Shown here: positions 1-39,517 of the stretch, piece by piece
Layout of the letters: every line of letters starts with the position of its first letter
How positions within the stretch are numbered: the stretch's first letter is position 1
Virus record (IMG/VR): IMGVR_UViG_3300025009_000241
Coordinates: 1 to 39,517 of that record
Length of the DNA: 39,517 nt
Reading direction: 5' to 3' (one strand)
From: a virus
Made by a program: the position numbers and the translations under genes
Notes under the pieces: generated by a model
Database searches by the model: none
Told to the model about the DNA's origin: nothing
The model's input: the letters and a program-made list of their open reading frames with translations, nothing else

Positions 1-266
1 TGCATAAACTCGGCAGGTTTGAAATTCTCGTCTGTATCAAAGAATGACTTACCCGCCAATTCAGAAGCGCCGTTCTTATTGTCACCACCGATATACCAGG
101 ATGGGTTTGAACCGTATGCGTTATTTCCGACGTTGTAAGGAATATCGGCTATTACTAATTGTGCTCGTGGTATCTGATACCCCTTGAAGTTTTGGAAGTG
201 ATCGTTTATCAAAACACACGGTATTACCTTTTCCCTGTTCTCTTCCCTATTCAGTCCATTTGTCAT
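1..266 (-). CDS. DNA methyltransferase, N-terminal part (second copy, cut by window edge)
   Basis: This is the first 88 codons of a beta-class DNA methyltransferase; the rest lies off the left edge. It aligns with the complete methyltransferase at 33726-34541, with 55 of the first 60 bases identical to 34329-34388, but it is not the same copy. The ADIPYNVGNNAYG segment corresponds to the catalytic (D/N/S)PPY-type motif, here DIPY. The N-terminus is longer than in the other copy, starting MTNGLNREEN. The ATG at 266 is preceded by GAGGTG at a 4-base gap. Unlike the interior copy, it is the first gene after the operator region, with no RecT block between. Substrate is adenine N6 or cytosine N4; which one cannot be told. 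Confidence 0.88.
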   Translation of the reverse strand, partial: MTNGLNREENREKVIPCVLINDHFQNFKGYQIPRAQLVIADIPYNVGNNAYGSNPSWYIGGDNKNGASELAGKSFFDTDENFKPAEFM

Positions 267-900
267 TTTGCACCTCTATATCATTTTATCGCAAGGGTGC
301 GAATACTGTCAAGAGCGAAATAAACAGATCGCCTATTTTTTAGGTCATAACCTCGTTTTTTATGTCAATAGGATATGTCGCCATGAATGTGGATGATTTA
401 CGCATAGCACACGGCAGGGCAAGCCCGGCGGATAAGTTGTGATAGGGATTATGTTCGTGAGACATTTGTTTCAAGAATTAATTTTCTACCTTGTAGAATG
501 CCACAGGATTGATTTTAACGAGTTTTACGCGGTGAAAATATCAAATTCGATGGGTAGTACCTTGAATCATTTATCGCCTAATATTCGCATGGTAATCAAC
601 TATTCCCCCCGTGTCTATAAATCGACTTTATAGCCCGTGTGTGCATAGTACCATTTTTAGTACCATTAAGTTATCAAAAATGATAACTATTGGCAACAGA
701 TTATTATTTAGTACTAAAAAGTGGTACTAAAGTATAACAAAATTGTTATGTCTCACCTGTGACGCACAAACGGATTAGTGTCTCACTTGATTATCATAAC
801 CATGATTATCTAATTCCCACATTTATCATACATAGTTTGTGGTCAACCCTCACATTTATCGAACGTGAATACCGCCGTTGTATCATCTGAATTAGCGTGA
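267..900. promoter_or_regulatory. Operator/promoter region upstream of the methyltransferase (left copy)
   Basis: About 630 bases without a credible gene. It holds tandem TAGTACCA boxes (646-653, 658-665), their inverse TAGTACTA/TGGTACTA (709-716, 722-729), a TTATCA-AAAA-TGATAA palindrome (671-686), a 16-base ATAACAA-AA-TTGTTAT palindrome (734-749), TGTCTCAC repeated at 749 and 779 (30-base period), and CACATTTATC repeated at 818 and 851 (33-base period). The same elements recur in order at 37680-38045. A minus-strand TATACT overlapping the TGGTACTA box may be a -10 element. By position it controls leftward early transcription; which protein binds is inferred, not shown. It could also contain a replication origin. 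Confidence 0.6.
646..749. repeat. Palindrome and box cluster (left copy)
   Basis: Two TAGTACCA boxes 12 bases apart face two inverted copies 13 bases apart. Between them is the TTATCA/TGATAA palindrome, and ATAACAA/TTGTTAT ends the cluster. Such short tandem boxes about one helical turn apart are typical operators for ribbon-helix-helix dimers, and an RHH gene lies in the early operon at 36988-37254. The link is inference. Confidence 0.6.
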
Positions 901-906
901 ATAACA

Positions 907-950
907 AAACTCCCCTCGCCCAGACGCTATGCGACTGACCAGGGGAGTTT
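907..950 (-). terminator. Intrinsic terminator at the end of the late operon (left copy)
   Basis: AAACTCCCCT (907-916) pairs perfectly with AGGGGAGTTT (941-950). On the minus strand the stem is followed by TTTTGTTATT, as expected for a Rho-independent terminator. The plus strand also has a T-rich tail, so it may work both ways. It stands at the same place as the terminator at 38158-38175, although the stem sequence is different. Confidence 0.8.
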
Positions 951-1267
951 GTATCTTTCTCGTAAGTGGTGGCTTATGCACGCTTTGTACCGACTGATTA
1001 CGGGTTGCGAGACATCTTTCACACATCATTGACCAACGATCCCACGTGCGTAATATCGCAGCGCTGGTGAGCTTAACGCCCTCCGTTGTTAAGTCAATGT
1101 CTGTGCTATAAGCGGTGGTATGATTCGCTCACTTTTCCATTGCCTGCTAAACAGGTTGTTTGCGACTTTTACGCTCACCGCCGTACTTTTGTGGTGACCG
1201 CCCTTTCGGGTTACGGTCACCGTGATAAACGCACAGGGACGTTGCCCACTCGTGCGATTATACCTGA
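951..1267 (-). other. Non-coding 3' region of the late transcript (left copy)
   Basis: About 320 bases between the last tiny gene and the terminator with no supported reading frame on either strand. It contains small stems such as CCTG-CTAAA-CAGG near 1143-1155 and the strong hairpin at 1193-1221. No tRNA was recognised here, unlike the equivalent region on the right. Confidence 0.5.
1193..1221 (-). ncRNA. GNRA-capped hairpin with UAA bulge (left copy)
   Basis: Read on the minus strand, an 8-bp stem GGTGACCG/CGGTCACC encloses a UAA bulge and an apical CCC-GAAA-GGG hairpin with a GNRA tetraloop. The copy at 38536-38566 keeps the UAA, the CCCGAAAGGG cap and the overall shape while its lower stem is GGAGCGC/GCGCTCC. 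Changed stem and constant cap indicate selection for RNA structure. Role unknown; it lies in the 3' part of the late transcript, so mRNA protection or protein binding are possible. Confidence 0.6.
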
Positions 1268-1378
1268 TTAGTGTTTCTTGTTATCGAATAAAGCGGCCAC
1301 CGCGACTACTACTATAATAAAAAACATAACAGTAAGCAGTATCACCAGTCCTCCGCCCATTTGCGTACTCTCAAACAT
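1268..1378 (-). CDS. Tiny single-span membrane protein (36 aa)
   Basis: A 36-residue protein starting MFESTQMGGG, followed by an unbroken hydrophobic stretch (about residues 11-30, rich in V, I, L, F) and a charged tail DNKKH. This is one transmembrane helix with a short positive end. The ATG at 1378 has purine-rich GAGGAAGG and AGGGAAG upstream. It follows the 49-aa gene after the metallophosphoesterase and the lysis genes. A holin-, antiholin- or spanin-like accessory role is possible from size and position only. No counterpart is seen after the metallophosphoesterase on the right edge. Confidence 0.65.
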   Translation of the reverse strand: MFESTQMGGGLVILLTVMFFIIVVVAVAALFDNKKH

Positions 1379-1403
1379 TCTTCCCTAGCGCCTTCCTCAC
1401 CTG

Positions 1404-1553
1404 CTAGATGTAATCCGTCTGCATCAACTTCCCGTGTACCGCGTGCTGCAACTTGTTCATGTAGATATACGCGTAATCCAGGAACAGCGGGACACACTTC
1501 ACCTGTAGCATGAAGAGGGGATGCAAGACGTAGCGAATGTAGAAGGATCTCAC
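1404..1553 (-). CDS. Small protein after the metallophosphoesterase (49 aa)
   Basis: The GTG start at 1553 overlaps the TGA of the metallophosphoesterase (GTGA), with AGGA six bases upstream, so it is probably translated by coupling. The product is rich in aromatic and basic residues (RSFYIRYVLHPLFML). No family is recognised. A longer 83-aa frame over the same bases (1342-1593) starts inside the metallophosphoesterase and looks spurious. Confidence 0.6.
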   Translation of the reverse strand: MRSFYIRYVLHPLFMLQVKCVPLFLDYAYIYMNKLQHAVHGKLMQTDYI

Positions 1554-2512
1554 CCAATGTCCTGTGCATAAACAACGCCGCTAAATATATCATTGACCGG
1601 GCTTACCACGCTCGGGTTGTGGATTAGCGGAGCAACTTCGATATTGTTCACGTTGTTTGACTTCTGTTTCACGCCGCCATTGGTAATGTTAATAAAACAT
1701 CCGCCCATTGGTTTAGGCACTCCGCCCCTTGTGACTTCCCAACCAGTAGACCCGTCACCATAAGACTGGCAATACCCCGGCGTTCTCACGTGATGTTGTG
1801 TGTCGAAGTGATGTATACCCTTGTTGGATAACCTTTCACGAGTGATCGGAATCCAGTAAGCATTGTGTGAATGACCATTGATCACCACGTCTGCATCAGG
1901 AAGGTAGACGGCTTGTCTGTTAGTTTGTATTGCGCCCCTGGTTACTGGTGCTTCACCGCCTGACCCGTGAAAATACTTGATCCTGACAGTTCCCTCGAAG
2001 CGGTTGTTATTTCGCATCATTACCCGTATCCATCCACCATAACCGCCGTGTAGGATATTCCCGCCGCGTGCATTCAGCGCACTCACCAACCTATCGGATA
2101 AATAAGTATTCGCGTTCTTCAGCACCGATAATTCATGGTTGCCTGGGGTAATAAGCACAATATTCTTTGCGTATTTCTCCAGTTGATTAGCAGCATCCAT
2201 TACCACATAATCGTAGTAATCAGCCCGGCGGTATTCAGGACGCAACGCGCTCATGTCCCGGCGCGGGTCAAATCTACCATTCATCGCATCGAAAAAATCA
2301 CCAACAATAACAATTGCCGCGTCTTGGAATATTGCTGTATCCAGATCTTGAAAGAATGCTTTGCGATTGCAGTACACGCTGTCGAAATGCACGTCTGATG
2401 TGAAAAAGAATTTCTGTTCTGTGCCGTCAATTACAAAAGTGGTAATAGCCCCAACTTGTTTACTGTCGATATTCAATAATCGCTCCTTGTCAATTCCATC
2501 GTACACATTCAT
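1550..2512 (-). CDS. Calcineurin-like metallophosphoesterase
   Basis: A 320-residue protein with all main motifs of the metallophosphoesterase superfamily: DVH at residues 40-42, GDFFD at 71-75, GNHE at 124-127 and GHSH at 213-216. These bind two metal ions and a phosphoester; the substrate (nucleic acid, nucleotide or other) is unknown. The ATG at 2512 has no clear ribosome binding site. A TTG at 2476 has AGGAG six bases upstream and would give MNIDSKQVG..., so the true start may be there. The 15-bp motif at 2528-2542 lies just upstream, so the gene may have its own promoter. A diverged second copy reaches the right edge. Confidence 0.92.
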   Translation of the reverse strand: MNVYDGIDKERLLNIDSKQVGAITTFVIDGTEQKFFFTSDVHFDSVYCNRKAFFQDLDTAIFQDAAIVIVGDFFDAMNGRFDPRRDMSALRPEYRRADYYDYVVMDAANQLEKYAKNIVLITPGNHELSVLKNANTYLSDRLVSALNARGGNILHGGYGGWIRVMMRNNNRFEGTVRIKYFHGSGGEAPVTRGAIQTNRQAVYLPDADVVINGHSHNAYWIPITRERLSNKGIHHFDTQHHVRTPGYCQSYGDGSTGWEVTRGGVPKPMGGCFINITNGGVKQKSNNVNNIEVAPLIHNPSVVSPVNDIFSGVVYAQDIG

Positions 2513-2527
2513 TCATCGTTAGAATAG

Positions 2528-2542
2528 TATGCAAAATGGCAG
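2528..2542 (-). promoter_or_regulatory. 15-bp motif, copy 1 (before the metallophosphoesterase)
   Basis: Exact TATGCAAAATGGCAG (minus strand CTGCCATTTTGCATA), also at 20155 and 26957. Here it continues as TTAA, as in the 26957 copy. It lies in the only gap between the XhlA-like gene and the metallophosphoesterase. On the minus strand it ends in GCATACT, resembling a -10 element. Best guess is a phage-specific promoter or activator site. Confidence 0.6.
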
Positions 2543-2596
2543 TTAACACCATCGTATAGGTAAACGCGGGATTCTACTAGTACGCAAACGTAGCAA

Positions 2597-2968
2597 TTAC
2601 CTTATCGCCGCAACCCTCTGAAACAAATTTAAAAGTGTGATGGACTGAATAATGAGATACGTTATTATGGCGGCTATGATGCCCCAAGTCCGGGTTGACC
2701 ACTTCTCGCGCTTTGCCTTGACCTCTTTTTTCACGGCATCTGCCATATCATCGGCAGCTTTTTTATCCGCGTCGTCACTACAATTCCTATCCTCTAACTT
2801 TTGCACGCGCTCAGTCAGTGGTAGCTTACCGTTACCCTTGACAACTATTTTCATCAGGTCGGTAGTGGAGTCCTCAACGTTTTTCACGCGCCCCTCTATC
2901 CTGGCAACGGCAACGGACACTTTTGTTAATTCGGTGAATATCTGATTGTTTGTAACTGAAGACGCCAT
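2597..2968 (-). CDS. XhlA-like lysis-associated membrane protein
   Basis: A 123-residue protein with a helical, heptad-like N-terminal half (residues 10-90; VARIEGRVKNVED), a highly charged stretch, and one transmembrane helix near residues 97-116 (GIIAAIITYLIIQSITLLNL). This is the architecture of XhlA/haemolysin-like proteins that act with phage holins and endolysins. AGGAG lies seven bases before the ATG, and the endolysin gene is immediately upstream. Family assignment rests on architecture and context. Confidence 0.7.
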   Translation of the reverse strand: MASSVTNNQIFTELTKVSVAVARIEGRVKNVEDSTTDLMKIVVKGNGKLPLTERVQKLEDRNCSDDADKKAADDMADAVKKEVKAKREKWSTRTWGIIAAIITYLIIQSITLLNLFQRVAAIR

Positions 2969-2978
2969 AACTCAACTC

Positions 2979-4301
2979 CTAGTGCAAAGTGGGATGGTAT
3001 TGCCATAATTTCGCCAACTTTTCAGCGTCTGTGAAAGCGGTTACAGGCGCGGCGTATGAATAGGTCGCTACGTTGTAAATGTGTGTCGCAGGATCGCCGT
3101 AAACATCCTCGAAGCGTACCCGTGAACCGTCACGCGGGTCAATAATGACGTAATACGCGCCAGACTTACCCACAACTAATACCCAGTGTTGCTCAACCAA
3201 AGATGTATCAGGGTTATAGTCCACGTGTACCATGACGGGTATTTTCTTTGCCAGGGATTCGTCAATTTTATCCAGTTGTGGACCTGTATACTTCGCGGTG
3301 AATTTCAATCCTGGGAGTAACCGCTCGATTGAAGCCCAGACAAACAGGTTGCCGGAATATCCACTGTTGGCAATAAGCCATGTGTTCAACCTTGCCGGAT
3401 CTGTGTCATACCCCAAATGTTTCAGCATCATTGATACACAAGTTATCAAACATCCATCAGCGCCAATCGTTGTAGTCCCAAAATGGTTATCTTTCCATCT
3501 CGCGTCTTGCTGTGAGAATGGTTGGATATTCATAACATTTGACATGTCGATGATTTCATCTTCACTTGTCGGCACTCCAAGCCATGACTTCCACTCGTCA
3601 ACCGTTCCCAGGAATACGTTTAGATCGAGGGCGGCGGACTCCATACCTAATTTCATCCCGTCCGCTATTCCATCGTTATTTATGTCACCATCTGAAGCGT
3701 ACTGCCACAGCTTCACGCGCCCGCGCCATTTCCAATAAATAAGTTTATCCAATATCTTCTGATAAGTAACCGTCTTGTTGTACCACGCCAGCCATAAATC
3801 GGAATCCTTGAACCAGTCGCCAAACACCCACATAAATCCTGGCGAGAAGTACATACTAACATTCCTGCCAGACAACCTTTTATACTCGACCATGAATGCC
3901 TTAACACCTCTTGCGTATTCAGACGAATTCAAGATTGTTATCGCTCCACCATAACTACAAGGCTCACAGTCAATGTGTAACGGTAATTCCCCAGGATCTG
4001 CTTTAAGTGAATCCCAACATTCCCCCGCTTGCACGGTTGCCCATGATTCGATTGTCATTCCCTTGCCCCGGTGAGAGTAATAATCGAAGTACCAATACGG
4101 CATTCTCGCAATCTTTCCTTTTCCTGATTGCCAGTATGATTTGAACATCCTATCTTCCACAATGCCAAGACCAACGCGAATACCAGCGCCTTTAAACCCC
4201 TCGGCGATCAACTTGTCGAAGTTGGGTTTATACGGGGTATCGTATCTATCCTGATACTGGCTTACATCAACTAACCTAATCGGAAAATCACTAAAAATCA
4301 T
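2979..4301 (-). CDS. Endolysin: GH25 muramidase plus C39-like peptidase domain
   Basis: A 440-residue protein. Residues about 8-215 match GH25 lysozymes: DVSQYQ near the start gives the first catalytic Asp (D12), and HIDCEP (D111, E113) the second acidic pair. Residues about 255-395 look like a papain-like C39-type domain: the IQPFSQQDARW opening, the GADGCLITC nucleophile region, and HWVLVVG with a following IIDPRDG for the His and Asp. It should cut both glycan and a peptide or cross-bridge in peptidoglycan. The ATG at 4301 is preferred because GGAGG lies five bases upstream; the longer frame from 4346 adds an unlikely leader. No export signal is seen, which fits holin-dependent release. 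Confidence 0.9.
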   Translation of the reverse strand: MIFSDFPIRLVDVSQYQDRYDTPYKPNFDKLIAEGFKGAGIRVGLGIVEDRMFKSYWQSGKGKIARMPYWYFDYYSHRGKGMTIESWATVQAGECWDSLKADPGELPLHIDCEPCSYGGAITILNSSEYARGVKAFMVEYKRLSGRNVSMYFSPGFMWVFGDWFKDSDLWLAWYNKTVTYQKILDKLIYWKWRGRVKLWQYASDGDINNDGIADGMKLGMESAALDLNVFLGTVDEWKSWLGVPTSEDEIIDMSNVMNIQPFSQQDARWKDNHFGTTTIGADGCLITCVSMMLKHLGYDTDPARLNTWLIANSGYSGNLFVWASIERLLPGLKFTAKYTGPQLDKIDESLAKKIPVMVHVDYNPDTSLVEQHWVLVVGKSGAYYVIIDPRDGSRVRFEDVYGDPATHIYNVATYSYAAPVTAFTDAEKLAKLWQYHPTLH

Positions 4302-4370
4302 CCCAACCTCCACCAACAAGCAAATCCACCATAAGCGCCTGAACATGTCATATGCCGCCCCAAATCATTC

Positions 4371-6566
4371 TTACGGCAAATTAGGTTGCGCGGCGATACG
4401 GGTTGTAACCGTATCAGACGCGCTTCCAACGACCCCGTAAATGTTGTCAATCACCCTATCATCAGCCACCATGACGTGATCTGTAAAATATGTAAGATCG
4501 GCAGTCCTGACCGCAGGACCCTGGAACAACAGCCCGGTTGTGTTTTCAGTTACATCGGCGTATTCTGCTGCTATTTCAGCGGCGCTCAATATCCGGCCAT
4601 AGTATCTAACATCCTCTATCACGCCATCGAACGGGTAAGTTTTCGGATGTGCGGCGGTGTCCATATTTCCAATGGCAAACTGCGCCCCTGTTTCATCGTT
4701 GATCGCTCCGCCAGGACGTAACGCCTCGGTAACCCCGGTATCTTCGACGCCGTTAATATACATCTTTGGCAGGGTAGTGGCCGTTGTGCAGTCACGGGTA
4801 ACCGCCACATGCACCCATTCGTCATAAGGTAACGCCCCAACGGATGAAAACCACGCCCCGGATGTGGTTGGTGCTTCTTGATAAAATCCCAGTGAATCGC
4901 CTGACATATACAGGAACCATCCGCCACCAGTGGAGCTGACGCCATAGAACGCGCCTGCAATTATCTGCACGTCCTCGGTCACCCCGGCGGAGTGAATGAA
5001 TATCCACGCCTCCACAGTGCGCTCGTTTTTATTGATAAGCTCGGGCAAATACCCGAATCCGATCATGTCGGTTGACGCGGCGTTGAACTCAGCCCCGATC
5101 AGGCTCAATCCCATAAACAGGGTAAGTGATAGCTTTAATACCCATGTGCACATAATAATGTTCCCTCCGATTACTGTTAGACTTACGTTTTGGATATAGT
5201 AATATCCAGATAGCCCAGTTTGAGATTCTACAACCTCAACCAGGTCGCCAACGTCCAGGCTCAACGCGGCGGTCATCATTGCGCTTGATTCGTTAGCGCA
5301 AAACGTCAATTTGTTTATTCTGGTATGTGGTTGTTTGTTGGCGTCAAGAATAGATTGGTTTATTAATTGACCGTAGACAAGATCACGCTGATAAGGCTGG
5401 TTGATGGTCTCTGGTTGATAGCCGAACTCGTTATAACTAACTGAGCTTGTGGCGATTGACTCAATCGGGTTATATGTGTAAATTCCCAATCCCCGCGCCT
5501 GGAGGAATGTGATATACCCGTTCAGAGTTGAATTATTTGTTACTGTAAACGTGACGCCGGAAGCGGTGTAGACGGCTGTTACCGTACAATCTGCGGTGAT
5601 ATTAGTCCCCGTGCCATCCGCTTTCGTGTTGCATAAAAAGTCGGTGGTTGCTACAGGGTCGACCATCGTATCTGGGTCAGCGTTACATCTACGCCCCGCC
5701 CCGCTTGGATCTGTGTAATTTGAGCTGAATACTACAGACTGATTCGACCCTACCAACATGGGCGTTGCCAGGTCATACAGCACCTTCACGCCGCCACCAA
5801 TCAAGTCAATTTTCTTTGGATAAGCCGTGACCGTCACCTGGTTAATAACGTCACCATCGTTTATATCGGCATCTACCATAGTGTCTGATATGCTTAAAGA
5901 GGCTGTGCCAGAAGCGTTGCGATGATACATATTCTCAAACACCAGCGTTTCGCCGTCTGTCCCATCGTGCCTGAGATAAATAAATCCCATCTCTGACCTT
6001 GCAATTTTCGCAAACTCGGAATAGGCTACTGTTTTATTAGTGGTCATGTCAAATGTTGCCGGGAATACTACCTGCCCGGTGTCAAAACTGGTTGCAAGCG
6101 GACGAAGGTCGGCGGGCATTGCCGCAATAATTGTGTCAAGCGCCTGGTCTGCGGTCTGGTCATACCCAACGCCCAGCCCGAATAAAGGATATTTCGCGGC
6201 TCGATCCAGCCAGTCAACCGCCGTGATCCTGACCGAACGCTGCCCGTATAACCCCGTTGTTGGTTTTATTTTGTCGATATAGAATCGCTTAACATAATCA
6301 GTTGTGCCAAATGTCTGCACCAGTTTTATGGGGACGCCAACCTTGAACCCGCTCATTAATTCAGCACGCCCAGCGGAGAATTTCCAGCCCGCGTTGTTTA
6401 GGGTAAGTGTCATAGTTCCGGTGCTCGCCAGGATGTCTAGTGGTCCATTCCCGTTGATACCCCACTTGAGACCAATATTGTCCCTGTGCAGCACGTATGA
6501 GGTAATGTCTACCCATGCCGCGCTTAGATATACCCACACGCTCCACGAAGTAAGGTAAACGCTCAT
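4371..6566 (-). CDS. Tail protein with C-terminal LamG-like domain
   Basis: A 731-residue structural protein. The N-terminal 480 residues resemble baseplate or distal-tail proteins of siphoviruses (opening YLTSWSVWVYLSAAWVDITS, with KRFYIDKIKP, VRITAVDWLDRAAKYPL). Residues about 490-690 form a concanavalin A/LamG-like jelly roll: RTVEAWIFIH, PKMYINGVEDTG, FDGVIEDVRYYGR and the ending ILSAAEIAAEY are hallmarks. Such domains usually bind carbohydrate, so this is the best candidate receptor-binding protein. Its ATG overlaps the stop of the tape measure gene (ATGA). The exact tail role is inferred. Confidence 0.8.
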   Translation of the reverse strand: MSVYLTSWSVWVYLSAAWVDITSYVLHRDNIGLKWGINGNGPLDILASTGTMTLTLNNAGWKFSAGRAELMSGFKVGVPIKLVQTFGTTDYVKRFYIDKIKPTTGLYGQRSVRITAVDWLDRAAKYPLFGLGVGYDQTADQALDTIIAAMPADLRPLATSFDTGQVVFPATFDMTTNKTVAYSEFAKIARSEMGFIYLRHDGTDGETLVFENMYHRNASGTASLSISDTMVDADINDGDVINQVTVTAYPKKIDLIGGGVKVLYDLATPMLVGSNQSVVFSSNYTDPSGAGRRCNADPDTMVDPVATTDFLCNTKADGTGTNITADCTVTAVYTASGVTFTVTNNSTLNGYITFLQARGLGIYTYNPIESIATSSVSYNEFGYQPETINQPYQRDLVYGQLINQSILDANKQPHTRINKLTFCANESSAMMTAALSLDVGDLVEVVESQTGLSGYYYIQNVSLTVIGGNIIMCTWVLKLSLTLFMGLSLIGAEFNAASTDMIGFGYLPELINKNERTVEAWIFIHSAGVTEDVQIIAGAFYGVSSTGGGWFLYMSGDSLGFYQEAPTTSGAWFSSVGALPYDEWVHVAVTRDCTTATTLPKMYINGVEDTGVTEALRPGGAINDETGAQFAIGNMDTAAHPKTYPFDGVIEDVRYYGRILSAAEIAAEYADVTENTTGLLFQGPAVRTADLTYFTDHVMVADDRVIDNIYGVVGSASDTVTTRIAAQPNLP

Positions 6567-8374
6567 CCTGCCGCCTGTAGTATTGAGTCGCGGATTGTGC
6601 GCGGTAGAGACTCAATAGCTGCTAACAATTCCTGCTCGTATCCACCACCGGATTGCCCCGCAGGAGTAACTTGCACGTGTTCACCGGATTGAACTCTCAT
6701 GGGGAATGAGTCGTTGGGGTAGCCAGGGGGTACAATGAAGTCTCCGCCGTTGGCATACCCATAATTGGTTTCGGCATCTGTACTGCCAGGAGCCGCAGGA
6801 CCGCCGCCGTTTACGTTTATATTGAACGAGGCGTTTTTGTCATTTGGGTCCCAATTTTCCCACTCGCGTTGCACCCTTCGCATTTCTGAAATGGCGTCAG
6901 CGGAATAGATGCCCCACTGGACGCCTTGTGCTAGTAGCCATTCCATCTCGTCATCAGTCAGAATGCCATCAGCCATTGCTTTCTGGTCGAGGTAGCCTAA
7001 AATTATTCTATGAGTAGCATCTTCGTGCGCAGCCGCAACTTCTCCAGCCTTCACGCCATTTGTCACTAATGCCGCGTCAACCCCTTTAATTGCAGTGCTT
7101 GTCTCGCTGTAACCCTGCTTTATCAGTCGCGCACGTTGTTCAAGTAACGTGGCGCGTTCTTCCGCTATGGATTGAGACGCTTCAAGGTAAGTCTCTTCCG
7201 CCTGTGTAAATGAAGCTGCCATTGATACCATGTCTTTATTGGCGTCTGACATTTTCTTCATGGCGTCTTCAGCGTCTAGCGCCGCTTGTGCAAGGTCAGA
7301 CACACTAGAGGCGGCGTCTTCACCCTCAACCCCAAGATGCCCCATTTGCGTCGCTACTTCTGGAATAGAACCCTTCAACAAGTCCATATACTGCGATAAT
7401 CGGTATTCGCGCTCTGACAGTAACCCTATCTTTTCGGCAGTTTCGTTAGTGATAGCATTACCTTTGCCCCATAACTGCATTTGTTGGTAGCTGTTTAGCG
7501 TCAAAAATCCAAGCGCTCTTGCGTTGTCAATTATCTTTTTCTTGTATTCGTCATAACCAGCGCCGCTTGCACTCATTTGAACGGCATATTTACCCTGAAC
7601 ATCTAGTAATTTTGATTGTGTATTAAACAGGTCGTTTATTACACTTACGGTTTCCGCCATGTAGGGGAGTACAACACCGCCAACTGTTTCACCCAATTCC
7701 CCCAGGTTGTTTTTGAATATGGCAACTTGCCCGGCGTAGGTTGTACCCATTGCCTCAGCCATGCCGCCAACTTCGGTATTCAATTCTGACATGATTAACT
7801 TTTGGTAGCCAGCCATGTCCCCGGCTTCAAACATCGACTTCGCCATTTGGATTTGAGCATCCGAGAACGACACACCGATCCGTTTCATTGCCGCCATACC
7901 TGACGGGTCATTCAGCGCTTTACCTAACTGGATTACGGACGACTGCAAGTCACCACCAAACGCGGCGGACATATTAAGCGCGGCTTCCATTGCATCTGGG
8001 AATACTTCGCTGCTAACTTTTGTAAACGTGAGCATCAAGGCTTCGGCGGATTTGATCGTGTCGTCGTCGTATATGGTGACTTTTGCCAACGCAGAGGCTA
8101 TTCCCTCTAACGAGTCGATTGTCATTCCAGACACACCATTAGTGGATTCAAGCACCTGCTTTAGCCTGGTGGTCGCCTCTTCCGCTCCAATAGCCTCGTT
8201 GACCGCAAACTTTAATCCTTTTGCGATCAAGTCAAATGCAACGGCGGCAGCCCCTATCTTTCCGAGGTTGCTGATAATTTTGCCAATGTCACCATTAAGC
8301 ATATTCGCGCCGGAAGTAAACTTGGAGCTGTCTATTCCGATCTCGGCTAATATTGAAGAAACTCGGGTCGCCAA
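6563..8374 (-). CDS. Tape measure protein
   Basis: A 603-residue, mostly helical, Ala-rich protein with the typical tape-measure opening (phage tail tape measure family): VAFDLIAKGLKFAVNEAIGAEEATTRL, split by short hydrophobic segments, then long helical regions and a Gly/Pro-rich tail. It sets tail length; this size suggests a fairly short tail. The start is TTG at 8374, only a few bases after the end of the frameshifted chaperone, with AGGT just upstream. It follows the chaperone pair and precedes the distal tail protein, the usual siphovirus order. Confidence 0.9.
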   Translation of the reverse strand: MATRVSSILAEIGIDSSKFTSGANMLNGDIGKIISNLGKIGAAAVAFDLIAKGLKFAVNEAIGAEEATTRLKQVLESTNGVSGMTIDSLEGIASALAKVTIYDDDTIKSAEALMLTFTKVSSEVFPDAMEAALNMSAAFGGDLQSSVIQLGKALNDPSGMAAMKRIGVSFSDAQIQMAKSMFEAGDMAGYQKLIMSELNTEVGGMAEAMGTTYAGQVAIFKNNLGELGETVGGVVLPYMAETVSVINDLFNTQSKLLDVQGKYAVQMSASGAGYDEYKKKIIDNARALGFLTLNSYQQMQLWGKGNAITNETAEKIGLLSEREYRLSQYMDLLKGSIPEVATQMGHLGVEGEDAASSVSDLAQAALDAEDAMKKMSDANKDMVSMAASFTQAEETYLEASQSIAEERATLLEQRARLIKQGYSETSTAIKGVDAALVTNGVKAGEVAAAHEDATHRIILGYLDQKAMADGILTDDEMEWLLAQGVQWGIYSADAISEMRRVQREWENWDPNDKNASFNINVNGGGPAAPGSTDAETNYGYANGGDFIVPPGYPNDSFPMRVQSGEHVQVTPAGQSGGGYEQELLAAIESLPRTIRDSILQAAG

Positions 8375-8380
8375 ATTTAC

Positions 8381-8814
8381 CTACCTTTTATTGAATGCCG
8401 AACCAGCCGCTTTATTGCGCCCGTCCACGACCTGTAAATACTCATGTAAATCACCCATTTTCAGCGCGTCAACGTACTCAAGCGTCCATCCGAACGTCTG
8501 TGCTAACTGCCAGCGCATATCCTCAAAAGGCGCGCCTTCCTGCCCTATTCGGGAGAGGTAGACGCGCTTTGAGAGTTTTTTGGGTCAGCCAACGGTTGAC
8601 TGCCAACTTTTAGAACTGACTGGACAATCCTACGAACATCATCCCGCAGCATTTGGTCAAATTCATCGGCTTTGATTCCGGTACACTTTTCGAGGAACAA
8701 GTTATCTTCTTTGTGTGTACCCTTACCTGAGAAAAATTTTGTCCATTCTCCCCAGGTAATTTTGCCAACGTCAATAACCGTGTTTACACCGTTGCTAAGC
8801 GTTATCTCTCCCAT
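8381..8814 (-). CDS. Tail assembly chaperone, long -1 frameshift product (gpGT-like)
   Basis: The short chaperone frame contains the slippery heptamer A-AAA-AAC (bases 8581-8575) in the right register. A -1 slip after codon 80 continues for 64 codons (LSKRVYLSRIGQEG ... AGSAFNKR) to a TAG at 8381-8383, giving 144 residues. Seven bases after the heptamer begins a stem, GCGCG/CGCGC (8567-8563 with 8534-8530), extended by CTCAAA/TTTGAG across a two-base bulge. This mirrors lambda gpG/gpGT and most siphoviruses, where the extension recruits the tape measure protein. The extension has no start of its own. Confidence 0.85.
8545..8814 (-). CDS. Tail assembly chaperone, short form (gpG-like)
   Basis: An 89-residue product of the zero frame, ending SQSASTSPE if no slip occurs. 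It contains an acidic and aromatic opening (TVIDVGKITWGEWTKFF) and a helical part. It sits between the tail tube and tape measure genes, the canonical place for the chaperone that coats the tape measure before tube polymerisation. The ribosome binding site is weak (GGGG about nine bases before the ATG). Confidence 0.82.
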   Translation of the reverse strand: MGEITLSNGVNTVIDVGKITWGEWTKFFSGKGTHKEDNLFLEKCTGIKADEFDQMLRDDVRRIVQSVLKVGSQPLADPKNSQSASTSPE

Positions 8815-8827
8815 GTGTCAGCGCCCC

Positions 8828-9235
8828 TTAATTACTTGCTTTGGTGGGTGTACCGCTGCCCTGGAAGTCGCAGGAAATTTCAACAACATCCGCATACGGC
8901 CATGAGATATTAGCTCCGCCAGCGAACGCAGGGATGGTGTACTTGCGTTTCCCTGATGCGGTGCCTTCCGGCTGGATAATAAGCGTGCCGAATGTGTTGG
9001 ATTCGAGTGCATCTTCTAACGCGGTTCCTGCGGACTGCATAACGCCCTTGTAGGAAACTTTGGTATCCTTCACGGTGCCGATGTAACTTTCAAACGCGTC
9101 AGCGCCTGCGGTTGCGTTGGCAAGTTTGCCACTTGGCGTGTAGGATACCGTGCGGAAGTCACCGCTTAACGCGATGGTGCCACCGGATGAGGGGAACCAG
9201 TTGATTACTAAATCCTTACCTGTGATTTCTGCCAT
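8828..9235 (-). CDS. Major tail tube protein
   Basis: A 135-residue protein starting MAEITGKDLVINW; the ATG at 9235 has AGGAG six bases upstream, so longer versions beginning further out are unlikely. It carries the signature of small siphovirus tube proteins: SGDFRTVSY, KDTKVSYKGVMQ, FGTLIIQPEG, KRKYTIPAF and VEISCDFQGSGTPT. It would form the hexameric rings of the tail tube. A close paralogue forms the N-terminal quarter of the 616-aa protein at 11046-12896. It is preceded by a terminator-like leader (9258-9339). Confidence 0.85.
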   Translation of the reverse strand: MAEITGKDLVINWFPSSGGTIALSGDFRTVSYTPSGKLANATAGADAFESYIGTVKDTKVSYKGVMQSAGTALEDALESNTFGTLIIQPEGTASGKRKYTIPAFAGGANISWPYADVVEISCDFQGSGTPTKASN

Positions 9236-9257
9236 CTTATACTCCTGTGTGATTTGA

Positions 9258-9298
9258 ATAAAAAACGCCCACGTTACCATTCCGGTAAATCGCAGGCG
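9258..9298 (-). terminator. Terminator-like hairpin in the tail tube leader
   Basis: On the minus strand CGCC/GGCG (outer) and TTACC/GGTAA (inner) form a hairpin followed by TTTTTTATTC. It sits between the tail terminator gene and the tail tube gene. Because it lies inside the virion operon it must be read through, used as an attenuator, or end one transcript while another begins. Confidence 0.6.
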
Positions 9299-9307
9299 CA
9301 GCTACTA

Positions 9308-9339
9308 AAGCGGGGCTTGATTGCTATTCAGTTGTCATT
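9308..9339 (-). promoter_or_regulatory. Conserved leader box A (tail tube)
   Basis: A 32-base box identical at 26 positions to 19795-19826. Both copies have GCGGGGCTT and GCTATTC followed by GTTGT. In both cases the box lies just upstream, in the transcription sense, of a terminator-like hairpin and then a highly expressed virion gene. It may be an antitermination site, a protein-binding leader or a promoter part. Confidence 0.5.
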
Positions 9340-9343
9340 TATC

Positions 9344-9739
9344 TCATGTTGAGTCCAGTCGAATCCTGTATTCAGCACCGACCATGTAAGACTCCCTTCC
9401 CGACGCATCCTTTTCAGGTAACGCATATCCGCTTTCACGCGCCAGCCAGAAGTTTGTAAAGCCTGTTACTGTCAACGGTTTGTGGTGTAGAAGGGTATCA
9501 ATTTGCCCGTCAATCGTTCCGGCTGTGGAGGGTGAAGCGGCATACGCCCGGATGAACAGCACATCGTTTTTAGTCCTGTTCGGGTTGTCGTTATCGTCAA
9601 GATCTGCGGTGTAATCCCAGACAACGTAGGGGAACGGGTGATTGTCAGGCGCTTTGAGGAAGAAAACACTTGTCCCTGCTGATGTAGCAGTACCGCCTAA
9701 TCGTGAATAAAGTGCCGTGTTCAGCGCGTGTAAACTCAC
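9344..9739 (-). CDS. Tail terminator/completion protein
   Basis: A 131-residue protein resembling DUF3168-type tail completion proteins: a LNTALYSRLGG opening, FPYVVWD, a nucleotide-free alpha/beta body and the ending YMVGAEYRIRLDST. It would cap the tail and bind the head-tail joint. The GTG start at 9739 overlaps the upstream TGA (GTGA) and has AAGGAGG at a seven-base gap. It lies between the HK97-gp10-like gene and the tail tube gene, as in many siphoviruses. Confidence 0.8.
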   Translation of the reverse strand: MSLHALNTALYSRLGGTATSAGTSVFFLKAPDNHPFPYVVWDYTADLDDNDNPNRTKNDVLFIRAYAASPSTAGTIDGQIDTLLHHKPLTVTGFTNFWLARESGYALPEKDASGRESYMVGAEYRIRLDST

Positions 9740-10068
9740 TTTAGCGCCTCCTTTACGTCATTGAAAAACTTATCCGCTTGTTTCTCGCAGGCGTTACCGA
9801 GAAAATGAATCGCAGGTACGCCTCGTGAACTTCCTAATTCTTGCCATATACCATAATTTACGCCGTCCTGTATTGACCAATTCTCACCGCCGCCTTCTGG
9901 CAATGCAGATATGCTGTTCTTCAACGCGCCAGTATCCACCGGGGCGTTTTGAGCGGCGTTCGCCTGGATTGCCAGCGCGTTCTTCTTGACCGCTTTCTTC
10001 GCCTTTTCTACAGCGGATTTCTCATACTGCGCTAAAGGCTTCGTGTCAATCTTCATGTTGAATATCAA
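9736..10068 (-). CDS. HK97 gp10-like head-tail joining protein
   Basis: About 110 residues. The segment APVDTGALKNSI followed by YGIWQELGSS and the proline/histidine pattern PAIHFL is the signature of the HK97 gp10 family. A TTG at 10068 is chosen because it overlaps the upstream stop (TTGA) and has GGAG eight bases before it. An ATG at 10056 has no such site. It is part of the head-tail connector series. Confidence 0.8.
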   Translation of the reverse strand: MIFNMKIDTKPLAQYEKSAVEKAKKAVKKNALAIQANAAQNAPVDTGALKNSISALPEGGGENWSIQDGVNYGIWQELGSSRGVPAIHFLGNACEKQADKFFNDVKEALK

Positions 10069-10439
10069 GGTATCTTCTCCACTGCTAAACGCTTGACGCC
10101 AATCCACGACTGGTTAGTGTTCACGCCGACAATGTTATAGGTATCCGTGCCTATCTGTATCTGGTTGGCGGTGGTGATCGTTTTGTCATAAGCCATTGAG
10201 ACTATGCCAGTCTTGAATGATTGCACCGCTCCGGCTGCCATTGCCTCTTTACCCGGATTGGGGAAGTCGAGGCGACAGGGTACAGCCGTGCCGCCTGTGA
10301 TTGTCCCCGCCGTGTCAGTCCATCCACCCGCGCCGTCACTGGTTCGCGTGATACCGAGCACGCTACAAGTATCAGGGAATAGTTGACCAATATCAGCGCG
10401 TATCTGTGCAAGTTCGGCGGCGGATAATCCCTGCGTCAT
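10065..10439 (-). CDS. Head-tail adaptor/closure protein
   Basis: A 124-residue protein with the pattern of SPP1 gp16-like head closure proteins: CSVLGITRTSDGAGGWTDT, a beta-rich core, and IQIGTDTYNIVGV near the end. The ATG overlaps the upstream stop (ATGA), and GGAG lies seven bases before it. It stops the leak of packaged DNA at the portal-tail interface in related phages. The assignment rests on pattern and position. Confidence 0.78.
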   Translation of the reverse strand: MTQGLSAAELAQIRADIGQLFPDTCSVLGITRTSDGAGGWTDTAGTITGGTAVPCRLDFPNPGKEAMAAGAVQSFKTGIVSMAYDKTITTANQIQIGTDTYNIVGVNTNQSWIGVKRLAVEKIP

Positions 10440-11023
10440 GTCATATCTCCGCGGACTAATTCGACAGGCGTACTCATTGACACGCTTGCCATGCTCTCAT
10501 ATCTTTGAGCCATTTTCATGCACATGGTAGCCACATGACCGCGCTTGATGCTGTGACCATCGGTTGAGAAGTCGATCATCTCACTCGCGTGTGCTGCCTT
10601 CTGGAACCACACATCGGCGGCGGCGGCGTAAACGTCATAAGAGAATCCGGTTAAGAAGTAAGCCGTCCCCTTCGTGTCAGCGGTGAAACTGATCAATCCC
10701 TTTTCGTAATCCGCGCTCCAATTTGCTGTACCTTGTGCCGTACCGCCAATGTCACGGATAATGAACCTGGATGTACCGCCAACGGTTGTCTCGAAGAATC
10801 GGTTGTTAGACTGGTAGTCGAGATAATTGACCGTTCCGCCCGCCATGATTGGGATACCGCTTATTACTTCATCCCTGACTGGAGTAACATACCTGTCCAT
10901 CACGGCTTGCAGTTGGTCATCACTCCAAAACGTAGCGGAGCCAACGGTGTAATCCGCCGTCCCTGCGTTGGTCATGCCTCGTAAGGTTGTCAGTAACGTA
11001 CTCATTCCTGCTCTAGCGGTCAT
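10436..11023 (-). CDS. Head-tail connector (adaptor) protein
   Basis: A 195-residue protein with a helical N-terminus (MSTLLTTLRGM), a WSDDQLQAVMDRY segment typical of connector subunits that start by describing a binding platform, a beta-rich middle and a helical end (VATMCMKMAQRYESMA). AGGAG lies four bases before the ATG. It opens the connector group gp15/16-like, and the tail-tube paralogue gene lies immediately upstream. Confidence 0.72.
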   Translation of the reverse strand: MTARAGMSTLLTTLRGMTNAGTADYTVGSATFWSDDQLQAVMDRYVTPVRDEVISGIPIMAGGTVNYLDYQSNNRFFETTVGGTSRFIIRDIGGTAQGTANWSADYEKGLISFTADTKGTAYFLTGFSYDVYAAAADVWFQKAAHASEMIDFSTDGHSIKRGHVATMCMKMAQRYESMASVSMSTPVELVRGDMT

Positions 11024-11045
11024 GTTGCTCCTTGTTTATTCCCTT

Positions 11046-12896
11046 TTATAGTGGCAGTGTCAACGTATTAGCGCGTCTGAATATTCGCCATTGTGCATCG
11101 GAATTCCAGACCTCGCCAATAGCATACGCAACCGGAACAACGTTATCTATCTTTGTCTGATAAATTTTGTTGAATGTTGCGACAGATCTGTCTTGAGTGA
11201 ATAAGTAATACCCGCCCGTTATCTGGGAATAATCACTAACGTTTAGCGCCAGGTCAGGGGTGTAAAGCAGCGCGGCATAATACCCGTCAGAATCATAAAC
11301 ATAACCTGCCGGACTTTTGGCATTTACTACCTTCGATTCGTCATCTGCGCTTAGCGTTACGGATTGTCCTGGCAGGGCTATATTAGCCCCCTTCTCCATA
11401 AAGATACCAGTTGGGAACATGGCGGGATATACTGTTATTGTGACTCCACCCAACGCCCAAGTTGTTTGTGTGGTTATTCGCAATCCCTCGGTAGCAGTCG
11501 GATAGTACGTAGTAATAGACGTACCAATTATGGTTGCTCCGGCTCCAATCTCAGAATGATACAGACTGGAATTCCTTGCAAACGAGATAACAGTGCCAGC
11601 CGTAATACTGCCGTCGGCAGGAGTTACCGCAACGCCATCCACCGTTATAACTGTTGAATTTAGTACAGTATTTCCGTGACCATGCCCTACCCACTCGCTA
11701 TTGGTCGCCCCTGTTGGTTTTATGTGCTGTACAGCCTCATATACCGAAGCGCCAGCCGCAGCGCCAACTAATTGCTGGGTTTCCATAAATATCCCGGCGG
11801 TTGCGACTGTTACTGATGTACCGTTATAGTACATTCCGGTAATGTATAGTCTAGTGGCGCTTGAAGCGTCTCTTTTATACCCCGTATAGGACAATACAAT
11901 TGTATGAACACCGGCCGTTAAATCATTTGCAAGTTTAAGTTTCACGTCATAATCAGCGGCGGCGGAGTACATATCAATTACCCTGTCAGTTGGATTGAGA
12001 GTACCGCCATTTGCCACCAGGATAGTATTCGGGAACGTTCCTGCGTCCACTAAATCTTGAGCGGTTGAGAGTAAATCCGCTAATGTATTGTCTCCGTCAA
12101 TCGAAACTAGAACAAGCCCGGCATTAGTAGTCTTCACGTGCCTTATACCCACCCTCTTGACGTTCGCGGGAGTGGTAAATGTGATATACCCACCTGCGGT
12201 TAAGCAAAAACTGTAAGTACCACCATAAGCAAGCGCTTGAGCAGCGTCATTGGTCCATGTTCCTGTTTTTACTGCATAAGTCGCATTATTGTCTTTGACT
12301 GATGCCATCGGAATACGATCTTCCATTGTAGAGACCGCGATGTCCGTTTTCCCAGAAACTGTAAACGGAGTGAGCTTTGTCCCGTGATACCTTCCGTCTT
12401 GAATTGGAGAGTACAACCAGTAGGACGTACCAACCCGTTCAATGCCAACTTGACCACCGTCACCTGTGAATAAATCAAGTAGCGGTCCCAAGTAGTTGGT
12501 GCTAATAGTAGGGGTTCCGGCTCCCTGGAAGTCACATGATATTTCTACAGTGTCATCAAATGGCCAGTTGACATTACCACCCAGAGAAAAAGCAGGGATC
12601 GTGTATTTTCGTTTACAAGATATAGTCCCCTCGGGTTGGATTATCAATGTTCCAAACGTGCCCGCTTCTAACGAGTCCTCAATAGTAGTTACGGTGGTTT
12701 GCATCACGCCACGGTAGGAAACCTTTGTATCTTTAGTCAATACCAGGTAATCCTCAAATGTAGCACTACCAGTAGTTATGTTTAACAGTTTGACAGACGG
12801 GTTATAACCAACCGCGCGAAAGTCTCCGCTCAAGTCGATAGTCCCGCCTGTCGTAATCCAGTTTATCAATAAATTCTTACCAATTAATTCTGTCAT
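11046..12896 (-). CDS. Tail-tube paralogue with large C-terminal extension
   Basis: A 616-residue protein. Residues 1-130 are a clear paralogue of the tail tube protein at 8828-9235, sharing KDTKVSY, GVMQ, FGTLIIQPEG, KRKYTIPAF and VEISCDFQG. The remaining 485 residues are beta- and Thr/Gly-rich, with repeated decorative-looking stretches (GATNSEWVGHGHGN; TVITVDGVAVTPADGS) and a DGYYAALLYTPDLALN module near the end. It may form special rings, a tail collar or surface decorations, as extra domains on tube proteins do in other phages. Its ATG overlaps the radical SAM gene stop (ATGA). Glycosylation by the neighbouring enzymes is possible but unproven. Confidence 0.75.
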   Translation of the reverse strand: MTELIGKNLLINWITTGGTIDLSGDFRAVGYNPSVKLLNITTGSATFEDYLVLTKDTKVSYRGVMQTTVTTIEDSLEAGTFGTLIIQPEGTISCKRKYTIPAFSLGGNVNWPFDDTVEISCDFQGAGTPTISTNYLGPLLDLFTGDGGQVGIERVGTSYWLYSPIQDGRYHGTKLTPFTVSGKTDIAVSTMEDRIPMASVKDNNATYAVKTGTWTNDAAQALAYGGTYSFCLTAGGYITFTTPANVKRVGIRHVKTTNAGLVLVSIDGDNTLADLLSTAQDLVDAGTFPNTILVANGGTLNPTDRVIDMYSAAADYDVKLKLANDLTAGVHTIVLSYTGYKRDASSATRLYITGMYYNGTSVTVATAGIFMETQQLVGAAAGASVYEAVQHIKPTGATNSEWVGHGHGNTVLNSTVITVDGVAVTPADGSITAGTVISFARNSSLYHSEIGAGATIIGTSITTYYPTATEGLRITTQTTWALGGVTITVYPAMFPTGIFMEKGANIALPGQSVTLSADDESKVVNAKSPAGYVYDSDGYYAALLYTPDLALNVSDYSQITGGYYLFTQDRSVATFNKIYQTKIDNVVPVAYAIGEVWNSDAQWRIFRRANTLTLPL

Positions 12897-13636
12897 TTTA
12901 CACTCTCATTTAGCCAGTTATCACGGTTCTCGCGCCATTCGATACGATTCCCCATGTTTGACGCGCACACAAAGCAGGACGCAGGGACTTCTCTCGTGGA
13001 TAAGTAATCCGCTAATGCTTGTTCGGTCAGTTCCTCAATCGCGATCCCGTCAGTCTCTTTTGGCAGTCCTAATAATATTGAAGGGATAAACGGCGCGGTA
13101 CAGCAACGGTAAAAATATCCTTCGTCAATCACGTGACGGTTGATGTTGTACCAACAGGCGTTGAAGCGCCCCTGTGCTATGTCCTGCGGTGACGGTTCCT
13201 TGTATGCACACTCCGTAAATATCACCGGATGCCATTGTAGGGATGTTCCAGCCCGCTCACACTTCGCGGTGATATAGGCTCTTTCAGGCTCCCCGAGTTT
13301 ATATGGCGTGATGATCAATTCATCCAATATCTCAAAGAACGCGTCCGGCATTTTGTAGATGTTCTGCCCGTTGGATGTAACTTCAAGGGTATCCGCTATG
13401 CCTGAATCCTTGACAATCTGCAACAACTCCATGATGTCGGGGTGCAATGTAGGCTCACCGCCCACAAGGTTATAGCGGTCGAAGTGGACTATCTTAGCCA
13501 TTGCGGTGAGGTCACGTTCTAACGTGGCCGGCTCGATAAAATACGGCTTCTGCATGGGTATGAAGTGGTTACATCCTACACATGAGTTTTGGCAGGCAAG
13601 CGTGACGTTCGTTTCACCGTGCGGGCGTTTTATCAT
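12893..13636 (-). CDS. Radical SAM enzyme with C-terminal Cys-rich region
   Basis: A 247-residue enzyme with the canonical CX3CX2C motif (CQNSCVGC at residues 15-22) that binds the 4Fe-4S cluster, followed by NLVGGEPTLHP (SAM-binding GGEP) and the TSNG strand. The C-terminal part has ACW, RCC and CFVC cysteines, like the auxiliary cluster region of SPASM/twitch enzymes. It should carry out radical chemistry on a peptide or sugar, but the substrate is unknown. Its ATG overlaps the upstream stop (ATGA), and its stop overlaps the tail-tube paralogue, so it is translated with virion genes. Radical SAM enzymes of this form also occur in bacterial glycosylation loci. Confidence 0.88.
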   Translation of the reverse strand: MIKRPHGETNVTLACQNSCVGCNHFIPMQKPYFIEPATLERDLTAMAKIVHFDRYNLVGGEPTLHPDIMELLQIVKDSGIADTLEVTSNGQNIYKMPDAFFEILDELIITPYKLGEPERAYITAKCERAGTSLQWHPVIFTECAYKEPSPQDIAQGRFNACWYNINRHVIDEGYFYRCCTAPFIPSILLGLPKETDGIAIEELTEQALADYLSTREVPASCFVCASNMGNRIEWRENRDNWLNESVK

Positions 13637-13842
13637 TCCTTATTCCATTCGATTATTGTTTTTCCGTTATGTCCATGAATGTTTTCTAATTCTTGAATAC
13701 TGTCATAGACCGTAATAGACTTGAACTTTGTTAGCCAAACCAGCACACACTTCCCCTCCGAAAAAACCACACCCTCAGCAACAATGCCAGTTCCCGAAAT
13801 TCCCGACTCATCTTCAATTCGCAACAAGTGGAATGTTTTCAT
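13633..13842 (-). CDS. Small conserved-looking phage protein (69 aa)
   Basis: A 69-residue beta-rich protein (FHLLRIEDESGISGTGIVAEG, VFSEGKCVLVW, ELENIHGHNGKTIIEW). The pattern of small GTGIVAEG...W proteins is seen in many phages and some bacterial loci, but no function is known to me. Start and stop overlap both neighbours by four bases (ATGA), which ties it to the radical SAM and GT2 genes. Confidence 0.75.
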   Translation of the reverse strand: MKTFHLLRIEDESGISGTGIVAEGVVFSEGKCVLVWLTKFKSITVYDSIQELENIHGHNGKTIIEWNKE

Positions 13843-14510
13843 CCTGCATAATCTCCATCGAAGTAATCCTGCGTTTCCAATTTGTCATAAATCAATTCCG
13901 GCATGTTGTACCGTGCGTAATGTGGCAGTGTCCCCGCGCCTTCCCTGATTGCCTCGTACCTGTCCGCTATCTCTTTGCGTTGCTCGTATGACTTGACCAG
14001 TAACTTGTGATGCTCGATAGCGTAGGGGACAACTTGTCCGCAGCCGTTGGGATTTCCGGCGTGAATGAAATTAATCCCGAGCATATTCTGTTTCAACCCT
14101 AACCGCGTCTGTAAATCAGGGTATATCCCATCGTTGCAAAGTGTGTGATACTTGTCGGGGTACATGTACACCCTGGGAAACGCGAACAGGTTACCGCTCT
14201 CATACTTCTTTTGTCGGAGCCACGTTTCCAACGCCGGACTGACAACTTCGTCATCATCCAGCCGTAAAACATAATCACCTGAGCAGGCATTCACGGCTAA
14301 ATCTGATACCATTTCCTGCAAAGGTACATCGTGCGCGGGTAGGTCGATTGCCACGTCTGCAAACTTTCTAAGGCACCCACTTTGCGCATTCTCGCCGTCT
14401 AATCCAATTACGAATTCACAATTAAGGATGGTCGCCAGCCTGTGCATCCGCATGATGAATAATCCGGCGTGCGGTTCCGCGTTGGTGACACACAAGATGG
14501 ATAAACTCAT
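13839..14510 (-). CDS. GT2-like glycosyltransferase
   Basis: A 223-residue GT-A fold enzyme: LSILCVTNAEP opening, FVIGLDGENA, and DYVLRLDDDEVVSP, whose DDD is the metal/nucleotide-sugar DxD motif. Residues near the end (NFIHAGNPNGC, AIEHHKLLVKSYEQR) could form the acceptor site. The sugar and acceptor cannot be told. It overlaps the TM peptide gene upstream and the 69-aa gene downstream. With the GT4-FkbM protein and the radical SAM enzyme it forms a modification cassette between capsid and tail genes. Confidence 0.82.
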   Translation of the reverse strand: MSLSILCVTNAEPHAGLFIMRMHRLATILNCEFVIGLDGENAQSGCLRKFADVAIDLPAHDVPLQEMVSDLAVNACSGDYVLRLDDDEVVSPALETWLRQKKYESGNLFAFPRVYMYPDKYHTLCNDGIYPDLQTRLGLKQNMLGINFIHAGNPNGCGQVVPYAIEHHKLLVKSYEQRKEIADRYEAIREGAGTLPHYARYNMPELIYDKLETQDYFDGDYAG

Positions 14511-14626
14511 TTCGCTACCATAAGTAAATCAATCGCTCTGAAAAGAACGCCCCCTAAACAACAACCGCACATTACCGCGACTAAAGTAAAAAGCACAAGT
14601 AATTTCTTGAAGTCTTTTTCGCTCAT
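14507..14626 (-). CDS. Tiny membrane or lipoprotein-like peptide (39 aa)
   Basis: A 39-residue protein: MSEKDFKKLL, then hydrophobic VLFTLVAVMCGCCLGGVLF, then a short polar end. The GCC within the hydrophobic stretch could be a lipobox-like Cys or simply part of one transmembrane helix. The ATG at 14626 has GGGAG at a four-base gap and overlaps the stop of the HExxH gene; its stop overlaps the GT2 start. No function is assigned. Confidence 0.7.
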   Translation of the reverse strand: MSEKDFKKLLVLFTLVAVMCGCCLGGVLFRAIDLLMVAK

Positions 14627-14982
14627 TTCGCTCCCTTTACCCACATGAACGCCTTTTGAAGTGAGGACGCTACCCGTTCTTCGTGCTCAATGTCGTCAGT
14701 GTTTTCGTCTGCTCGCATCTCGTTTAGAAATATGTGCATCAATTCGTGTACAACCGTTTCTTCAATCTCTTCGTCAGACCGATCCTGCATGTGGGTTATA
14801 TTGAATGTGAGTGTGCTTTCCATGTATTTCCAGTTAGTGTCGCAGATTGCATCACAACTCATTCCGCCTTCCCAGAAGTCAACAAACACAACCTTGACTG
14901 TCTGATACCCTAATCCGGTATATTTAATCCACCATTTCAGATACTTACTAATCAGTTTCTTTGTCTCTGCAGGCGTTCTCAT
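14623..14982 (-). CDS. HExxH zinc metalloprotease-like protein
   Basis: A 119-residue protein with VVHELMHIFLNE, an HExxH zincin motif near residue 79, and a downstream acidic HEERVAS segment (Glu at about residue 101) that could supply the third zinc ligand. It resembles small phage zincins of unknown target. Its size leaves room only for a minimal peptidase or a zinc-binding structural protein. Start and stop overlap the neighbours (ATGA at both ends). It lies inside the modification cassette, so it may process a virion protein; that is inference. Confidence 0.8.
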   Translation of the reverse strand: MRTPAETKKLISKYLKWWIKYTGLGYQTVKVVFVDFWEGGMSCDAICDTNWKYMESTLTFNITHMQDRSDEEIEETVVHELMHIFLNEMRADENTDDIEHEERVASSLQKAFMWVKGAK

Positions 14983-15629
14983 TGTGCAATCCCAAAAGTT
15001 AGTTTTTCTAAAGCCTCACGCGCTTTGCGTTTTTTTGCGGCAATCGACATTCTATTTCTGGATTCAACAGAACGCTTCATTCCTGTGTGTGTTGCAGCGA
15101 CCTTGTCAATCGACTCTTGGCTGTGTTTTATTCCAGTTAGCGCTATGGATAGTTTTTTCTTTACTTCATCAGAAAGAGGTTTTCCTAAATGAGACTTCAA
15201 AAGTTGTTGTTTTTGAAATTCAGATATTGTTTTACCCTTATTTTTTTCTGATATTTTTCTTTTTGCCTCTTCCGTATGCTTTAACCCAGTATGAGATATT
15301 CTCATTCTTTCAAGAGACTCTGCTGAAAACTTTATTCCTTTATTACTGTCGGTACACTCTAACCTGAAGTTATAAATATTTTTACTGAAATTAACCACCG
15401 CTTGTTCATATCTTGTTAGTTCTTCCTTTTCACAGAACAAAACAATGTCAAACATGAAGTTTTCTTTACCAAGCAAGTTATAGGCTCTTTGTAAATGTAA
15501 ATTAGGATGTTTATTTTTATCAAGCATTGAGTAATGAGAACATCGCCTCTGCTCTATATTTATCGACTGTCCAATATATTGTTTACCGTCAACAAGGTTG
15601 GTGATTTTATATATTCCTGCGCTGGTCAT
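14979..15629 (-). CDS. GIY-YIG homing endonuclease with NUMOD3 repeats
   Basis: A 216-residue protein with GIYKITN...KQYIGQS at the N-terminus (the GIY-YIG catalytic core, residues about 5-90) and at least four NUMOD3-like DNA-binding repeats in the C-terminal half (SAESLERMRISHTGLKHTEE, SDEVKKKLSIALTGIKHSQE). This is a free-standing seg-type homing enzyme. Its bases are AT-richer than its neighbours, which fits recent arrival. AGGA lies directly before the ATG, and its stop overlaps the HExxH gene. Confidence 0.93.
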   Translation of the reverse strand: MTSAGIYKITNLVDGKQYIGQSINIEQRRCSHYSMLDKNKHPNLHLQRAYNLLGKENFMFDIVLFCEKEELTRYEQAVVNFSKNIYNFRLECTDSNKGIKFSAESLERMRISHTGLKHTEEAKRKISEKNKGKTISEFQKQQLLKSHLGKPLSDEVKKKLSIALTGIKHSQESIDKVAATHTGMKRSVESRNRMSIAAKKRKAREALEKLTFGIAQ

Positions 15630-15632
15630 CGG

Positions 15633-17549
15633 TTATCCTTGAATGGTAACAATTGTGTTTGTAACGCGCTGTTTGATAGCCGCAAGCAACTTGTCCGCAT
15701 CTCCAGCCCCCCTATGTATTTCTCCGCGAAAAGCATCTACGCGTTTCAATAGGTCAATCGCGTTTTCAAATATCTCGAATTCGCTTCCCTCACAATCAGA
15801 CTTAAGAAGCGCAACCCGGTCAATCTCATACGTCTTGAACACGTTTTCAAGCGTGGTAGACGGTACTTCACCACCATCGAATATCATCCCGCCGCCGCTG
15901 TTATTCTTGTCTGTGCTAACAGTCACGTTCCTGCCATTCTTGGTGATAGCGCATAATTCAGCGGTGATACCTTCTAATTTATTGCGCTCGATATTCTCAA
16001 TCATGGCGTTGTAGTTTTCTTCATTCGGCTCGAATGCGATTACCTTGATACCAGGATACTTTTTAGCCAAGTAACACGAGACAATTCCTTTATGCGCTCC
16101 GATGTCGATTACCACATCCCCGGCTTTCAAGTCGAGGTTGTCTAACTTGTAATCCTTCTCAATTTCGCGGCTGATAATCTTGGTCAAGCCGTCTGAATCA
16201 GGTACGAGGTCAAGCCCGATATTACTTGCGAAGCCGTCTTTGATAATCTCGTTACCCTTCATTTCGTCATTGCACCCTAAACATGGAACGGACATGGAAC
16301 CATCAGGGTTATACAATCCAGTCTTGCCCCACTTGTGCATGTGTCCCTTTACGGGGTCGTGGACTTCCTCTGCCAATTTATCGAGGTAAGGAACCCAGAA
16401 ATCTTTAACAATGAGATCTGCGTCATAAGCCATTGCACCCGCGCGGGCGCGTTCGCGGTAAATTTTGTTACCTTTTTTCTGGTAAGCATTCTCTAACTTT
16501 TGATAAATAGCTCCAATGTGAGGGACAAACCAATAAGCGCCGTATTGTGTATATTCCGGCTCCGCTTCTGTGTCGCGGTCAAGTTTCCATCCCGAGAAGC
16601 ACAACTCGCCCATTGAGGACCAGTCGCCAACGATCACCGGGCAGCCTGCCGCTTGCGCTTCCAAAATAGGAATTCCAAACCCTTCACCTTTTGAGCACAA
16701 CAGGTGCACATCCATTGCGTTGTAAAGCAGGTTCATTGCACCATCCGGGTAACTCAACGATGCGTAATGGTATTGGTTGGCTAAAATTACATCCTTGCCT
16801 ATTTCCAGCCCTATGAATTGGCAGAAGGCGGGAATGTCAAACCCTTCGCCGCGCGTACCATCAGCGGTATGCAGGTATAGCATTGTGTCAGGGTGTTTGT
16901 CATGCAGCATCTTGAATGCGGATATGTTTTCAGCGAACGCCTTACGCGGGGGAAATCCTACGTTAGCCGCGACCATGCCAACAATGAATTTATCCTCGGG
17001 GAAGTCAATCTTGGCTCTGACTTCGGAGCGGTCAAGCGGTTTGAATACGTCTGTATCCACGCCATGAGGGATATAGTCATAATCCATCCCGGCATCATCC
17101 ATCATCTTGGCGCCATGCTTTGAAATAACGATTCTTTTATACGCTTGCTTTACGGCTTCTGCGTTCCCTGTCGTGATAGGGTGAGAATCTATAGGAAACC
17201 AGGGTATCCACTTCGTATTAGGAAACTGATCAGGCTCACACACCCACGCATCCATGAGGGATATAACCACGTCTGCTTTTGCGGTCTTAGCGTGTTGTTC
17301 TAACACATCCTGACCGTACCTGTGTCGCGCGTTCGGGTATATTTTTATCCCGTCAACCCAGTCAAGCGTGTGTCCTGATAATCCCGCGAATGACGAAATA
17401 CTCATGCTGTATCCGGCTTTTTGCAGACGCGGTACAAACAATCTAGTCTGACAACCATATCCGGTAGCGTAAAAAGGGCTGTTTGAGAACCACGAAATAG
17501 TCAGATTCTTTTCAGTTGTTAATGTGCTTTTCGCTTGTGTTTTAGTCAT
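15633..17549 (-). CDS. GT4 glycosyltransferase fused to FkbM-type methyltransferase
   Basis: A 638-residue protein of two enzymes. Residues about 15-370 are a GT-B/GT4 glycosyltransferase: FSNSPFYATGYGCQTR, IPHGVDTDVFKP, LLCSKGEGFGIPILEAQAAGCPVI (the EX7E donor-sugar signature region). Residues about 460-635 are an FkbM-type SAM methyltransferase: VVIDIGAHKGIVS (motif I), VIAFEPNEEN, and LLKSDCEGSEFEIF. Between them lies a CLGC segment. It probably adds and O-methylates a sugar, or modifies one acceptor twice. The ATG at 17549 is chosen over a longer leader because of its small overlap with the gene upstream. Confidence 0.9.
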   Translation of the reverse strand: MTKTQAKSTLTTEKNLTISWFSNSPFYATGYGCQTRLFVPRLQKAGYSMSISSFAGLSGHTLDWVDGIKIYPNARHRYGQDVLEQHAKTAKADVVISLMDAWVCEPDQFPNTKWIPWFPIDSHPITTGNAEAVKQAYKRIVISKHGAKMMDDAGMDYDYIPHGVDTDVFKPLDRSEVRAKIDFPEDKFIVGMVAANVGFPPRKAFAENISAFKMLHDKHPDTMLYLHTADGTRGEGFDIPAFCQFIGLEIGKDVILANQYHYASLSYPDGAMNLLYNAMDVHLLCSKGEGFGIPILEAQAAGCPVIVGDWSSMGELCFSGWKLDRDTEAEPEYTQYGAYWFVPHIGAIYQKLENAYQKKGNKIYRERARAGAMAYDADLIVKDFWVPYLDKLAEEVHDPVKGHMHKWGKTGLYNPDGSMSVPCLGCNDEMKGNEIIKDGFASNIGLDLVPDSDGLTKIISREIEKDYKLDNLDLKAGDVVIDIGAHKGIVSCYLAKKYPGIKVIAFEPNEENYNAMIENIERNKLEGITAELCAITKNGRNVTVSTDKNNSGGGMIFDGGEVPSTTLENVFKTYEIDRVALLKSDCEGSEFEIFENAIDLLKRVDAFRGEIHRGAGDADKLLAAIKQRVTNTIVTIQG

Positions 17550-17838
17550 GTAGCACCGCCACATTTTGCTGAGCCATATAGCCAATTTCGGTCATGTCGC
17601 CATTGTCATGTTCTATTTCTTTATAGTGCTCAAGAAATTCTTTACATATTTCTTGGTTTTTAGTCACCGATGCAACATACACAATACCAGCCGAACTTAT
17701 GGCTCTTATTTCTAAAGATACAATTGGTTTTATTTCACTTGCAAAATCTATAAACTTTGCCCCAAATTGTTCGGTTGAAATAGCCTTTATAAACTCGCTA
17801 TAAAGTTCTAATGCTTTAGTAACATTCTCTCTATTCAT
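17542..17838 (-). CDS. Hypothetical protein, 98 aa
   Basis: A mainly helical, acidic-ended protein (ALELYSEFIKAISTEQFGAKF; EFLEHYKEIEHDNGDM). No family is recognised. AGGA lies four bases before the ATG and the stop overlaps the GT4-FkbM start. It is the first gene after the capsid block and after the inverted repeat at 17869-17923. Confidence 0.7.
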   Translation of the reverse strand: MNRENVTKALELYSEFIKAISTEQFGAKFIDFASEIKPIVSLEIRAISSAGIVYVASVTKNQEICKEFLEHYKEIEHDNGDMTEIGYMAQQNVAVLHD

Positions 17839-17868
17839 TTTCCTAATCCTCTGTTAGGCTCCCAAGTA

Positions 17869-17923
17869 GGGACTGGCAGGCTGGGGAGGGGGCAGCTTTT
17901 CGGGAATTACCCTATCCAGTCCC
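17869..17923 (-). repeat. Inverted repeat forming a branched RNA after the decoration gene
   Basis: GGGACTGG (17869-17876) pairs perfectly with CCAGTCCC (17916-17923). Inside, GGG-TAATT-CCC and GCTG...CAGC can form two further stems, giving a three-way junction. There is no T-tract beside it, so it is not a normal terminator. It sits directly after the capsid/decoration genes, where RNA protection or partial attenuation would lower downstream expression. Confidence 0.6.
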
Positions 17924-17931
17924 TTGTTTAC

Positions 17932-18294
17932 TTATTTACCGGGCAGGAATGCCACGTCAACAATTGCGACGGCATTCATCGCCCCAATGTTGTTTTCCTT
18001 CACGCCAACCCAGTGACCTTCGTCAACAAATGCGTTGGCGGCGGTTACGGTGATTTCAGCGGGGACGGCTGCAACGGATACGGCGGTTCCACCATCAGCA
18101 ATAACTTTGCTAACAGCGGTTCCAGAAGTACCGAGGTCAACCAGTGACACCCATGAAGTACCTACACCAGGATTGGTGTAGTTGCACCCGACTACTCGGA
18201 TTCCACCGTGACCAGTGGGAATGAGGAATATCGGGCGGAGCGCGTTAGATAGCGCCCCTACGTTTGCACTTACGAATTGAACATGATTAGCCAT
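17932..18294 (-). CDS. Probable head decoration protein
   Basis: A 120-residue Ala/Val/Gly-rich beta protein (NHVQFVSANVGALSNALRP, VGVKENNIGAMNAVAIVDVAFLPGK). It directly follows the major capsid gene, has AGGAG seven bases before the ATG, and has the size and composition of head decoration or stabilisation proteins. No specific family is recognised, so the call is by position. Confidence 0.6.
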   Translation of the reverse strand: MANHVQFVSANVGALSNALRPIFLIPTGHGGIRVVGCNYTNPGVGTSWVSLVDLGTSGTAVSKVIADGGTAVSVAAVPAEITVTAANAFVDEGHWVGVKENNIGAMNAVAIVDVAFLPGK

Positions 18295-18307
18295 TTGTCA
18301 TCTCCTA

Positions 18308-19177
18308 TTAGCTGGTCGGGGCAGTGGCGTCAAAGATCATCTTCACGCCTAAAGCAGCGCGGTAAACACCGTGAGCATAAGAGCCGACAAAGTTCAATTC
18401 CAGCCCGCGCCGTGATTCGTCACGTTGGGGGTGAACCTTGAACGGATCGCGCCAGTCAAGCATCAAAGCGTTACGTGGGAACACACCGCCAGTGAAATCA
18501 TCGGATGTATCAGGGGACACAAACGATTGATAGATGGGGACGCCCATGAAGCTGAACGCCTGGGACATTCCACCGCGAGTGATAGCGTCATTGGTTGCGG
18601 GCGTGGTTATCACAGTTGCACCAGCCACACTTGCAGCCTTTGCCAGCACCGCAGCCTGATAGCCATGAATCACAACGGACAGAGGAATGACGGTTGATTT
18701 ATTGGCGTTGCGTGCGCGTGCGATTGCAGCTGCCACGTAACCCCAGGTAATTGCAGTCCCGGCGGCTCCGATGGTTCCACCAGTCAGACTTGCCATGTCA
18801 CCAACGAGGTCGGCTTCAACCTCTGCAACTGCGGCAAACGCGAGGGCGGAGGCGCCGTCACGGATAATATCTTCCGGGGCTTCACTGCGGGCGCGTTGGT
18901 CGCTGATGAAATACTGATCACCGTATTCATACGGTGTGAGGGTAGCGAGCAGGGAGGGGGTGATGGTCGAGCTTGCCAGGTCGTCAGTTTCGGCAAGTTG
19001 TTTCATTGCTCCTGCGTTGTACCCGTACAATTTGCGCGGGTTCATGCCAGCCACATCGCCGCGAACGGAGATCAGGTTGGGCATAAGGGCGCTGTCGGTT
19101 ATTGCGAAGAGTGCGTTTTCCTGCACCGCGTTAGCGATGGCGGATACGTCACTCCACAAGTTCATTCCTGCAGTCAT
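18308..19177 (-). CDS. Major capsid protein (HK97 fold)
   Basis: A 289-residue protein located after scaffold. Features match HK97-fold capsids of the SPP1-like group: a long N-terminal arm, LTPYEYGDQYFISDQRARS, IIRDGASALAFAAVAEVEADL (spine helix), ATVITTPATNDAITRGGMS, GVPIYQSF, and the C-terminal RRGLELNFVGSYAHGVYRAALGVKMI strand. There is no large N-terminal delta domain, which agrees with a separate scaffold gene. AAGGAG lies five bases before the ATG, one of the best ribosome binding sites in the window. Confidence 0.88.
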   Translation of the reverse strand: MTAGMNLWSDVSAIANAVQENALFAITDSALMPNLISVRGDVAGMNPRKLYGYNAGAMKQLAETDDLASSTITPSLLATLTPYEYGDQYFISDQRARSEAPEDIIRDGASALAFAAVAEVEADLVGDMASLTGGTIGAAGTAITWGYVAAAIARARNANKSTVIPLSVVIHGYQAAVLAKAASVAGATVITTPATNDAITRGGMSQAFSFMGVPIYQSFVSPDTSDDFTGGVFPRNALMLDWRDPFKVHPQRDESRRGLELNFVGSYAHGVYRAALGVKMIFDATAPTS

Positions 19178-19186
19178 AATTGCTCC

Positions 19187-19726
19187 TTAGTTGGGTAATG
19201 GACCGTTCCCGTAAATGAATGCCCGGCGCTGTTCGTCTGTGACGGTTCCTGTTGACGCGCCCGGATTCGTTGCGGATAGTCCTGGTTGTGGTTTCGGTAA
19301 AGCCTTTGCGATTGCTTCTGCCTTCGCCTTCATTTCGTCCTCTGTCCCCTCTGGGAGCAGGTCGTAAATGTCAGCGGGTATTTTGGCAGCCTCACCAACC
19401 TTGCGGCGTAGTTCGCGCAGTTCAGCGGCTTTGGTCTTGGCGGTCAGATCGTCAATGAGTTTTTGCGCCTTTTGCAATTCAGACATCTCGGCTGTTTTGC
19501 GGTCTTCTTCGGCTTTCTCAAACTCATCCGCCTTTTTCGCTTTCGGCTTCAATTCCCTATTCTCTTTTCGTAGGGCTTCGATGGTTGCCATTGCACGGGC
19601 AGCGTCAAACGGTTGCCCGTCCTTGCCTATTTCTGTTTCGGTGGTCACCTCGGTCTTGGCTGGCTCAGTCACGACTTCGGTTTCAATCTTTGCCACTGTC
19701 TCAGTAGCCTTTGTTTCTTCAGTCAT
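19187..19726 (-). CDS. Scaffolding protein
   Basis: A 179-residue, highly charged, Glu/Lys/Ala-rich coiled-coil protein (residues 50-120: ATIEALRKENRELKPKAKK, KLIDDLTAKTKAAELRELRR) with a flexible Thr/Glu-rich start and a Gly/Pro-rich end. These are typical of siphovirus scaffolds (phage minor structural GP20-like) that guide capsid assembly. It lies immediately upstream of the major capsid gene. AAGGAG lies eight bases before the ATG. The long structured leader upstream is described separately. Confidence 0.82.
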   Translation of the reverse strand: MTEETKATETVAKIETEVVTEPAKTEVTTETEIGKDGQPFDAARAMATIEALRKENRELKPKAKKADEFEKAEEDRKTAEMSELQKAQKLIDDLTAKTKAAELRELRRKVGEAAKIPADIYDLLPEGTEDEMKAKAEAIAKALPKPQPGLSATNPGASTGTVTDEQRRAFIYGNGPLPN

Positions 19727-19746
19727 TGCGTATTCTCCTTAGATAA

Positions 19747-19787
19747 AATAAAAAGCGCTTACTCTCCCATCTTGGGAAAATAAGCGC
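19747..19787 (-). terminator. Terminator-like hairpin in the scaffold leader
   Basis: On the minus strand GCGCTTA (19787-19781) pairs perfectly with TAAGCGC (19761-19755), with CCC/GGG inside, followed by TTTTTATTTT. It is a good intrinsic terminator placed about 20-60 bases before the scaffold start, so attenuation, read-through, or transcript boundary control is expected. Confidence 0.75.
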
Positions 19788-19794
19788 GGCTGGA

Positions 19795-19826
19795 TAGCGG
19801 GGCTTTGGTGCTATTCGGTTGTTATT
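19795..19826 (-). promoter_or_regulatory. Conserved leader box B (scaffold)
   Basis: Matches box A at 9308-9339 in 26 of 32 bases and has the same relation to a downstream terminator-like hairpin and a major virion gene. It begins only a few bases after the 3' end of the larger tRNA-like fold. Confidence 0.5.
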
Positions 19827-19830
19827 ACAA

Positions 19831-19971
19831 AGTGTGTGTCAGGATTTGAACCTGATCGAAGTAGCTCGCCTCTTGTGTGACTCGCCTCATGCGTTTTTAG
19901 GGAAAGAGTCGTTACTCTTTTTGCGTCTGTTACGTAGTAACCCTAACGTGTTCCCACCACGCCGCACACAC
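19831..19971 (-). ncRNA. tRNA-like structured RNA, about 141 nt
   Basis: On the minus strand the ends GTGTGTG and CACACAC form a 7-bp acceptor-like stem. The 3' stem is joined directly to a perfect T-arm: TCAGG, loop TTCAAAT, CCTGA. Near the 5' end CGTG/CACG with a GTGGGAA loop resembles a D-arm. The middle is not a normal anticodon arm: TTAGGG/CCCTAA encloses two hairpins (AAAGAGT/ACTCTTT and TTAC/GTAA), then a GAGGCGAG repeat. It is too short for tmRNA and has no obvious tag frame. It could be a degenerate or interrupted tRNA or a tRNA mimic used for RNase P/Z processing. Confidence 0.5.
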
Positions 19972-20023
19972 AGTAATTTCACTTGATAAGTAGATAACTT
20001 CGTAAGAGTGCTTCGTTATCCGT

Positions 20024-20111
20024 ATCCTTGCCGGGACGCACACCCGGATTCCACTAACTAGCGTCACGTGTGATTCAATAATGTTGATAGTTTCGCGACC
20101 TCATCAAGGAT
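20024..20111 (-). ncRNA. Second tRNA-like structured RNA, 88 nt
   Basis: ATCCTTG and CAAGGAT form a perfect 7-bp end stem, directly joined to a 5-bp stem CCGGG/CCCGG with a 7-base loop, exactly the acceptor/T-arm geometry. The loop (TGTGCGT) is not the T-loop consensus and no convincing anticodon arm is seen. Total length is that of a tRNA with a long variable arm. Likely a tRNA-like fold rather than a decoding tRNA. Confidence 0.4.
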
Positions 20112-20154
20112 TATTTATGTAATCATCGTAACCAGTAAGTCAGTAATCTCCTAT

Positions 20155-20169
20155 TATGCAAAATGGCAG
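20155..20169 (-). promoter_or_regulatory. 15-bp motif, copy 2 (before the capsid block)
   Basis: Exact TATGCAAAATGGCAG, also found at 2528 and 26957. In the transcription sense it is the first element of the leader of the scaffold-capsid genes, ending GCATAATA on the minus strand. This suggests a start of transcription for the head genes. Confidence 0.6.
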
Positions 20170-20275
20170 CTATTCGCTAAACGTCTTGATATTCAGCGCA
20201 TACTTCTTGATTATCGCCTTGACAATCATTATCAGGGCGCGACAGACAATTTCAGCTAAAGCGGTGTCGGACATT

Positions 20276-20491
20276 CTACAAGTACACCTTAGCGTCCATA
20301 TTCTCACGGATACCGACAACAACCTCATCCTCTTCGCAATTCTTTGTGGCAATCGCTTGCGCTGCGTCAAGGTCTGCGGCAATCACATAAGCGTATCTGT
20401 ACCGCTTGTACTCTTCATCTTTTTTGAATCCTGTACCAACGCTGTAAAAATCGACATTGAACATTGAATTACCTTTTACAATCTCTGCCAT
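20276..20491 (-). CDS. Hypothetical protein, 71 aa
   Basis: A 71-residue alpha/beta protein (MAEIVKGNSMFNVDFYSVG, RYAYVIAADLDAAQAIATKN, VVGIRENMDAKVYL). The AATIATKN-like helix after DLDAAQAI resembles small phage proteins of unknown role. GGAG lies six bases before the ATG at 20491, which directly follows the minor head protein stop. Confidence 0.65.
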   Translation of the reverse strand: MAEIVKGNSMFNVDFYSVGTGFKKDEEYKRYRYAYVIAADLDAAQAIATKNCEEDEVVVGIRENMDAKVYL

Positions 20492-20492
20492 A

Positions 20493-21512
20493 TTATTCTC
20501 CAATCAAATCTTTCAATGGTGTACTGCCTCTCATTGTCCCAAACACGTCATTCTCATACTCTCGTGACAACGCGCTAAACTCAAACTTGCCGTCATTCCA
20601 TGCTTCAAACTTCGCGTCACCCATGACGTTGCGCTGTGTGGCTTCATCCTGCTGCGTAAACCACTCGGCTCCCGTTTGTTCGATAGGGTTAGGCATTCCC
20701 TTGACCCACGGCAAATATTCGCATCTGCCCAGATGATGGTCGTTGCAGACCGTCCCGGCGGGGGCAACCGTGCCGTGCATTGCTATACAGCTATCACACG
20801 TCCTGTCGTCTAATTCGGCACACCAAACATCACCTTCAAGGATGTCTGCATTTTCTCTTCGAGTATTCGCGTTCGCTTCCCGATAGGAATAAAGTTGACT
20901 TGTGCGCATTTGTCTCATGGCGTCTGTGAGGGGATACCCATACTCATCAGTAATCCAGTTCGCAATCACACGCGGGTTCAATCCTTGCCCGACACGCTCC
21001 AATATTCCGGCGGCGATTTCATCAGCGTAGAATCCCGCCTGATTGTAAATCTTGCCAAATAACGCGCCGTCTGGGTCAAGATACTTTGCGAGAAAATCAA
21101 GCGTCTTGTCATTCGGGCGGAGGATGGTGTCTTTCGGTATATCCTTGACCTCTATCCCTAGCGCTAGAGCCACGCCTGCCAGTAGCAACTCGTTTCCCGC
21201 GAACATCCCGCGCTTTGCGGAATCTGTTACCGCCGCGCTCAATTCTGTGCGCATGTATGCGGAGTAATCATCCAGTTCGCGTGTCACCGATGCAATCAGA
21301 TTCTTGTATGCCGCGCTTTGCTTCACCTGTGCTGTGGTTAGTTTGTCAATCTTCTGCAACGCTTCCAGTTGTTCTGTGAGCGCCTGTACCTGCGGGTCAA
21401 TCCTCATGTAGCCAGTTGCGTATGCGTTCGCCATGCGCTCCAATACCAGCGAGTCAGCGTCATCGGCTTCGTTTTTCAGTTTATTCCAGACGTCAGTCAG
21501 TTTAGCGGGCAT
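20493..21512 (-). CDS. Phage minor head protein (SPP1 gp7/Mu F-like)
   Basis: A 339-residue protein with the minor head (Mu F/SPP1 gp7) signature in the C-terminal third: TRRENADILEGDVWCAELDDRTCDSCIAMHG, then HHLGRCEYLPW, which hold Cys/His metal-binding residues. The N-terminal half is helical. In SPP1 the homologue binds the portal and enters the capsid in few copies to help DNA ejection. It follows the portal after two small genes. Its ATG overlaps the upstream 68-aa gene stop. Confidence 0.88.
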   Translation of the reverse strand: MPAKLTDVWNKLKNEADDADSLVLERMANAYATGYMRIDPQVQALTEQLEALQKIDKLTTAQVKQSAAYKNLIASVTRELDDYSAYMRTELSAAVTDSAKRGMFAGNELLLAGVALALGIEVKDIPKDTILRPNDKTLDFLAKYLDPDGALFGKIYNQAGFYADEIAAGILERVGQGLNPRVIANWITDEYGYPLTDAMRQMRTSQLYSYREANANTRRENADILEGDVWCAELDDRTCDSCIAMHGTVAPAGTVCNDHHLGRCEYLPWVKGMPNPIEQTGAEWFTQQDEATQRNVMGDAKFEAWNDGKFEFSALSREYENDVFGTMRGSTPLKDLIGE

Positions 21513-21718
21513 TAGACTGTCAATTTAACCACTACGTTTCTTAATGCGAAATTATCGCTACTATTGTAAAACGCAGTTGTGTTCTCAATATTTACATAAA
21601 CGCTCTCGATTTGTACTCCGTGGTCTCTGAACAAAGTAGCTCTCCATGACGATATAAGAGCCAAGAGTTCTTTTTCCATCTCTGTCTTTTTATTTATAAG
21701 TTCCATATTTTTATTCAT
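21512..21718 (-). CDS. Hypothetical protein, 68 aa
   Basis: A helix-then-strand protein (MELINKKTEMEKELLALISSW; ESVYVNIENTTAFYN). No family is recognised. Its ribosome binding site GGGAG, eight bases before the ATG, lies inside one arm of the long-range inverted repeat at 21723-21843, so translation may depend on RNA folding. It lies between portal and minor head genes. Confidence 0.6.
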   Translation of the reverse strand: MNKNMELINKKTEMEKELLALISSWRATLFRDHGVQIESVYVNIENTTAFYNSSDNFALRNVVVKLTV

Positions 21719-21722
21719 TTAT

Positions 21723-21843
21723 TCGTCTCCCAGACGGTTATTTGGTCTTCCCTCGTGGCTCGGTATCGCCCGAATTTTGCTACACCACGAGGGTATCTTG
21801 GCTGGTTTGCGAGACCAGACACAGTTCAGGGAAGCGGAGACGA
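21723..21843 (-). ncRNA. Branched leader RNA that can hide a ribosome binding site
   Basis: TCGTCTCC (21723-21730) can pair with GGAGACGA (21836-21843). Inside are a 9-bp stem CCCTCGTGG/CCACGAGGG (21750-21758/21785-21793) and a 5-bp stem CTGGT/ACCAG with a 7-base loop (21802-21818) that, on the minus strand, reads like an anticodon arm (CTCGCAA). The first arm overlaps the GGGAG of the next gene, and a competing local hairpin CGTCT-GGG-AGACG is also possible. Two exclusive folds around a ribosome binding site suggest regulation. Confidence 0.55.
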
Positions 21844-21864
21844 GTTGCATAGAACGCCTTCTAA

Positions 21865-22098
21865 TCATCTCTTATCGCCAATCCCAGAAAGACCATTAGT
21901 AAAAACAATTGCGCTACAGTACCCACATAAATTCATTTCCTTAACAATTTCTATTCCTTTTCCGCCATTGTCAATAACGGTTTTACCGTCTTTTGCATAG
22001 CGTTTTGGATAAATTTTTTCACGCGTTTCTGACACAAACCTGACTGGTTTATCATAGGTTTCTTGTGGTCGAAAACAGCCTTCGCAAATAAACGACAT
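21865..22098 (-). CDS. Zinc-ribbon-like small protein (77 aa)
   Basis: Two Cys pairs, CEGC near residue 5 and CGYC near residue 58, suggest a zinc ribbon. The middle is charged (VSETREKIYPKRYAKDGK). It overlaps the portal stop by one base and lies between portal and minor head genes, where small zinc-binding proteins of unknown role are common in this kind of phage. Confidence 0.7.
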   Translation of the reverse strand: MSFICEGCFRPQETYDKPVRFVSETREKIYPKRYAKDGKTVIDNGGKGIEIVKEMNLCGYCSAIVFTNGLSGIGDKR

Positions 22099-23543
22099 TA
22101 TTGTCCCTTCCCTGCCAAAAAGTTACGAATGATTGAGGAGCCCACATTACCGGCTGCTTGTTTCTCTTTCGCTAATCTATTTTGTTCATCTTCCCAATCA
22201 ATGCCGCGTGATTTCGCTGCGGTCTCTTTCGAGCGGATGCCTAATCCCATTTCACTCTGCAAAGTTTGCACCGCTTCAACGTCATTCTCGGGCAGCGGGT
22301 CGCCAAACTTGACTTCGCCGGGGTCAGCTTCTGCACCGCTAAACCCTGCCAGTTGCAACAGTCGATTGTTCACGGTCAGTAACAGATCCCCGTAAAGTAA
22401 CTGCTTCGTTGCGTTCTTGGCTATCTCATTCTTGAACAGCACACGTAACCCAAAGTTAGTCAGCGCCCCAACCTTATCTTTGACACTCTCACTGTCTACA
22501 GTTGCGGCTATCTCAAAGAAGTCGCGGCGGATGTCGTTGGCGTGGTCTCGGGATGAAGTGAGGTCACCGGATGGTTGTAATATGCCAAGTTTCGTGTGTT
22601 CGTTTCCGCCAGTTATTTCCAGCGCCTTGTCGGGTCCAACATCAAGGTACTCTTTGCCGTCTGTGTCCTTGAAACGCGGGAATTTGCCGCCAATAATCCA
22701 CTTCTGTGCCCAGGCTTGCAAGGCTAGAATCTTGTTGATGTTACTCCGCGCTTCGTTGTACTTATCCTGTAAATCTATAATGCCTTCGATGTCGGAATAT
22801 CCGTACACGTTGCCAGCGTTTGGTAGATTCTTACCATGAACGATAGGGGGGAATGGATAATCCCAAATTATCGGATTGTCTACGTTCTCCCACTTACTTC
22901 CAGTTTCCTTACTCAATTTTTGCGTTGTGATAGTCCACTTCAATAAATCAACCTTGTTTGAAGCGTCCTCGTCAACGTATTTGTAACCCTTCTCTGTCAA
23001 TTCACGCCATGCTGTGTCACCATCATTCCAACGGTACACGTATGCCAGCACATTCTCAATATCATCATGCGCTGTGTGGATGGTCAAGTTGAACGGGTTC
23101 AGCGCGACAAGTCGATTGGTAACCGTGCCGTCCATTGCTACCTTACCATTCGGGATTATCTTGATCGCAGGTGTGCCGTATATGCCTCCAAACTGCCCCA
23201 AATCATGCAGTAACACGTCCTTTTTATTCGCGTCCCACGTGGTAGCAATAACCTTATCCTGCTCGGATTCACCCTCACCCGGTAAGTCAAACTCAACGCC
23301 TGCACCAAACAGCATTGATACTGACCTGTCGACAATCGTTTTCGTGTGGTTGGTGATGACGTTGTAATCTTTGCCTAACCCGGATATTTTCAGCGGCTTG
23401 CGCTGGTTCCCGTAGTAGTAACTCATCAACCCGGATAATTCTTGCTGCCGCGCTATATGTGTCTCTTCCAACGCGTCTTTACCACTCAACCCGAACATCT
23501 GATTGACTGTATCTACGATATACTGTTTGACAATGTTCGCCAT
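22098..23543 (-). CDS. Portal protein (SPP1 gp6-like)
   Basis: A 481-residue protein with the phage portal SPP1 gp6-like pattern: HIARQQELSGLMSYYYGNQ near the N-terminus, KDYNVITNHTKTIVDRSVSMLFG, GEGKSEQ-like acidic stretch, YGYSDIEGIIDLQDKYNEARSNI in the stem/clip region and a charged C-terminal tail. It forms the ring through which DNA enters and leaves. AAGGAG lies five bases before the ATG. It lies directly after the large terminase gene, as expected. Confidence 0.93.
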   Translation of the reverse strand: MANIVKQYIVDTVNQMFGLSGKDALEETHIARQQELSGLMSYYYGNQRKPLKISGLGKDYNVITNHTKTIVDRSVSMLFGAGVEFDLPGEGESEQDKVIATTWDANKKDVLLHDLGQFGGIYGTPAIKIIPNGKVAMDGTVTNRLVALNPFNLTIHTAHDDIENVLAYVYRWNDGDTAWRELTEKGYKYVDEDASNKVDLLKWTITTQKLSKETGSKWENVDNPIIWDYPFPPIVHGKNLPNAGNVYGYSDIEGIIDLQDKYNEARSNINKILALQAWAQKWIIGGKFPRFKDTDGKEYLDVGPDKALEITGGNEHTKLGILQPSGDLTSSRDHANDIRRDFFEIAATVDSESVKDKVGALTNFGLRVLFKNEIAKNATKQLLYGDLLLTVNNRLLQLAGFSGAEADPGEVKFGDPLPENDVEAVQTLQSEMGLGIRSKETAAKSRGIDWEDEQNRLAKEKQAAGNVGSSIIRNFLAGKGQ

Positions 23544-23552
23544 ACACGCTCC

Positions 23553-24797
23553 TTAGTTACTAGGATCATCAAGCGCGATTGAAACACCCGTCTCAGATAG
23601 TTCAGTCATCGCCCACACTTTCGCATCTAACCTGTTCGGGGACGTATCCCCAGGTAACCACATGCACAATTCATCTTCAAGACTCGCAAACGTACCCACA
23701 TGGTGATCACGCCCTTGTTCTGCAATCGCTGCTATCGGCTCCGCTCGTGTTGCCTTGCCCCTGCTTGCCCAGACTAATCTGACATTGACATTTGCGTCTA
23801 CCTGGTGAATAACGGACGTAACCATTTCGCCCCCGTTATTCTTTTCAGCGACTATGCAATCCGCTCGGTGACGGTAATAGGCGGTTACCGCTGCGCGCGC
23901 CCAGGTATCCGGGGAGCCTTGAATACTATCATCCGCTAACGTGTAGTAATCTTCCCCTTCAATGCCGCAAGTCACAATTCCTGCTTCATCCCCGCCTGAT
24001 GTTGCGGACGGGTCAACCCCTACAATTACCCTTGCTAATGATTCCGGCGCTTTGAGTACACGATACTTGTCAATGTCCTCACGCTTCCATAATGCGCCGG
24101 GAGCCGCGTCAACATCCTCTGCCATGATCTCCATGCGATAAGCAAGTGAGGTCATGTCCCCTGTTATTTCCGACAACGCTTCTTTGCTCAAATACGGGTT
24201 GTCGTGACTAGTAAAGTGAAACGCTGCGAATCTTGGGTTACCTGCTGCCTGTTCTGCTAAAAACTTCTTGAACAACTTTGCGGCGTGCTGTGGGTCGCGC
24301 GCCTTGCTAACACTTCGGGAGTGCAGACTTGGAGGTGTGTAAATAAATGTCGCGTTCCCGTTGTTGTCGAGTAGCATAGGCGCCCCTACTTCGCCCCATG
24401 TTGCCTCGTCCATCAACTGCCATTCGTCAAGGTACAACTCATCGGCATAATCGCCGCGCAATGTGTCAGGACTCCAACATGTTTTTGCTCTAATGCGTTG
24501 TTCTGTGCCTGGCAGTTCAATGATGTGTTCTGTCTCATTCTTGTAAAACACACCCGCGTCAATCGGTACGCGCAACGCCCTTGTTACAGTGGTCCAAAAC
24601 CTTTCAACCTGCTCCGATGTGGGAGCACCGTACAATATGCGCTTACCACTCAAAAACCGCTCAGTTGCAGATACACTCACTCCGACAGTTTTACCGCCGC
24701 GCCTTCCCGCTCTGATCGCTTTACGCTTAGCCTTGCTGGAAATAAACGTGCCTTGCTTCGCGTGCGGTGTCGGTAGATGTATCTCATACTCAGGCAT
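23553..24797 (-). CDS. terL: Terminase large subunit
   Basis: A 414-residue ATPase-nuclease. Walker A is AGRRGGKTV (residues about 31-38), Walker B ELYLDEW (about 130), and the RNase H-like nuclease begins at IVGVDPSAT (about 250) with further acidic residues in the C-terminal part (EKNNGGEM; PNRLDAKVWAM). It cuts and pumps DNA into the prohead at the portal. Its start overlaps the small terminase stop by eight bases with a weak ribosome binding site. The packaging type (cos or pac) cannot be told from sequence alone. Confidence 0.95.
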   Translation of the reverse strand: MPEYEIHLPTPHAKQGTFISSKAKRKAIRAGRRGGKTVGVSVSATERFLSGKRILYGAPTSEQVERFWTTVTRALRVPIDAGVFYKNETEHIIELPGTEQRIRAKTCWSPDTLRGDYADELYLDEWQLMDEATWGEVGAPMLLDNNGNATFIYTPPSLHSRSVSKARDPQHAAKLFKKFLAEQAAGNPRFAAFHFTSHDNPYLSKEALSEITGDMTSLAYRMEIMAEDVDAAPGALWKREDIDKYRVLKAPESLARVIVGVDPSATSGGDEAGIVTCGIEGEDYYTLADDSIQGSPDTWARAAVTAYYRHRADCIVAEKNNGGEMVTSVIHQVDANVNVRLVWASRGKATRAEPIAAIAEQGRDHHVGTFASLEDELCMWLPGDTSPNRLDAKVWAMTELSETGVSIALDDPSN

Positions 24798-25131
24798 CAG
24801 GCTTGTTGTCGTAGATTACCTTCAGCACAACATCAGCGCCGTCTGCTCCTGTAACCTCTTGGCGCTCAATATATCCGCGCCCCTTGCCTTGTGTTTTCAG
24901 GAAGAAAATCATTGCAGTGGTGTTGCCGTCAAGCGCCTGATTGTATAAAGCGGACTCGACATTATCAATCATCTTTTCGCGTTCGTCCACTAAGCATTGT
25001 TTTATCTCAGGATGCTTATTCAGGAATGTGTAAACTGTGGTTCTTGAAACATCAAAAGACTTGGCAACAATAGATATATTGCCCCTTGATTTTTCGATTG
25101 CCGCTTTAAGTCCTTTGATTGTGAGTGTCAT
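24790..25131 (-). CDS. terS: Terminase small subunit
   Basis: A 113-residue protein with an N-terminal helix-turn-helix (GLKAAIEKSRGNISIVAKSFDVSRTTVYTFLNKHPE, residues 7-42) that recognises packaging-site DNA, then a helical oligomerisation part and a short C-terminal tail. It lies immediately before the large subunit. No good ribosome binding site precedes the ATG at 25131 (the bases are AT-rich), so a different start or coupling is possible. Confidence 0.85.
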   Translation of the reverse strand: MTLTIKGLKAAIEKSRGNISIVAKSFDVSRTTVYTFLNKHPEIKQCLVDEREKMIDNVESALYNQALDGNTTAMIFFLKTQGKGRGYIERQEVTGADGADVVLKVIYDNKPDA

Positions 25132-25143
25132 TTTTTATAGTGT

Positions 25144-25434
25144 TCAATCTGTAATATCTAAGTCGTCTTCTTTGTCCTCAATGTCTTTTTGCGTCCGCTG
25201 TATTCTCTGCTCAAGTGTCAATATCTCTTTTTCAGATTGCTTTTTGGAGAATCCGGCGGCGCGACAAGTAACATCCAATACAATGCCGGCGTTCTTTGTT
25301 GCGATAAGTTGCGCTGCCTGAGCGATAGAGGTTTCTGGAACGTCAAATATAAACACAATACCCCCATCAACAAGTGTCTTAACCTGTCTGACTGAGGCTG
25401 CAAAATGGATTGTGTTTTCTTGACTGTCTACCAA
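25144..25434 (-). CDS. Hypothetical protein with C-terminal coiled coil (96 aa)
   Basis: An N-terminal alpha/beta half (HFAASVRQVKTLVDGGIVFIF, ETSIAQAAQLIATKNAG) and a charged C-terminal coil (LEQRIQRTQKDIEDKEDD). The gene sits between the HNH gene and small terminase. No function is known to me. Confidence 0.65.
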   Translation of the reverse strand: MVDSQENTIHFAASVRQVKTLVDGGIVFIFDVPETSIAQAAQLIATKNAGIVLDVTCRAAGFSKKQSEKEILTLEQRIQRTQKDIEDKEDDLDITD

Positions 25435-25688
25435 TAACGCTCCTTGACCTTCAACCTCAATCCGCTATACCACTCCTGCATATCCGCCTCACCGTACTTT
25501 GCACACTGTATCTTCCACCATGATTCTTTGACCAGCCTTCCGCCTGTGCCTATCCATTGACTGTGACACTGCCGACAAACATTCCCGATATTGTGCGGGT
25601 TGTCTAACTCGCTATTATTCTTGTCGTGATTTATCAGGCAATGGTGGGGGTCGACTGCGTCACGGGCATGGCACCACTCACACCTCAA
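25428..25688 (-). CDS. HNH endonuclease next to terminase
   Basis: An 86-residue HNH protein with CEWC at the start, DPHH (the catalytic His region), NPHNIGNVCRQCH and a CxxC metal knuckle. HNH proteins beside terminase, as HK97 gp74, are needed for cutting concatemeric DNA during packaging. The start is TTG at 25688, overlapping the upstream TGA (TTGA). It is fairly small but complete. Confidence 0.88.
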   Translation of the reverse strand: MRCEWCHARDAVDPHHCLINHDKNNSELDNPHNIGNVCRQCHSQWIGTGGRLVKESWWKIQCAKYGEADMQEWYSGLRLKVKERYW

Positions 25689-25897
25689 AACGGTATATCC
25701 TCGTCGACTATCTCAGGCAGGTTGCCCCACATTACAGTTGCTTCCGGCTGCCCCCAAATATGCCCAAAGTGTCTTGACGCGTGACCGCGTTCCAACTCGC
25801 AGGGGATAACCTTGTCACCGATGGTATACGCGTCCTGGCATTTCACGGGTATGCGCAGTAAATCCAGCACGCGGTAATCTGCTGCTGTCTCGGTCAT
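25685..25897 (-). CDS. Hypothetical protein, 70 aa
   Basis: A 70-residue acidic protein with single Cys and His residues (KVIPCELERGHASRHFGHIWG). No family is recognised. Its start overlaps the holin stop (TAATG) and its stop overlaps the HNH start, so it is probably co-translated. Confidence 0.6.
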   Translation of the reverse strand: MTETAADYRVLDLLRIPVKCQDAYTIGDKVIPCELERGHASRHFGHIWGQPEATVMWGNLPEIVDEDIPF

Positions 25898-26271
25898 TAC
25901 TGAGCGCGTAACTCTTCAGCGCGTCCCCGGTTGAATTCGTCCATGACTGCCGCTTCGATCAAGTCTGCCAACTGTCCTAAATCAAACTTGATTTTCTTCT
26001 CGGTCAACCATTCAGACGCTAATCCAAGCGCATATTCCTTTTTATCAATCGCCAACTCCGCAAGGTTGACTTGCTCGGCTGCCAACACTGCGGAGCGTGC
26101 CATTTCCTGCATGATAGCCAACACGTCAAGATTCATGGATGCAGTCCACTTAGCCAGTAACTTCTTGACAATGGCGACCAGGAACACGGCTGCGGCAACT
26201 GCAAGAGGCGGGATTACAGCGTTGAAAAATAATTGTAAAAACTGCCAAAAGAAATCGGTCAATACTTCCAT
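25897..26271 (-). CDS. LLH-type phage holin
   Basis: A 124-residue protein with one strong N-terminal transmembrane helix (residues about 15-35, AVIPPLAVAAAVFLVAIV) and a long helical cytoplasmic part (MQEMARSAVLAAEQVNLAELA, then KEYALGLASEWL), the pattern of the LLH holin family (superfamily 6). It would make the membrane lesion that frees the endolysin. ATG at 26271 has GAGGAG five bases upstream; an upstream GTG is less likely. It stands apart from the endolysin, before the terminase genes. Confidence 0.8.
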   Translation of the reverse strand: MEVLTDFFWQFLQLFFNAVIPPLAVAAAVFLVAIVKKLLAKWTASMNLDVLAIMQEMARSAVLAAEQVNLAELAIDKKEYALGLASEWLTEKKIKFDLGQLADLIEAAVMDEFNRGRAEELRAQ

Positions 26272-26273
26272 AT

Positions 26274-26486
26274 TCACTCCTCAAAATTATTATCGGGATC
26301 CATATCAGAGAAAACTATCTCTCTGTCACACAACCGTTTTTCCTGTTCGTATTCGCGCTTTTTGTCACTCACTAAAAAACGTAACCATTCAGGCCAATCC
26401 TCGCTGTCACCGTAGATGGATTCACAAGCGGAGCATAGGTCATGTTTACCTTTTATCGGGTGATTACATACGCAAGTACGAAGCAT
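26274..26486 (-). CDS. Zinc-ribbon-like small protein (70 aa)
   Basis: Start ATG at 26486 is chosen because GGAGG lies four bases upstream. The first residues CVCNHPI and the later LCSAC give two Cys pairs (residues about 4-6 and 17-20). The C-terminal part is acidic (FSDMDPDNNFEE). It overlaps the sigma-like gene upstream. It could be a small transcription or DNA-binding cofactor, but there is no direct evidence. Confidence 0.6.
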   Translation of the reverse strand: MLRTCVCNHPIKGKHDLCSACESIYGDSEDWPEWLRFLVSDKKREYEQEKRLCDREIVFSDMDPDNNFEE

Positions 26487-26496
26487 TTGCCCTCCA

Positions 26497-26706
26497 CTAT
26501 TCATAGGCATCCTGACTGTGCATTTTGTAACGTAATTGGCGTAACCATCTTGAAATTGTCATTCCTGATACCCCCATCTTCGCCCCCACTTCGCGCTGTG
26601 AGTATCCCTCCATGTACATCACCATTGCGCTTTTGTGGCGCTCCGGCAATTCAGCCAGTACCGCGTCCATGTCAATCCTAAAATCTACGTGTTCAACTTG
26701 TCGCAT
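26497..26706 (-). CDS. Sigma-70 region 4-like HTH protein
   Basis: A 69-residue protein with the region 4 pattern: ELPERHKSAMVMYMEGYSQREVGAKMGVSGMTISRWLRQLRYKM (residues 19-62), a helix-turn-helix that in full sigma factors binds the -35 element. It lacks the region 2 for promoter melting, so it may be a phage regulator that works with host RNA polymerase, such as a late transcription activator. It lies soon after the 15-bp motif at 26957 and before holin and terminase genes. Confidence 0.78.
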   Translation of the reverse strand: MRQVEHVDFRIDMDAVLAELPERHKSAMVMYMEGYSQREVGAKMGVSGMTISRWLRQLRYKMHSQDAYE

Positions 26707-26721
26707 GTCCCTCCATATAGG

Positions 26722-26898
26722 CTAACCCTCTATCAAATAAGCGGCATAAAATACGAGAAAGACAATTATTGTCGCTATGCAGATGACACCAATAAACCCC
26801 GCGGCTTCTGCCCACCCTACTGTTATGCCCATTACTACAAATACCAATGTCGCCAAACTAATAAGGATTCCTATTCCTGTTAACTTTCTTTTGCTCAT
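26722..26898 (-). CDS. Small membrane protein with two helices (58 aa)
   Basis: The ATG at 26898 has GGAGGG close upstream and gives MSKRKLTGIGILIS. Two hydrophobic stretches (residues about 7-25 and 33-52) suggest a hairpin in the membrane. It could be an antiholin or superinfection-exclusion protein, but nothing beyond size and topology supports this. It is the first gene after the terminator-like hairpin and the motif. Confidence 0.6.
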   Translation of the reverse strand: MSKRKLTGIGILISLATLVFVVMGITVGWAEAAGFIGVICIATIIVFLVFYAAYLIEG

Positions 26899-26906
26899 AT
26901 CCCTCC

Positions 26907-26938
26907 AATCAAAAAGCCCTATCATCATGGTAGGGCTT
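26907..26938 (-). terminator. Intrinsic terminator or 5' hairpin before the late genes
   Basis: AAGCCCTA (26914-26921) pairs perfectly with TAGGGCTT (26931-26938); on the minus strand the stem is followed by TTTTTGATT. It ends early transcription or caps the leader that begins at the motif just upstream. Confidence 0.75.
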
Positions 26939-26956
26939 ATGTCACACGGTAGCAAT

Positions 26957-26971
26957 TATGCAAAATGGCAG
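26957..26971 (-). promoter_or_regulatory. 15-bp motif, copy 3 (before the late genes)
   Basis: Exact TATGCAAAATGGCAG, followed by TTAA as in the copy at 2528. The minus strand reads CTGCCATTTTGCATAAT, where GCATAAT resembles a -10. It stands at the border between the early genes and the sigma-like, holin and terminase genes, the natural place of a late promoter. Confidence 0.6.
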
Positions 26972-26988
26972 TTAATTAATGTCAGGGG

Positions 26989-27324
26989 TCATTTAGCCCT
27001 ACCGTCTTCAAAATATTCAAAATAAAATCTTCCGTCCCACCCTCTCCAATTGATCATGTCGTATTTTTGGGCAACTTTGAATATGTAAATTTTCTCTAAC
27101 TTACGAAGCATACCCTGAACGCATACCCTGAACGCTTCGATAGACTGCGCCCTCTTGTAGTGATTACACAATCGACAAGAGGGCATTAAGTTATCAATAT
27201 TATCCGTCCCTCCCGTGTGCTTTGACTGTTTATGGTCAACCTGCATTGTTTTCAAAGTTAAATCGTGTCCACAATATGCACAGCGGTTATTATATTTTTC
27301 GAGCACTTGCTGTCTGCCTATCAT
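26989..27324 (-). CDS. HNH endonuclease
   Basis: A 111-residue protein: RCAYCG at residues 17-22, DHKQSKHTGGTDNIDNLMPSCRLCN, an HNH core with a CxxC zinc knuckle, and a basic/aromatic tail. The start at 27324 overlaps the stop of the LuxR-type gene (ATGA), with GAGGTG five bases upstream. It is likely a free-standing nicking or cutting enzyme, either mobile or acting in recombination or packaging. Confidence 0.88.
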   Translation of the reverse strand: MIGRQQVLEKYNNRCAYCGHDLTLKTMQVDHKQSKHTGGTDNIDNLMPSCRLCNHYKRAQSIEAFRVCVQGMLRKLEKIYIFKVAQKYDMINWRGWDGRFYFEYFEDGRAK

Positions 27325-27629
27325 CCCTCCACCTCGATATACTCCCCTACATTTGCGTGTATCAGCCGTAACTCCACACACTTGGCAACCGCGCACGGGG
27401 TTGACTGCGCGTTTAGTTTCCGGTGTACACGCGCAACATAATTCTTCACCACGCCCCGGGATATCCGCAACCTTCGCGCAATGCCGTCAATCGTTACGCC
27501 GTCCGCTATCAGTTGCATCACCTGTCGTTCGCGCCGGGCAAGGGTGACGTTTATCCGCCGCCGTCCGCGTTTGTTGCGCCGTAACTGTGTGAACAAGGTT
27601 AAGTCGATCAATGTCGGGTTATCTAGCAT
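27321..27629 (-). CDS. LuxR/GerE-type helix-turn-helix protein
   Basis: A 102-residue protein with a GerE-like DNA-binding domain, residues about 28-85: LARRERQVMQLIADGVTIDGIARRLRISRGVVKNYVARVHRKL. The second helix of the HTH (ISRGVVKNYVARVHRKL) should contact DNA. There is no receiver or ligand domain. It lies just before the border to late genes, so it may drive the late switch along with the sigma-4-like protein. GAGGAG lies five bases before the ATG. Confidence 0.83.
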   Translation of the reverse strand: MLDNPTLIDLTLFTQLRRNKRGRRRINVTLARRERQVMQLIADGVTIDGIARRLRISRGVVKNYVARVHRKLNAQSTPCAVAKCVELRLIHANVGEYIEVEG

Positions 27630-28047
27630 TCATCCTCCTCATAGTTTCAGCGTTCCTCTTTTTACCAATCCAGAATAATCTTCGTCTCATTTCAGCGTCA
27701 ACCTCAACCCCGGCATACTTCAGGTACAACACCGCGCCGTCCTCTGCTCGCAGGAATTCACGCGCTTCAGCATCCCCATTCCTGGCGTCAATGATTGCCT
27801 TCGTGATTACCGCCGCCGCCAGATCCACCGCGATATATCCTGTCACAACTTCGCAAGCCTGCTTTTTCGTGTACTGCCTGGACAAGTCAATACGGTGTAG
27901 GATGGTGCAAGACGCGCATCTTTTGGCATTCCAATCCAGCCGCGAGTCAATCTCAAACCATGCACCGCAGTCGATACAATTCTTTTCTACCTTGCTAGGC
28001 TCAACCGTGAAGAAGTCAAGTTTCACAGATAGCGGATAATCCATCAT
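27619..28047 (-). CDS. Zinc-finger-containing hypothetical protein (142 aa)
   Basis: Cys pairs CIDC (about residue 24) and CASC (about 44) suggest a zinc finger, followed by helical residues and a basic end (IGKKRNAETMRRMNAR). The start ATG overlaps the upstream stop (ATGA); a second ATG follows directly. The product overlaps the LuxR-type gene start by 11 bases. No function is known. Confidence 0.65.
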   Translation of the reverse strand: MMDYPLSVKLDFFTVEPSKVEKNCIDCGAWFEIDSRLDWNAKRCASCTILHRIDLSRQYTKKQACEVVTGYIAVDLAAAVITKAIIDARNGDAEAREFLRAEDGAVLYLKYAGVEVDAEMRRRLFWIGKKRNAETMRRMNAR

Positions 28048-28376
28048 TCCCCCTCGCTCCTCTCCAAATACTGCTCAATCTCGGATAACGCGCTCCCGTC
28101 CTCGATTTCCTTACGGGTGTATTGCAGGTAGGTGAATCCCAAAAGTTGCGCCAGGTTAGCCTTCTCGTAGTCTCGGTGAATTCCCACTGAACTTGAATGA
28201 CCACTTTTCACCATCCATGTACCACCGTTGCATTCTACGATCAACTTCTTCCCGTCCGTGATAATACAGATGTCAGCGCGAAACTTCCGTGTTTCACAAA
28301 ACTTATACTCGCGGATAGCCTCGATCCCCACAGCGCGGAGTTGAAACTCTAGTGTGTCGGCAAGGTCAGGGGTCAT
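28044..28376 (-). CDS. PD-(D/E)XK-like nuclease (resolvase/Vsr-like fold)
   Basis: A 110-residue protein with FRADICIITDGKKLIVECNGGTW, i.e. D...(E)xN/K pattern of PD-(D/E)XK nucleases, then GIHRDYEKANLAQLLGFTYLQY, a segment shared with phage Holliday-junction-type or VRR/DUF559-like proteins. It probably cuts branched DNA made during replication or recombination; RecT and methylases are in the same early operon. It overlaps both neighbours by four bases. Confidence 0.75.
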   Translation of the reverse strand: MTPDLADTLEFQLRAVGIEAIREYKFCETRKFRADICIITDGKKLIVECNGGTWMVKSGHSSSVGIHRDYEKANLAQLLGFTYLQYTRKEIEDGSALSEIEQYLERSEGE

Positions 28377-28636
28377 TCTTCGCCGCCAATTGACTTAAGC
28401 GTTTCGGTAAGTTGCTCCGCAAAGAAGCCGTGATTCTGGATGATTGTTGCCCATTCAGATAATTGTTTTTTCATTCCTAAAATACAATCAGCCACGCGCC
28501 CCGGAATCTGCGCTACGTTCAATGAGCCACATGACGAACACATCCAACCTTGAAACGTATCCGGGTCAATAGGTACACACACAGTGTCGTTAATGTTTTT
28601 GCAATCCGGGCAAAAGAATTTCGGTAAGTCACTCAT
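28373..28636 (-). CDS. Zinc-ribbon small protein (87 aa)
   Basis: CPDC at residue 9 and CSSCG near residue 33 suggest a zinc ribbon, followed by a helical tail (ILGMKKQLSEWATIIQNHG). Start and stop overlap neighbours by four bases. One of a series of tiny Cys-pair proteins in the early region; the function is unknown. Confidence 0.65.
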   Translation of the reverse strand: MSDLPKFFCPDCKNINDTVCVPIDPDTFQGWMCSSCGSLNVAQIPGRVADCILGMKKQLSEWATIIQNHGFFAEQLTETLKSIGGEE

Positions 28637-29406
28637 TTTTCCGCCTTTGAAATCACCACTAATACCGCGTTTACTCCCGTTCCAGATTCCTTAAATGAAC
28701 CTTCTGGCAATGGCTCTGAATATCCACCTTTGCCACATAACCAGTTTCTAAACTCGGTTGCTTTTTTATCTTCACGGAAAAACGCCCCTGATGACATTAC
28801 AGATACCATGCGCCCACCCGGCTTTAGAAACTCGTAGGCGTGTTTTACGTGGTCAATATCCTGTTGATTTTCAAAGGGCGGGTTCATGTATATTTTGTCG
28901 TGTTCTGGTTCTGAACGTCTCTCAAGAAAATCATCTGTCATGGCAGTAAAATATTTTTTACCAACAAGTACATTCCTACGCTCTTGATTCTTTTCAAATA
29001 CAAGGATTTGTCTTGCCCCATGTTCCCGCAAAGCGTCTGCAATCGCCCCTAATCCCGCGGACGGCTCTAGAATATAATCATCCTCACTTACTGGAACAAG
29101 TTCAAGCATCCGCTCAATGACAGCGCGTGGCGTTTCAAAGAATCCGTCTCTTTCAACTTCCAATACGCCGTTTTCTAGCAACCCCTCAACTGACGGACGC
29201 GGGTCAGTCTGGAACAAATGACACCCGCTTTTCTTATTCCACTTTCCGCCCATTGCGTCGAGCGCTTTATTAACCTTTTCGTACATTTTACGGTCAAGTT
29301 GTCCGCAGGTAAGTTTTCCAGATAACCCATCGTTCGAAAATACCATACTGCGTAAATACCCTAAAACGTCATTGTCAAACCTTATTTGTTTTATCAAGTT
29401 GCTCAT
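28633..29406 (-). CDS. Adenine-specific DNA methylase (NPPF motif)
   Basis: A 257-residue protein: ILEPSAGLGAIADALREHGA is SAM-binding motif I, IYMNPPFENQQDIDHV is the catalytic NPPF motif IV for adenine N6, and FLKPGGRMVSVM is a later Rossmann strand. The N-terminal 70 residues are an extra helical part. The ATG at 29406 has GGAG four bases upstream; the longer frame is unlikely. It could protect phage DNA from host restriction; no partner restriction enzyme is seen. Confidence 0.88.
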   Translation of the reverse strand: MSNLIKQIRFDNDVLGYLRSMVFSNDGLSGKLTCGQLDRKMYEKVNKALDAMGGKWNKKSGCHLFQTDPRPSVEGLLENGVLEVERDGFFETPRAVIERMLELVPVSEDDYILEPSAGLGAIADALREHGARQILVFEKNQERRNVLVGKKYFTAMTDDFLERRSEPEHDKIYMNPPFENQQDIDHVKHAYEFLKPGGRMVSVMSSGAFFREDKKATEFRNWLCGKGGYSEPLPEGSFKESGTGVNAVLVVISKAEK

Positions 29407-29570
29407 TTCACTCCAATCTTTGCCAGTATCCATCTCAACAGTGTGACGCGACCTGTGATGTGGCAGTAATCGCACCATTGACTATCTCCGCCACATCCAG
29501 AATATCCAAATTCGTCAATGTAAATGGTGAGGATTTTCAGCGTTCCCTTACACTTCGGGCAAGTTATCAT
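29403..29570 (-). CDS. Zinc-finger small protein (55 aa)
   Basis: CPKCKG near the start and CDYCHITGR near residue 35 give a DnaJ-like Cys-rich pattern, often a zinc ribbon. It overlaps both neighbours by four bases (ATGA). ATG at 29570 is chosen because of this overlap. No function is known. Confidence 0.65.
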   Translation of the reverse strand: MITCPKCKGTLKILTIYIDEFGYSGCGGDSQWCDYCHITGRVTLLRWILAKIGVK

Positions 29571-29875
29571 TTGTCGCTCTCGATTTTCATAACAAACTGA
29601 TTCCATCGCCCTATGGCGATAACCTTTGTATGGCCATCAAAAGAATGATGTTCCCCGTCCGCATCCCACACCACAGAAATCCAACCGTGATTTAAACTAC
29701 CACACTGGCGTATGGTTGGAATCACATCACAATACGGTAATGGCACAATATCAGCAAACGGGCTCGGCGAATGTTTATCAATACATTCTGGACACTGGGC
29801 GATAGCACGAAAAATAACACTGTCTGGAATTTCATTTGTTACCGACTTCCCACACTCAAAACAAAATAGTCTCAT
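29567..29875 (-). CDS. Hypothetical protein with Cys pairs (102 aa)
   Basis: CFEC (about residue 5) and CPEC (about 28) suggest a zinc ribbon at the N-terminus, followed by a beta-rich part ending in a basic tail. GAGGAG lies five bases before the ATG; the stop overlaps the next gene. No function is known. Confidence 0.65.
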   Translation of the reverse strand: MRLFCFECGKSVTNEIPDSVIFRAIAQCPECIDKHSPSPFADIVPLPYCDVIPTIRQCGSLNHGWISVVWDADGEHHSFDGHTKVIAIGRWNQFVMKIESDK

Positions 29876-30096
29876 TTCTTCTCCTCTTCTAATTTAGCCA
29901 GCTCCGCCAGTTCTTCAGCGTTGAGGTGTCTCGCAAACTGATAGTATTTGATTACCACTTCGTCGCCATGACTTCCTCCGGTTCTGGCAAATCCACAAGG
30001 GACAAGCGCTTTATCAATTGCTTGTTCAATCATGTGAATAAAGTCAATATGATAGTTATTGCCGTTCGGTATCGTAACAATCAAATGGTCATTCAT
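29872..30096 (-). CDS. Hypothetical protein, 74 aa
   Basis: An alpha/beta protein (LIVTIPNGNNYHIDFIHMIEQ) ending in a charged coil (EELAELAKLEEEKK). No family is recognised. It starts four bases inside the stop of the small gene upstream. Confidence 0.6.
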   Translation of the reverse strand: MNDHLIVTIPNGNNYHIDFIHMIEQAIDKALVPCGFARTGGSHGDEVVIKYYQFARHLNAEELAELAKLEEEKK

Positions 30097-30266
30097 TTCT
30101 CCTCCAGTTTCTTCAACTCCGCCATAACCTCATCGCGGTTAGCCTTCCACCATTCGCTATCATGTTTCAGTATCATGTTGCGCCGGATCACTGCAATCTC
30201 ATTCGCAGTCGTGCCATTCTTGACCGCTACCGAGTAGTCTCTACGCTGTGCAGGGGTGAGAATCAT
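30093..30266 (-). CDS. Small basic helical protein (57 aa)
   Basis: A 57-residue protein: MILTPAQRRDYSVAVKNG, TANEIAVIRRNMILKHDSEWW, then a charged helix. The TANEIA segment could be a short HTH-like turn. AGGA lies six bases before the ATG; both ends overlap neighbours (ATGA), so it is a real gene despite its size. Function unknown. Confidence 0.7.
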   Translation of the reverse strand: MILTPAQRRDYSVAVKNGTTANEIAVIRRNMILKHDSEWWKANRDEVMAELKKLEEK

Positions 30267-30535
30267 TTAGAATCCTTTGGCAGTAACTTCAGTTTCTTTG
30301 CCATTTTGTTGTAAATATGAACATTGTCCATCAGTCTTTTTTCATCACTCGGAACTAAATATTCTCCGTCTTCCATCCAGACATGACCACAGTTCAGGCA
30401 TACGCTTGTATATCCGTGCCATTCTTCGTGAGCCAAGAAAAACAACTGTTTAGTCTTGCAAAACGGGCAATCATCCTCTTCTACTTTTTGCTCATCATAC
30501 CGAGCAAAACAAATGTGAACATTCGATATACTCAC
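30263..30535 (-). CDS. Zinc-ribbon small protein (90 aa)
   Basis: The GTG at 30535 overlaps the upstream stop (GTGA). The product has CPFC (about residue 24) and CLNCGHVW (about 46), a typical zinc ribbon, then a helix-rich basic tail (IYNKMAKKLKLLPKDSK). A longer reading frame starting at 30607 lies inside the upstream gene and is less likely. Function unknown. Confidence 0.65.
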   Translation of the reverse strand: MSISNVHICFARYDEQKVEEDDCPFCKTKQLFFLAHEEWHGYTSVCLNCGHVWMEDGEYLVPSDEKRLMDNVHIYNKMAKKLKLLPKDSK

Positions 30536-30900
30536 CTCTCCACCCCCTTCAGCGCTTCGGCTATCCGATTCCAGGCGAGGATTAATTCTGCTTCTGTCCA
30601 TCCCCATATTTCAATATTCAAATCTCCGTCATTAAACTTGGCATGTATCCTCATTCTATATTTGTCAAACTTCTCAATCTCCGGCAGCTTCCCCCACAAC
30701 GGCAGGGGTGACACAGGGGCGGTCAGGTCAGCGTAGCAGATGAAGCGGTGGTCGAACAAGATATCGTACCTATCTTGGCTAATAGCTTCAAATTCCCAAA
30801 CAAACGGTAATTTGTCATCAATATGCAATACTCGTAACCTCTTCCCCTTCACCTCTTGGAATGTCGGCTTCACGGTTGACCATACTAATTCAGTAGTCAT
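30532..30900 (-). CDS. Hypothetical protein, 122 aa
   Basis: A mixed alpha/beta protein with several Trp residues (VWEFEAISQDRYDILFDHRF, LNIEIWGWTEAELILAWNR). No family is recognised. GAGGAG lies five bases before the ATG; both ends overlap the neighbouring genes, so it is well placed in the early operon. Confidence 0.65.
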   Translation of the reverse strand: MTTELVWSTVKPTFQEVKGKRLRVLHIDDKLPFVWEFEAISQDRYDILFDHRFICYADLTAPVSPLPLWGKLPEIEKFDKYRMRIHAKFNDGDLNIEIWGWTEAELILAWNRIAEALKGVER

Positions 30901-31085
30901 TTTTGCTCCTCTGATAATTCGATAAGTTCCACGCGGTCTACGGTTGTTTTGTCATAAACATATTTGCAATTAGCGCCGTTGGTTATAATGATTACCGTGT
31001 CTCCGTACCAAATATCGCTTTCGTCATCAATGGGGTCGACAAAATCATTTGAACCACTTTTGAAGTAGATTACAGCGCGTTTCAT
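30897..31085 (-). CDS. Hypothetical protein, 62 aa
   Basis: A small beta-strand-rich protein (AVIYFKSGSNDFV, DTVIIITNGANCKYVYDK). It resembles early phage proteins of unknown role. Start and stop overlap neighbours (ATGA), with GGAGGGGG upstream. Confidence 0.6.
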   Translation of the reverse strand: MKRAVIYFKSGSNDFVDPIDDESDIWYGDTVIIITNGANCKYVYDKTTVDRVELIELSEEQK

Positions 31086-31369
31086 TCCCCCTCCTCTGGT
31101 GCAGCGGGGAGCAAGGCTTTCTCCGCTATCTTTACAGCATCGGTAAAGTGACCATAGAAATATCCTGTTATGGAAATGTCCATAATCTCCTTCAAAGCCG
31201 CGTGATACTTTTCATTCTCTGCCTTCACACGCTCCAACTCGGCATGACAAATTTCAATGTGAGAAAGCAAATAGGATACGTAGTCTTTAGAAGGAATATT
31301 TACATATCCATTATCTATGACTCGTTTCCAATGGTCGTGCAGATTTTGTTCGTATGCTATTTCGCTCAT
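31082..31369 (-). CDS. Hypothetical protein with central coil (95 aa)
   Basis: A helical protein (HIEICHAELERVKAENEKYHAALKEI) with an acidic C-terminus. GGAGAG lies five bases before the ATG. No function is known. Confidence 0.6.
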   Translation of the reverse strand: MSEIAYEQNLHDHWKRVIDNGYVNIPSKDYVSYLLSHIEICHAELERVKAENEKYHAALKEIMDISITGYFYGHFTDAVKIAEKALLPAAPEEGE

Positions 31370-31381
31370 TTTCTCTCTCCT

Positions 31382-31651
31382 CTATTCCTTCAACTCTGAT
31401 TGGATGCGGGATACCAAATCCTCACAAAATTCATACATATCATTCGCGCCACAGGTGCATTCTCGCTTAGAGAAGTTGTCACACCTTGTTGTATGATGAT
31501 CCGCCAACATTTTCTTTTCGTCTGCCATTCGACCAACCTCCCCCAGCAGTTCACGCAGGCGGGCGAGGTCGGCGCGGAGACGTTTCAATTCATCTTCCAT
31601 ATTGTCGCGATTGAATTGGGCTTTTACTGAATCTGGTATCCTGCTTCTCAT
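31382..31651 (-). CDS. Hypothetical coiled-coil protein with Cys motif (89 aa)
   Basis: A charged coiled coil (MEDELKRLRADLARLRELL) followed by a CECTCG-like cysteine region (KRECTCGANDMYEFC). AGGAGG lies seven bases before the ATG at 31651. No function is known. Its start overlaps the Lar-like gene stop. Confidence 0.6.
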   Translation of the reverse strand: MRSRIPDSVKAQFNRDNMEDELKRLRADLARLRELLGEVGRMADEKKMLADHHTTRCDNFSKRECTCGANDMYEFCEDLVSRIQSELKE

Positions 31652-31992
31652 TTCAACGCCTCCTCAACAATTCTTCTTATCTCAACGGCAAGATTGTTTC
31701 TCTCGTCTAGACTATCCTCATAAACCATATTTGATATACTTACAAGCGAACCCCGCAACTTCGCATTCTCGGCGCGGAGGGAATCTTCTAGCGGACGGGT
31801 GTTCCATTTGTCTTTTGCTTCTAAAATGCTATCGGGTAAACAAATTTCGTCTGGAATGTCAACGTATCCGGTTTCTGCTTCGCATATGTGACAAAAATAA
31901 TATACGGTTTGTATTGTTCCAGAATCGTAATCCTCTCTTTTTAGGCTTATATCTGCATTGCCGCAAAACGGACATTCTCTCAATTCACTCAT
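31648..31992 (-). CDS. Lar-like restriction alleviation protein
   Basis: A 114-residue protein starting MSELRECPFCGNADISL, with a second pair FCHICEAE and the EAKDKWNTRP segment. This CPFCG...EA..KWN pattern is that of Lar family proteins, which change the activity of host restriction-modification enzymes in some phages. The C-terminal coil is not part of the family. GAGGAG lies five bases before the ATG. Function in this host is inferred from family only. Confidence 0.75.
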   Translation of the reverse strand: MSELRECPFCGNADISLKREDYDSGTIQTVYYFCHICEAETGYVDIPDEICLPDSILEAKDKWNTRPLEDSLRAENAKLRGSLVSISNMVYEDSLDERNNLAVEIRRIVEEALK

Positions 31993-32067
31993 TCTCTCTC
32001 CTCAATCTAGCGTGGCAGAAGCGCCACATTCATAATACATCGTTTGCACACTGATTTCAAGTGGCAA

Positions 32068-32802
32068 TTAATGTTTGACATATTCCGAAAATTCATTATG
32101 GCGCGGACCTGATTCACGTTTGACTTTTGCCAGGATGATTGCACACGCCTGTTCAATACTCTTTGGTCCGGTTATCTTGTAATTCTTCTCGGATAACTCT
32201 GATACCGCTTGCGCCATGATCTGATTTGTTACCCCTTTATTTTTCATCGCCTGAAGTGATACATTCCAATCCTCTGGGTCACGCGGGGCTTGTAGTTTTG
32301 AGATTGATTCAAAAGCAGAGACGAGTGAAATGTCGCTGCCGTCAACTTCGACTTCTACTTGTTCTTCTTCTTCACTTAACTTCTCTTTACTTCCCTTAAC
32401 TTCAGCAGGCAAACTTCCGTCATTTTGTGGGCAATCTTCAGGATGTTTGCCAACATTATTTTCGGGTATTGAGGATTCTGGTTCTCTATCTTTTTTCATT
32501 CCAATTTGATGTTTTTCAAAATTTGGAAACTCAATAAATTTATCGCCGTCAACTTCATACCAAATAACCAGTCCTAAATCATGCCATTCCTGAATAAATC
32601 CCTCAACGTCTTTGGATGTTATTTTATCGTCAAGTCTTGGAAACACAAGTGATTTTACAATGGATGGATCCCCGTAGGTTCTACCCTCCCTATCGGCATG
32701 AACTATCAGCCATGTAAACGCCAACATAGACCAGGGAGAACTCAATTTATTTACCGCTTTATCAACGCATATTTCCTTTGACACAAACCTACCTCTAGCC
32801 AT
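32068..32802 (-). CDS. Replisome organiser-like protein
   Basis: A 244-residue protein with an N-terminal winged-helix-like domain (VNKLSSPWSMLAFTWLIVHADREGR, FIQEWHDLGLVIWYEVDGDKFIEFPNFEKHQ), the shared opening of phage replication initiators of the DnaD/replisome-organiser kind, an acidic linker, and a C-terminal helical part. It would open the origin and recruit host helicase. It follows the HNH-domain protein and overlaps its stop; GGAG lies six bases before the ATG. Confidence 0.78.
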   Translation of the reverse strand: MARGRFVSKEICVDKAVNKLSSPWSMLAFTWLIVHADREGRTYGDPSIVKSLVFPRLDDKITSKDVEGFIQEWHDLGLVIWYEVDGDKFIEFPNFEKHQIGMKKDREPESSIPENNVGKHPEDCPQNDGSLPAEVKGSKEKLSEEEEQVEVEVDGSDISLVSAFESISKLQAPRDPEDWNVSLQAMKNKGVTNQIMAQAVSELSEKNYKITGPKSIEQACAIILAKVKRESGPRHNEFSEYVKH

Positions 32803-33565
32803 TTAAAACTCCTTCCATCTCCTCAACCCAATACGACCAGTTTCCAGAAGATCGTATTATTCCCGCGAGTTCTTCTATTGATGTTCCCTGAAGATAGGCT
32901 TGCTCAAGATAACTCGTAGCACGATAATCTGTATAAAACTTTTTAGCCCTCATCATATTTACAAGCCTGTAAATATCCTGCATATAAGGCTTTTCAGATA
33001 ATAATTTTCTACTCTTGGCAATTCTTGGAATGTAATTTATAAACTTTTCGATAGAACTTTGAATTTGATTTCCGTCAATATTTAATAATATATATTGGTC
33101 TGCTGACAGGCTTGCACTTTCAAGCATTTCTGATAACCCATATCGCCTTAATGCAGATTTTAAATTTTGTTTTCCCGCATCATTTAGCGAAAACCCGTCC
33201 ATTCTGGAATTTATATAGTCAACAAGGTTGTTTAATTCTTGATCGTGTAAGTCATCAAGCCCGCCTTGCCACTCCATCATCATTTCAATTTGTTCGCGGC
33301 GCTCCTGGAGTTTGTCGAGTTGCGCTTTCCTTTTTAACATAACCGCGTCATCTGATAATTCGCGGTCACTTTTGCCACTATTACAATCAAAACAAGAAGT
33401 GATTAGATTTGTTATGTCGTTAGTGCCATTTTTTGAAACTGGCTTTATATGATCCGCTTGCAGTAAAACATCTGGAGCCGACCTACCACAATATTGACAG
33501 GTAAAACTATCGCGCTTGAATACCTCAAATCTTGTTTTCTTTGTTAGTGCTTTTCTTTCAGTCAT
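32795..33565 (-). CDS. HNH protein with long C-terminal domain
   Basis: A 256-residue protein. Residues 10-75 are an HNH domain: KRDSFTCQYCGRSAPDVLLQADHIKPVSKNG and CFDCN. The rest is helical with several charged stretches (EMMMEWQGGLDDLHDQEL; LSEKPYMQDIYRLVNMMRAKKF). Fusions of HNH to helical domains next to replication initiators are common in phages. It may nick DNA at the origin or act in recombination. GGGG lies five bases before the ATG. Confidence 0.82.
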   Translation of the reverse strand: MTERKALTKKTRFEVFKRDSFTCQYCGRSAPDVLLQADHIKPVSKNGTNDITNLITSCFDCNSGKSDRELSDDAVMLKRKAQLDKLQERREQIEMMMEWQGGLDDLHDQELNNLVDYINSRMDGFSLNDAGKQNLKSALRRYGLSEMLESASLSADQYILLNIDGNQIQSSIEKFINYIPRIAKSRKLLSEKPYMQDIYRLVNMMRAKKFYTDYRATSYLEQAYLQGTSIEELAGIIRSSGNWSYWVEEMEGVLNG

Positions 33566-33725
33566 TGTTACCCCTTAAAATAAATTCCCGCCGTCCACAG
33601 TTAGTATGATTGTCGAGGTCACACCTGGATAGCGGGAAATTATTTACTAACTCATAATGTAACCTCGACTGTATCAATCATACCACAACCACCGCGAAAC
33701 ACAACTACGTATTTAAGGCAATTGG
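33566..33725 (-). other. Intergenic region with long inverted repeats
   Basis: GTATGATTG (33604-33612) and CAATCATAC (33675-33683), with TCGAGGT (33613-33619) and ACCTCGA (33662-33668) inside, form a 16-bp stem with a six-base bulge. A second pair, TTCCCGC (33585-33591) and GCGGGAA (33632-33638), overlaps it, so the two folds exclude each other. On the minus strand the second ends in TTTATTTT, like a terminator. It lies between the methyltransferase and the HNH/replication genes, so it may be a switch or an origin. Confidence 0.5.
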
Positions 33726-34541
33726 TCATTGGGTGAATAAAGACTGTTGGTTTTGTTGTTTCTCCATCAGTTCCTTTGAATACCCGTTTGTCTTTATTTC
33801 GTCCCTGATACTCTTACATTCGTCAACCCACTTAACCGCGTCCTTGTAAAAGTTTTTCTTGATCTCGAATCCGTATCCTATCCTTCCGGTATTGTTTGCA
33901 GCAACCAGGGTTGAGCCGCTCCCCGCAACGGGGTCAATTACAACGTCCCCCTCGTCTGTAAAAATCCGTATTAGTTTTTCAAGTAATGCAACTGGTTTCT
34001 GTGTCGGGTGGATTTTCTTGTAAAGGTAGTCTTTATCATCCTCCCAATCCATGACGTTGAATACCATCTTTCCGTTGTTGTTGAACTTTGGAAGTTTTTC
34101 ACGGTAAAGAAGTAGTGCGTATTCAGCATTCCCGACAATTCGCATATTAGCCTTTAGCACCTGGGCAGAAAAGTTTTTACGAAAAACAAGATTGATATAG
34201 TGCTTTATTTCGTATTCTTTTGCCAGTTCGATCAAATAGAATTGCTGTTCAAAACTACAAAAGACAATCATGCAGGGAGCTTTACCCGTTTCCTTTGGTT
34301 CCTTTATCATTAGCCTATTACAGAAGTGCATAAACTCCGCGGGTTTGAAATTCTCATCTGTATCAAAGAATGACTTACCCGCTAAATCACTCGGGCCGTT
34401 TTTATTGTCACCGTCAATGTACCAGGATGGATTAGAACCATAAGCATTATTCCCTACGTTATAAGGAATGTCCGCTATAACCAGTTGAGCGCGTGGTATC
34501 TGATACCCCTTGAAATTCTGGAAGTGGTCATTGATGAGCAT
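33726..34541 (-). CDS. Beta-class DNA methyltransferase (complete copy)
   Basis: A 271-residue DNA methyltransferase. The N-terminal catalytic motif is ADIPYNVGNN (motif IV), and the C-terminal SAM-binding motif is VIDPVAGSGSTLVAANNTGR (motif I), so the motif order is that of the beta class (N4-cytosine/N6-adenine). HPTQKPVALLEKLIR precedes motif I as usual. It probably masks phage DNA from host restriction. It lies after RecT in the early operon; a diverged copy is cut by the left edge. Confidence 0.92.
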   Translation of the reverse strand: MLINDHFQNFKGYQIPRAQLVIADIPYNVGNNAYGSNPSWYIDGDNKNGPSDLAGKSFFDTDENFKPAEFMHFCNRLMIKEPKETGKAPCMIVFCSFEQQFYLIELAKEYEIKHYINLVFRKNFSAQVLKANMRIVGNAEYALLLYREKLPKFNNNGKMVFNVMDWEDDKDYLYKKIHPTQKPVALLEKLIRIFTDEGDVVIDPVAGSGSTLVAANNTGRIGYGFEIKKNFYKDAVKWVDECKSIRDEIKTNGYSKELMEKQQNQQSLFTQ

Positions 34542-34563
34542 TACTATTCCCTCTCCTCTGTAA

Positions 34564-34596
34564 CTCCCGGCTTTGATTCCCCATATTAGCCGGGAG
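34564..34596 (-). repeat. Inverted repeat between RecT and the methyltransferase
   Basis: CTCCCGGCT (34564-34572) pairs perfectly with AGCCGGGAG (34588-34596). There is no T-tract after the stem, so an RNA-stabilising or processing hairpin is more likely than a strong terminator. Confidence 0.6.
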
Positions 34597-34606
34597 CATG
34601 AAACGC

Positions 34607-35545
34607 TTATATACTCAGCTTCTTGAGTTCTGTGTAGGCAGCGTCAAAATCGCCGCCTGCTTGATTTAGAATATCTTGTCCTTTGACGTTGGATACATTG
34701 ACTGCCTTTGCCAATTCCCAGAACATCTTTGAGGTAATCTTGACTGGTTCATCAGCCTTTTCTTCAATTGGTTCTGGTTCATCCTGGGGAGGGGCATCAT
34801 CACCAAATCCCAGCGCTCGCATGTTTTCCTCAACCGAATGAGGTACAACTTCCTGGATTTCAACTCCGGTGATAAAGTCCTCTTCGTCTTCGGCTTCGGT
34901 CATGTTCATCATGTCAAACGGATCCAGATAACCCCATTTTTTAAGACCAAGTATCATCACGGTTTTCTTGAACATAACCGGGGGGTCTTTTTGCCACATG
35001 CTGTCGCGGCTGTTGTAAGACTTCGAGTATTTCTGACCGTGCGCTTCACACTCTTCATTGGTCATGTAAAACGTCTTTGAGAAGCCGCTCAATAACTGGA
35101 AGTAAAGCATGTAACCAACAACCTTACCGCTCTTGCCGTGTCGATCAATCAGGTAATTTCCGGTCATGGTATCTTCTTGGAGAATGTCGGAATCGTAAAT
35201 CGTTATCAGATTTATAAACCGATATTTCCCTGTTCGGATTGCCATGTGGTAAATGCCCCTCCATCCTACAATCAGGGTTGCTTTACCACCAAACGGTACA
35301 ATGTGCGCCTGACCTGTTGAGGGGTCAACCGACAATCGCATGGTTGCTGCTCGTAGTGCTGATGATATGATAGAGTTTGGATTGCAGTTCTGTAAATCCT
35401 TATTCTGTGCAACTGCAATTAACACGCTGGAAATGTAGCCCCCGGCGTTATTGTTACCAACCACTTCTGCAAAACGGCTGTTGATCTCGTTGCTTCGCAT
35501 AATGGCTTTCAAACTGTTTTCTTGCTTGACTGCTAATTCACTCAT
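34607..35545 (-). CDS. recT: RecT-family single-strand annealing protein
   Basis: A 312-residue protein of the RecT family: QNCNPNSIISSALRAATMRLSVDPSTGQAHIVPFG, LIVGWRGIYHMAIRTGKYR and a conserved MWQKDPPVMFKKTVMILGLKKWG segment. It anneals single strands during phage recombination and replication. No recE/exonuclease partner is clear; the 130-aa protein at 35559 lies in the usual place of one but does not look like it. The acidic C-terminal tail resembles that of other RecT proteins. GAGGAG lies eight bases before the ATG. Confidence 0.92.
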   Translation of the reverse strand: MSELAVKQENSLKAIMRSNEINSRFAEVVGNNNAGGYISSVLIAVAQNKDLQNCNPNSIISSALRAATMRLSVDPSTGQAHIVPFGGKATLIVGWRGIYHMAIRTGKYRFINLITIYDSDILQEDTMTGNYLIDRHGKSGKVVGYMLYFQLLSGFSKTFYMTNEECEAHGQKYSKSYNSRDSMWQKDPPVMFKKTVMILGLKKWGYLDPFDMMNMTEAEDEEDFITGVEIQEVVPHSVEENMRALGFGDDAPPQDEPEPIEEKADEPVKITSKMFWELAKAVNVSNVKGQDILNQAGGDFDAAYTELKKLSI

Positions 35546-35558
35546 TGCGTTTTCTCCT

Positions 35559-35951
35559 CTACTTGTCTAATTTGATTGTTGCGGTTGGGTCGGTCTTTGA
35601 CAATACAACTGGCTCAACCTTTGCTTCTTTACAGATTGCCTTGAAATCATAATCCGTTTCAACTGTGGTAAACTTAGCAACCACATCTGGAACCTCATCT
35701 GCAACGGCAGCCCAATCAGTTGATTCGCGCTGTGTTGCGTATTTCGACTTGATTTCATTTGACACAGTTGCGCATGGAGTAGTGTAATCATAAGTAGCGC
35801 GTCCGCCAGAATAAGTAACCCGAACACCCCCGACCACCTGTGTTTTTTCTAACTTCAAAACTTCGGCTTCAATCTCGCTTCCAAGAACGTCTAGAGACAA
35901 CTTATTCTTTTCCCACAACAATATCTTTTCTGCTAATTCTGATGCATTCAT
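35559..35951 (-). CDS. Protein upstream of RecT (130 aa)
   Basis: A 130-residue protein: helical start (ASELAEKILLWEKNKLSLDVLG), a beta part with TYSGGRATYDYTTPC and an end KTDPTATIKLDK. Similar small proteins lie beside RecT-like genes in some phages, without known activity. ATG at 35951 is chosen because GAGGAG lies six bases before it, whereas the ATG at 35957 directly abuts that site. Confidence 0.65.
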   Translation of the reverse strand: MNASELAEKILLWEKNKLSLDVLGSEIEAEVLKLEKTQVVGGVRVTYSGGRATYDYTTPCATVSNEIKSKYATQRESTDWAAVADEVPDVVAKFTTVETDYDFKAICKEAKVEPVVLSKTDPTATIKLDK

Positions 35952-35962
35952 TTTCATCTCCT

Positions 35963-36193
35963 CTAAATTGGTAATTCCTGTGCGTCAGTTGACGCAATAG
36001 CTGATAACGAATCCAGGTACGCTTGCGGTAAGTCAGCCTTCTCGATCTCCGCGCCGCACCTTCGGCAGAAGTAGAATATCCCTCCGCCGTGAAAACATAT
36101 CTCGCCTGATGCACCATCGAAGTATTCGACAGGCTCAACATAGTCAGCGCATATCAGGTCTACGGGGTGCTTGCATCGGATGTCAAACATCAT
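35963..36193 (-). CDS. Zinc-ribbon small protein (76 aa)
   Basis: A Cys pair FCRRCG near residue 44 and single Cys residues earlier (RCKHPV, LICADY) give a zinc-binding pattern. The C-terminal part is acidic. The start overlaps the upstream stop (ATGA). Function unknown. Confidence 0.62.
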   Translation of the reverse strand: MMFDIRCKHPVDLICADYVEPVEYFDGASGEICFHGGGIFYFCRRCGAEIEKADLPQAYLDSLSAIASTDAQELPI

Positions 36194-36465
36194 TCACCAT
36201 CCTCTACATTCACGCCGTTCAATTTGACATACATCATGTGGGCTTTGAGGTCAGCCTGCTTGCACAATTCTTCGTGTTCATTCATTGTGTCAATCATGTG
36301 GTAAGTTAGCCAGTAATCCACGTTATCCGTGTATTGTCGCCATAGTCTCTCGGCTTCTTGTTGCGCCTTGATGTATTCGACTTCCAGCGGAGCGCGGACT
36401 TTCGGCTTCAGGTCAGCCCATGTGTACGTGCGGTCGCGGTCAGAACATCCTATGCAGGCGGTCAT
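36190..36465 (-). CDS. Hypothetical protein, 91 aa
   Basis: A helical protein with CIGC at the N-terminus and long helices (EVEYIKAQQEAERLWRQY; NEHEELCKQADLKAHMM). AAGGAG lies five bases before the ATG; both ends overlap neighbours. Function unknown. Confidence 0.62.
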   Translation of the reverse strand: MTACIGCSDRDRTYTWADLKPKVRAPLEVEYIKAQQEAERLWRQYTDNVDYWLTYHMIDTMNEHEELCKQADLKAHMMYVKLNGVNVEDGE

Positions 36466-36902
36466 TTCGACTCCTTGTCAAATCTTTCCCAACACTTGTT
36501 TTTAGTCGGGAAACTAGCACATGCACTAAAGCTTCCGCAACCAGCGCACTCATCCCATTTTGGCTTCTTATCATAATCTGCGGATTGATACCACCACGCA
36601 GGACAAGTAAACTTTCGCATTTCAGATTTGTGAGGGAATTTCTCGCCATCCAACCAATTGGTATAAGGCATTCCACCAAAGTCCATTTTACCGCCAGTTA
36701 TAATGCCGGGGTTTACCTCAAGTATTGTGTGAATTTTTGCATCCCCCCGTTGTTCAAACTCCTCGTATTCGTGAGTAAACTTACGCTTGCCCATGCCTTT
36801 GCAGTCTTGACAAACAACGCCGTAACCGTCACGCTCTGCCATTCCCACATAAACACCCGTACCCTTACACGATTTACATTTTTCAATCAGTTCAATCTTC
36901 AT
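36462..36902 (-). CDS. DnaJ-like zinc-finger protein (146 aa)
   Basis: CKSCKGTGVYVG and CQDCKGMG are the two halves of a DnaJ-type CxxCxGxG zinc finger at residues 9-40. The C-terminal part adds more Cys residues (CPAWW, CAGCGSFSACASF). Function is unknown; DnaJ-like fingers often bind single-stranded or unfolded partners. GAGGAG lies six bases before the ATG. Confidence 0.7.
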   Translation of the reverse strand: MKIELIEKCKSCKGTGVYVGMAERDGYGVVCQDCKGMGKRKFTHEYEEFEQRGDAKIHTILEVNPGIITGGKMDFGGMPYTNWLDGEKFPHKSEMRKFTCPAWWYQSADYDKKPKWDECAGCGSFSACASFPTKNKCWERFDKESK

Positions 36903-36988
36903 CGTTTTCTCCTCTCAAAATATTCAACTAATCCAGCCAGCCCAAGCGCCAGTAGTATCAGAACGTAGCCTAACACGATTGCGGGCAT
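36899..36988 (-). CDS. Tiny membrane peptide (29 aa)
   Basis: MPAIVLGYVLILLALGLAGL is one hydrophobic helix, followed by a VEYFERRKR basic end. The ATG overlaps the stop of the RHH gene (TAATG) and its own stop overlaps the next ATG, so it is translated by coupling. It may be a toxin-like or membrane-anchoring peptide; function unknown. Confidence 0.65.
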   Translation of the reverse strand: MPAIVLGYVLILLALGLAGLVEYFERRKR

Positions 36989-37254
36989 TATTCGTATCCT
37001 TTGTCACTGCCGACAATCTCAATGTCATTGACGTCATGCACCAGGCTAACGTGCGGCTTCTTGTCCGCAAACATCTTGTCGATGCGGTCATACATTGCGG
37101 TGCCGGATGAAGGGATCTTGCCAATGACGGGGATCTGAGCAACCAGACGGCGGACTGCTTCAGACAATCCAACGCCTTCGACTGAAGCGTATGCCTCAAG
37201 TCTATCTTTCAATTCCTGATCCATTCTTACGATTACCGTTTGTGTTTTAGCCAT
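36988..37254 (-). CDS. Ribbon-helix-helix (CopG/Arc-type) regulator
   Basis: An 88-residue protein with an N-terminal RHH fold: KTQTVIVRMDQELKDRLEAYASVEGVGLSEAVRRLVAQ (residues 3-40), where the VIVRM strand would enter the DNA major groove and the two helices make the dimer. The C-terminal part is short and acidic. It is the second early gene, close to the box and palindrome clusters at 37680-38045, and is the best candidate to bind them. GAGGAG lies four bases before the ATG. Confidence 0.85.
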   Translation of the reverse strand: MAKTQTVIVRMDQELKDRLEAYASVEGVGLSEAVRRLVAQIPVIGKIPSSGTAMYDRIDKMFADKKPHVSLVHDVNDIEIVGSDKGYE

Positions 37255-37306
37255 GTTACTCCTCTCGTTTGATTTTCGCGTGTACCATGCGCGACCCGGA
37301 TTGACA

Positions 37307-37501
37307 CTATCGGATATTGTGTGCTGCTTTCAATATTGCTTTTCCTAATTTAATGGACTGTTCTTTGTTCATGTATACAAATGCGTCTGCCTTGTGTCCC
37401 ATGCGCTCGCTAGCCACTATAACAACAGAATCTGGCGTATTTGAAACTGAGATTTTTTCGTCCTCAAAAATACCTTCGATTGTTTCGTGTGTAATTTTCA
37501 T
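37307..37501 (-). CDS. First gene of the early operon, hypothetical (64 aa)
   Basis: A 64-residue alpha/beta protein (VVIVASERMGHKADAFVYM, then a basic amphipathic helix QSIKLGKAILKAAHN). It is the first gene reached from the operator region. GAGGAG lies eight bases before the ATG. No family is recognised. Confidence 0.62.
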   Translation of the reverse strand: MKITHETIEGIFEDEKISVSNTPDSVVIVASERMGHKADAFVYMNKEQSIKLGKAILKAAHNIR

Positions 37502-38105
37502 TTTGTTTTCTCCTCTTGTATGCTTACATTATTACACAATGTAATACACTTGTCAATACCCCAATTTCCACCAGTTTCCACCATCCCCCTCCGTGTTCTC
37601 GGAATGCTATGCGATATGCTGGCCAAGCCACCAGGATTGATTCTAATGCGCGTAAACCATTAGCGTGTATGTAATTTGATGCGAGAAGTTATCAACTTTG
37701 ATAACAATTGGCAATAGATTATCATTTGGTACTAAAAAGTGGTACTAAAGTATAATACGAACTGACAAAGGATATTTGACAGTTGCCTATTCCCCCTGTC
37801 TACTGGAATATAACAAATTTGTTATGTCCCACTTGTGATCCACAGCCGGATTAGTGTCTCACTTTGTTTCAATTATTGTAAAGTTTTGAAACGGGATTAT
37901 AAAGCATTTCAATTTTCAACATTTGTTGAAATGCCGGAGTGAGCATCCGAGAAATGAAGCACACGTTAGGATTATTATAAACATGATTATTAAAGCCCAC
38001 ACTTATCATACATAGATCAGTGTCAACCCTCACATTTATCGAACGAAAGTGTGTGACATCTGTGGTACAAATACCGCCATTGTACCGTCCGAATTAGCGT
38101 GAATT
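37502..38105. promoter_or_regulatory. Operator/promoter region of the early operon (right copy)
   Basis: About 600 bases without genes. It has the TTATCAA-CT-TTGATAA palindrome (37689-37704), TGGTACTA boxes 13 bases apart (37727, 37740), a perfect 16-base palindrome ATAACAAATTTGTTAT (37810-37825), TGTCYCAC repeats (37825, 37855) and CACAYTTATC repeats (37998, 38031). The same spacings of 30 and 33 bases occur in the left copy at 267-900. An extra stretch of about 58 bases separates the TGGTACTA boxes from the palindrome here. Minus-strand TATACT may be a -10 element. Confidence 0.6.
37689..37825. repeat. Palindrome and box cluster (right copy)
   Basis: Contains the TTATCAA/TTGATAA palindrome, two tandem TGGTACTA boxes and the perfect ATAACAAATTTGTTAT palindrome. 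Elements and order match 646-749, with changed centres and an insertion. This shows that the arms, rather than the whole sequence, are kept. Confidence 0.65.
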
Positions 38106-38136
38106 GAACAAACTCCGAGAATTGACAAGTTTGTTC
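38106..38136 (-). repeat. Inverted repeat next to the terminator
   Basis: GAACAAACT (38106-38114) pairs with AGTTTGTTC (38128-38136), giving a 9-bp stem just past the terminator in the direction of late transcription. It may be a back-up terminator or a site in the operator region. Confidence 0.55.
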
Positions 38137-38157
38137 AGCGTATGGATGTAAACAAAA

Positions 38158-38175
38158 ACACCCCCGAAGGAGTGT
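38158..38175 (-). terminator. Intrinsic terminator at the end of the late operon (right copy)
   Basis: On the minus strand ACACTCC-TTCG-GGGGTGT forms a 7-bp stem (one T-G pair) with a stable UUCG loop, followed by TTTTTGTTT. It occupies the same position as 907-950, so the terminator is kept by place and not by sequence. Confidence 0.85.
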
Positions 38176-38388
38176 CTTTGCGTTGTGGCCGCTAGTTTTA
38201 CGTCTTGGCGCTACGCGAATCTACAACCACTGGCAAATGTGGAGGATTTCTACCCACCGGCAGGGCATAGTCAAATAGTTCAGGCAGCCACGCCTTTGCG
38301 ACCAACTTCCCTCAAACTCACAACTGATCGGACAACTCATTTGTATACCGCCAGTCGTCATGGCTTGGTTAGCGACATCATCGCTAGT
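38176..38388. other. Non-coding 3' region (right copy)
   Basis: About 210 bases between the tRNA-like element and the terminator. A 46-codon minus-strand frame (38221-38361) rich in Cys has no ribosome binding site. Otherwise nothing recognised. Confidence 0.45.
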
Positions 38389-38460
38389 TGCTCCGAGAGG
38401 GAATCGAACGCCTCGTTCTCCGCCTAGAATGCACGGGCTTTGCCACTTAGCTATCGGAGC
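38389..38460 (-). tRNA. tRNA-Arg(UCU)-like gene, with imperfect stems
   Basis: The 72 bases fit cloverleaf geometry: acceptor GCTCCGA/TCGGAGC (7 bp), D-arm GCT...AGC with an AGTGGCA loop, anticodon loop ATTCTAG (T33, anticodon TCT, A37), T-loop TTCGATT and discriminator A. No CCA is encoded. The anticodon stem and the T-stem each have two mismatches, so it may be degenerate, a tRNA-like processing signal or a tRNA needing editing. It lies after the metallophosphoesterase on the right copy only. Confidence 0.6.
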
Positions 38461-38535
38461 AGTCTTGCGATCGTGTGGTTGATTGGAACCACATAAATAT
38501 TATTGCACGACATTTTTCATTTGTCAAGTAGCTGC

Positions 38536-38566
38536 GGAGCGCCGCCCTTTCGGGTTACAGCGCTCC
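38536..38566 (-). ncRNA. GNRA-capped hairpin (right copy)
   Basis: On the minus strand GGAGCGC/GCGCTCC encloses a UGUAA bulge and the apical CCC-GAAA-GGG. The cap and UAA are shared with 1193-1221 while the lower stem differs, keeping pairing. It lies between the metallophosphoesterase and the tRNA-like gene. Confidence 0.6.
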
Positions 38567-38616
38567 ATTTTACCGCACGTTGGCGGGCAGTACAACGGGG
38601 AATGACCCCGGTGGTG

Positions 38617-39517
38617 CTACTCCTGTGGAAACACCATGCCACTGAACATATCATTGGCCGGGCTTACCGCGCTCGGATTGTGTATCAATGGAGCAACTTC
38701 GATATTATTCACGTTTTTCTCTTTAGCGGTTCCACCGCCGTTTGTCACGGTAATAAAGCAGCCGCCCATGGGTTTGGGAACGCCGCCCCGCGTGACTTCC
38801 CAACCAGTTGACCCGTCACCGTAAGACTGGCAATATCCTGGCGTTCTTACGTGGTGCTGTGTGTCAAAGTAATGCGCCCCCTTGTTGCTCAATCTTTCAC
38901 GAGTTATCGGTATCCAGTAAGCGTTGTGTGAATGACCATTGATAACCACGTCTGCATCAGGAAGGTACACGGCTTGTCTATTGGTTTGGATTGCACCCCT
39001 GGTTACTGGAGCCTCACCGCCTGACCCGTGAAAATATTTGATCCTGACCGTTCCCTCGAAGCGGTTGTTATTTCGCATCATTACCCGTATCCATCCACCA
39101 TAACCGCCGTGTAGGATATTCCCCCCGCGTGCATTCAGCGCACTAACTAGCCTGTCAGATAGATAGGTATTCGCGTTCTTTAGGACTGATAACTCGTGAT
39201 TGCCTGGGGTGATTAGTACAATATTCTTTGCGTATTTCTCCAGTTGATTAGCCGAATCCAATACCACATAATCGTAGTAATCAGGACGGCGGTATTCAGG
39301 ACGTAACGAACTCATATCCCGGCGCGGGTCAAATCTACCATTCATTGCATCGTAGAAATCACCCACTATAACGATTGCGGCATCTTGACTTATTGCTGTA
39401 TCCAGATCTTGAAAGAATGCTTTGCGATTGCAGTACACGCTGTCGAAATGCACGTCTGATGTGAAAAAGAATTTCTGTTCTGTGCCGTCAATTACAAAAG
39501 TGGTAATAGCCCCAACT
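38617..39517 (-). CDS. Metallophosphoesterase, second copy (N-terminus cut by window edge)
   Basis: In frame from the right edge, with the same motifs as 1550-2512: DVHFD, GDFYD, GNHE and GHSH. The C-terminus differs (FSGMVFPQE instead of YAQDIG). The last 127 bases (39391-39517) are identical to 2330-2456, while the rest shows scattered substitutions. What follows the stop is also different: tRNA-like gene here, two tiny protein genes there. The start codon lies outside the window. Confidence 0.9.
   Translation of the reverse strand, partial: VGAITTFVIDGTEQKFFFTSDVHFDSVYCNRKAFFQDLDTAISQDAAIVIVGDFYDAMNGRFDPRRDMSSLRPEYRRPDYYDYVVLDSANQLEKYAKNIVLITPGNHELSVLKNANTYLSDRLVSALNARGGNILHGGYGGWIRVMMRNNNRFEGTVRIKYFHGSGGEAPVTRGAIQTNRQAVYLPDADVVINGHSHNAYWIPITRERLSNKGAHYFDTQHHVRTPGYCQSYGDGSTGWEVTRGGVPKPMGGCFITVTNGGGTAKEKNVNNIEVAPLIHNPSAVSPANDMFSGMVFPQE

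Follow-up and report, generated by a model that had tools for sequence, protein, structure and literature searches.

The window analysed here, a stretch of 39,517 bases, is an IMG/VR virus record of a phage from an environmental sample. All of its named genes lie on the minus strand, with RecT, methylases and a replication initiator on the early side. Across the early-late border, the order of transcription is a GerE gene, an HNH gene, the first copy of a repeated motif (motif A), a hairpin, a small membrane ORF of 58 aa, a sigma-4 gene, an ORF of 78 aa and a holin gene, followed by further small ORFs and then by the terminase, portal, head and tail genes. Alignment of the portal against GTDB genomes confirmed no host for the window. 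The features concerned are as follows.

27321..27629, minus strand: GerE-only HTH protein of 102 aa (PF00196), proposed late regulator
26989..27324, minus strand: HNH endonuclease gene (PF01844, E 6e-10; ATG start inferred from sequence)
26957..26971, minus strand: motif A copy 1, CTGCCATTTTGCATA
26914..26938, minus strand: hairpin plus T-run, intrinsic-terminator-like (-10.9 kcal/mol; fold z -2.95)
26722..26898, minus strand: small membrane ORF of 58 aa, first gene past motif copy 1 (ATG start inferred)
26497..26706, minus strand: sigma-region-4-only protein of 69 aa (PF08281)
25897..26277, minus strand: holin of the LLH family, lysis module (PF09682, E 1.1e-9)
20155..20169, minus strand: motif A copy 2, ahead of the scaffold and capsid genes
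19755..19787, minus strand: strong terminator-like hairpin immediately 5' of the scaffold gene (-22.6 kcal/mol)
19187..19726, minus strand: head scaffold gene (phrog_1793, E 6.5e-10)
9266..9298, minus strand: third intergenic terminator-like hairpin in the late operon, 5' of the major tail gene (-16.0 kcal/mol)
8828..9235, minus strand: major tail protein, start inferred (phrog_1407, E 4.9e-6)
2577..2596, minus strand: motif B, TTGCTACGTTTGCGTACTAG, the version of the relatives, 54 bp upstream of motif A copy 3
2528..2542, minus strand: motif A copy 3, ahead of the phosphoesterase gene (1550-2512)

The inferred ATG of the HNH gene overlaps the GerE stop codon (ATGA), and family searches gave no confident family for the 58-aa membrane ORF (26722-26898). 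Motif A is an exact 15-mer found at 2528, 20155 and 26957, each time in gene sense (minus), and it is the sole 15-mer present three times in the window; none of 200 dinucleotide shuffles of the window held a 15-mer three times. Its copies stand before the lysis-module region (copy 1), the scaffold and head genes (copy 2) and the phosphoesterase gene (copy 3). The motif is made of two boxes, CTGCC-N4-TGCATA, with a 4-bp gap, and by eye it continues into CATAAT or CATACT. Inspection by eye revealed no convincing -35 element at any motif site. The exact 15-mer occurs in 62 stretches of IMG/VR, in nearly all cases once per contig and on contigs other than the window, with 3300025154_000408 alone appearing twice, and it is thus not a widespread element. 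The motif may bear a resemblance to a CII-like site, TTGC-N6-TTGC. Two other identities were considered and rejected: a promoter of a single-subunit phage RNA polymerase, considered as the motif forms one block, because no RNA polymerase gene is named among the window ORFs scanned; and a palindromic dimer site, motif A being a weak dyad and motif B/C of the relatives no dyad by eye. Motif copy 2 opens a stretch of about 340 nt (19796-20155, minus strand) that is absent from the relative G002. The 3' half of this stretch could fold into a tRNA-like form with a 7-bp end stem and a T-arm-like CAGGTTCAAATCCTG; ARAGORN and Rfam made no call there, and the whole fold lies within shuffles (z -1.45).

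The GerE protein of the window scores 50.2 bits for PF00196 (cut-off 23.5; E 1.9e-13), with no second domain, and matches PHROG 3282 at E 7.8e-11. Its AlphaFold2 model contains a four-helix GerE domain at residues 31-90 (block pLDDT 85-95), flanked by residues 1-25 and 94-102 with pLDDT below 50, and its top Foldseek matches in the PDB are GerE and DegU. The GerE proteins of the window and its relatives are 86-102 aa long and consist of the HTH domain only; neither a sensor nor a receiver domain, as in LuxR quorum sensors or response regulators, was found in them. The 69-aa protein scores 35.2 bits for PF08281 (cut-off 25.7; E 9.9e-9), its AlphaFold2 model is helical with a sigma-4-like domain, and its top Foldseek matches in the PDB are mostly sigma region 4 chains; sigma region 2 was not found in it. 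No Foldseek PDB match of either model fell below E 1e-3, which may be expected for domains so short. The Pfam searches bear out the earlier note on this DNA in that a GerE protein without a sensing domain and a sigma-4 protein without core sigma regions are both real. As IMG/VR queries, both window proteins returned no relative.

Relatives were collected with the portal gene (L065 at 100%; L066, L067 and L068 at 91%; L069 at 38%), with the GerE protein of L066 (six loci, three of them in the new records G006, G007 and G008) and through a neighbouring ORF, which led to L084 (G009). GerE exceeded the PF00196 cut-off in seven of the nine records scanned, the other two being a fragment lacking the region (G001) and a distant relative (G005). 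The six GerE-bearing relatives (G002, G004, G006, G007, G008 and G009) stem from three metagenome datasets and are partly near-identical, so that their weight is below six. By gene order, the GerE-only gene occupies the same early-late border in all six, and each presents the series of GerE, one gene, TTGCT-N5-TGCGTA (motif B/C, with a 5-bp gap), a hairpin and the first late gene, with the motif 480-793 bp downstream of GerE. In L066 and L068, the GerE-only gene is followed by a methylase, the 20-mer TTGCTACTTTTGCGTACTAG, a hairpin and a holin, and the L066 GerE gene comes after a homologue of the window ORF at 27619-28047. The slot of the window HNH gene is filled by a methylase or another ORF in the relatives.

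TTGCT-N5-TGCGTA has ten matches in seven records, nine of them in the six relatives and all in gene sense, against a shuffle expectation of 0.025 in the window and 0-0.02 in five relatives. The ten aligned sites comprise six distinct 16-mers, and within their first 18 columns 12 show no variation (positions 1-5, 11-16 and 18). A second copy stands ahead of a protease-type gene in G006, G007 and G009 (Mu-like in L084), and these protease-side copies can be likened to window motif copy 2 ahead of the scaffold gene. With up to one mismatch in gene sense, no such motif was found in L067 (a fragment), L069/L082 (G005), L085, L086 or L087. Motif A was not found in gene sense in L066 and L068, and a look-alike in G002 at 18001, with one mismatch and in opposite sense, was not counted. 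By reading, the terminase ORFs of L084, L092 and L094 look unlike that of the window, and the GerE/motif module therefore seems to travel separately from the packaging genes.

The GerE proteins of the window and its relatives have diverged strongly. BLASTP gave no alignment between those of the window and L066, and their link accordingly rests on domain, place and the MAFFT alignment, in which window and relatives reach 32-39%. Between L066 and L094, 7 of the 24 residues in helices 1-2 are shared, while all 11 residues of the turn and recognition helix are unchanged despite several synonymous changes in the codons; the motif boxes of the two are identical (TTGCT-N5-TGCGTA). The ends of the two genes are nearly identical in codons and the middle has diverged, which marks the gene as a mosaic with an older middle part. 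The window GerE differs in the recognition helix, and the main motif of the window (CTGCC-N4-TGCATA) differs too. A kept helix with a kept motif and a changed helix with a changed motif, compared here for two protein types only, are what one would expect of a GerE protein that reads the motif. We put the probability that GerE acts at the motif as a late switch at roughly two in three.

It is unlikely, by comparison, that the motif serves a host factor or a different phage protein as promoter or operator, with GerE in control of something else. GerE and the motif co-occur in the same order in all six relatives with GerE, and conservation of the motif goes with conservation of the recognition helix. 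Such a reading would draw on three points: the connection of GerE with the motif is one that we infer; the window holds one motif B, equal to TTGCTACTTTTGCGTACTAG apart from one difference at a free position, although the window GerE is not a B-type protein; and G005 has a distant portal, with neither GerE nor motif B/C.

The earlier note had further proposed a split switch, in which the sigma-4 protein would read a -35-like box and GerE would activate, together redirecting host RNA polymerase. The two genes do lie on either side of motif copy 1, GerE upstream and sigma-4 downstream, but they are not adjacent to it: the HNH gene separates GerE from the motif, and the 58-aa membrane ORF separates the motif from the sigma-4 gene. 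This proximity in the window, together with the resemblance of the 69-aa protein to sigma-4 domains, which bind -35 DNA, would suit a split switch. On the other hand, the window was the only one of nine records in which the PF08281 search gave a separate sigma-4 protein. In the six relatives, the strong PF08281 matches fall on the coordinates of GerE and represent that protein, and the three other matches in G002 are below the cut-off (one is its second GerE, 1393-1548). No separate sigma-4 gene was found near the motif in the six relatives, whose records are mostly incomplete. The pair is thus not co-conserved with the motif, since these relatives keep GerE and a related motif with no sigma-4 gene beside it, and this tells against the sigma-4 half of the proposal. 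Furthermore, its position downstream of motif copy 1 should place the sigma-4 gene among the products of late transcription, and no -35 element is seen at the motif sites. A split switch is very improbable on these grounds; a late switch that redirects host RNA polymerase via the motif survives from the proposal as the best reading. The sigma-4-like protein would then be a late gene of the window phage only and not needed for the switch. SigO/RsoA of Bacillus subtilis is a split sigma factor with its regions on separate proteins; in contrast, no region 2 partner is seen here, and GerE is not a sigma region.

The manner in which GerE might act is suggested by the hairpins. A scan of the sense strand for hairpins followed by a T-run, with a cut-off of -9 kcal/mol, gave 11 hits in the window, 13 in G002, 3 in L068, 4 in L084, 5 in the first 15 kb of L092 and 4 in L094; L095 was outside the scan and was counted because its sequence there equals that of L094. 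At all nine motif sites of the relatives, a hairpin plus T-run lies 31-80 nt past the motif start, each before the ribosome-binding site. At the six lysis-side sites, the distance from motif start to hairpin start is 31-32 nt; at the three protease-side sites, where each copy has its own downstream hairpin, it is 76-80 nt. The chance of a hairpin within 85 nt is about 0.023-0.038 per site, and the sites amount to about three independent families. The corresponding distance in the window is 33 nt for copy 1, where the hairpin lies just 5' of the ribosome-binding site of the next gene, and 382 nt for copy 2; the scan gave none near copy 3. By reading, the lysis-side hairpin changes in sequence among L066, L084 and L092 with its pairs kept, and the protease-side and scaffold-side hairpins likewise keep pairs through sequence change. 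The window hairpin is unrelated in sequence to the lysis-side hairpin of the relatives. The scaffold-gene hairpin also occurs in G002 and L068, there without the motif, and the hairpin ahead of the major tail gene has no motif beside it. An element of 27-31 nt, ACAACYGAATAGCA...AAGCCCCGCT, occupies 9309-9335 and 19796-19822 of the window (minus strand) and is also found at L066:10230, just upstream of the hairpins; it precedes the major tail and scaffold genes in the window and the scaffold gene in G002.

What the sequences show directly is the genes and motifs with their order, the synteny, the hairpins and the conservation; three further points are inferred, namely binding of GerE to the motif, a location of the motif within a promoter, and an effect through terminator bypass rather than through promoter activation alone. 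In late promoters, GerE would bind the motif, whose two short boxes are spaced by about one turn of the helix, and RNA polymerase starting at the motif would meet an intrinsic terminator before the first gene. GerE would most likely let the polymerase past this terminator, as AlpA and the phage Q proteins do, and the passage would lead to expression of the lysis, head and tail genes. If GerE is a late switch, antitermination has slightly better than even odds, being ranked above plain activation because terminators stand at the motif sites, and plain activation has slightly less than even odds. Terminator bypass is also favoured by the hairpins before the scaffold and major tail genes and by the closeness of motif and terminator.

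Q and AlpA load on polymerase at an in-promoter element and carry it past a terminator 5' of the first gene (PMC7969949; PMC9371919; PMC6606751). A predicted terminator is similarly placed between the motif and the first gene at the nine sites of the relatives and at window copy 1. AlpA of Pseudomonas aeruginosa is an HTH protein too, and it shares with the proposed GerE switch a promoter site of two boxes with a 5-bp gap, a terminator ahead of the first gene and a pair of target operons, of which one carries lysis genes (PMC7969949; PMC9371919); its site is GGGACG-N5-GGTA in the promoter, with the terminator from +54, before lysis genes (PMC7969949). AlpA differs in having an N-terminal ring segment and a 21Q-like fold (PMC7969949; PMC9371919), whereas only a GerE domain is present here. 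It differs also in that no -35 is recognised at the motifs of the window and relatives. Phage 21 Q acts at direct repeats that lie between -35 and -10 (PMC6606751; PMC9371919), and its H3-H6 fold has been likened to sigma region 4 (PMC6606751). It resembles the proposed switch in the direct-repeat site in the late promoter and the terminator ahead of late genes, and differs in its nozzle helices (PMC6606751), none of which is seen in the GerE protein. The N-terminal ring segment of Q/AlpA was not found in the window GerE, whose residues 1-25 are modelled as unstructured with no further domain, and no named Q family is among its family matches. Against a GerE antitermination switch are the size of GerE, too small for the Q/AlpA nozzle, motif copy 3 without a terminator, and the scaffold hairpin of G002 and L068 without a motif. 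That a bare GerE domain of ~90-100 residues serves as a nozzle-free processive antiterminator, with its own two-box loading site before the lysis and head modules, is put forward tentatively.

Somewhat doubtful, in our view, is the alternative of a plain late activator, Ltr/RinA-like in role, with GerE recruiting host RNA polymerase to weak motif promoters. The role of the hairpins would then be limited to halting early read-through, shielding the mRNA at its 5' end or adjusting expression, and they could indeed be 5' mRNA stabilisers. GerE/NarL-type domains are classic activators, motif copy 3 is without a terminator, and the modelled GerE shows no nozzle domain, all of which suit plain activation. 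However, a hairpin plus T-run past the motif at nine of nine sites in the relatives, and again before the scaffold and major tail genes, is less readily accommodated. Ltr/RinA regulators activate a promoter from upstream repeats, which for Ltr/Alt span about -107 to -42 and -76 to -32 (PMC13123087). Such spacing would put the transcription start at or after the hairpin, near the Shine-Dalgarno sequence. By reading, the T-run is about 4-10 nt from the Shine-Dalgarno sequence, so a start site past the hairpin is unlikely and the transcript must cross the hairpin. The RinA/Ltr/Alt regulators of staphylococcal and lactococcal phages share with the proposed GerE switch repeats as binding sites and the driving of packaging, head and lysis genes (PMC13123087). 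They differ in being described as without similarity to known bacterial factors, in repeats that lie further upstream and in that the text describing them mentions no terminator (PMC13123087). No RinA or Ltr family came up by name at E<=1 for the window protein, names only being compared.

Returning to a GerE late switch, related layouts were sought in cultured phages. By tblastn with the GerE proteins of the window and L066 and the second GerE of G002, cultured-phage relatives were weak; the Rhizobium GerE protein as query gave 44 cultured-phage records. Among the phages examined for layout (Dobby, BT-1011, PY223, N2 and N3_2 out of these 44, besides Y25, Versailles and Efs 1-1-1), only the Rhizobium phages clearly show that of the window. 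RHph_Y25, RHph_N2 and RHph_N3_2 carry a 67-71-aa GerE-type 'LuxR family' protein between the early genes and the terminase, and this gene is followed by one to four genes and then a long gap. A motif of the window or relative kind was not found in these gaps; that of RHph_Y25 holds one weak terminator-like hairpin (-11.2 kcal/mol). In the literature searched, whose coverage was partial, no GerE/LuxR protein was found as a phage late regulator or antiterminator. The layout and logic of a late switch are known, and what was not met in that literature is the predicted combination of a GerE-only protein with a two-box motif and adjacent terminators. An unlabelled small HTH protein, of a kind that cultured Rhizobium phages also carry at this border, would thereby become a predicted late switch for which a target sequence is stated. 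If the read-through is true, terminator bypass would not need the Q/AlpA ring, and a bare GerE domain that acts in antitermination would be another protein, very small and unrelated to the known ones, that solves the Q/AlpA task.

Several other features were observed. Near one end of G002, L079:1345-1620 is a second GerE-only ORF; after it come a terminator-like hairpin flanked on either side by a 16-mer repeat, GGTTTTCCCTACGTTG, and a small membrane ORF. This is perhaps another case of such a switch with another motif. The G+C content of G002 rises past about 18 kb, so that G002 may join two phages. Near-identical gene starts and ends with swapped or diverged interiors are seen at window 28044-28376 and L068:2564-2986, and the GerE gene is such a mosaic at L066:2103-2369 and L094:415-675. 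Window 28044-28376 and L068:2564-2986 have their first 51 of 51 bases in common, and the L068 interior is a RusA gene unmatched in the window. Window 28633-29478 and L068:1837-2379 are different ORFs that share 74 of their first 75 bases (MVRLLPHHRSRHTVEMDTGKDWSEM) and then diverge. At its two ends, 1-2512 and 34327-39517, the window has diverged copies (84-90%) of one region with the phosphoesterase, a non-coding stretch and a methylase, the left copy (1-2512) being without the RecT block. The genome is probably circular with ends from two strains, a real duplication being the other possibility. Among the structural genes of the window are a near-threshold Rfam match to int-alpA RNA (17858-17922, minus strand; 35.5 against 35.8 bits) and a 650-aa ORF (15633-17585, minus strand) in which a glycosyltransferase and a methyltransferase are joined. 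A tRNA-Glu(TTC) gene lies at 38387-38461 (minus strand), in a non-coding region near the early genes.

Follow-up and report, generated by a model that had tools for sequence, protein, structure and literature searches.

A 127-base repeat at the end of a viral contig is very probably an assembly-graph vertex shared by sibling phages

The 127-base repeat at the right end of the IMG/VR virus record IMGVR_UViG_3300025009_000241, the whole 39,517-nucleotide stretch of which is the window analyzed here, is very probably a vertex of a de Bruijn graph with k = 127 at which two sibling paths merge, and thus an ordinary assembly artefact. Artefacts of this kind are already known, and the repeat is not a biological feature. 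The last bases of the window match an internal segment without a mismatch, and the maximal exact match is 127 bases long: the preceding base is T at 39390 and A at 2329, and on the other side the window stops. The identity of 39391–39517 to 2330–2456 and the differing adjoining base, both reported in the original prediction, were reproduced by self-comparison of the window. The 127-base repeat is the longest exact repeat within the window; the next exact matches at the same offset of 37,061 are 74, 35, and 29 bases long.

Table 1 Features of the window that bear on the 127-base repeat
Feature	Position	Strand	Basis
Right copy of the 127-mer (putative graph vertex), end of incoming path B	39391–39517		Exact match to 2330–2456
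Left copy of the 127-mer, start of the putatively shared onward segment X	2330–2456		Contig 3300025154_000408 ends exactly here
Left tip A: putative alternative (sibling) right end, ~88% identical in the gene, without ~2.7 kb including recT	1–2329		Self-comparison
Right end B: methyltransferase start, recT module, intergenic repeats, phosphoesterase gene	34327–39390		Self-comparison; Pfam, PHROGs
Segment X, full-length identity to IMGVR_UViG_3300025154_000408	2330–23662		21,333 bases at 100%
Second 127-base vertex, far end of X, common to sibling contig 3300025154_000882	23536–23662		Maximal common suffix of 127
Left copy of the calcineurin-like phosphoesterase gene, complete (320 aa)	1550–2512	-	Pfam PF00149
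Right copy of this phosphoesterase gene, truncated at the window end	38617–39517	-	With 2457–2512, intact 318-aa frame

The gene that holds the 127-mer encodes a calcineurin-like phosphoesterase (PF00149; PHROG 7339), and the protein of the left copy scores 34.2 bits against the Pfam family (cut-off 21.5). Outside the 127-mer, the two copies of the gene are about 86% identical (109 mismatches at 770 aligned sites), in agreement with the earlier statement that the remainder of the gene is merely similar. The probability that 127 bases contain no mismatch is 1.5e-10, as computed with the codon-position mismatch rates from the rest of the phosphoesterase gene. The stretch is free to vary, because the sibling contigs G002 and G003 differ from the 127-mer at 13 and 14 of its 127 positions, respectively. 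These sibling differences together with the calculated probability rule out sequence constraint as the cause of the identity.

The similarity between the two ends of the window extends past the phosphoesterase gene. In the self-comparison, positions 1–209 resemble 34327–34535 (84%), and positions 668–913 resemble 37686–38116. Therefore, the whole left end (1–2456) corresponds to the right end (34327–39517) in a diverged form, from which about 2.7 kb are missing. The right version contains the recT gene and its neighbors (34607–37254), which are missing from the left version, where the start of the DNA methyltransferase gene directly adjoins the intergenic region (1–667 compared with 34327–37686). 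The sibling contigs G002 and G004 retain several of the recT neighbors, and no match to the RecT protein of the window was found in them. The segments 668–913 and 37686–38116 are intergenic, without a long gene, and contain short blocks that are well conserved between the two versions and in G002, G003, and G004. It is possible that this intergenic region is a control region.

A scan of IMG/VR with the 127-mer matched one contig, IMGVR_UViG_3300025154_000408, which is identical to segment X over its entire length and has its terminus exactly at the first base of the 127-mer. A scan with the far end of this contig identified a sibling contig from the same metagenome, 3300025154_000882, which also ends at 23662. 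The maximal common suffix of contigs 408 and 882 is exactly 127 bases, and the base before it is A in one and G in the other. Contig 882 is otherwise identical to part of the sibling phage G008 (3300025000_000166), and its long matches to the window are 80–87% identical. The window shares 128 bases (23536–23663) exactly with the same sibling phage, which marks a second ambiguous junction. This junction is located inside the gene for the terminase large subunit (23553–24797), so the phase across that gene is uncertain.

Segment X is bounded by 127-base graph vertices at both ends. The occurrence of exactly 127 shared bases at two distinct breaks points to a k = 127 graph, the value of k for the assembly of the window being read from the 127-base overlaps themselves. 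One fixed length that is a usual k recurs at two sites, contigs end on it, and the paths differ directly beside it. In the study of COBRA, in which the largest k of the metaSPAdes runs was 127, contigs from metaSPAdes and MEGAHIT that break at branch points are reported to share end sequences of length maxK (PMC10914622). The right end of the window resembles those maxK ends in its exact stretch of the largest k, in the termination of the contig, and in the branching paths (PMC10914622). Unlike in those cases, one of the two k-mer copies here is internal to the contig itself, since the path had traversed the vertex before. The original prediction that the right edge is the merge point of a variant path at k = 127 is borne out by the break of contig 408 at this position and by the second 127-base vertex at 23662. 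The end of G004, which is inside the same phosphoesterase gene, shares 135 bases with G002, not 127. Searches of viral contigs with the sequences just outside the 127-mer on the A and B sides, and with the left edge of the window, gave no match; among the viral contigs searched, no separate contig corresponded to either of the incoming edges. None of the genome contigs searched matched the last 34 bases of the window.

The arrangement is best explained if two paths derived from sibling phages enter the vertex, one being the left tip A and the other the right end B. The two paths would be identical for 127 bases inside the conserved phosphoesterase gene and then continue as one shared segment X (from 2457 onward). 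In this account, the assembler would have written A, X, Y (from 23663), and B, and halted at the vertex that it had already used. The window would then represent one turn of a 37,061-bp circular map, with an alternative entry path of about 2.3 kb from a sibling at its left. We infer from the sequence a graph with two edges in and one out, in which A and B would be on different molecules. The divergence of the two paths, the single copies in relatives, and the many siblings at these sites suggest that A and B originate from sibling phages, as the original prediction considered possible. The odd piece is more simply the left tip (1–2329), because 2330–39517 closes a complete circle; this refines the original prediction, in which a strain variant rejoined the main path at the right edge.

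Joining 39517 to 2457 converts the right copy of the phosphoesterase gene into an intact frame that has the same ATG as the left copy, and the resulting unit is 37,061 bp long. The genes of G004 are in the same order as those of the window between 24790 and the phosphoesterase gene (24790–39453). G003, which shares an identical overlap of 2,948 bases with G004, extends across the gene to homologues of 2979–4346 and 4371–6566. The two contigs originate from different metagenomes (3300025000 and 3300025009) and represent one lineage by identity, not one assembly. Together, they provide a sibling gene order that crosses the proposed 39517–2457 join with a single copy of the phosphoesterase gene. 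The alignments of G003 and G002 with the window span the gene as far as position 2487, and that of G003 goes on into 2957–3564 and 4287–4351; past the repeat, these relatives resemble the sequence after its left copy. The previously proposed circular map of about 37,061 bases is backed by this synteny and by the restored reading frame at the join. IMG/VR classes the record as linear, but it probably represents a closed circular map. GenBank phage records contained no match to the DNA of 36001–39517, and only weak matches to the protein encoded by 2979–4346.

An exact overlap of k length probably also marks circular closure in contigs such as G010 (L109, L110; IMGVR_UViG_3300009320_000053), the only one of the relatives read to both ends that has a terminal self-repeat. 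Its 119 bases at 1–119 and 39532–39650 are identical, and this end repeat probably reflects the closure of a circular contig at a k-mer rather than a terminal repeat of biological origin. The overlap of G010 joins both ends of the contig, whereas the window has the 2.3-kb sibling path before the left copy, and tests for end repeats therefore miss its closure.

The same vertex could be read differently, with A and X forming the main molecule and Y and B belonging to a sibling, so that 2330–39517 would be chimeric and the 37,061-bp circle would not be one genome. Ambiguous vertices flank X at both 2330 and 23536, so that X, Y, and B are probably, but not certainly, parts of one molecule. The shared stretches at these vertices, 127 bases at 2330 and 127–128 bases at 23536–23663, are short and permit wrong pairing of paths. 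However, the homology between the sibling phage G008 and the window extends across 23663 (22106–24101), which is compatible with the X–Y connection being right, and the closed circle needs no added assumption to explain why the contig ends. The chimeric arrangement is unlikely, but it is the most serious of the competing explanations.

Far less credible is a real second copy, in which one phage molecule carries two diverged methyltransferase-to-phosphoesterase regions at the edge of the early region, and recent gene conversion has made a tract of 127 bases identical between them. The reading frames of both copies are intact (the right one after the join), and the break of contig 408 alone does not exclude two real copies, because a vertex with two edges in and two out would likewise start that contig at 2330. 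However, the tract would have to measure exactly 127 bases and stop precisely where the window does, and this length recurs at the unrelated junction at 23662. Sibling contigs pass from the right-end genes through one copy to genes of the left part, and every relative record that carries the phosphoesterase gene has one copy of it; since most relatives are fragments, single copies per record say less than single copies per genome would. A 127-base direct terminal repeat of biological origin, suggested by the copy at the contig end, is rejected as next to impossible: the other copy is internal at 2330, there is no prefix–suffix match, the first bases of the window recur nowhere in it, and the sequences upstream of both copies are homologous but diverged for kilobases, unlike those of terminal repeats.

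In the late gene region of the window, 8859–9244 and 12523–12905 have 65% DNA identity to each other, and these segments are possibly related domains of two structural proteins.

Under the preferred explanation of a graph vertex at which sibling paths merge, the genome size would be about 37.06 kb, not 39.5 kb. It would be wrong to count the 2.3 kb at the left as an additional set of genes of this phage, or to treat the two phosphoesterase copies as paralogues. Screening contigs for a terminal k-mer with a second, internal occurrence could reveal other near-complete phage genomes that are missed by simple end-repeat tests.
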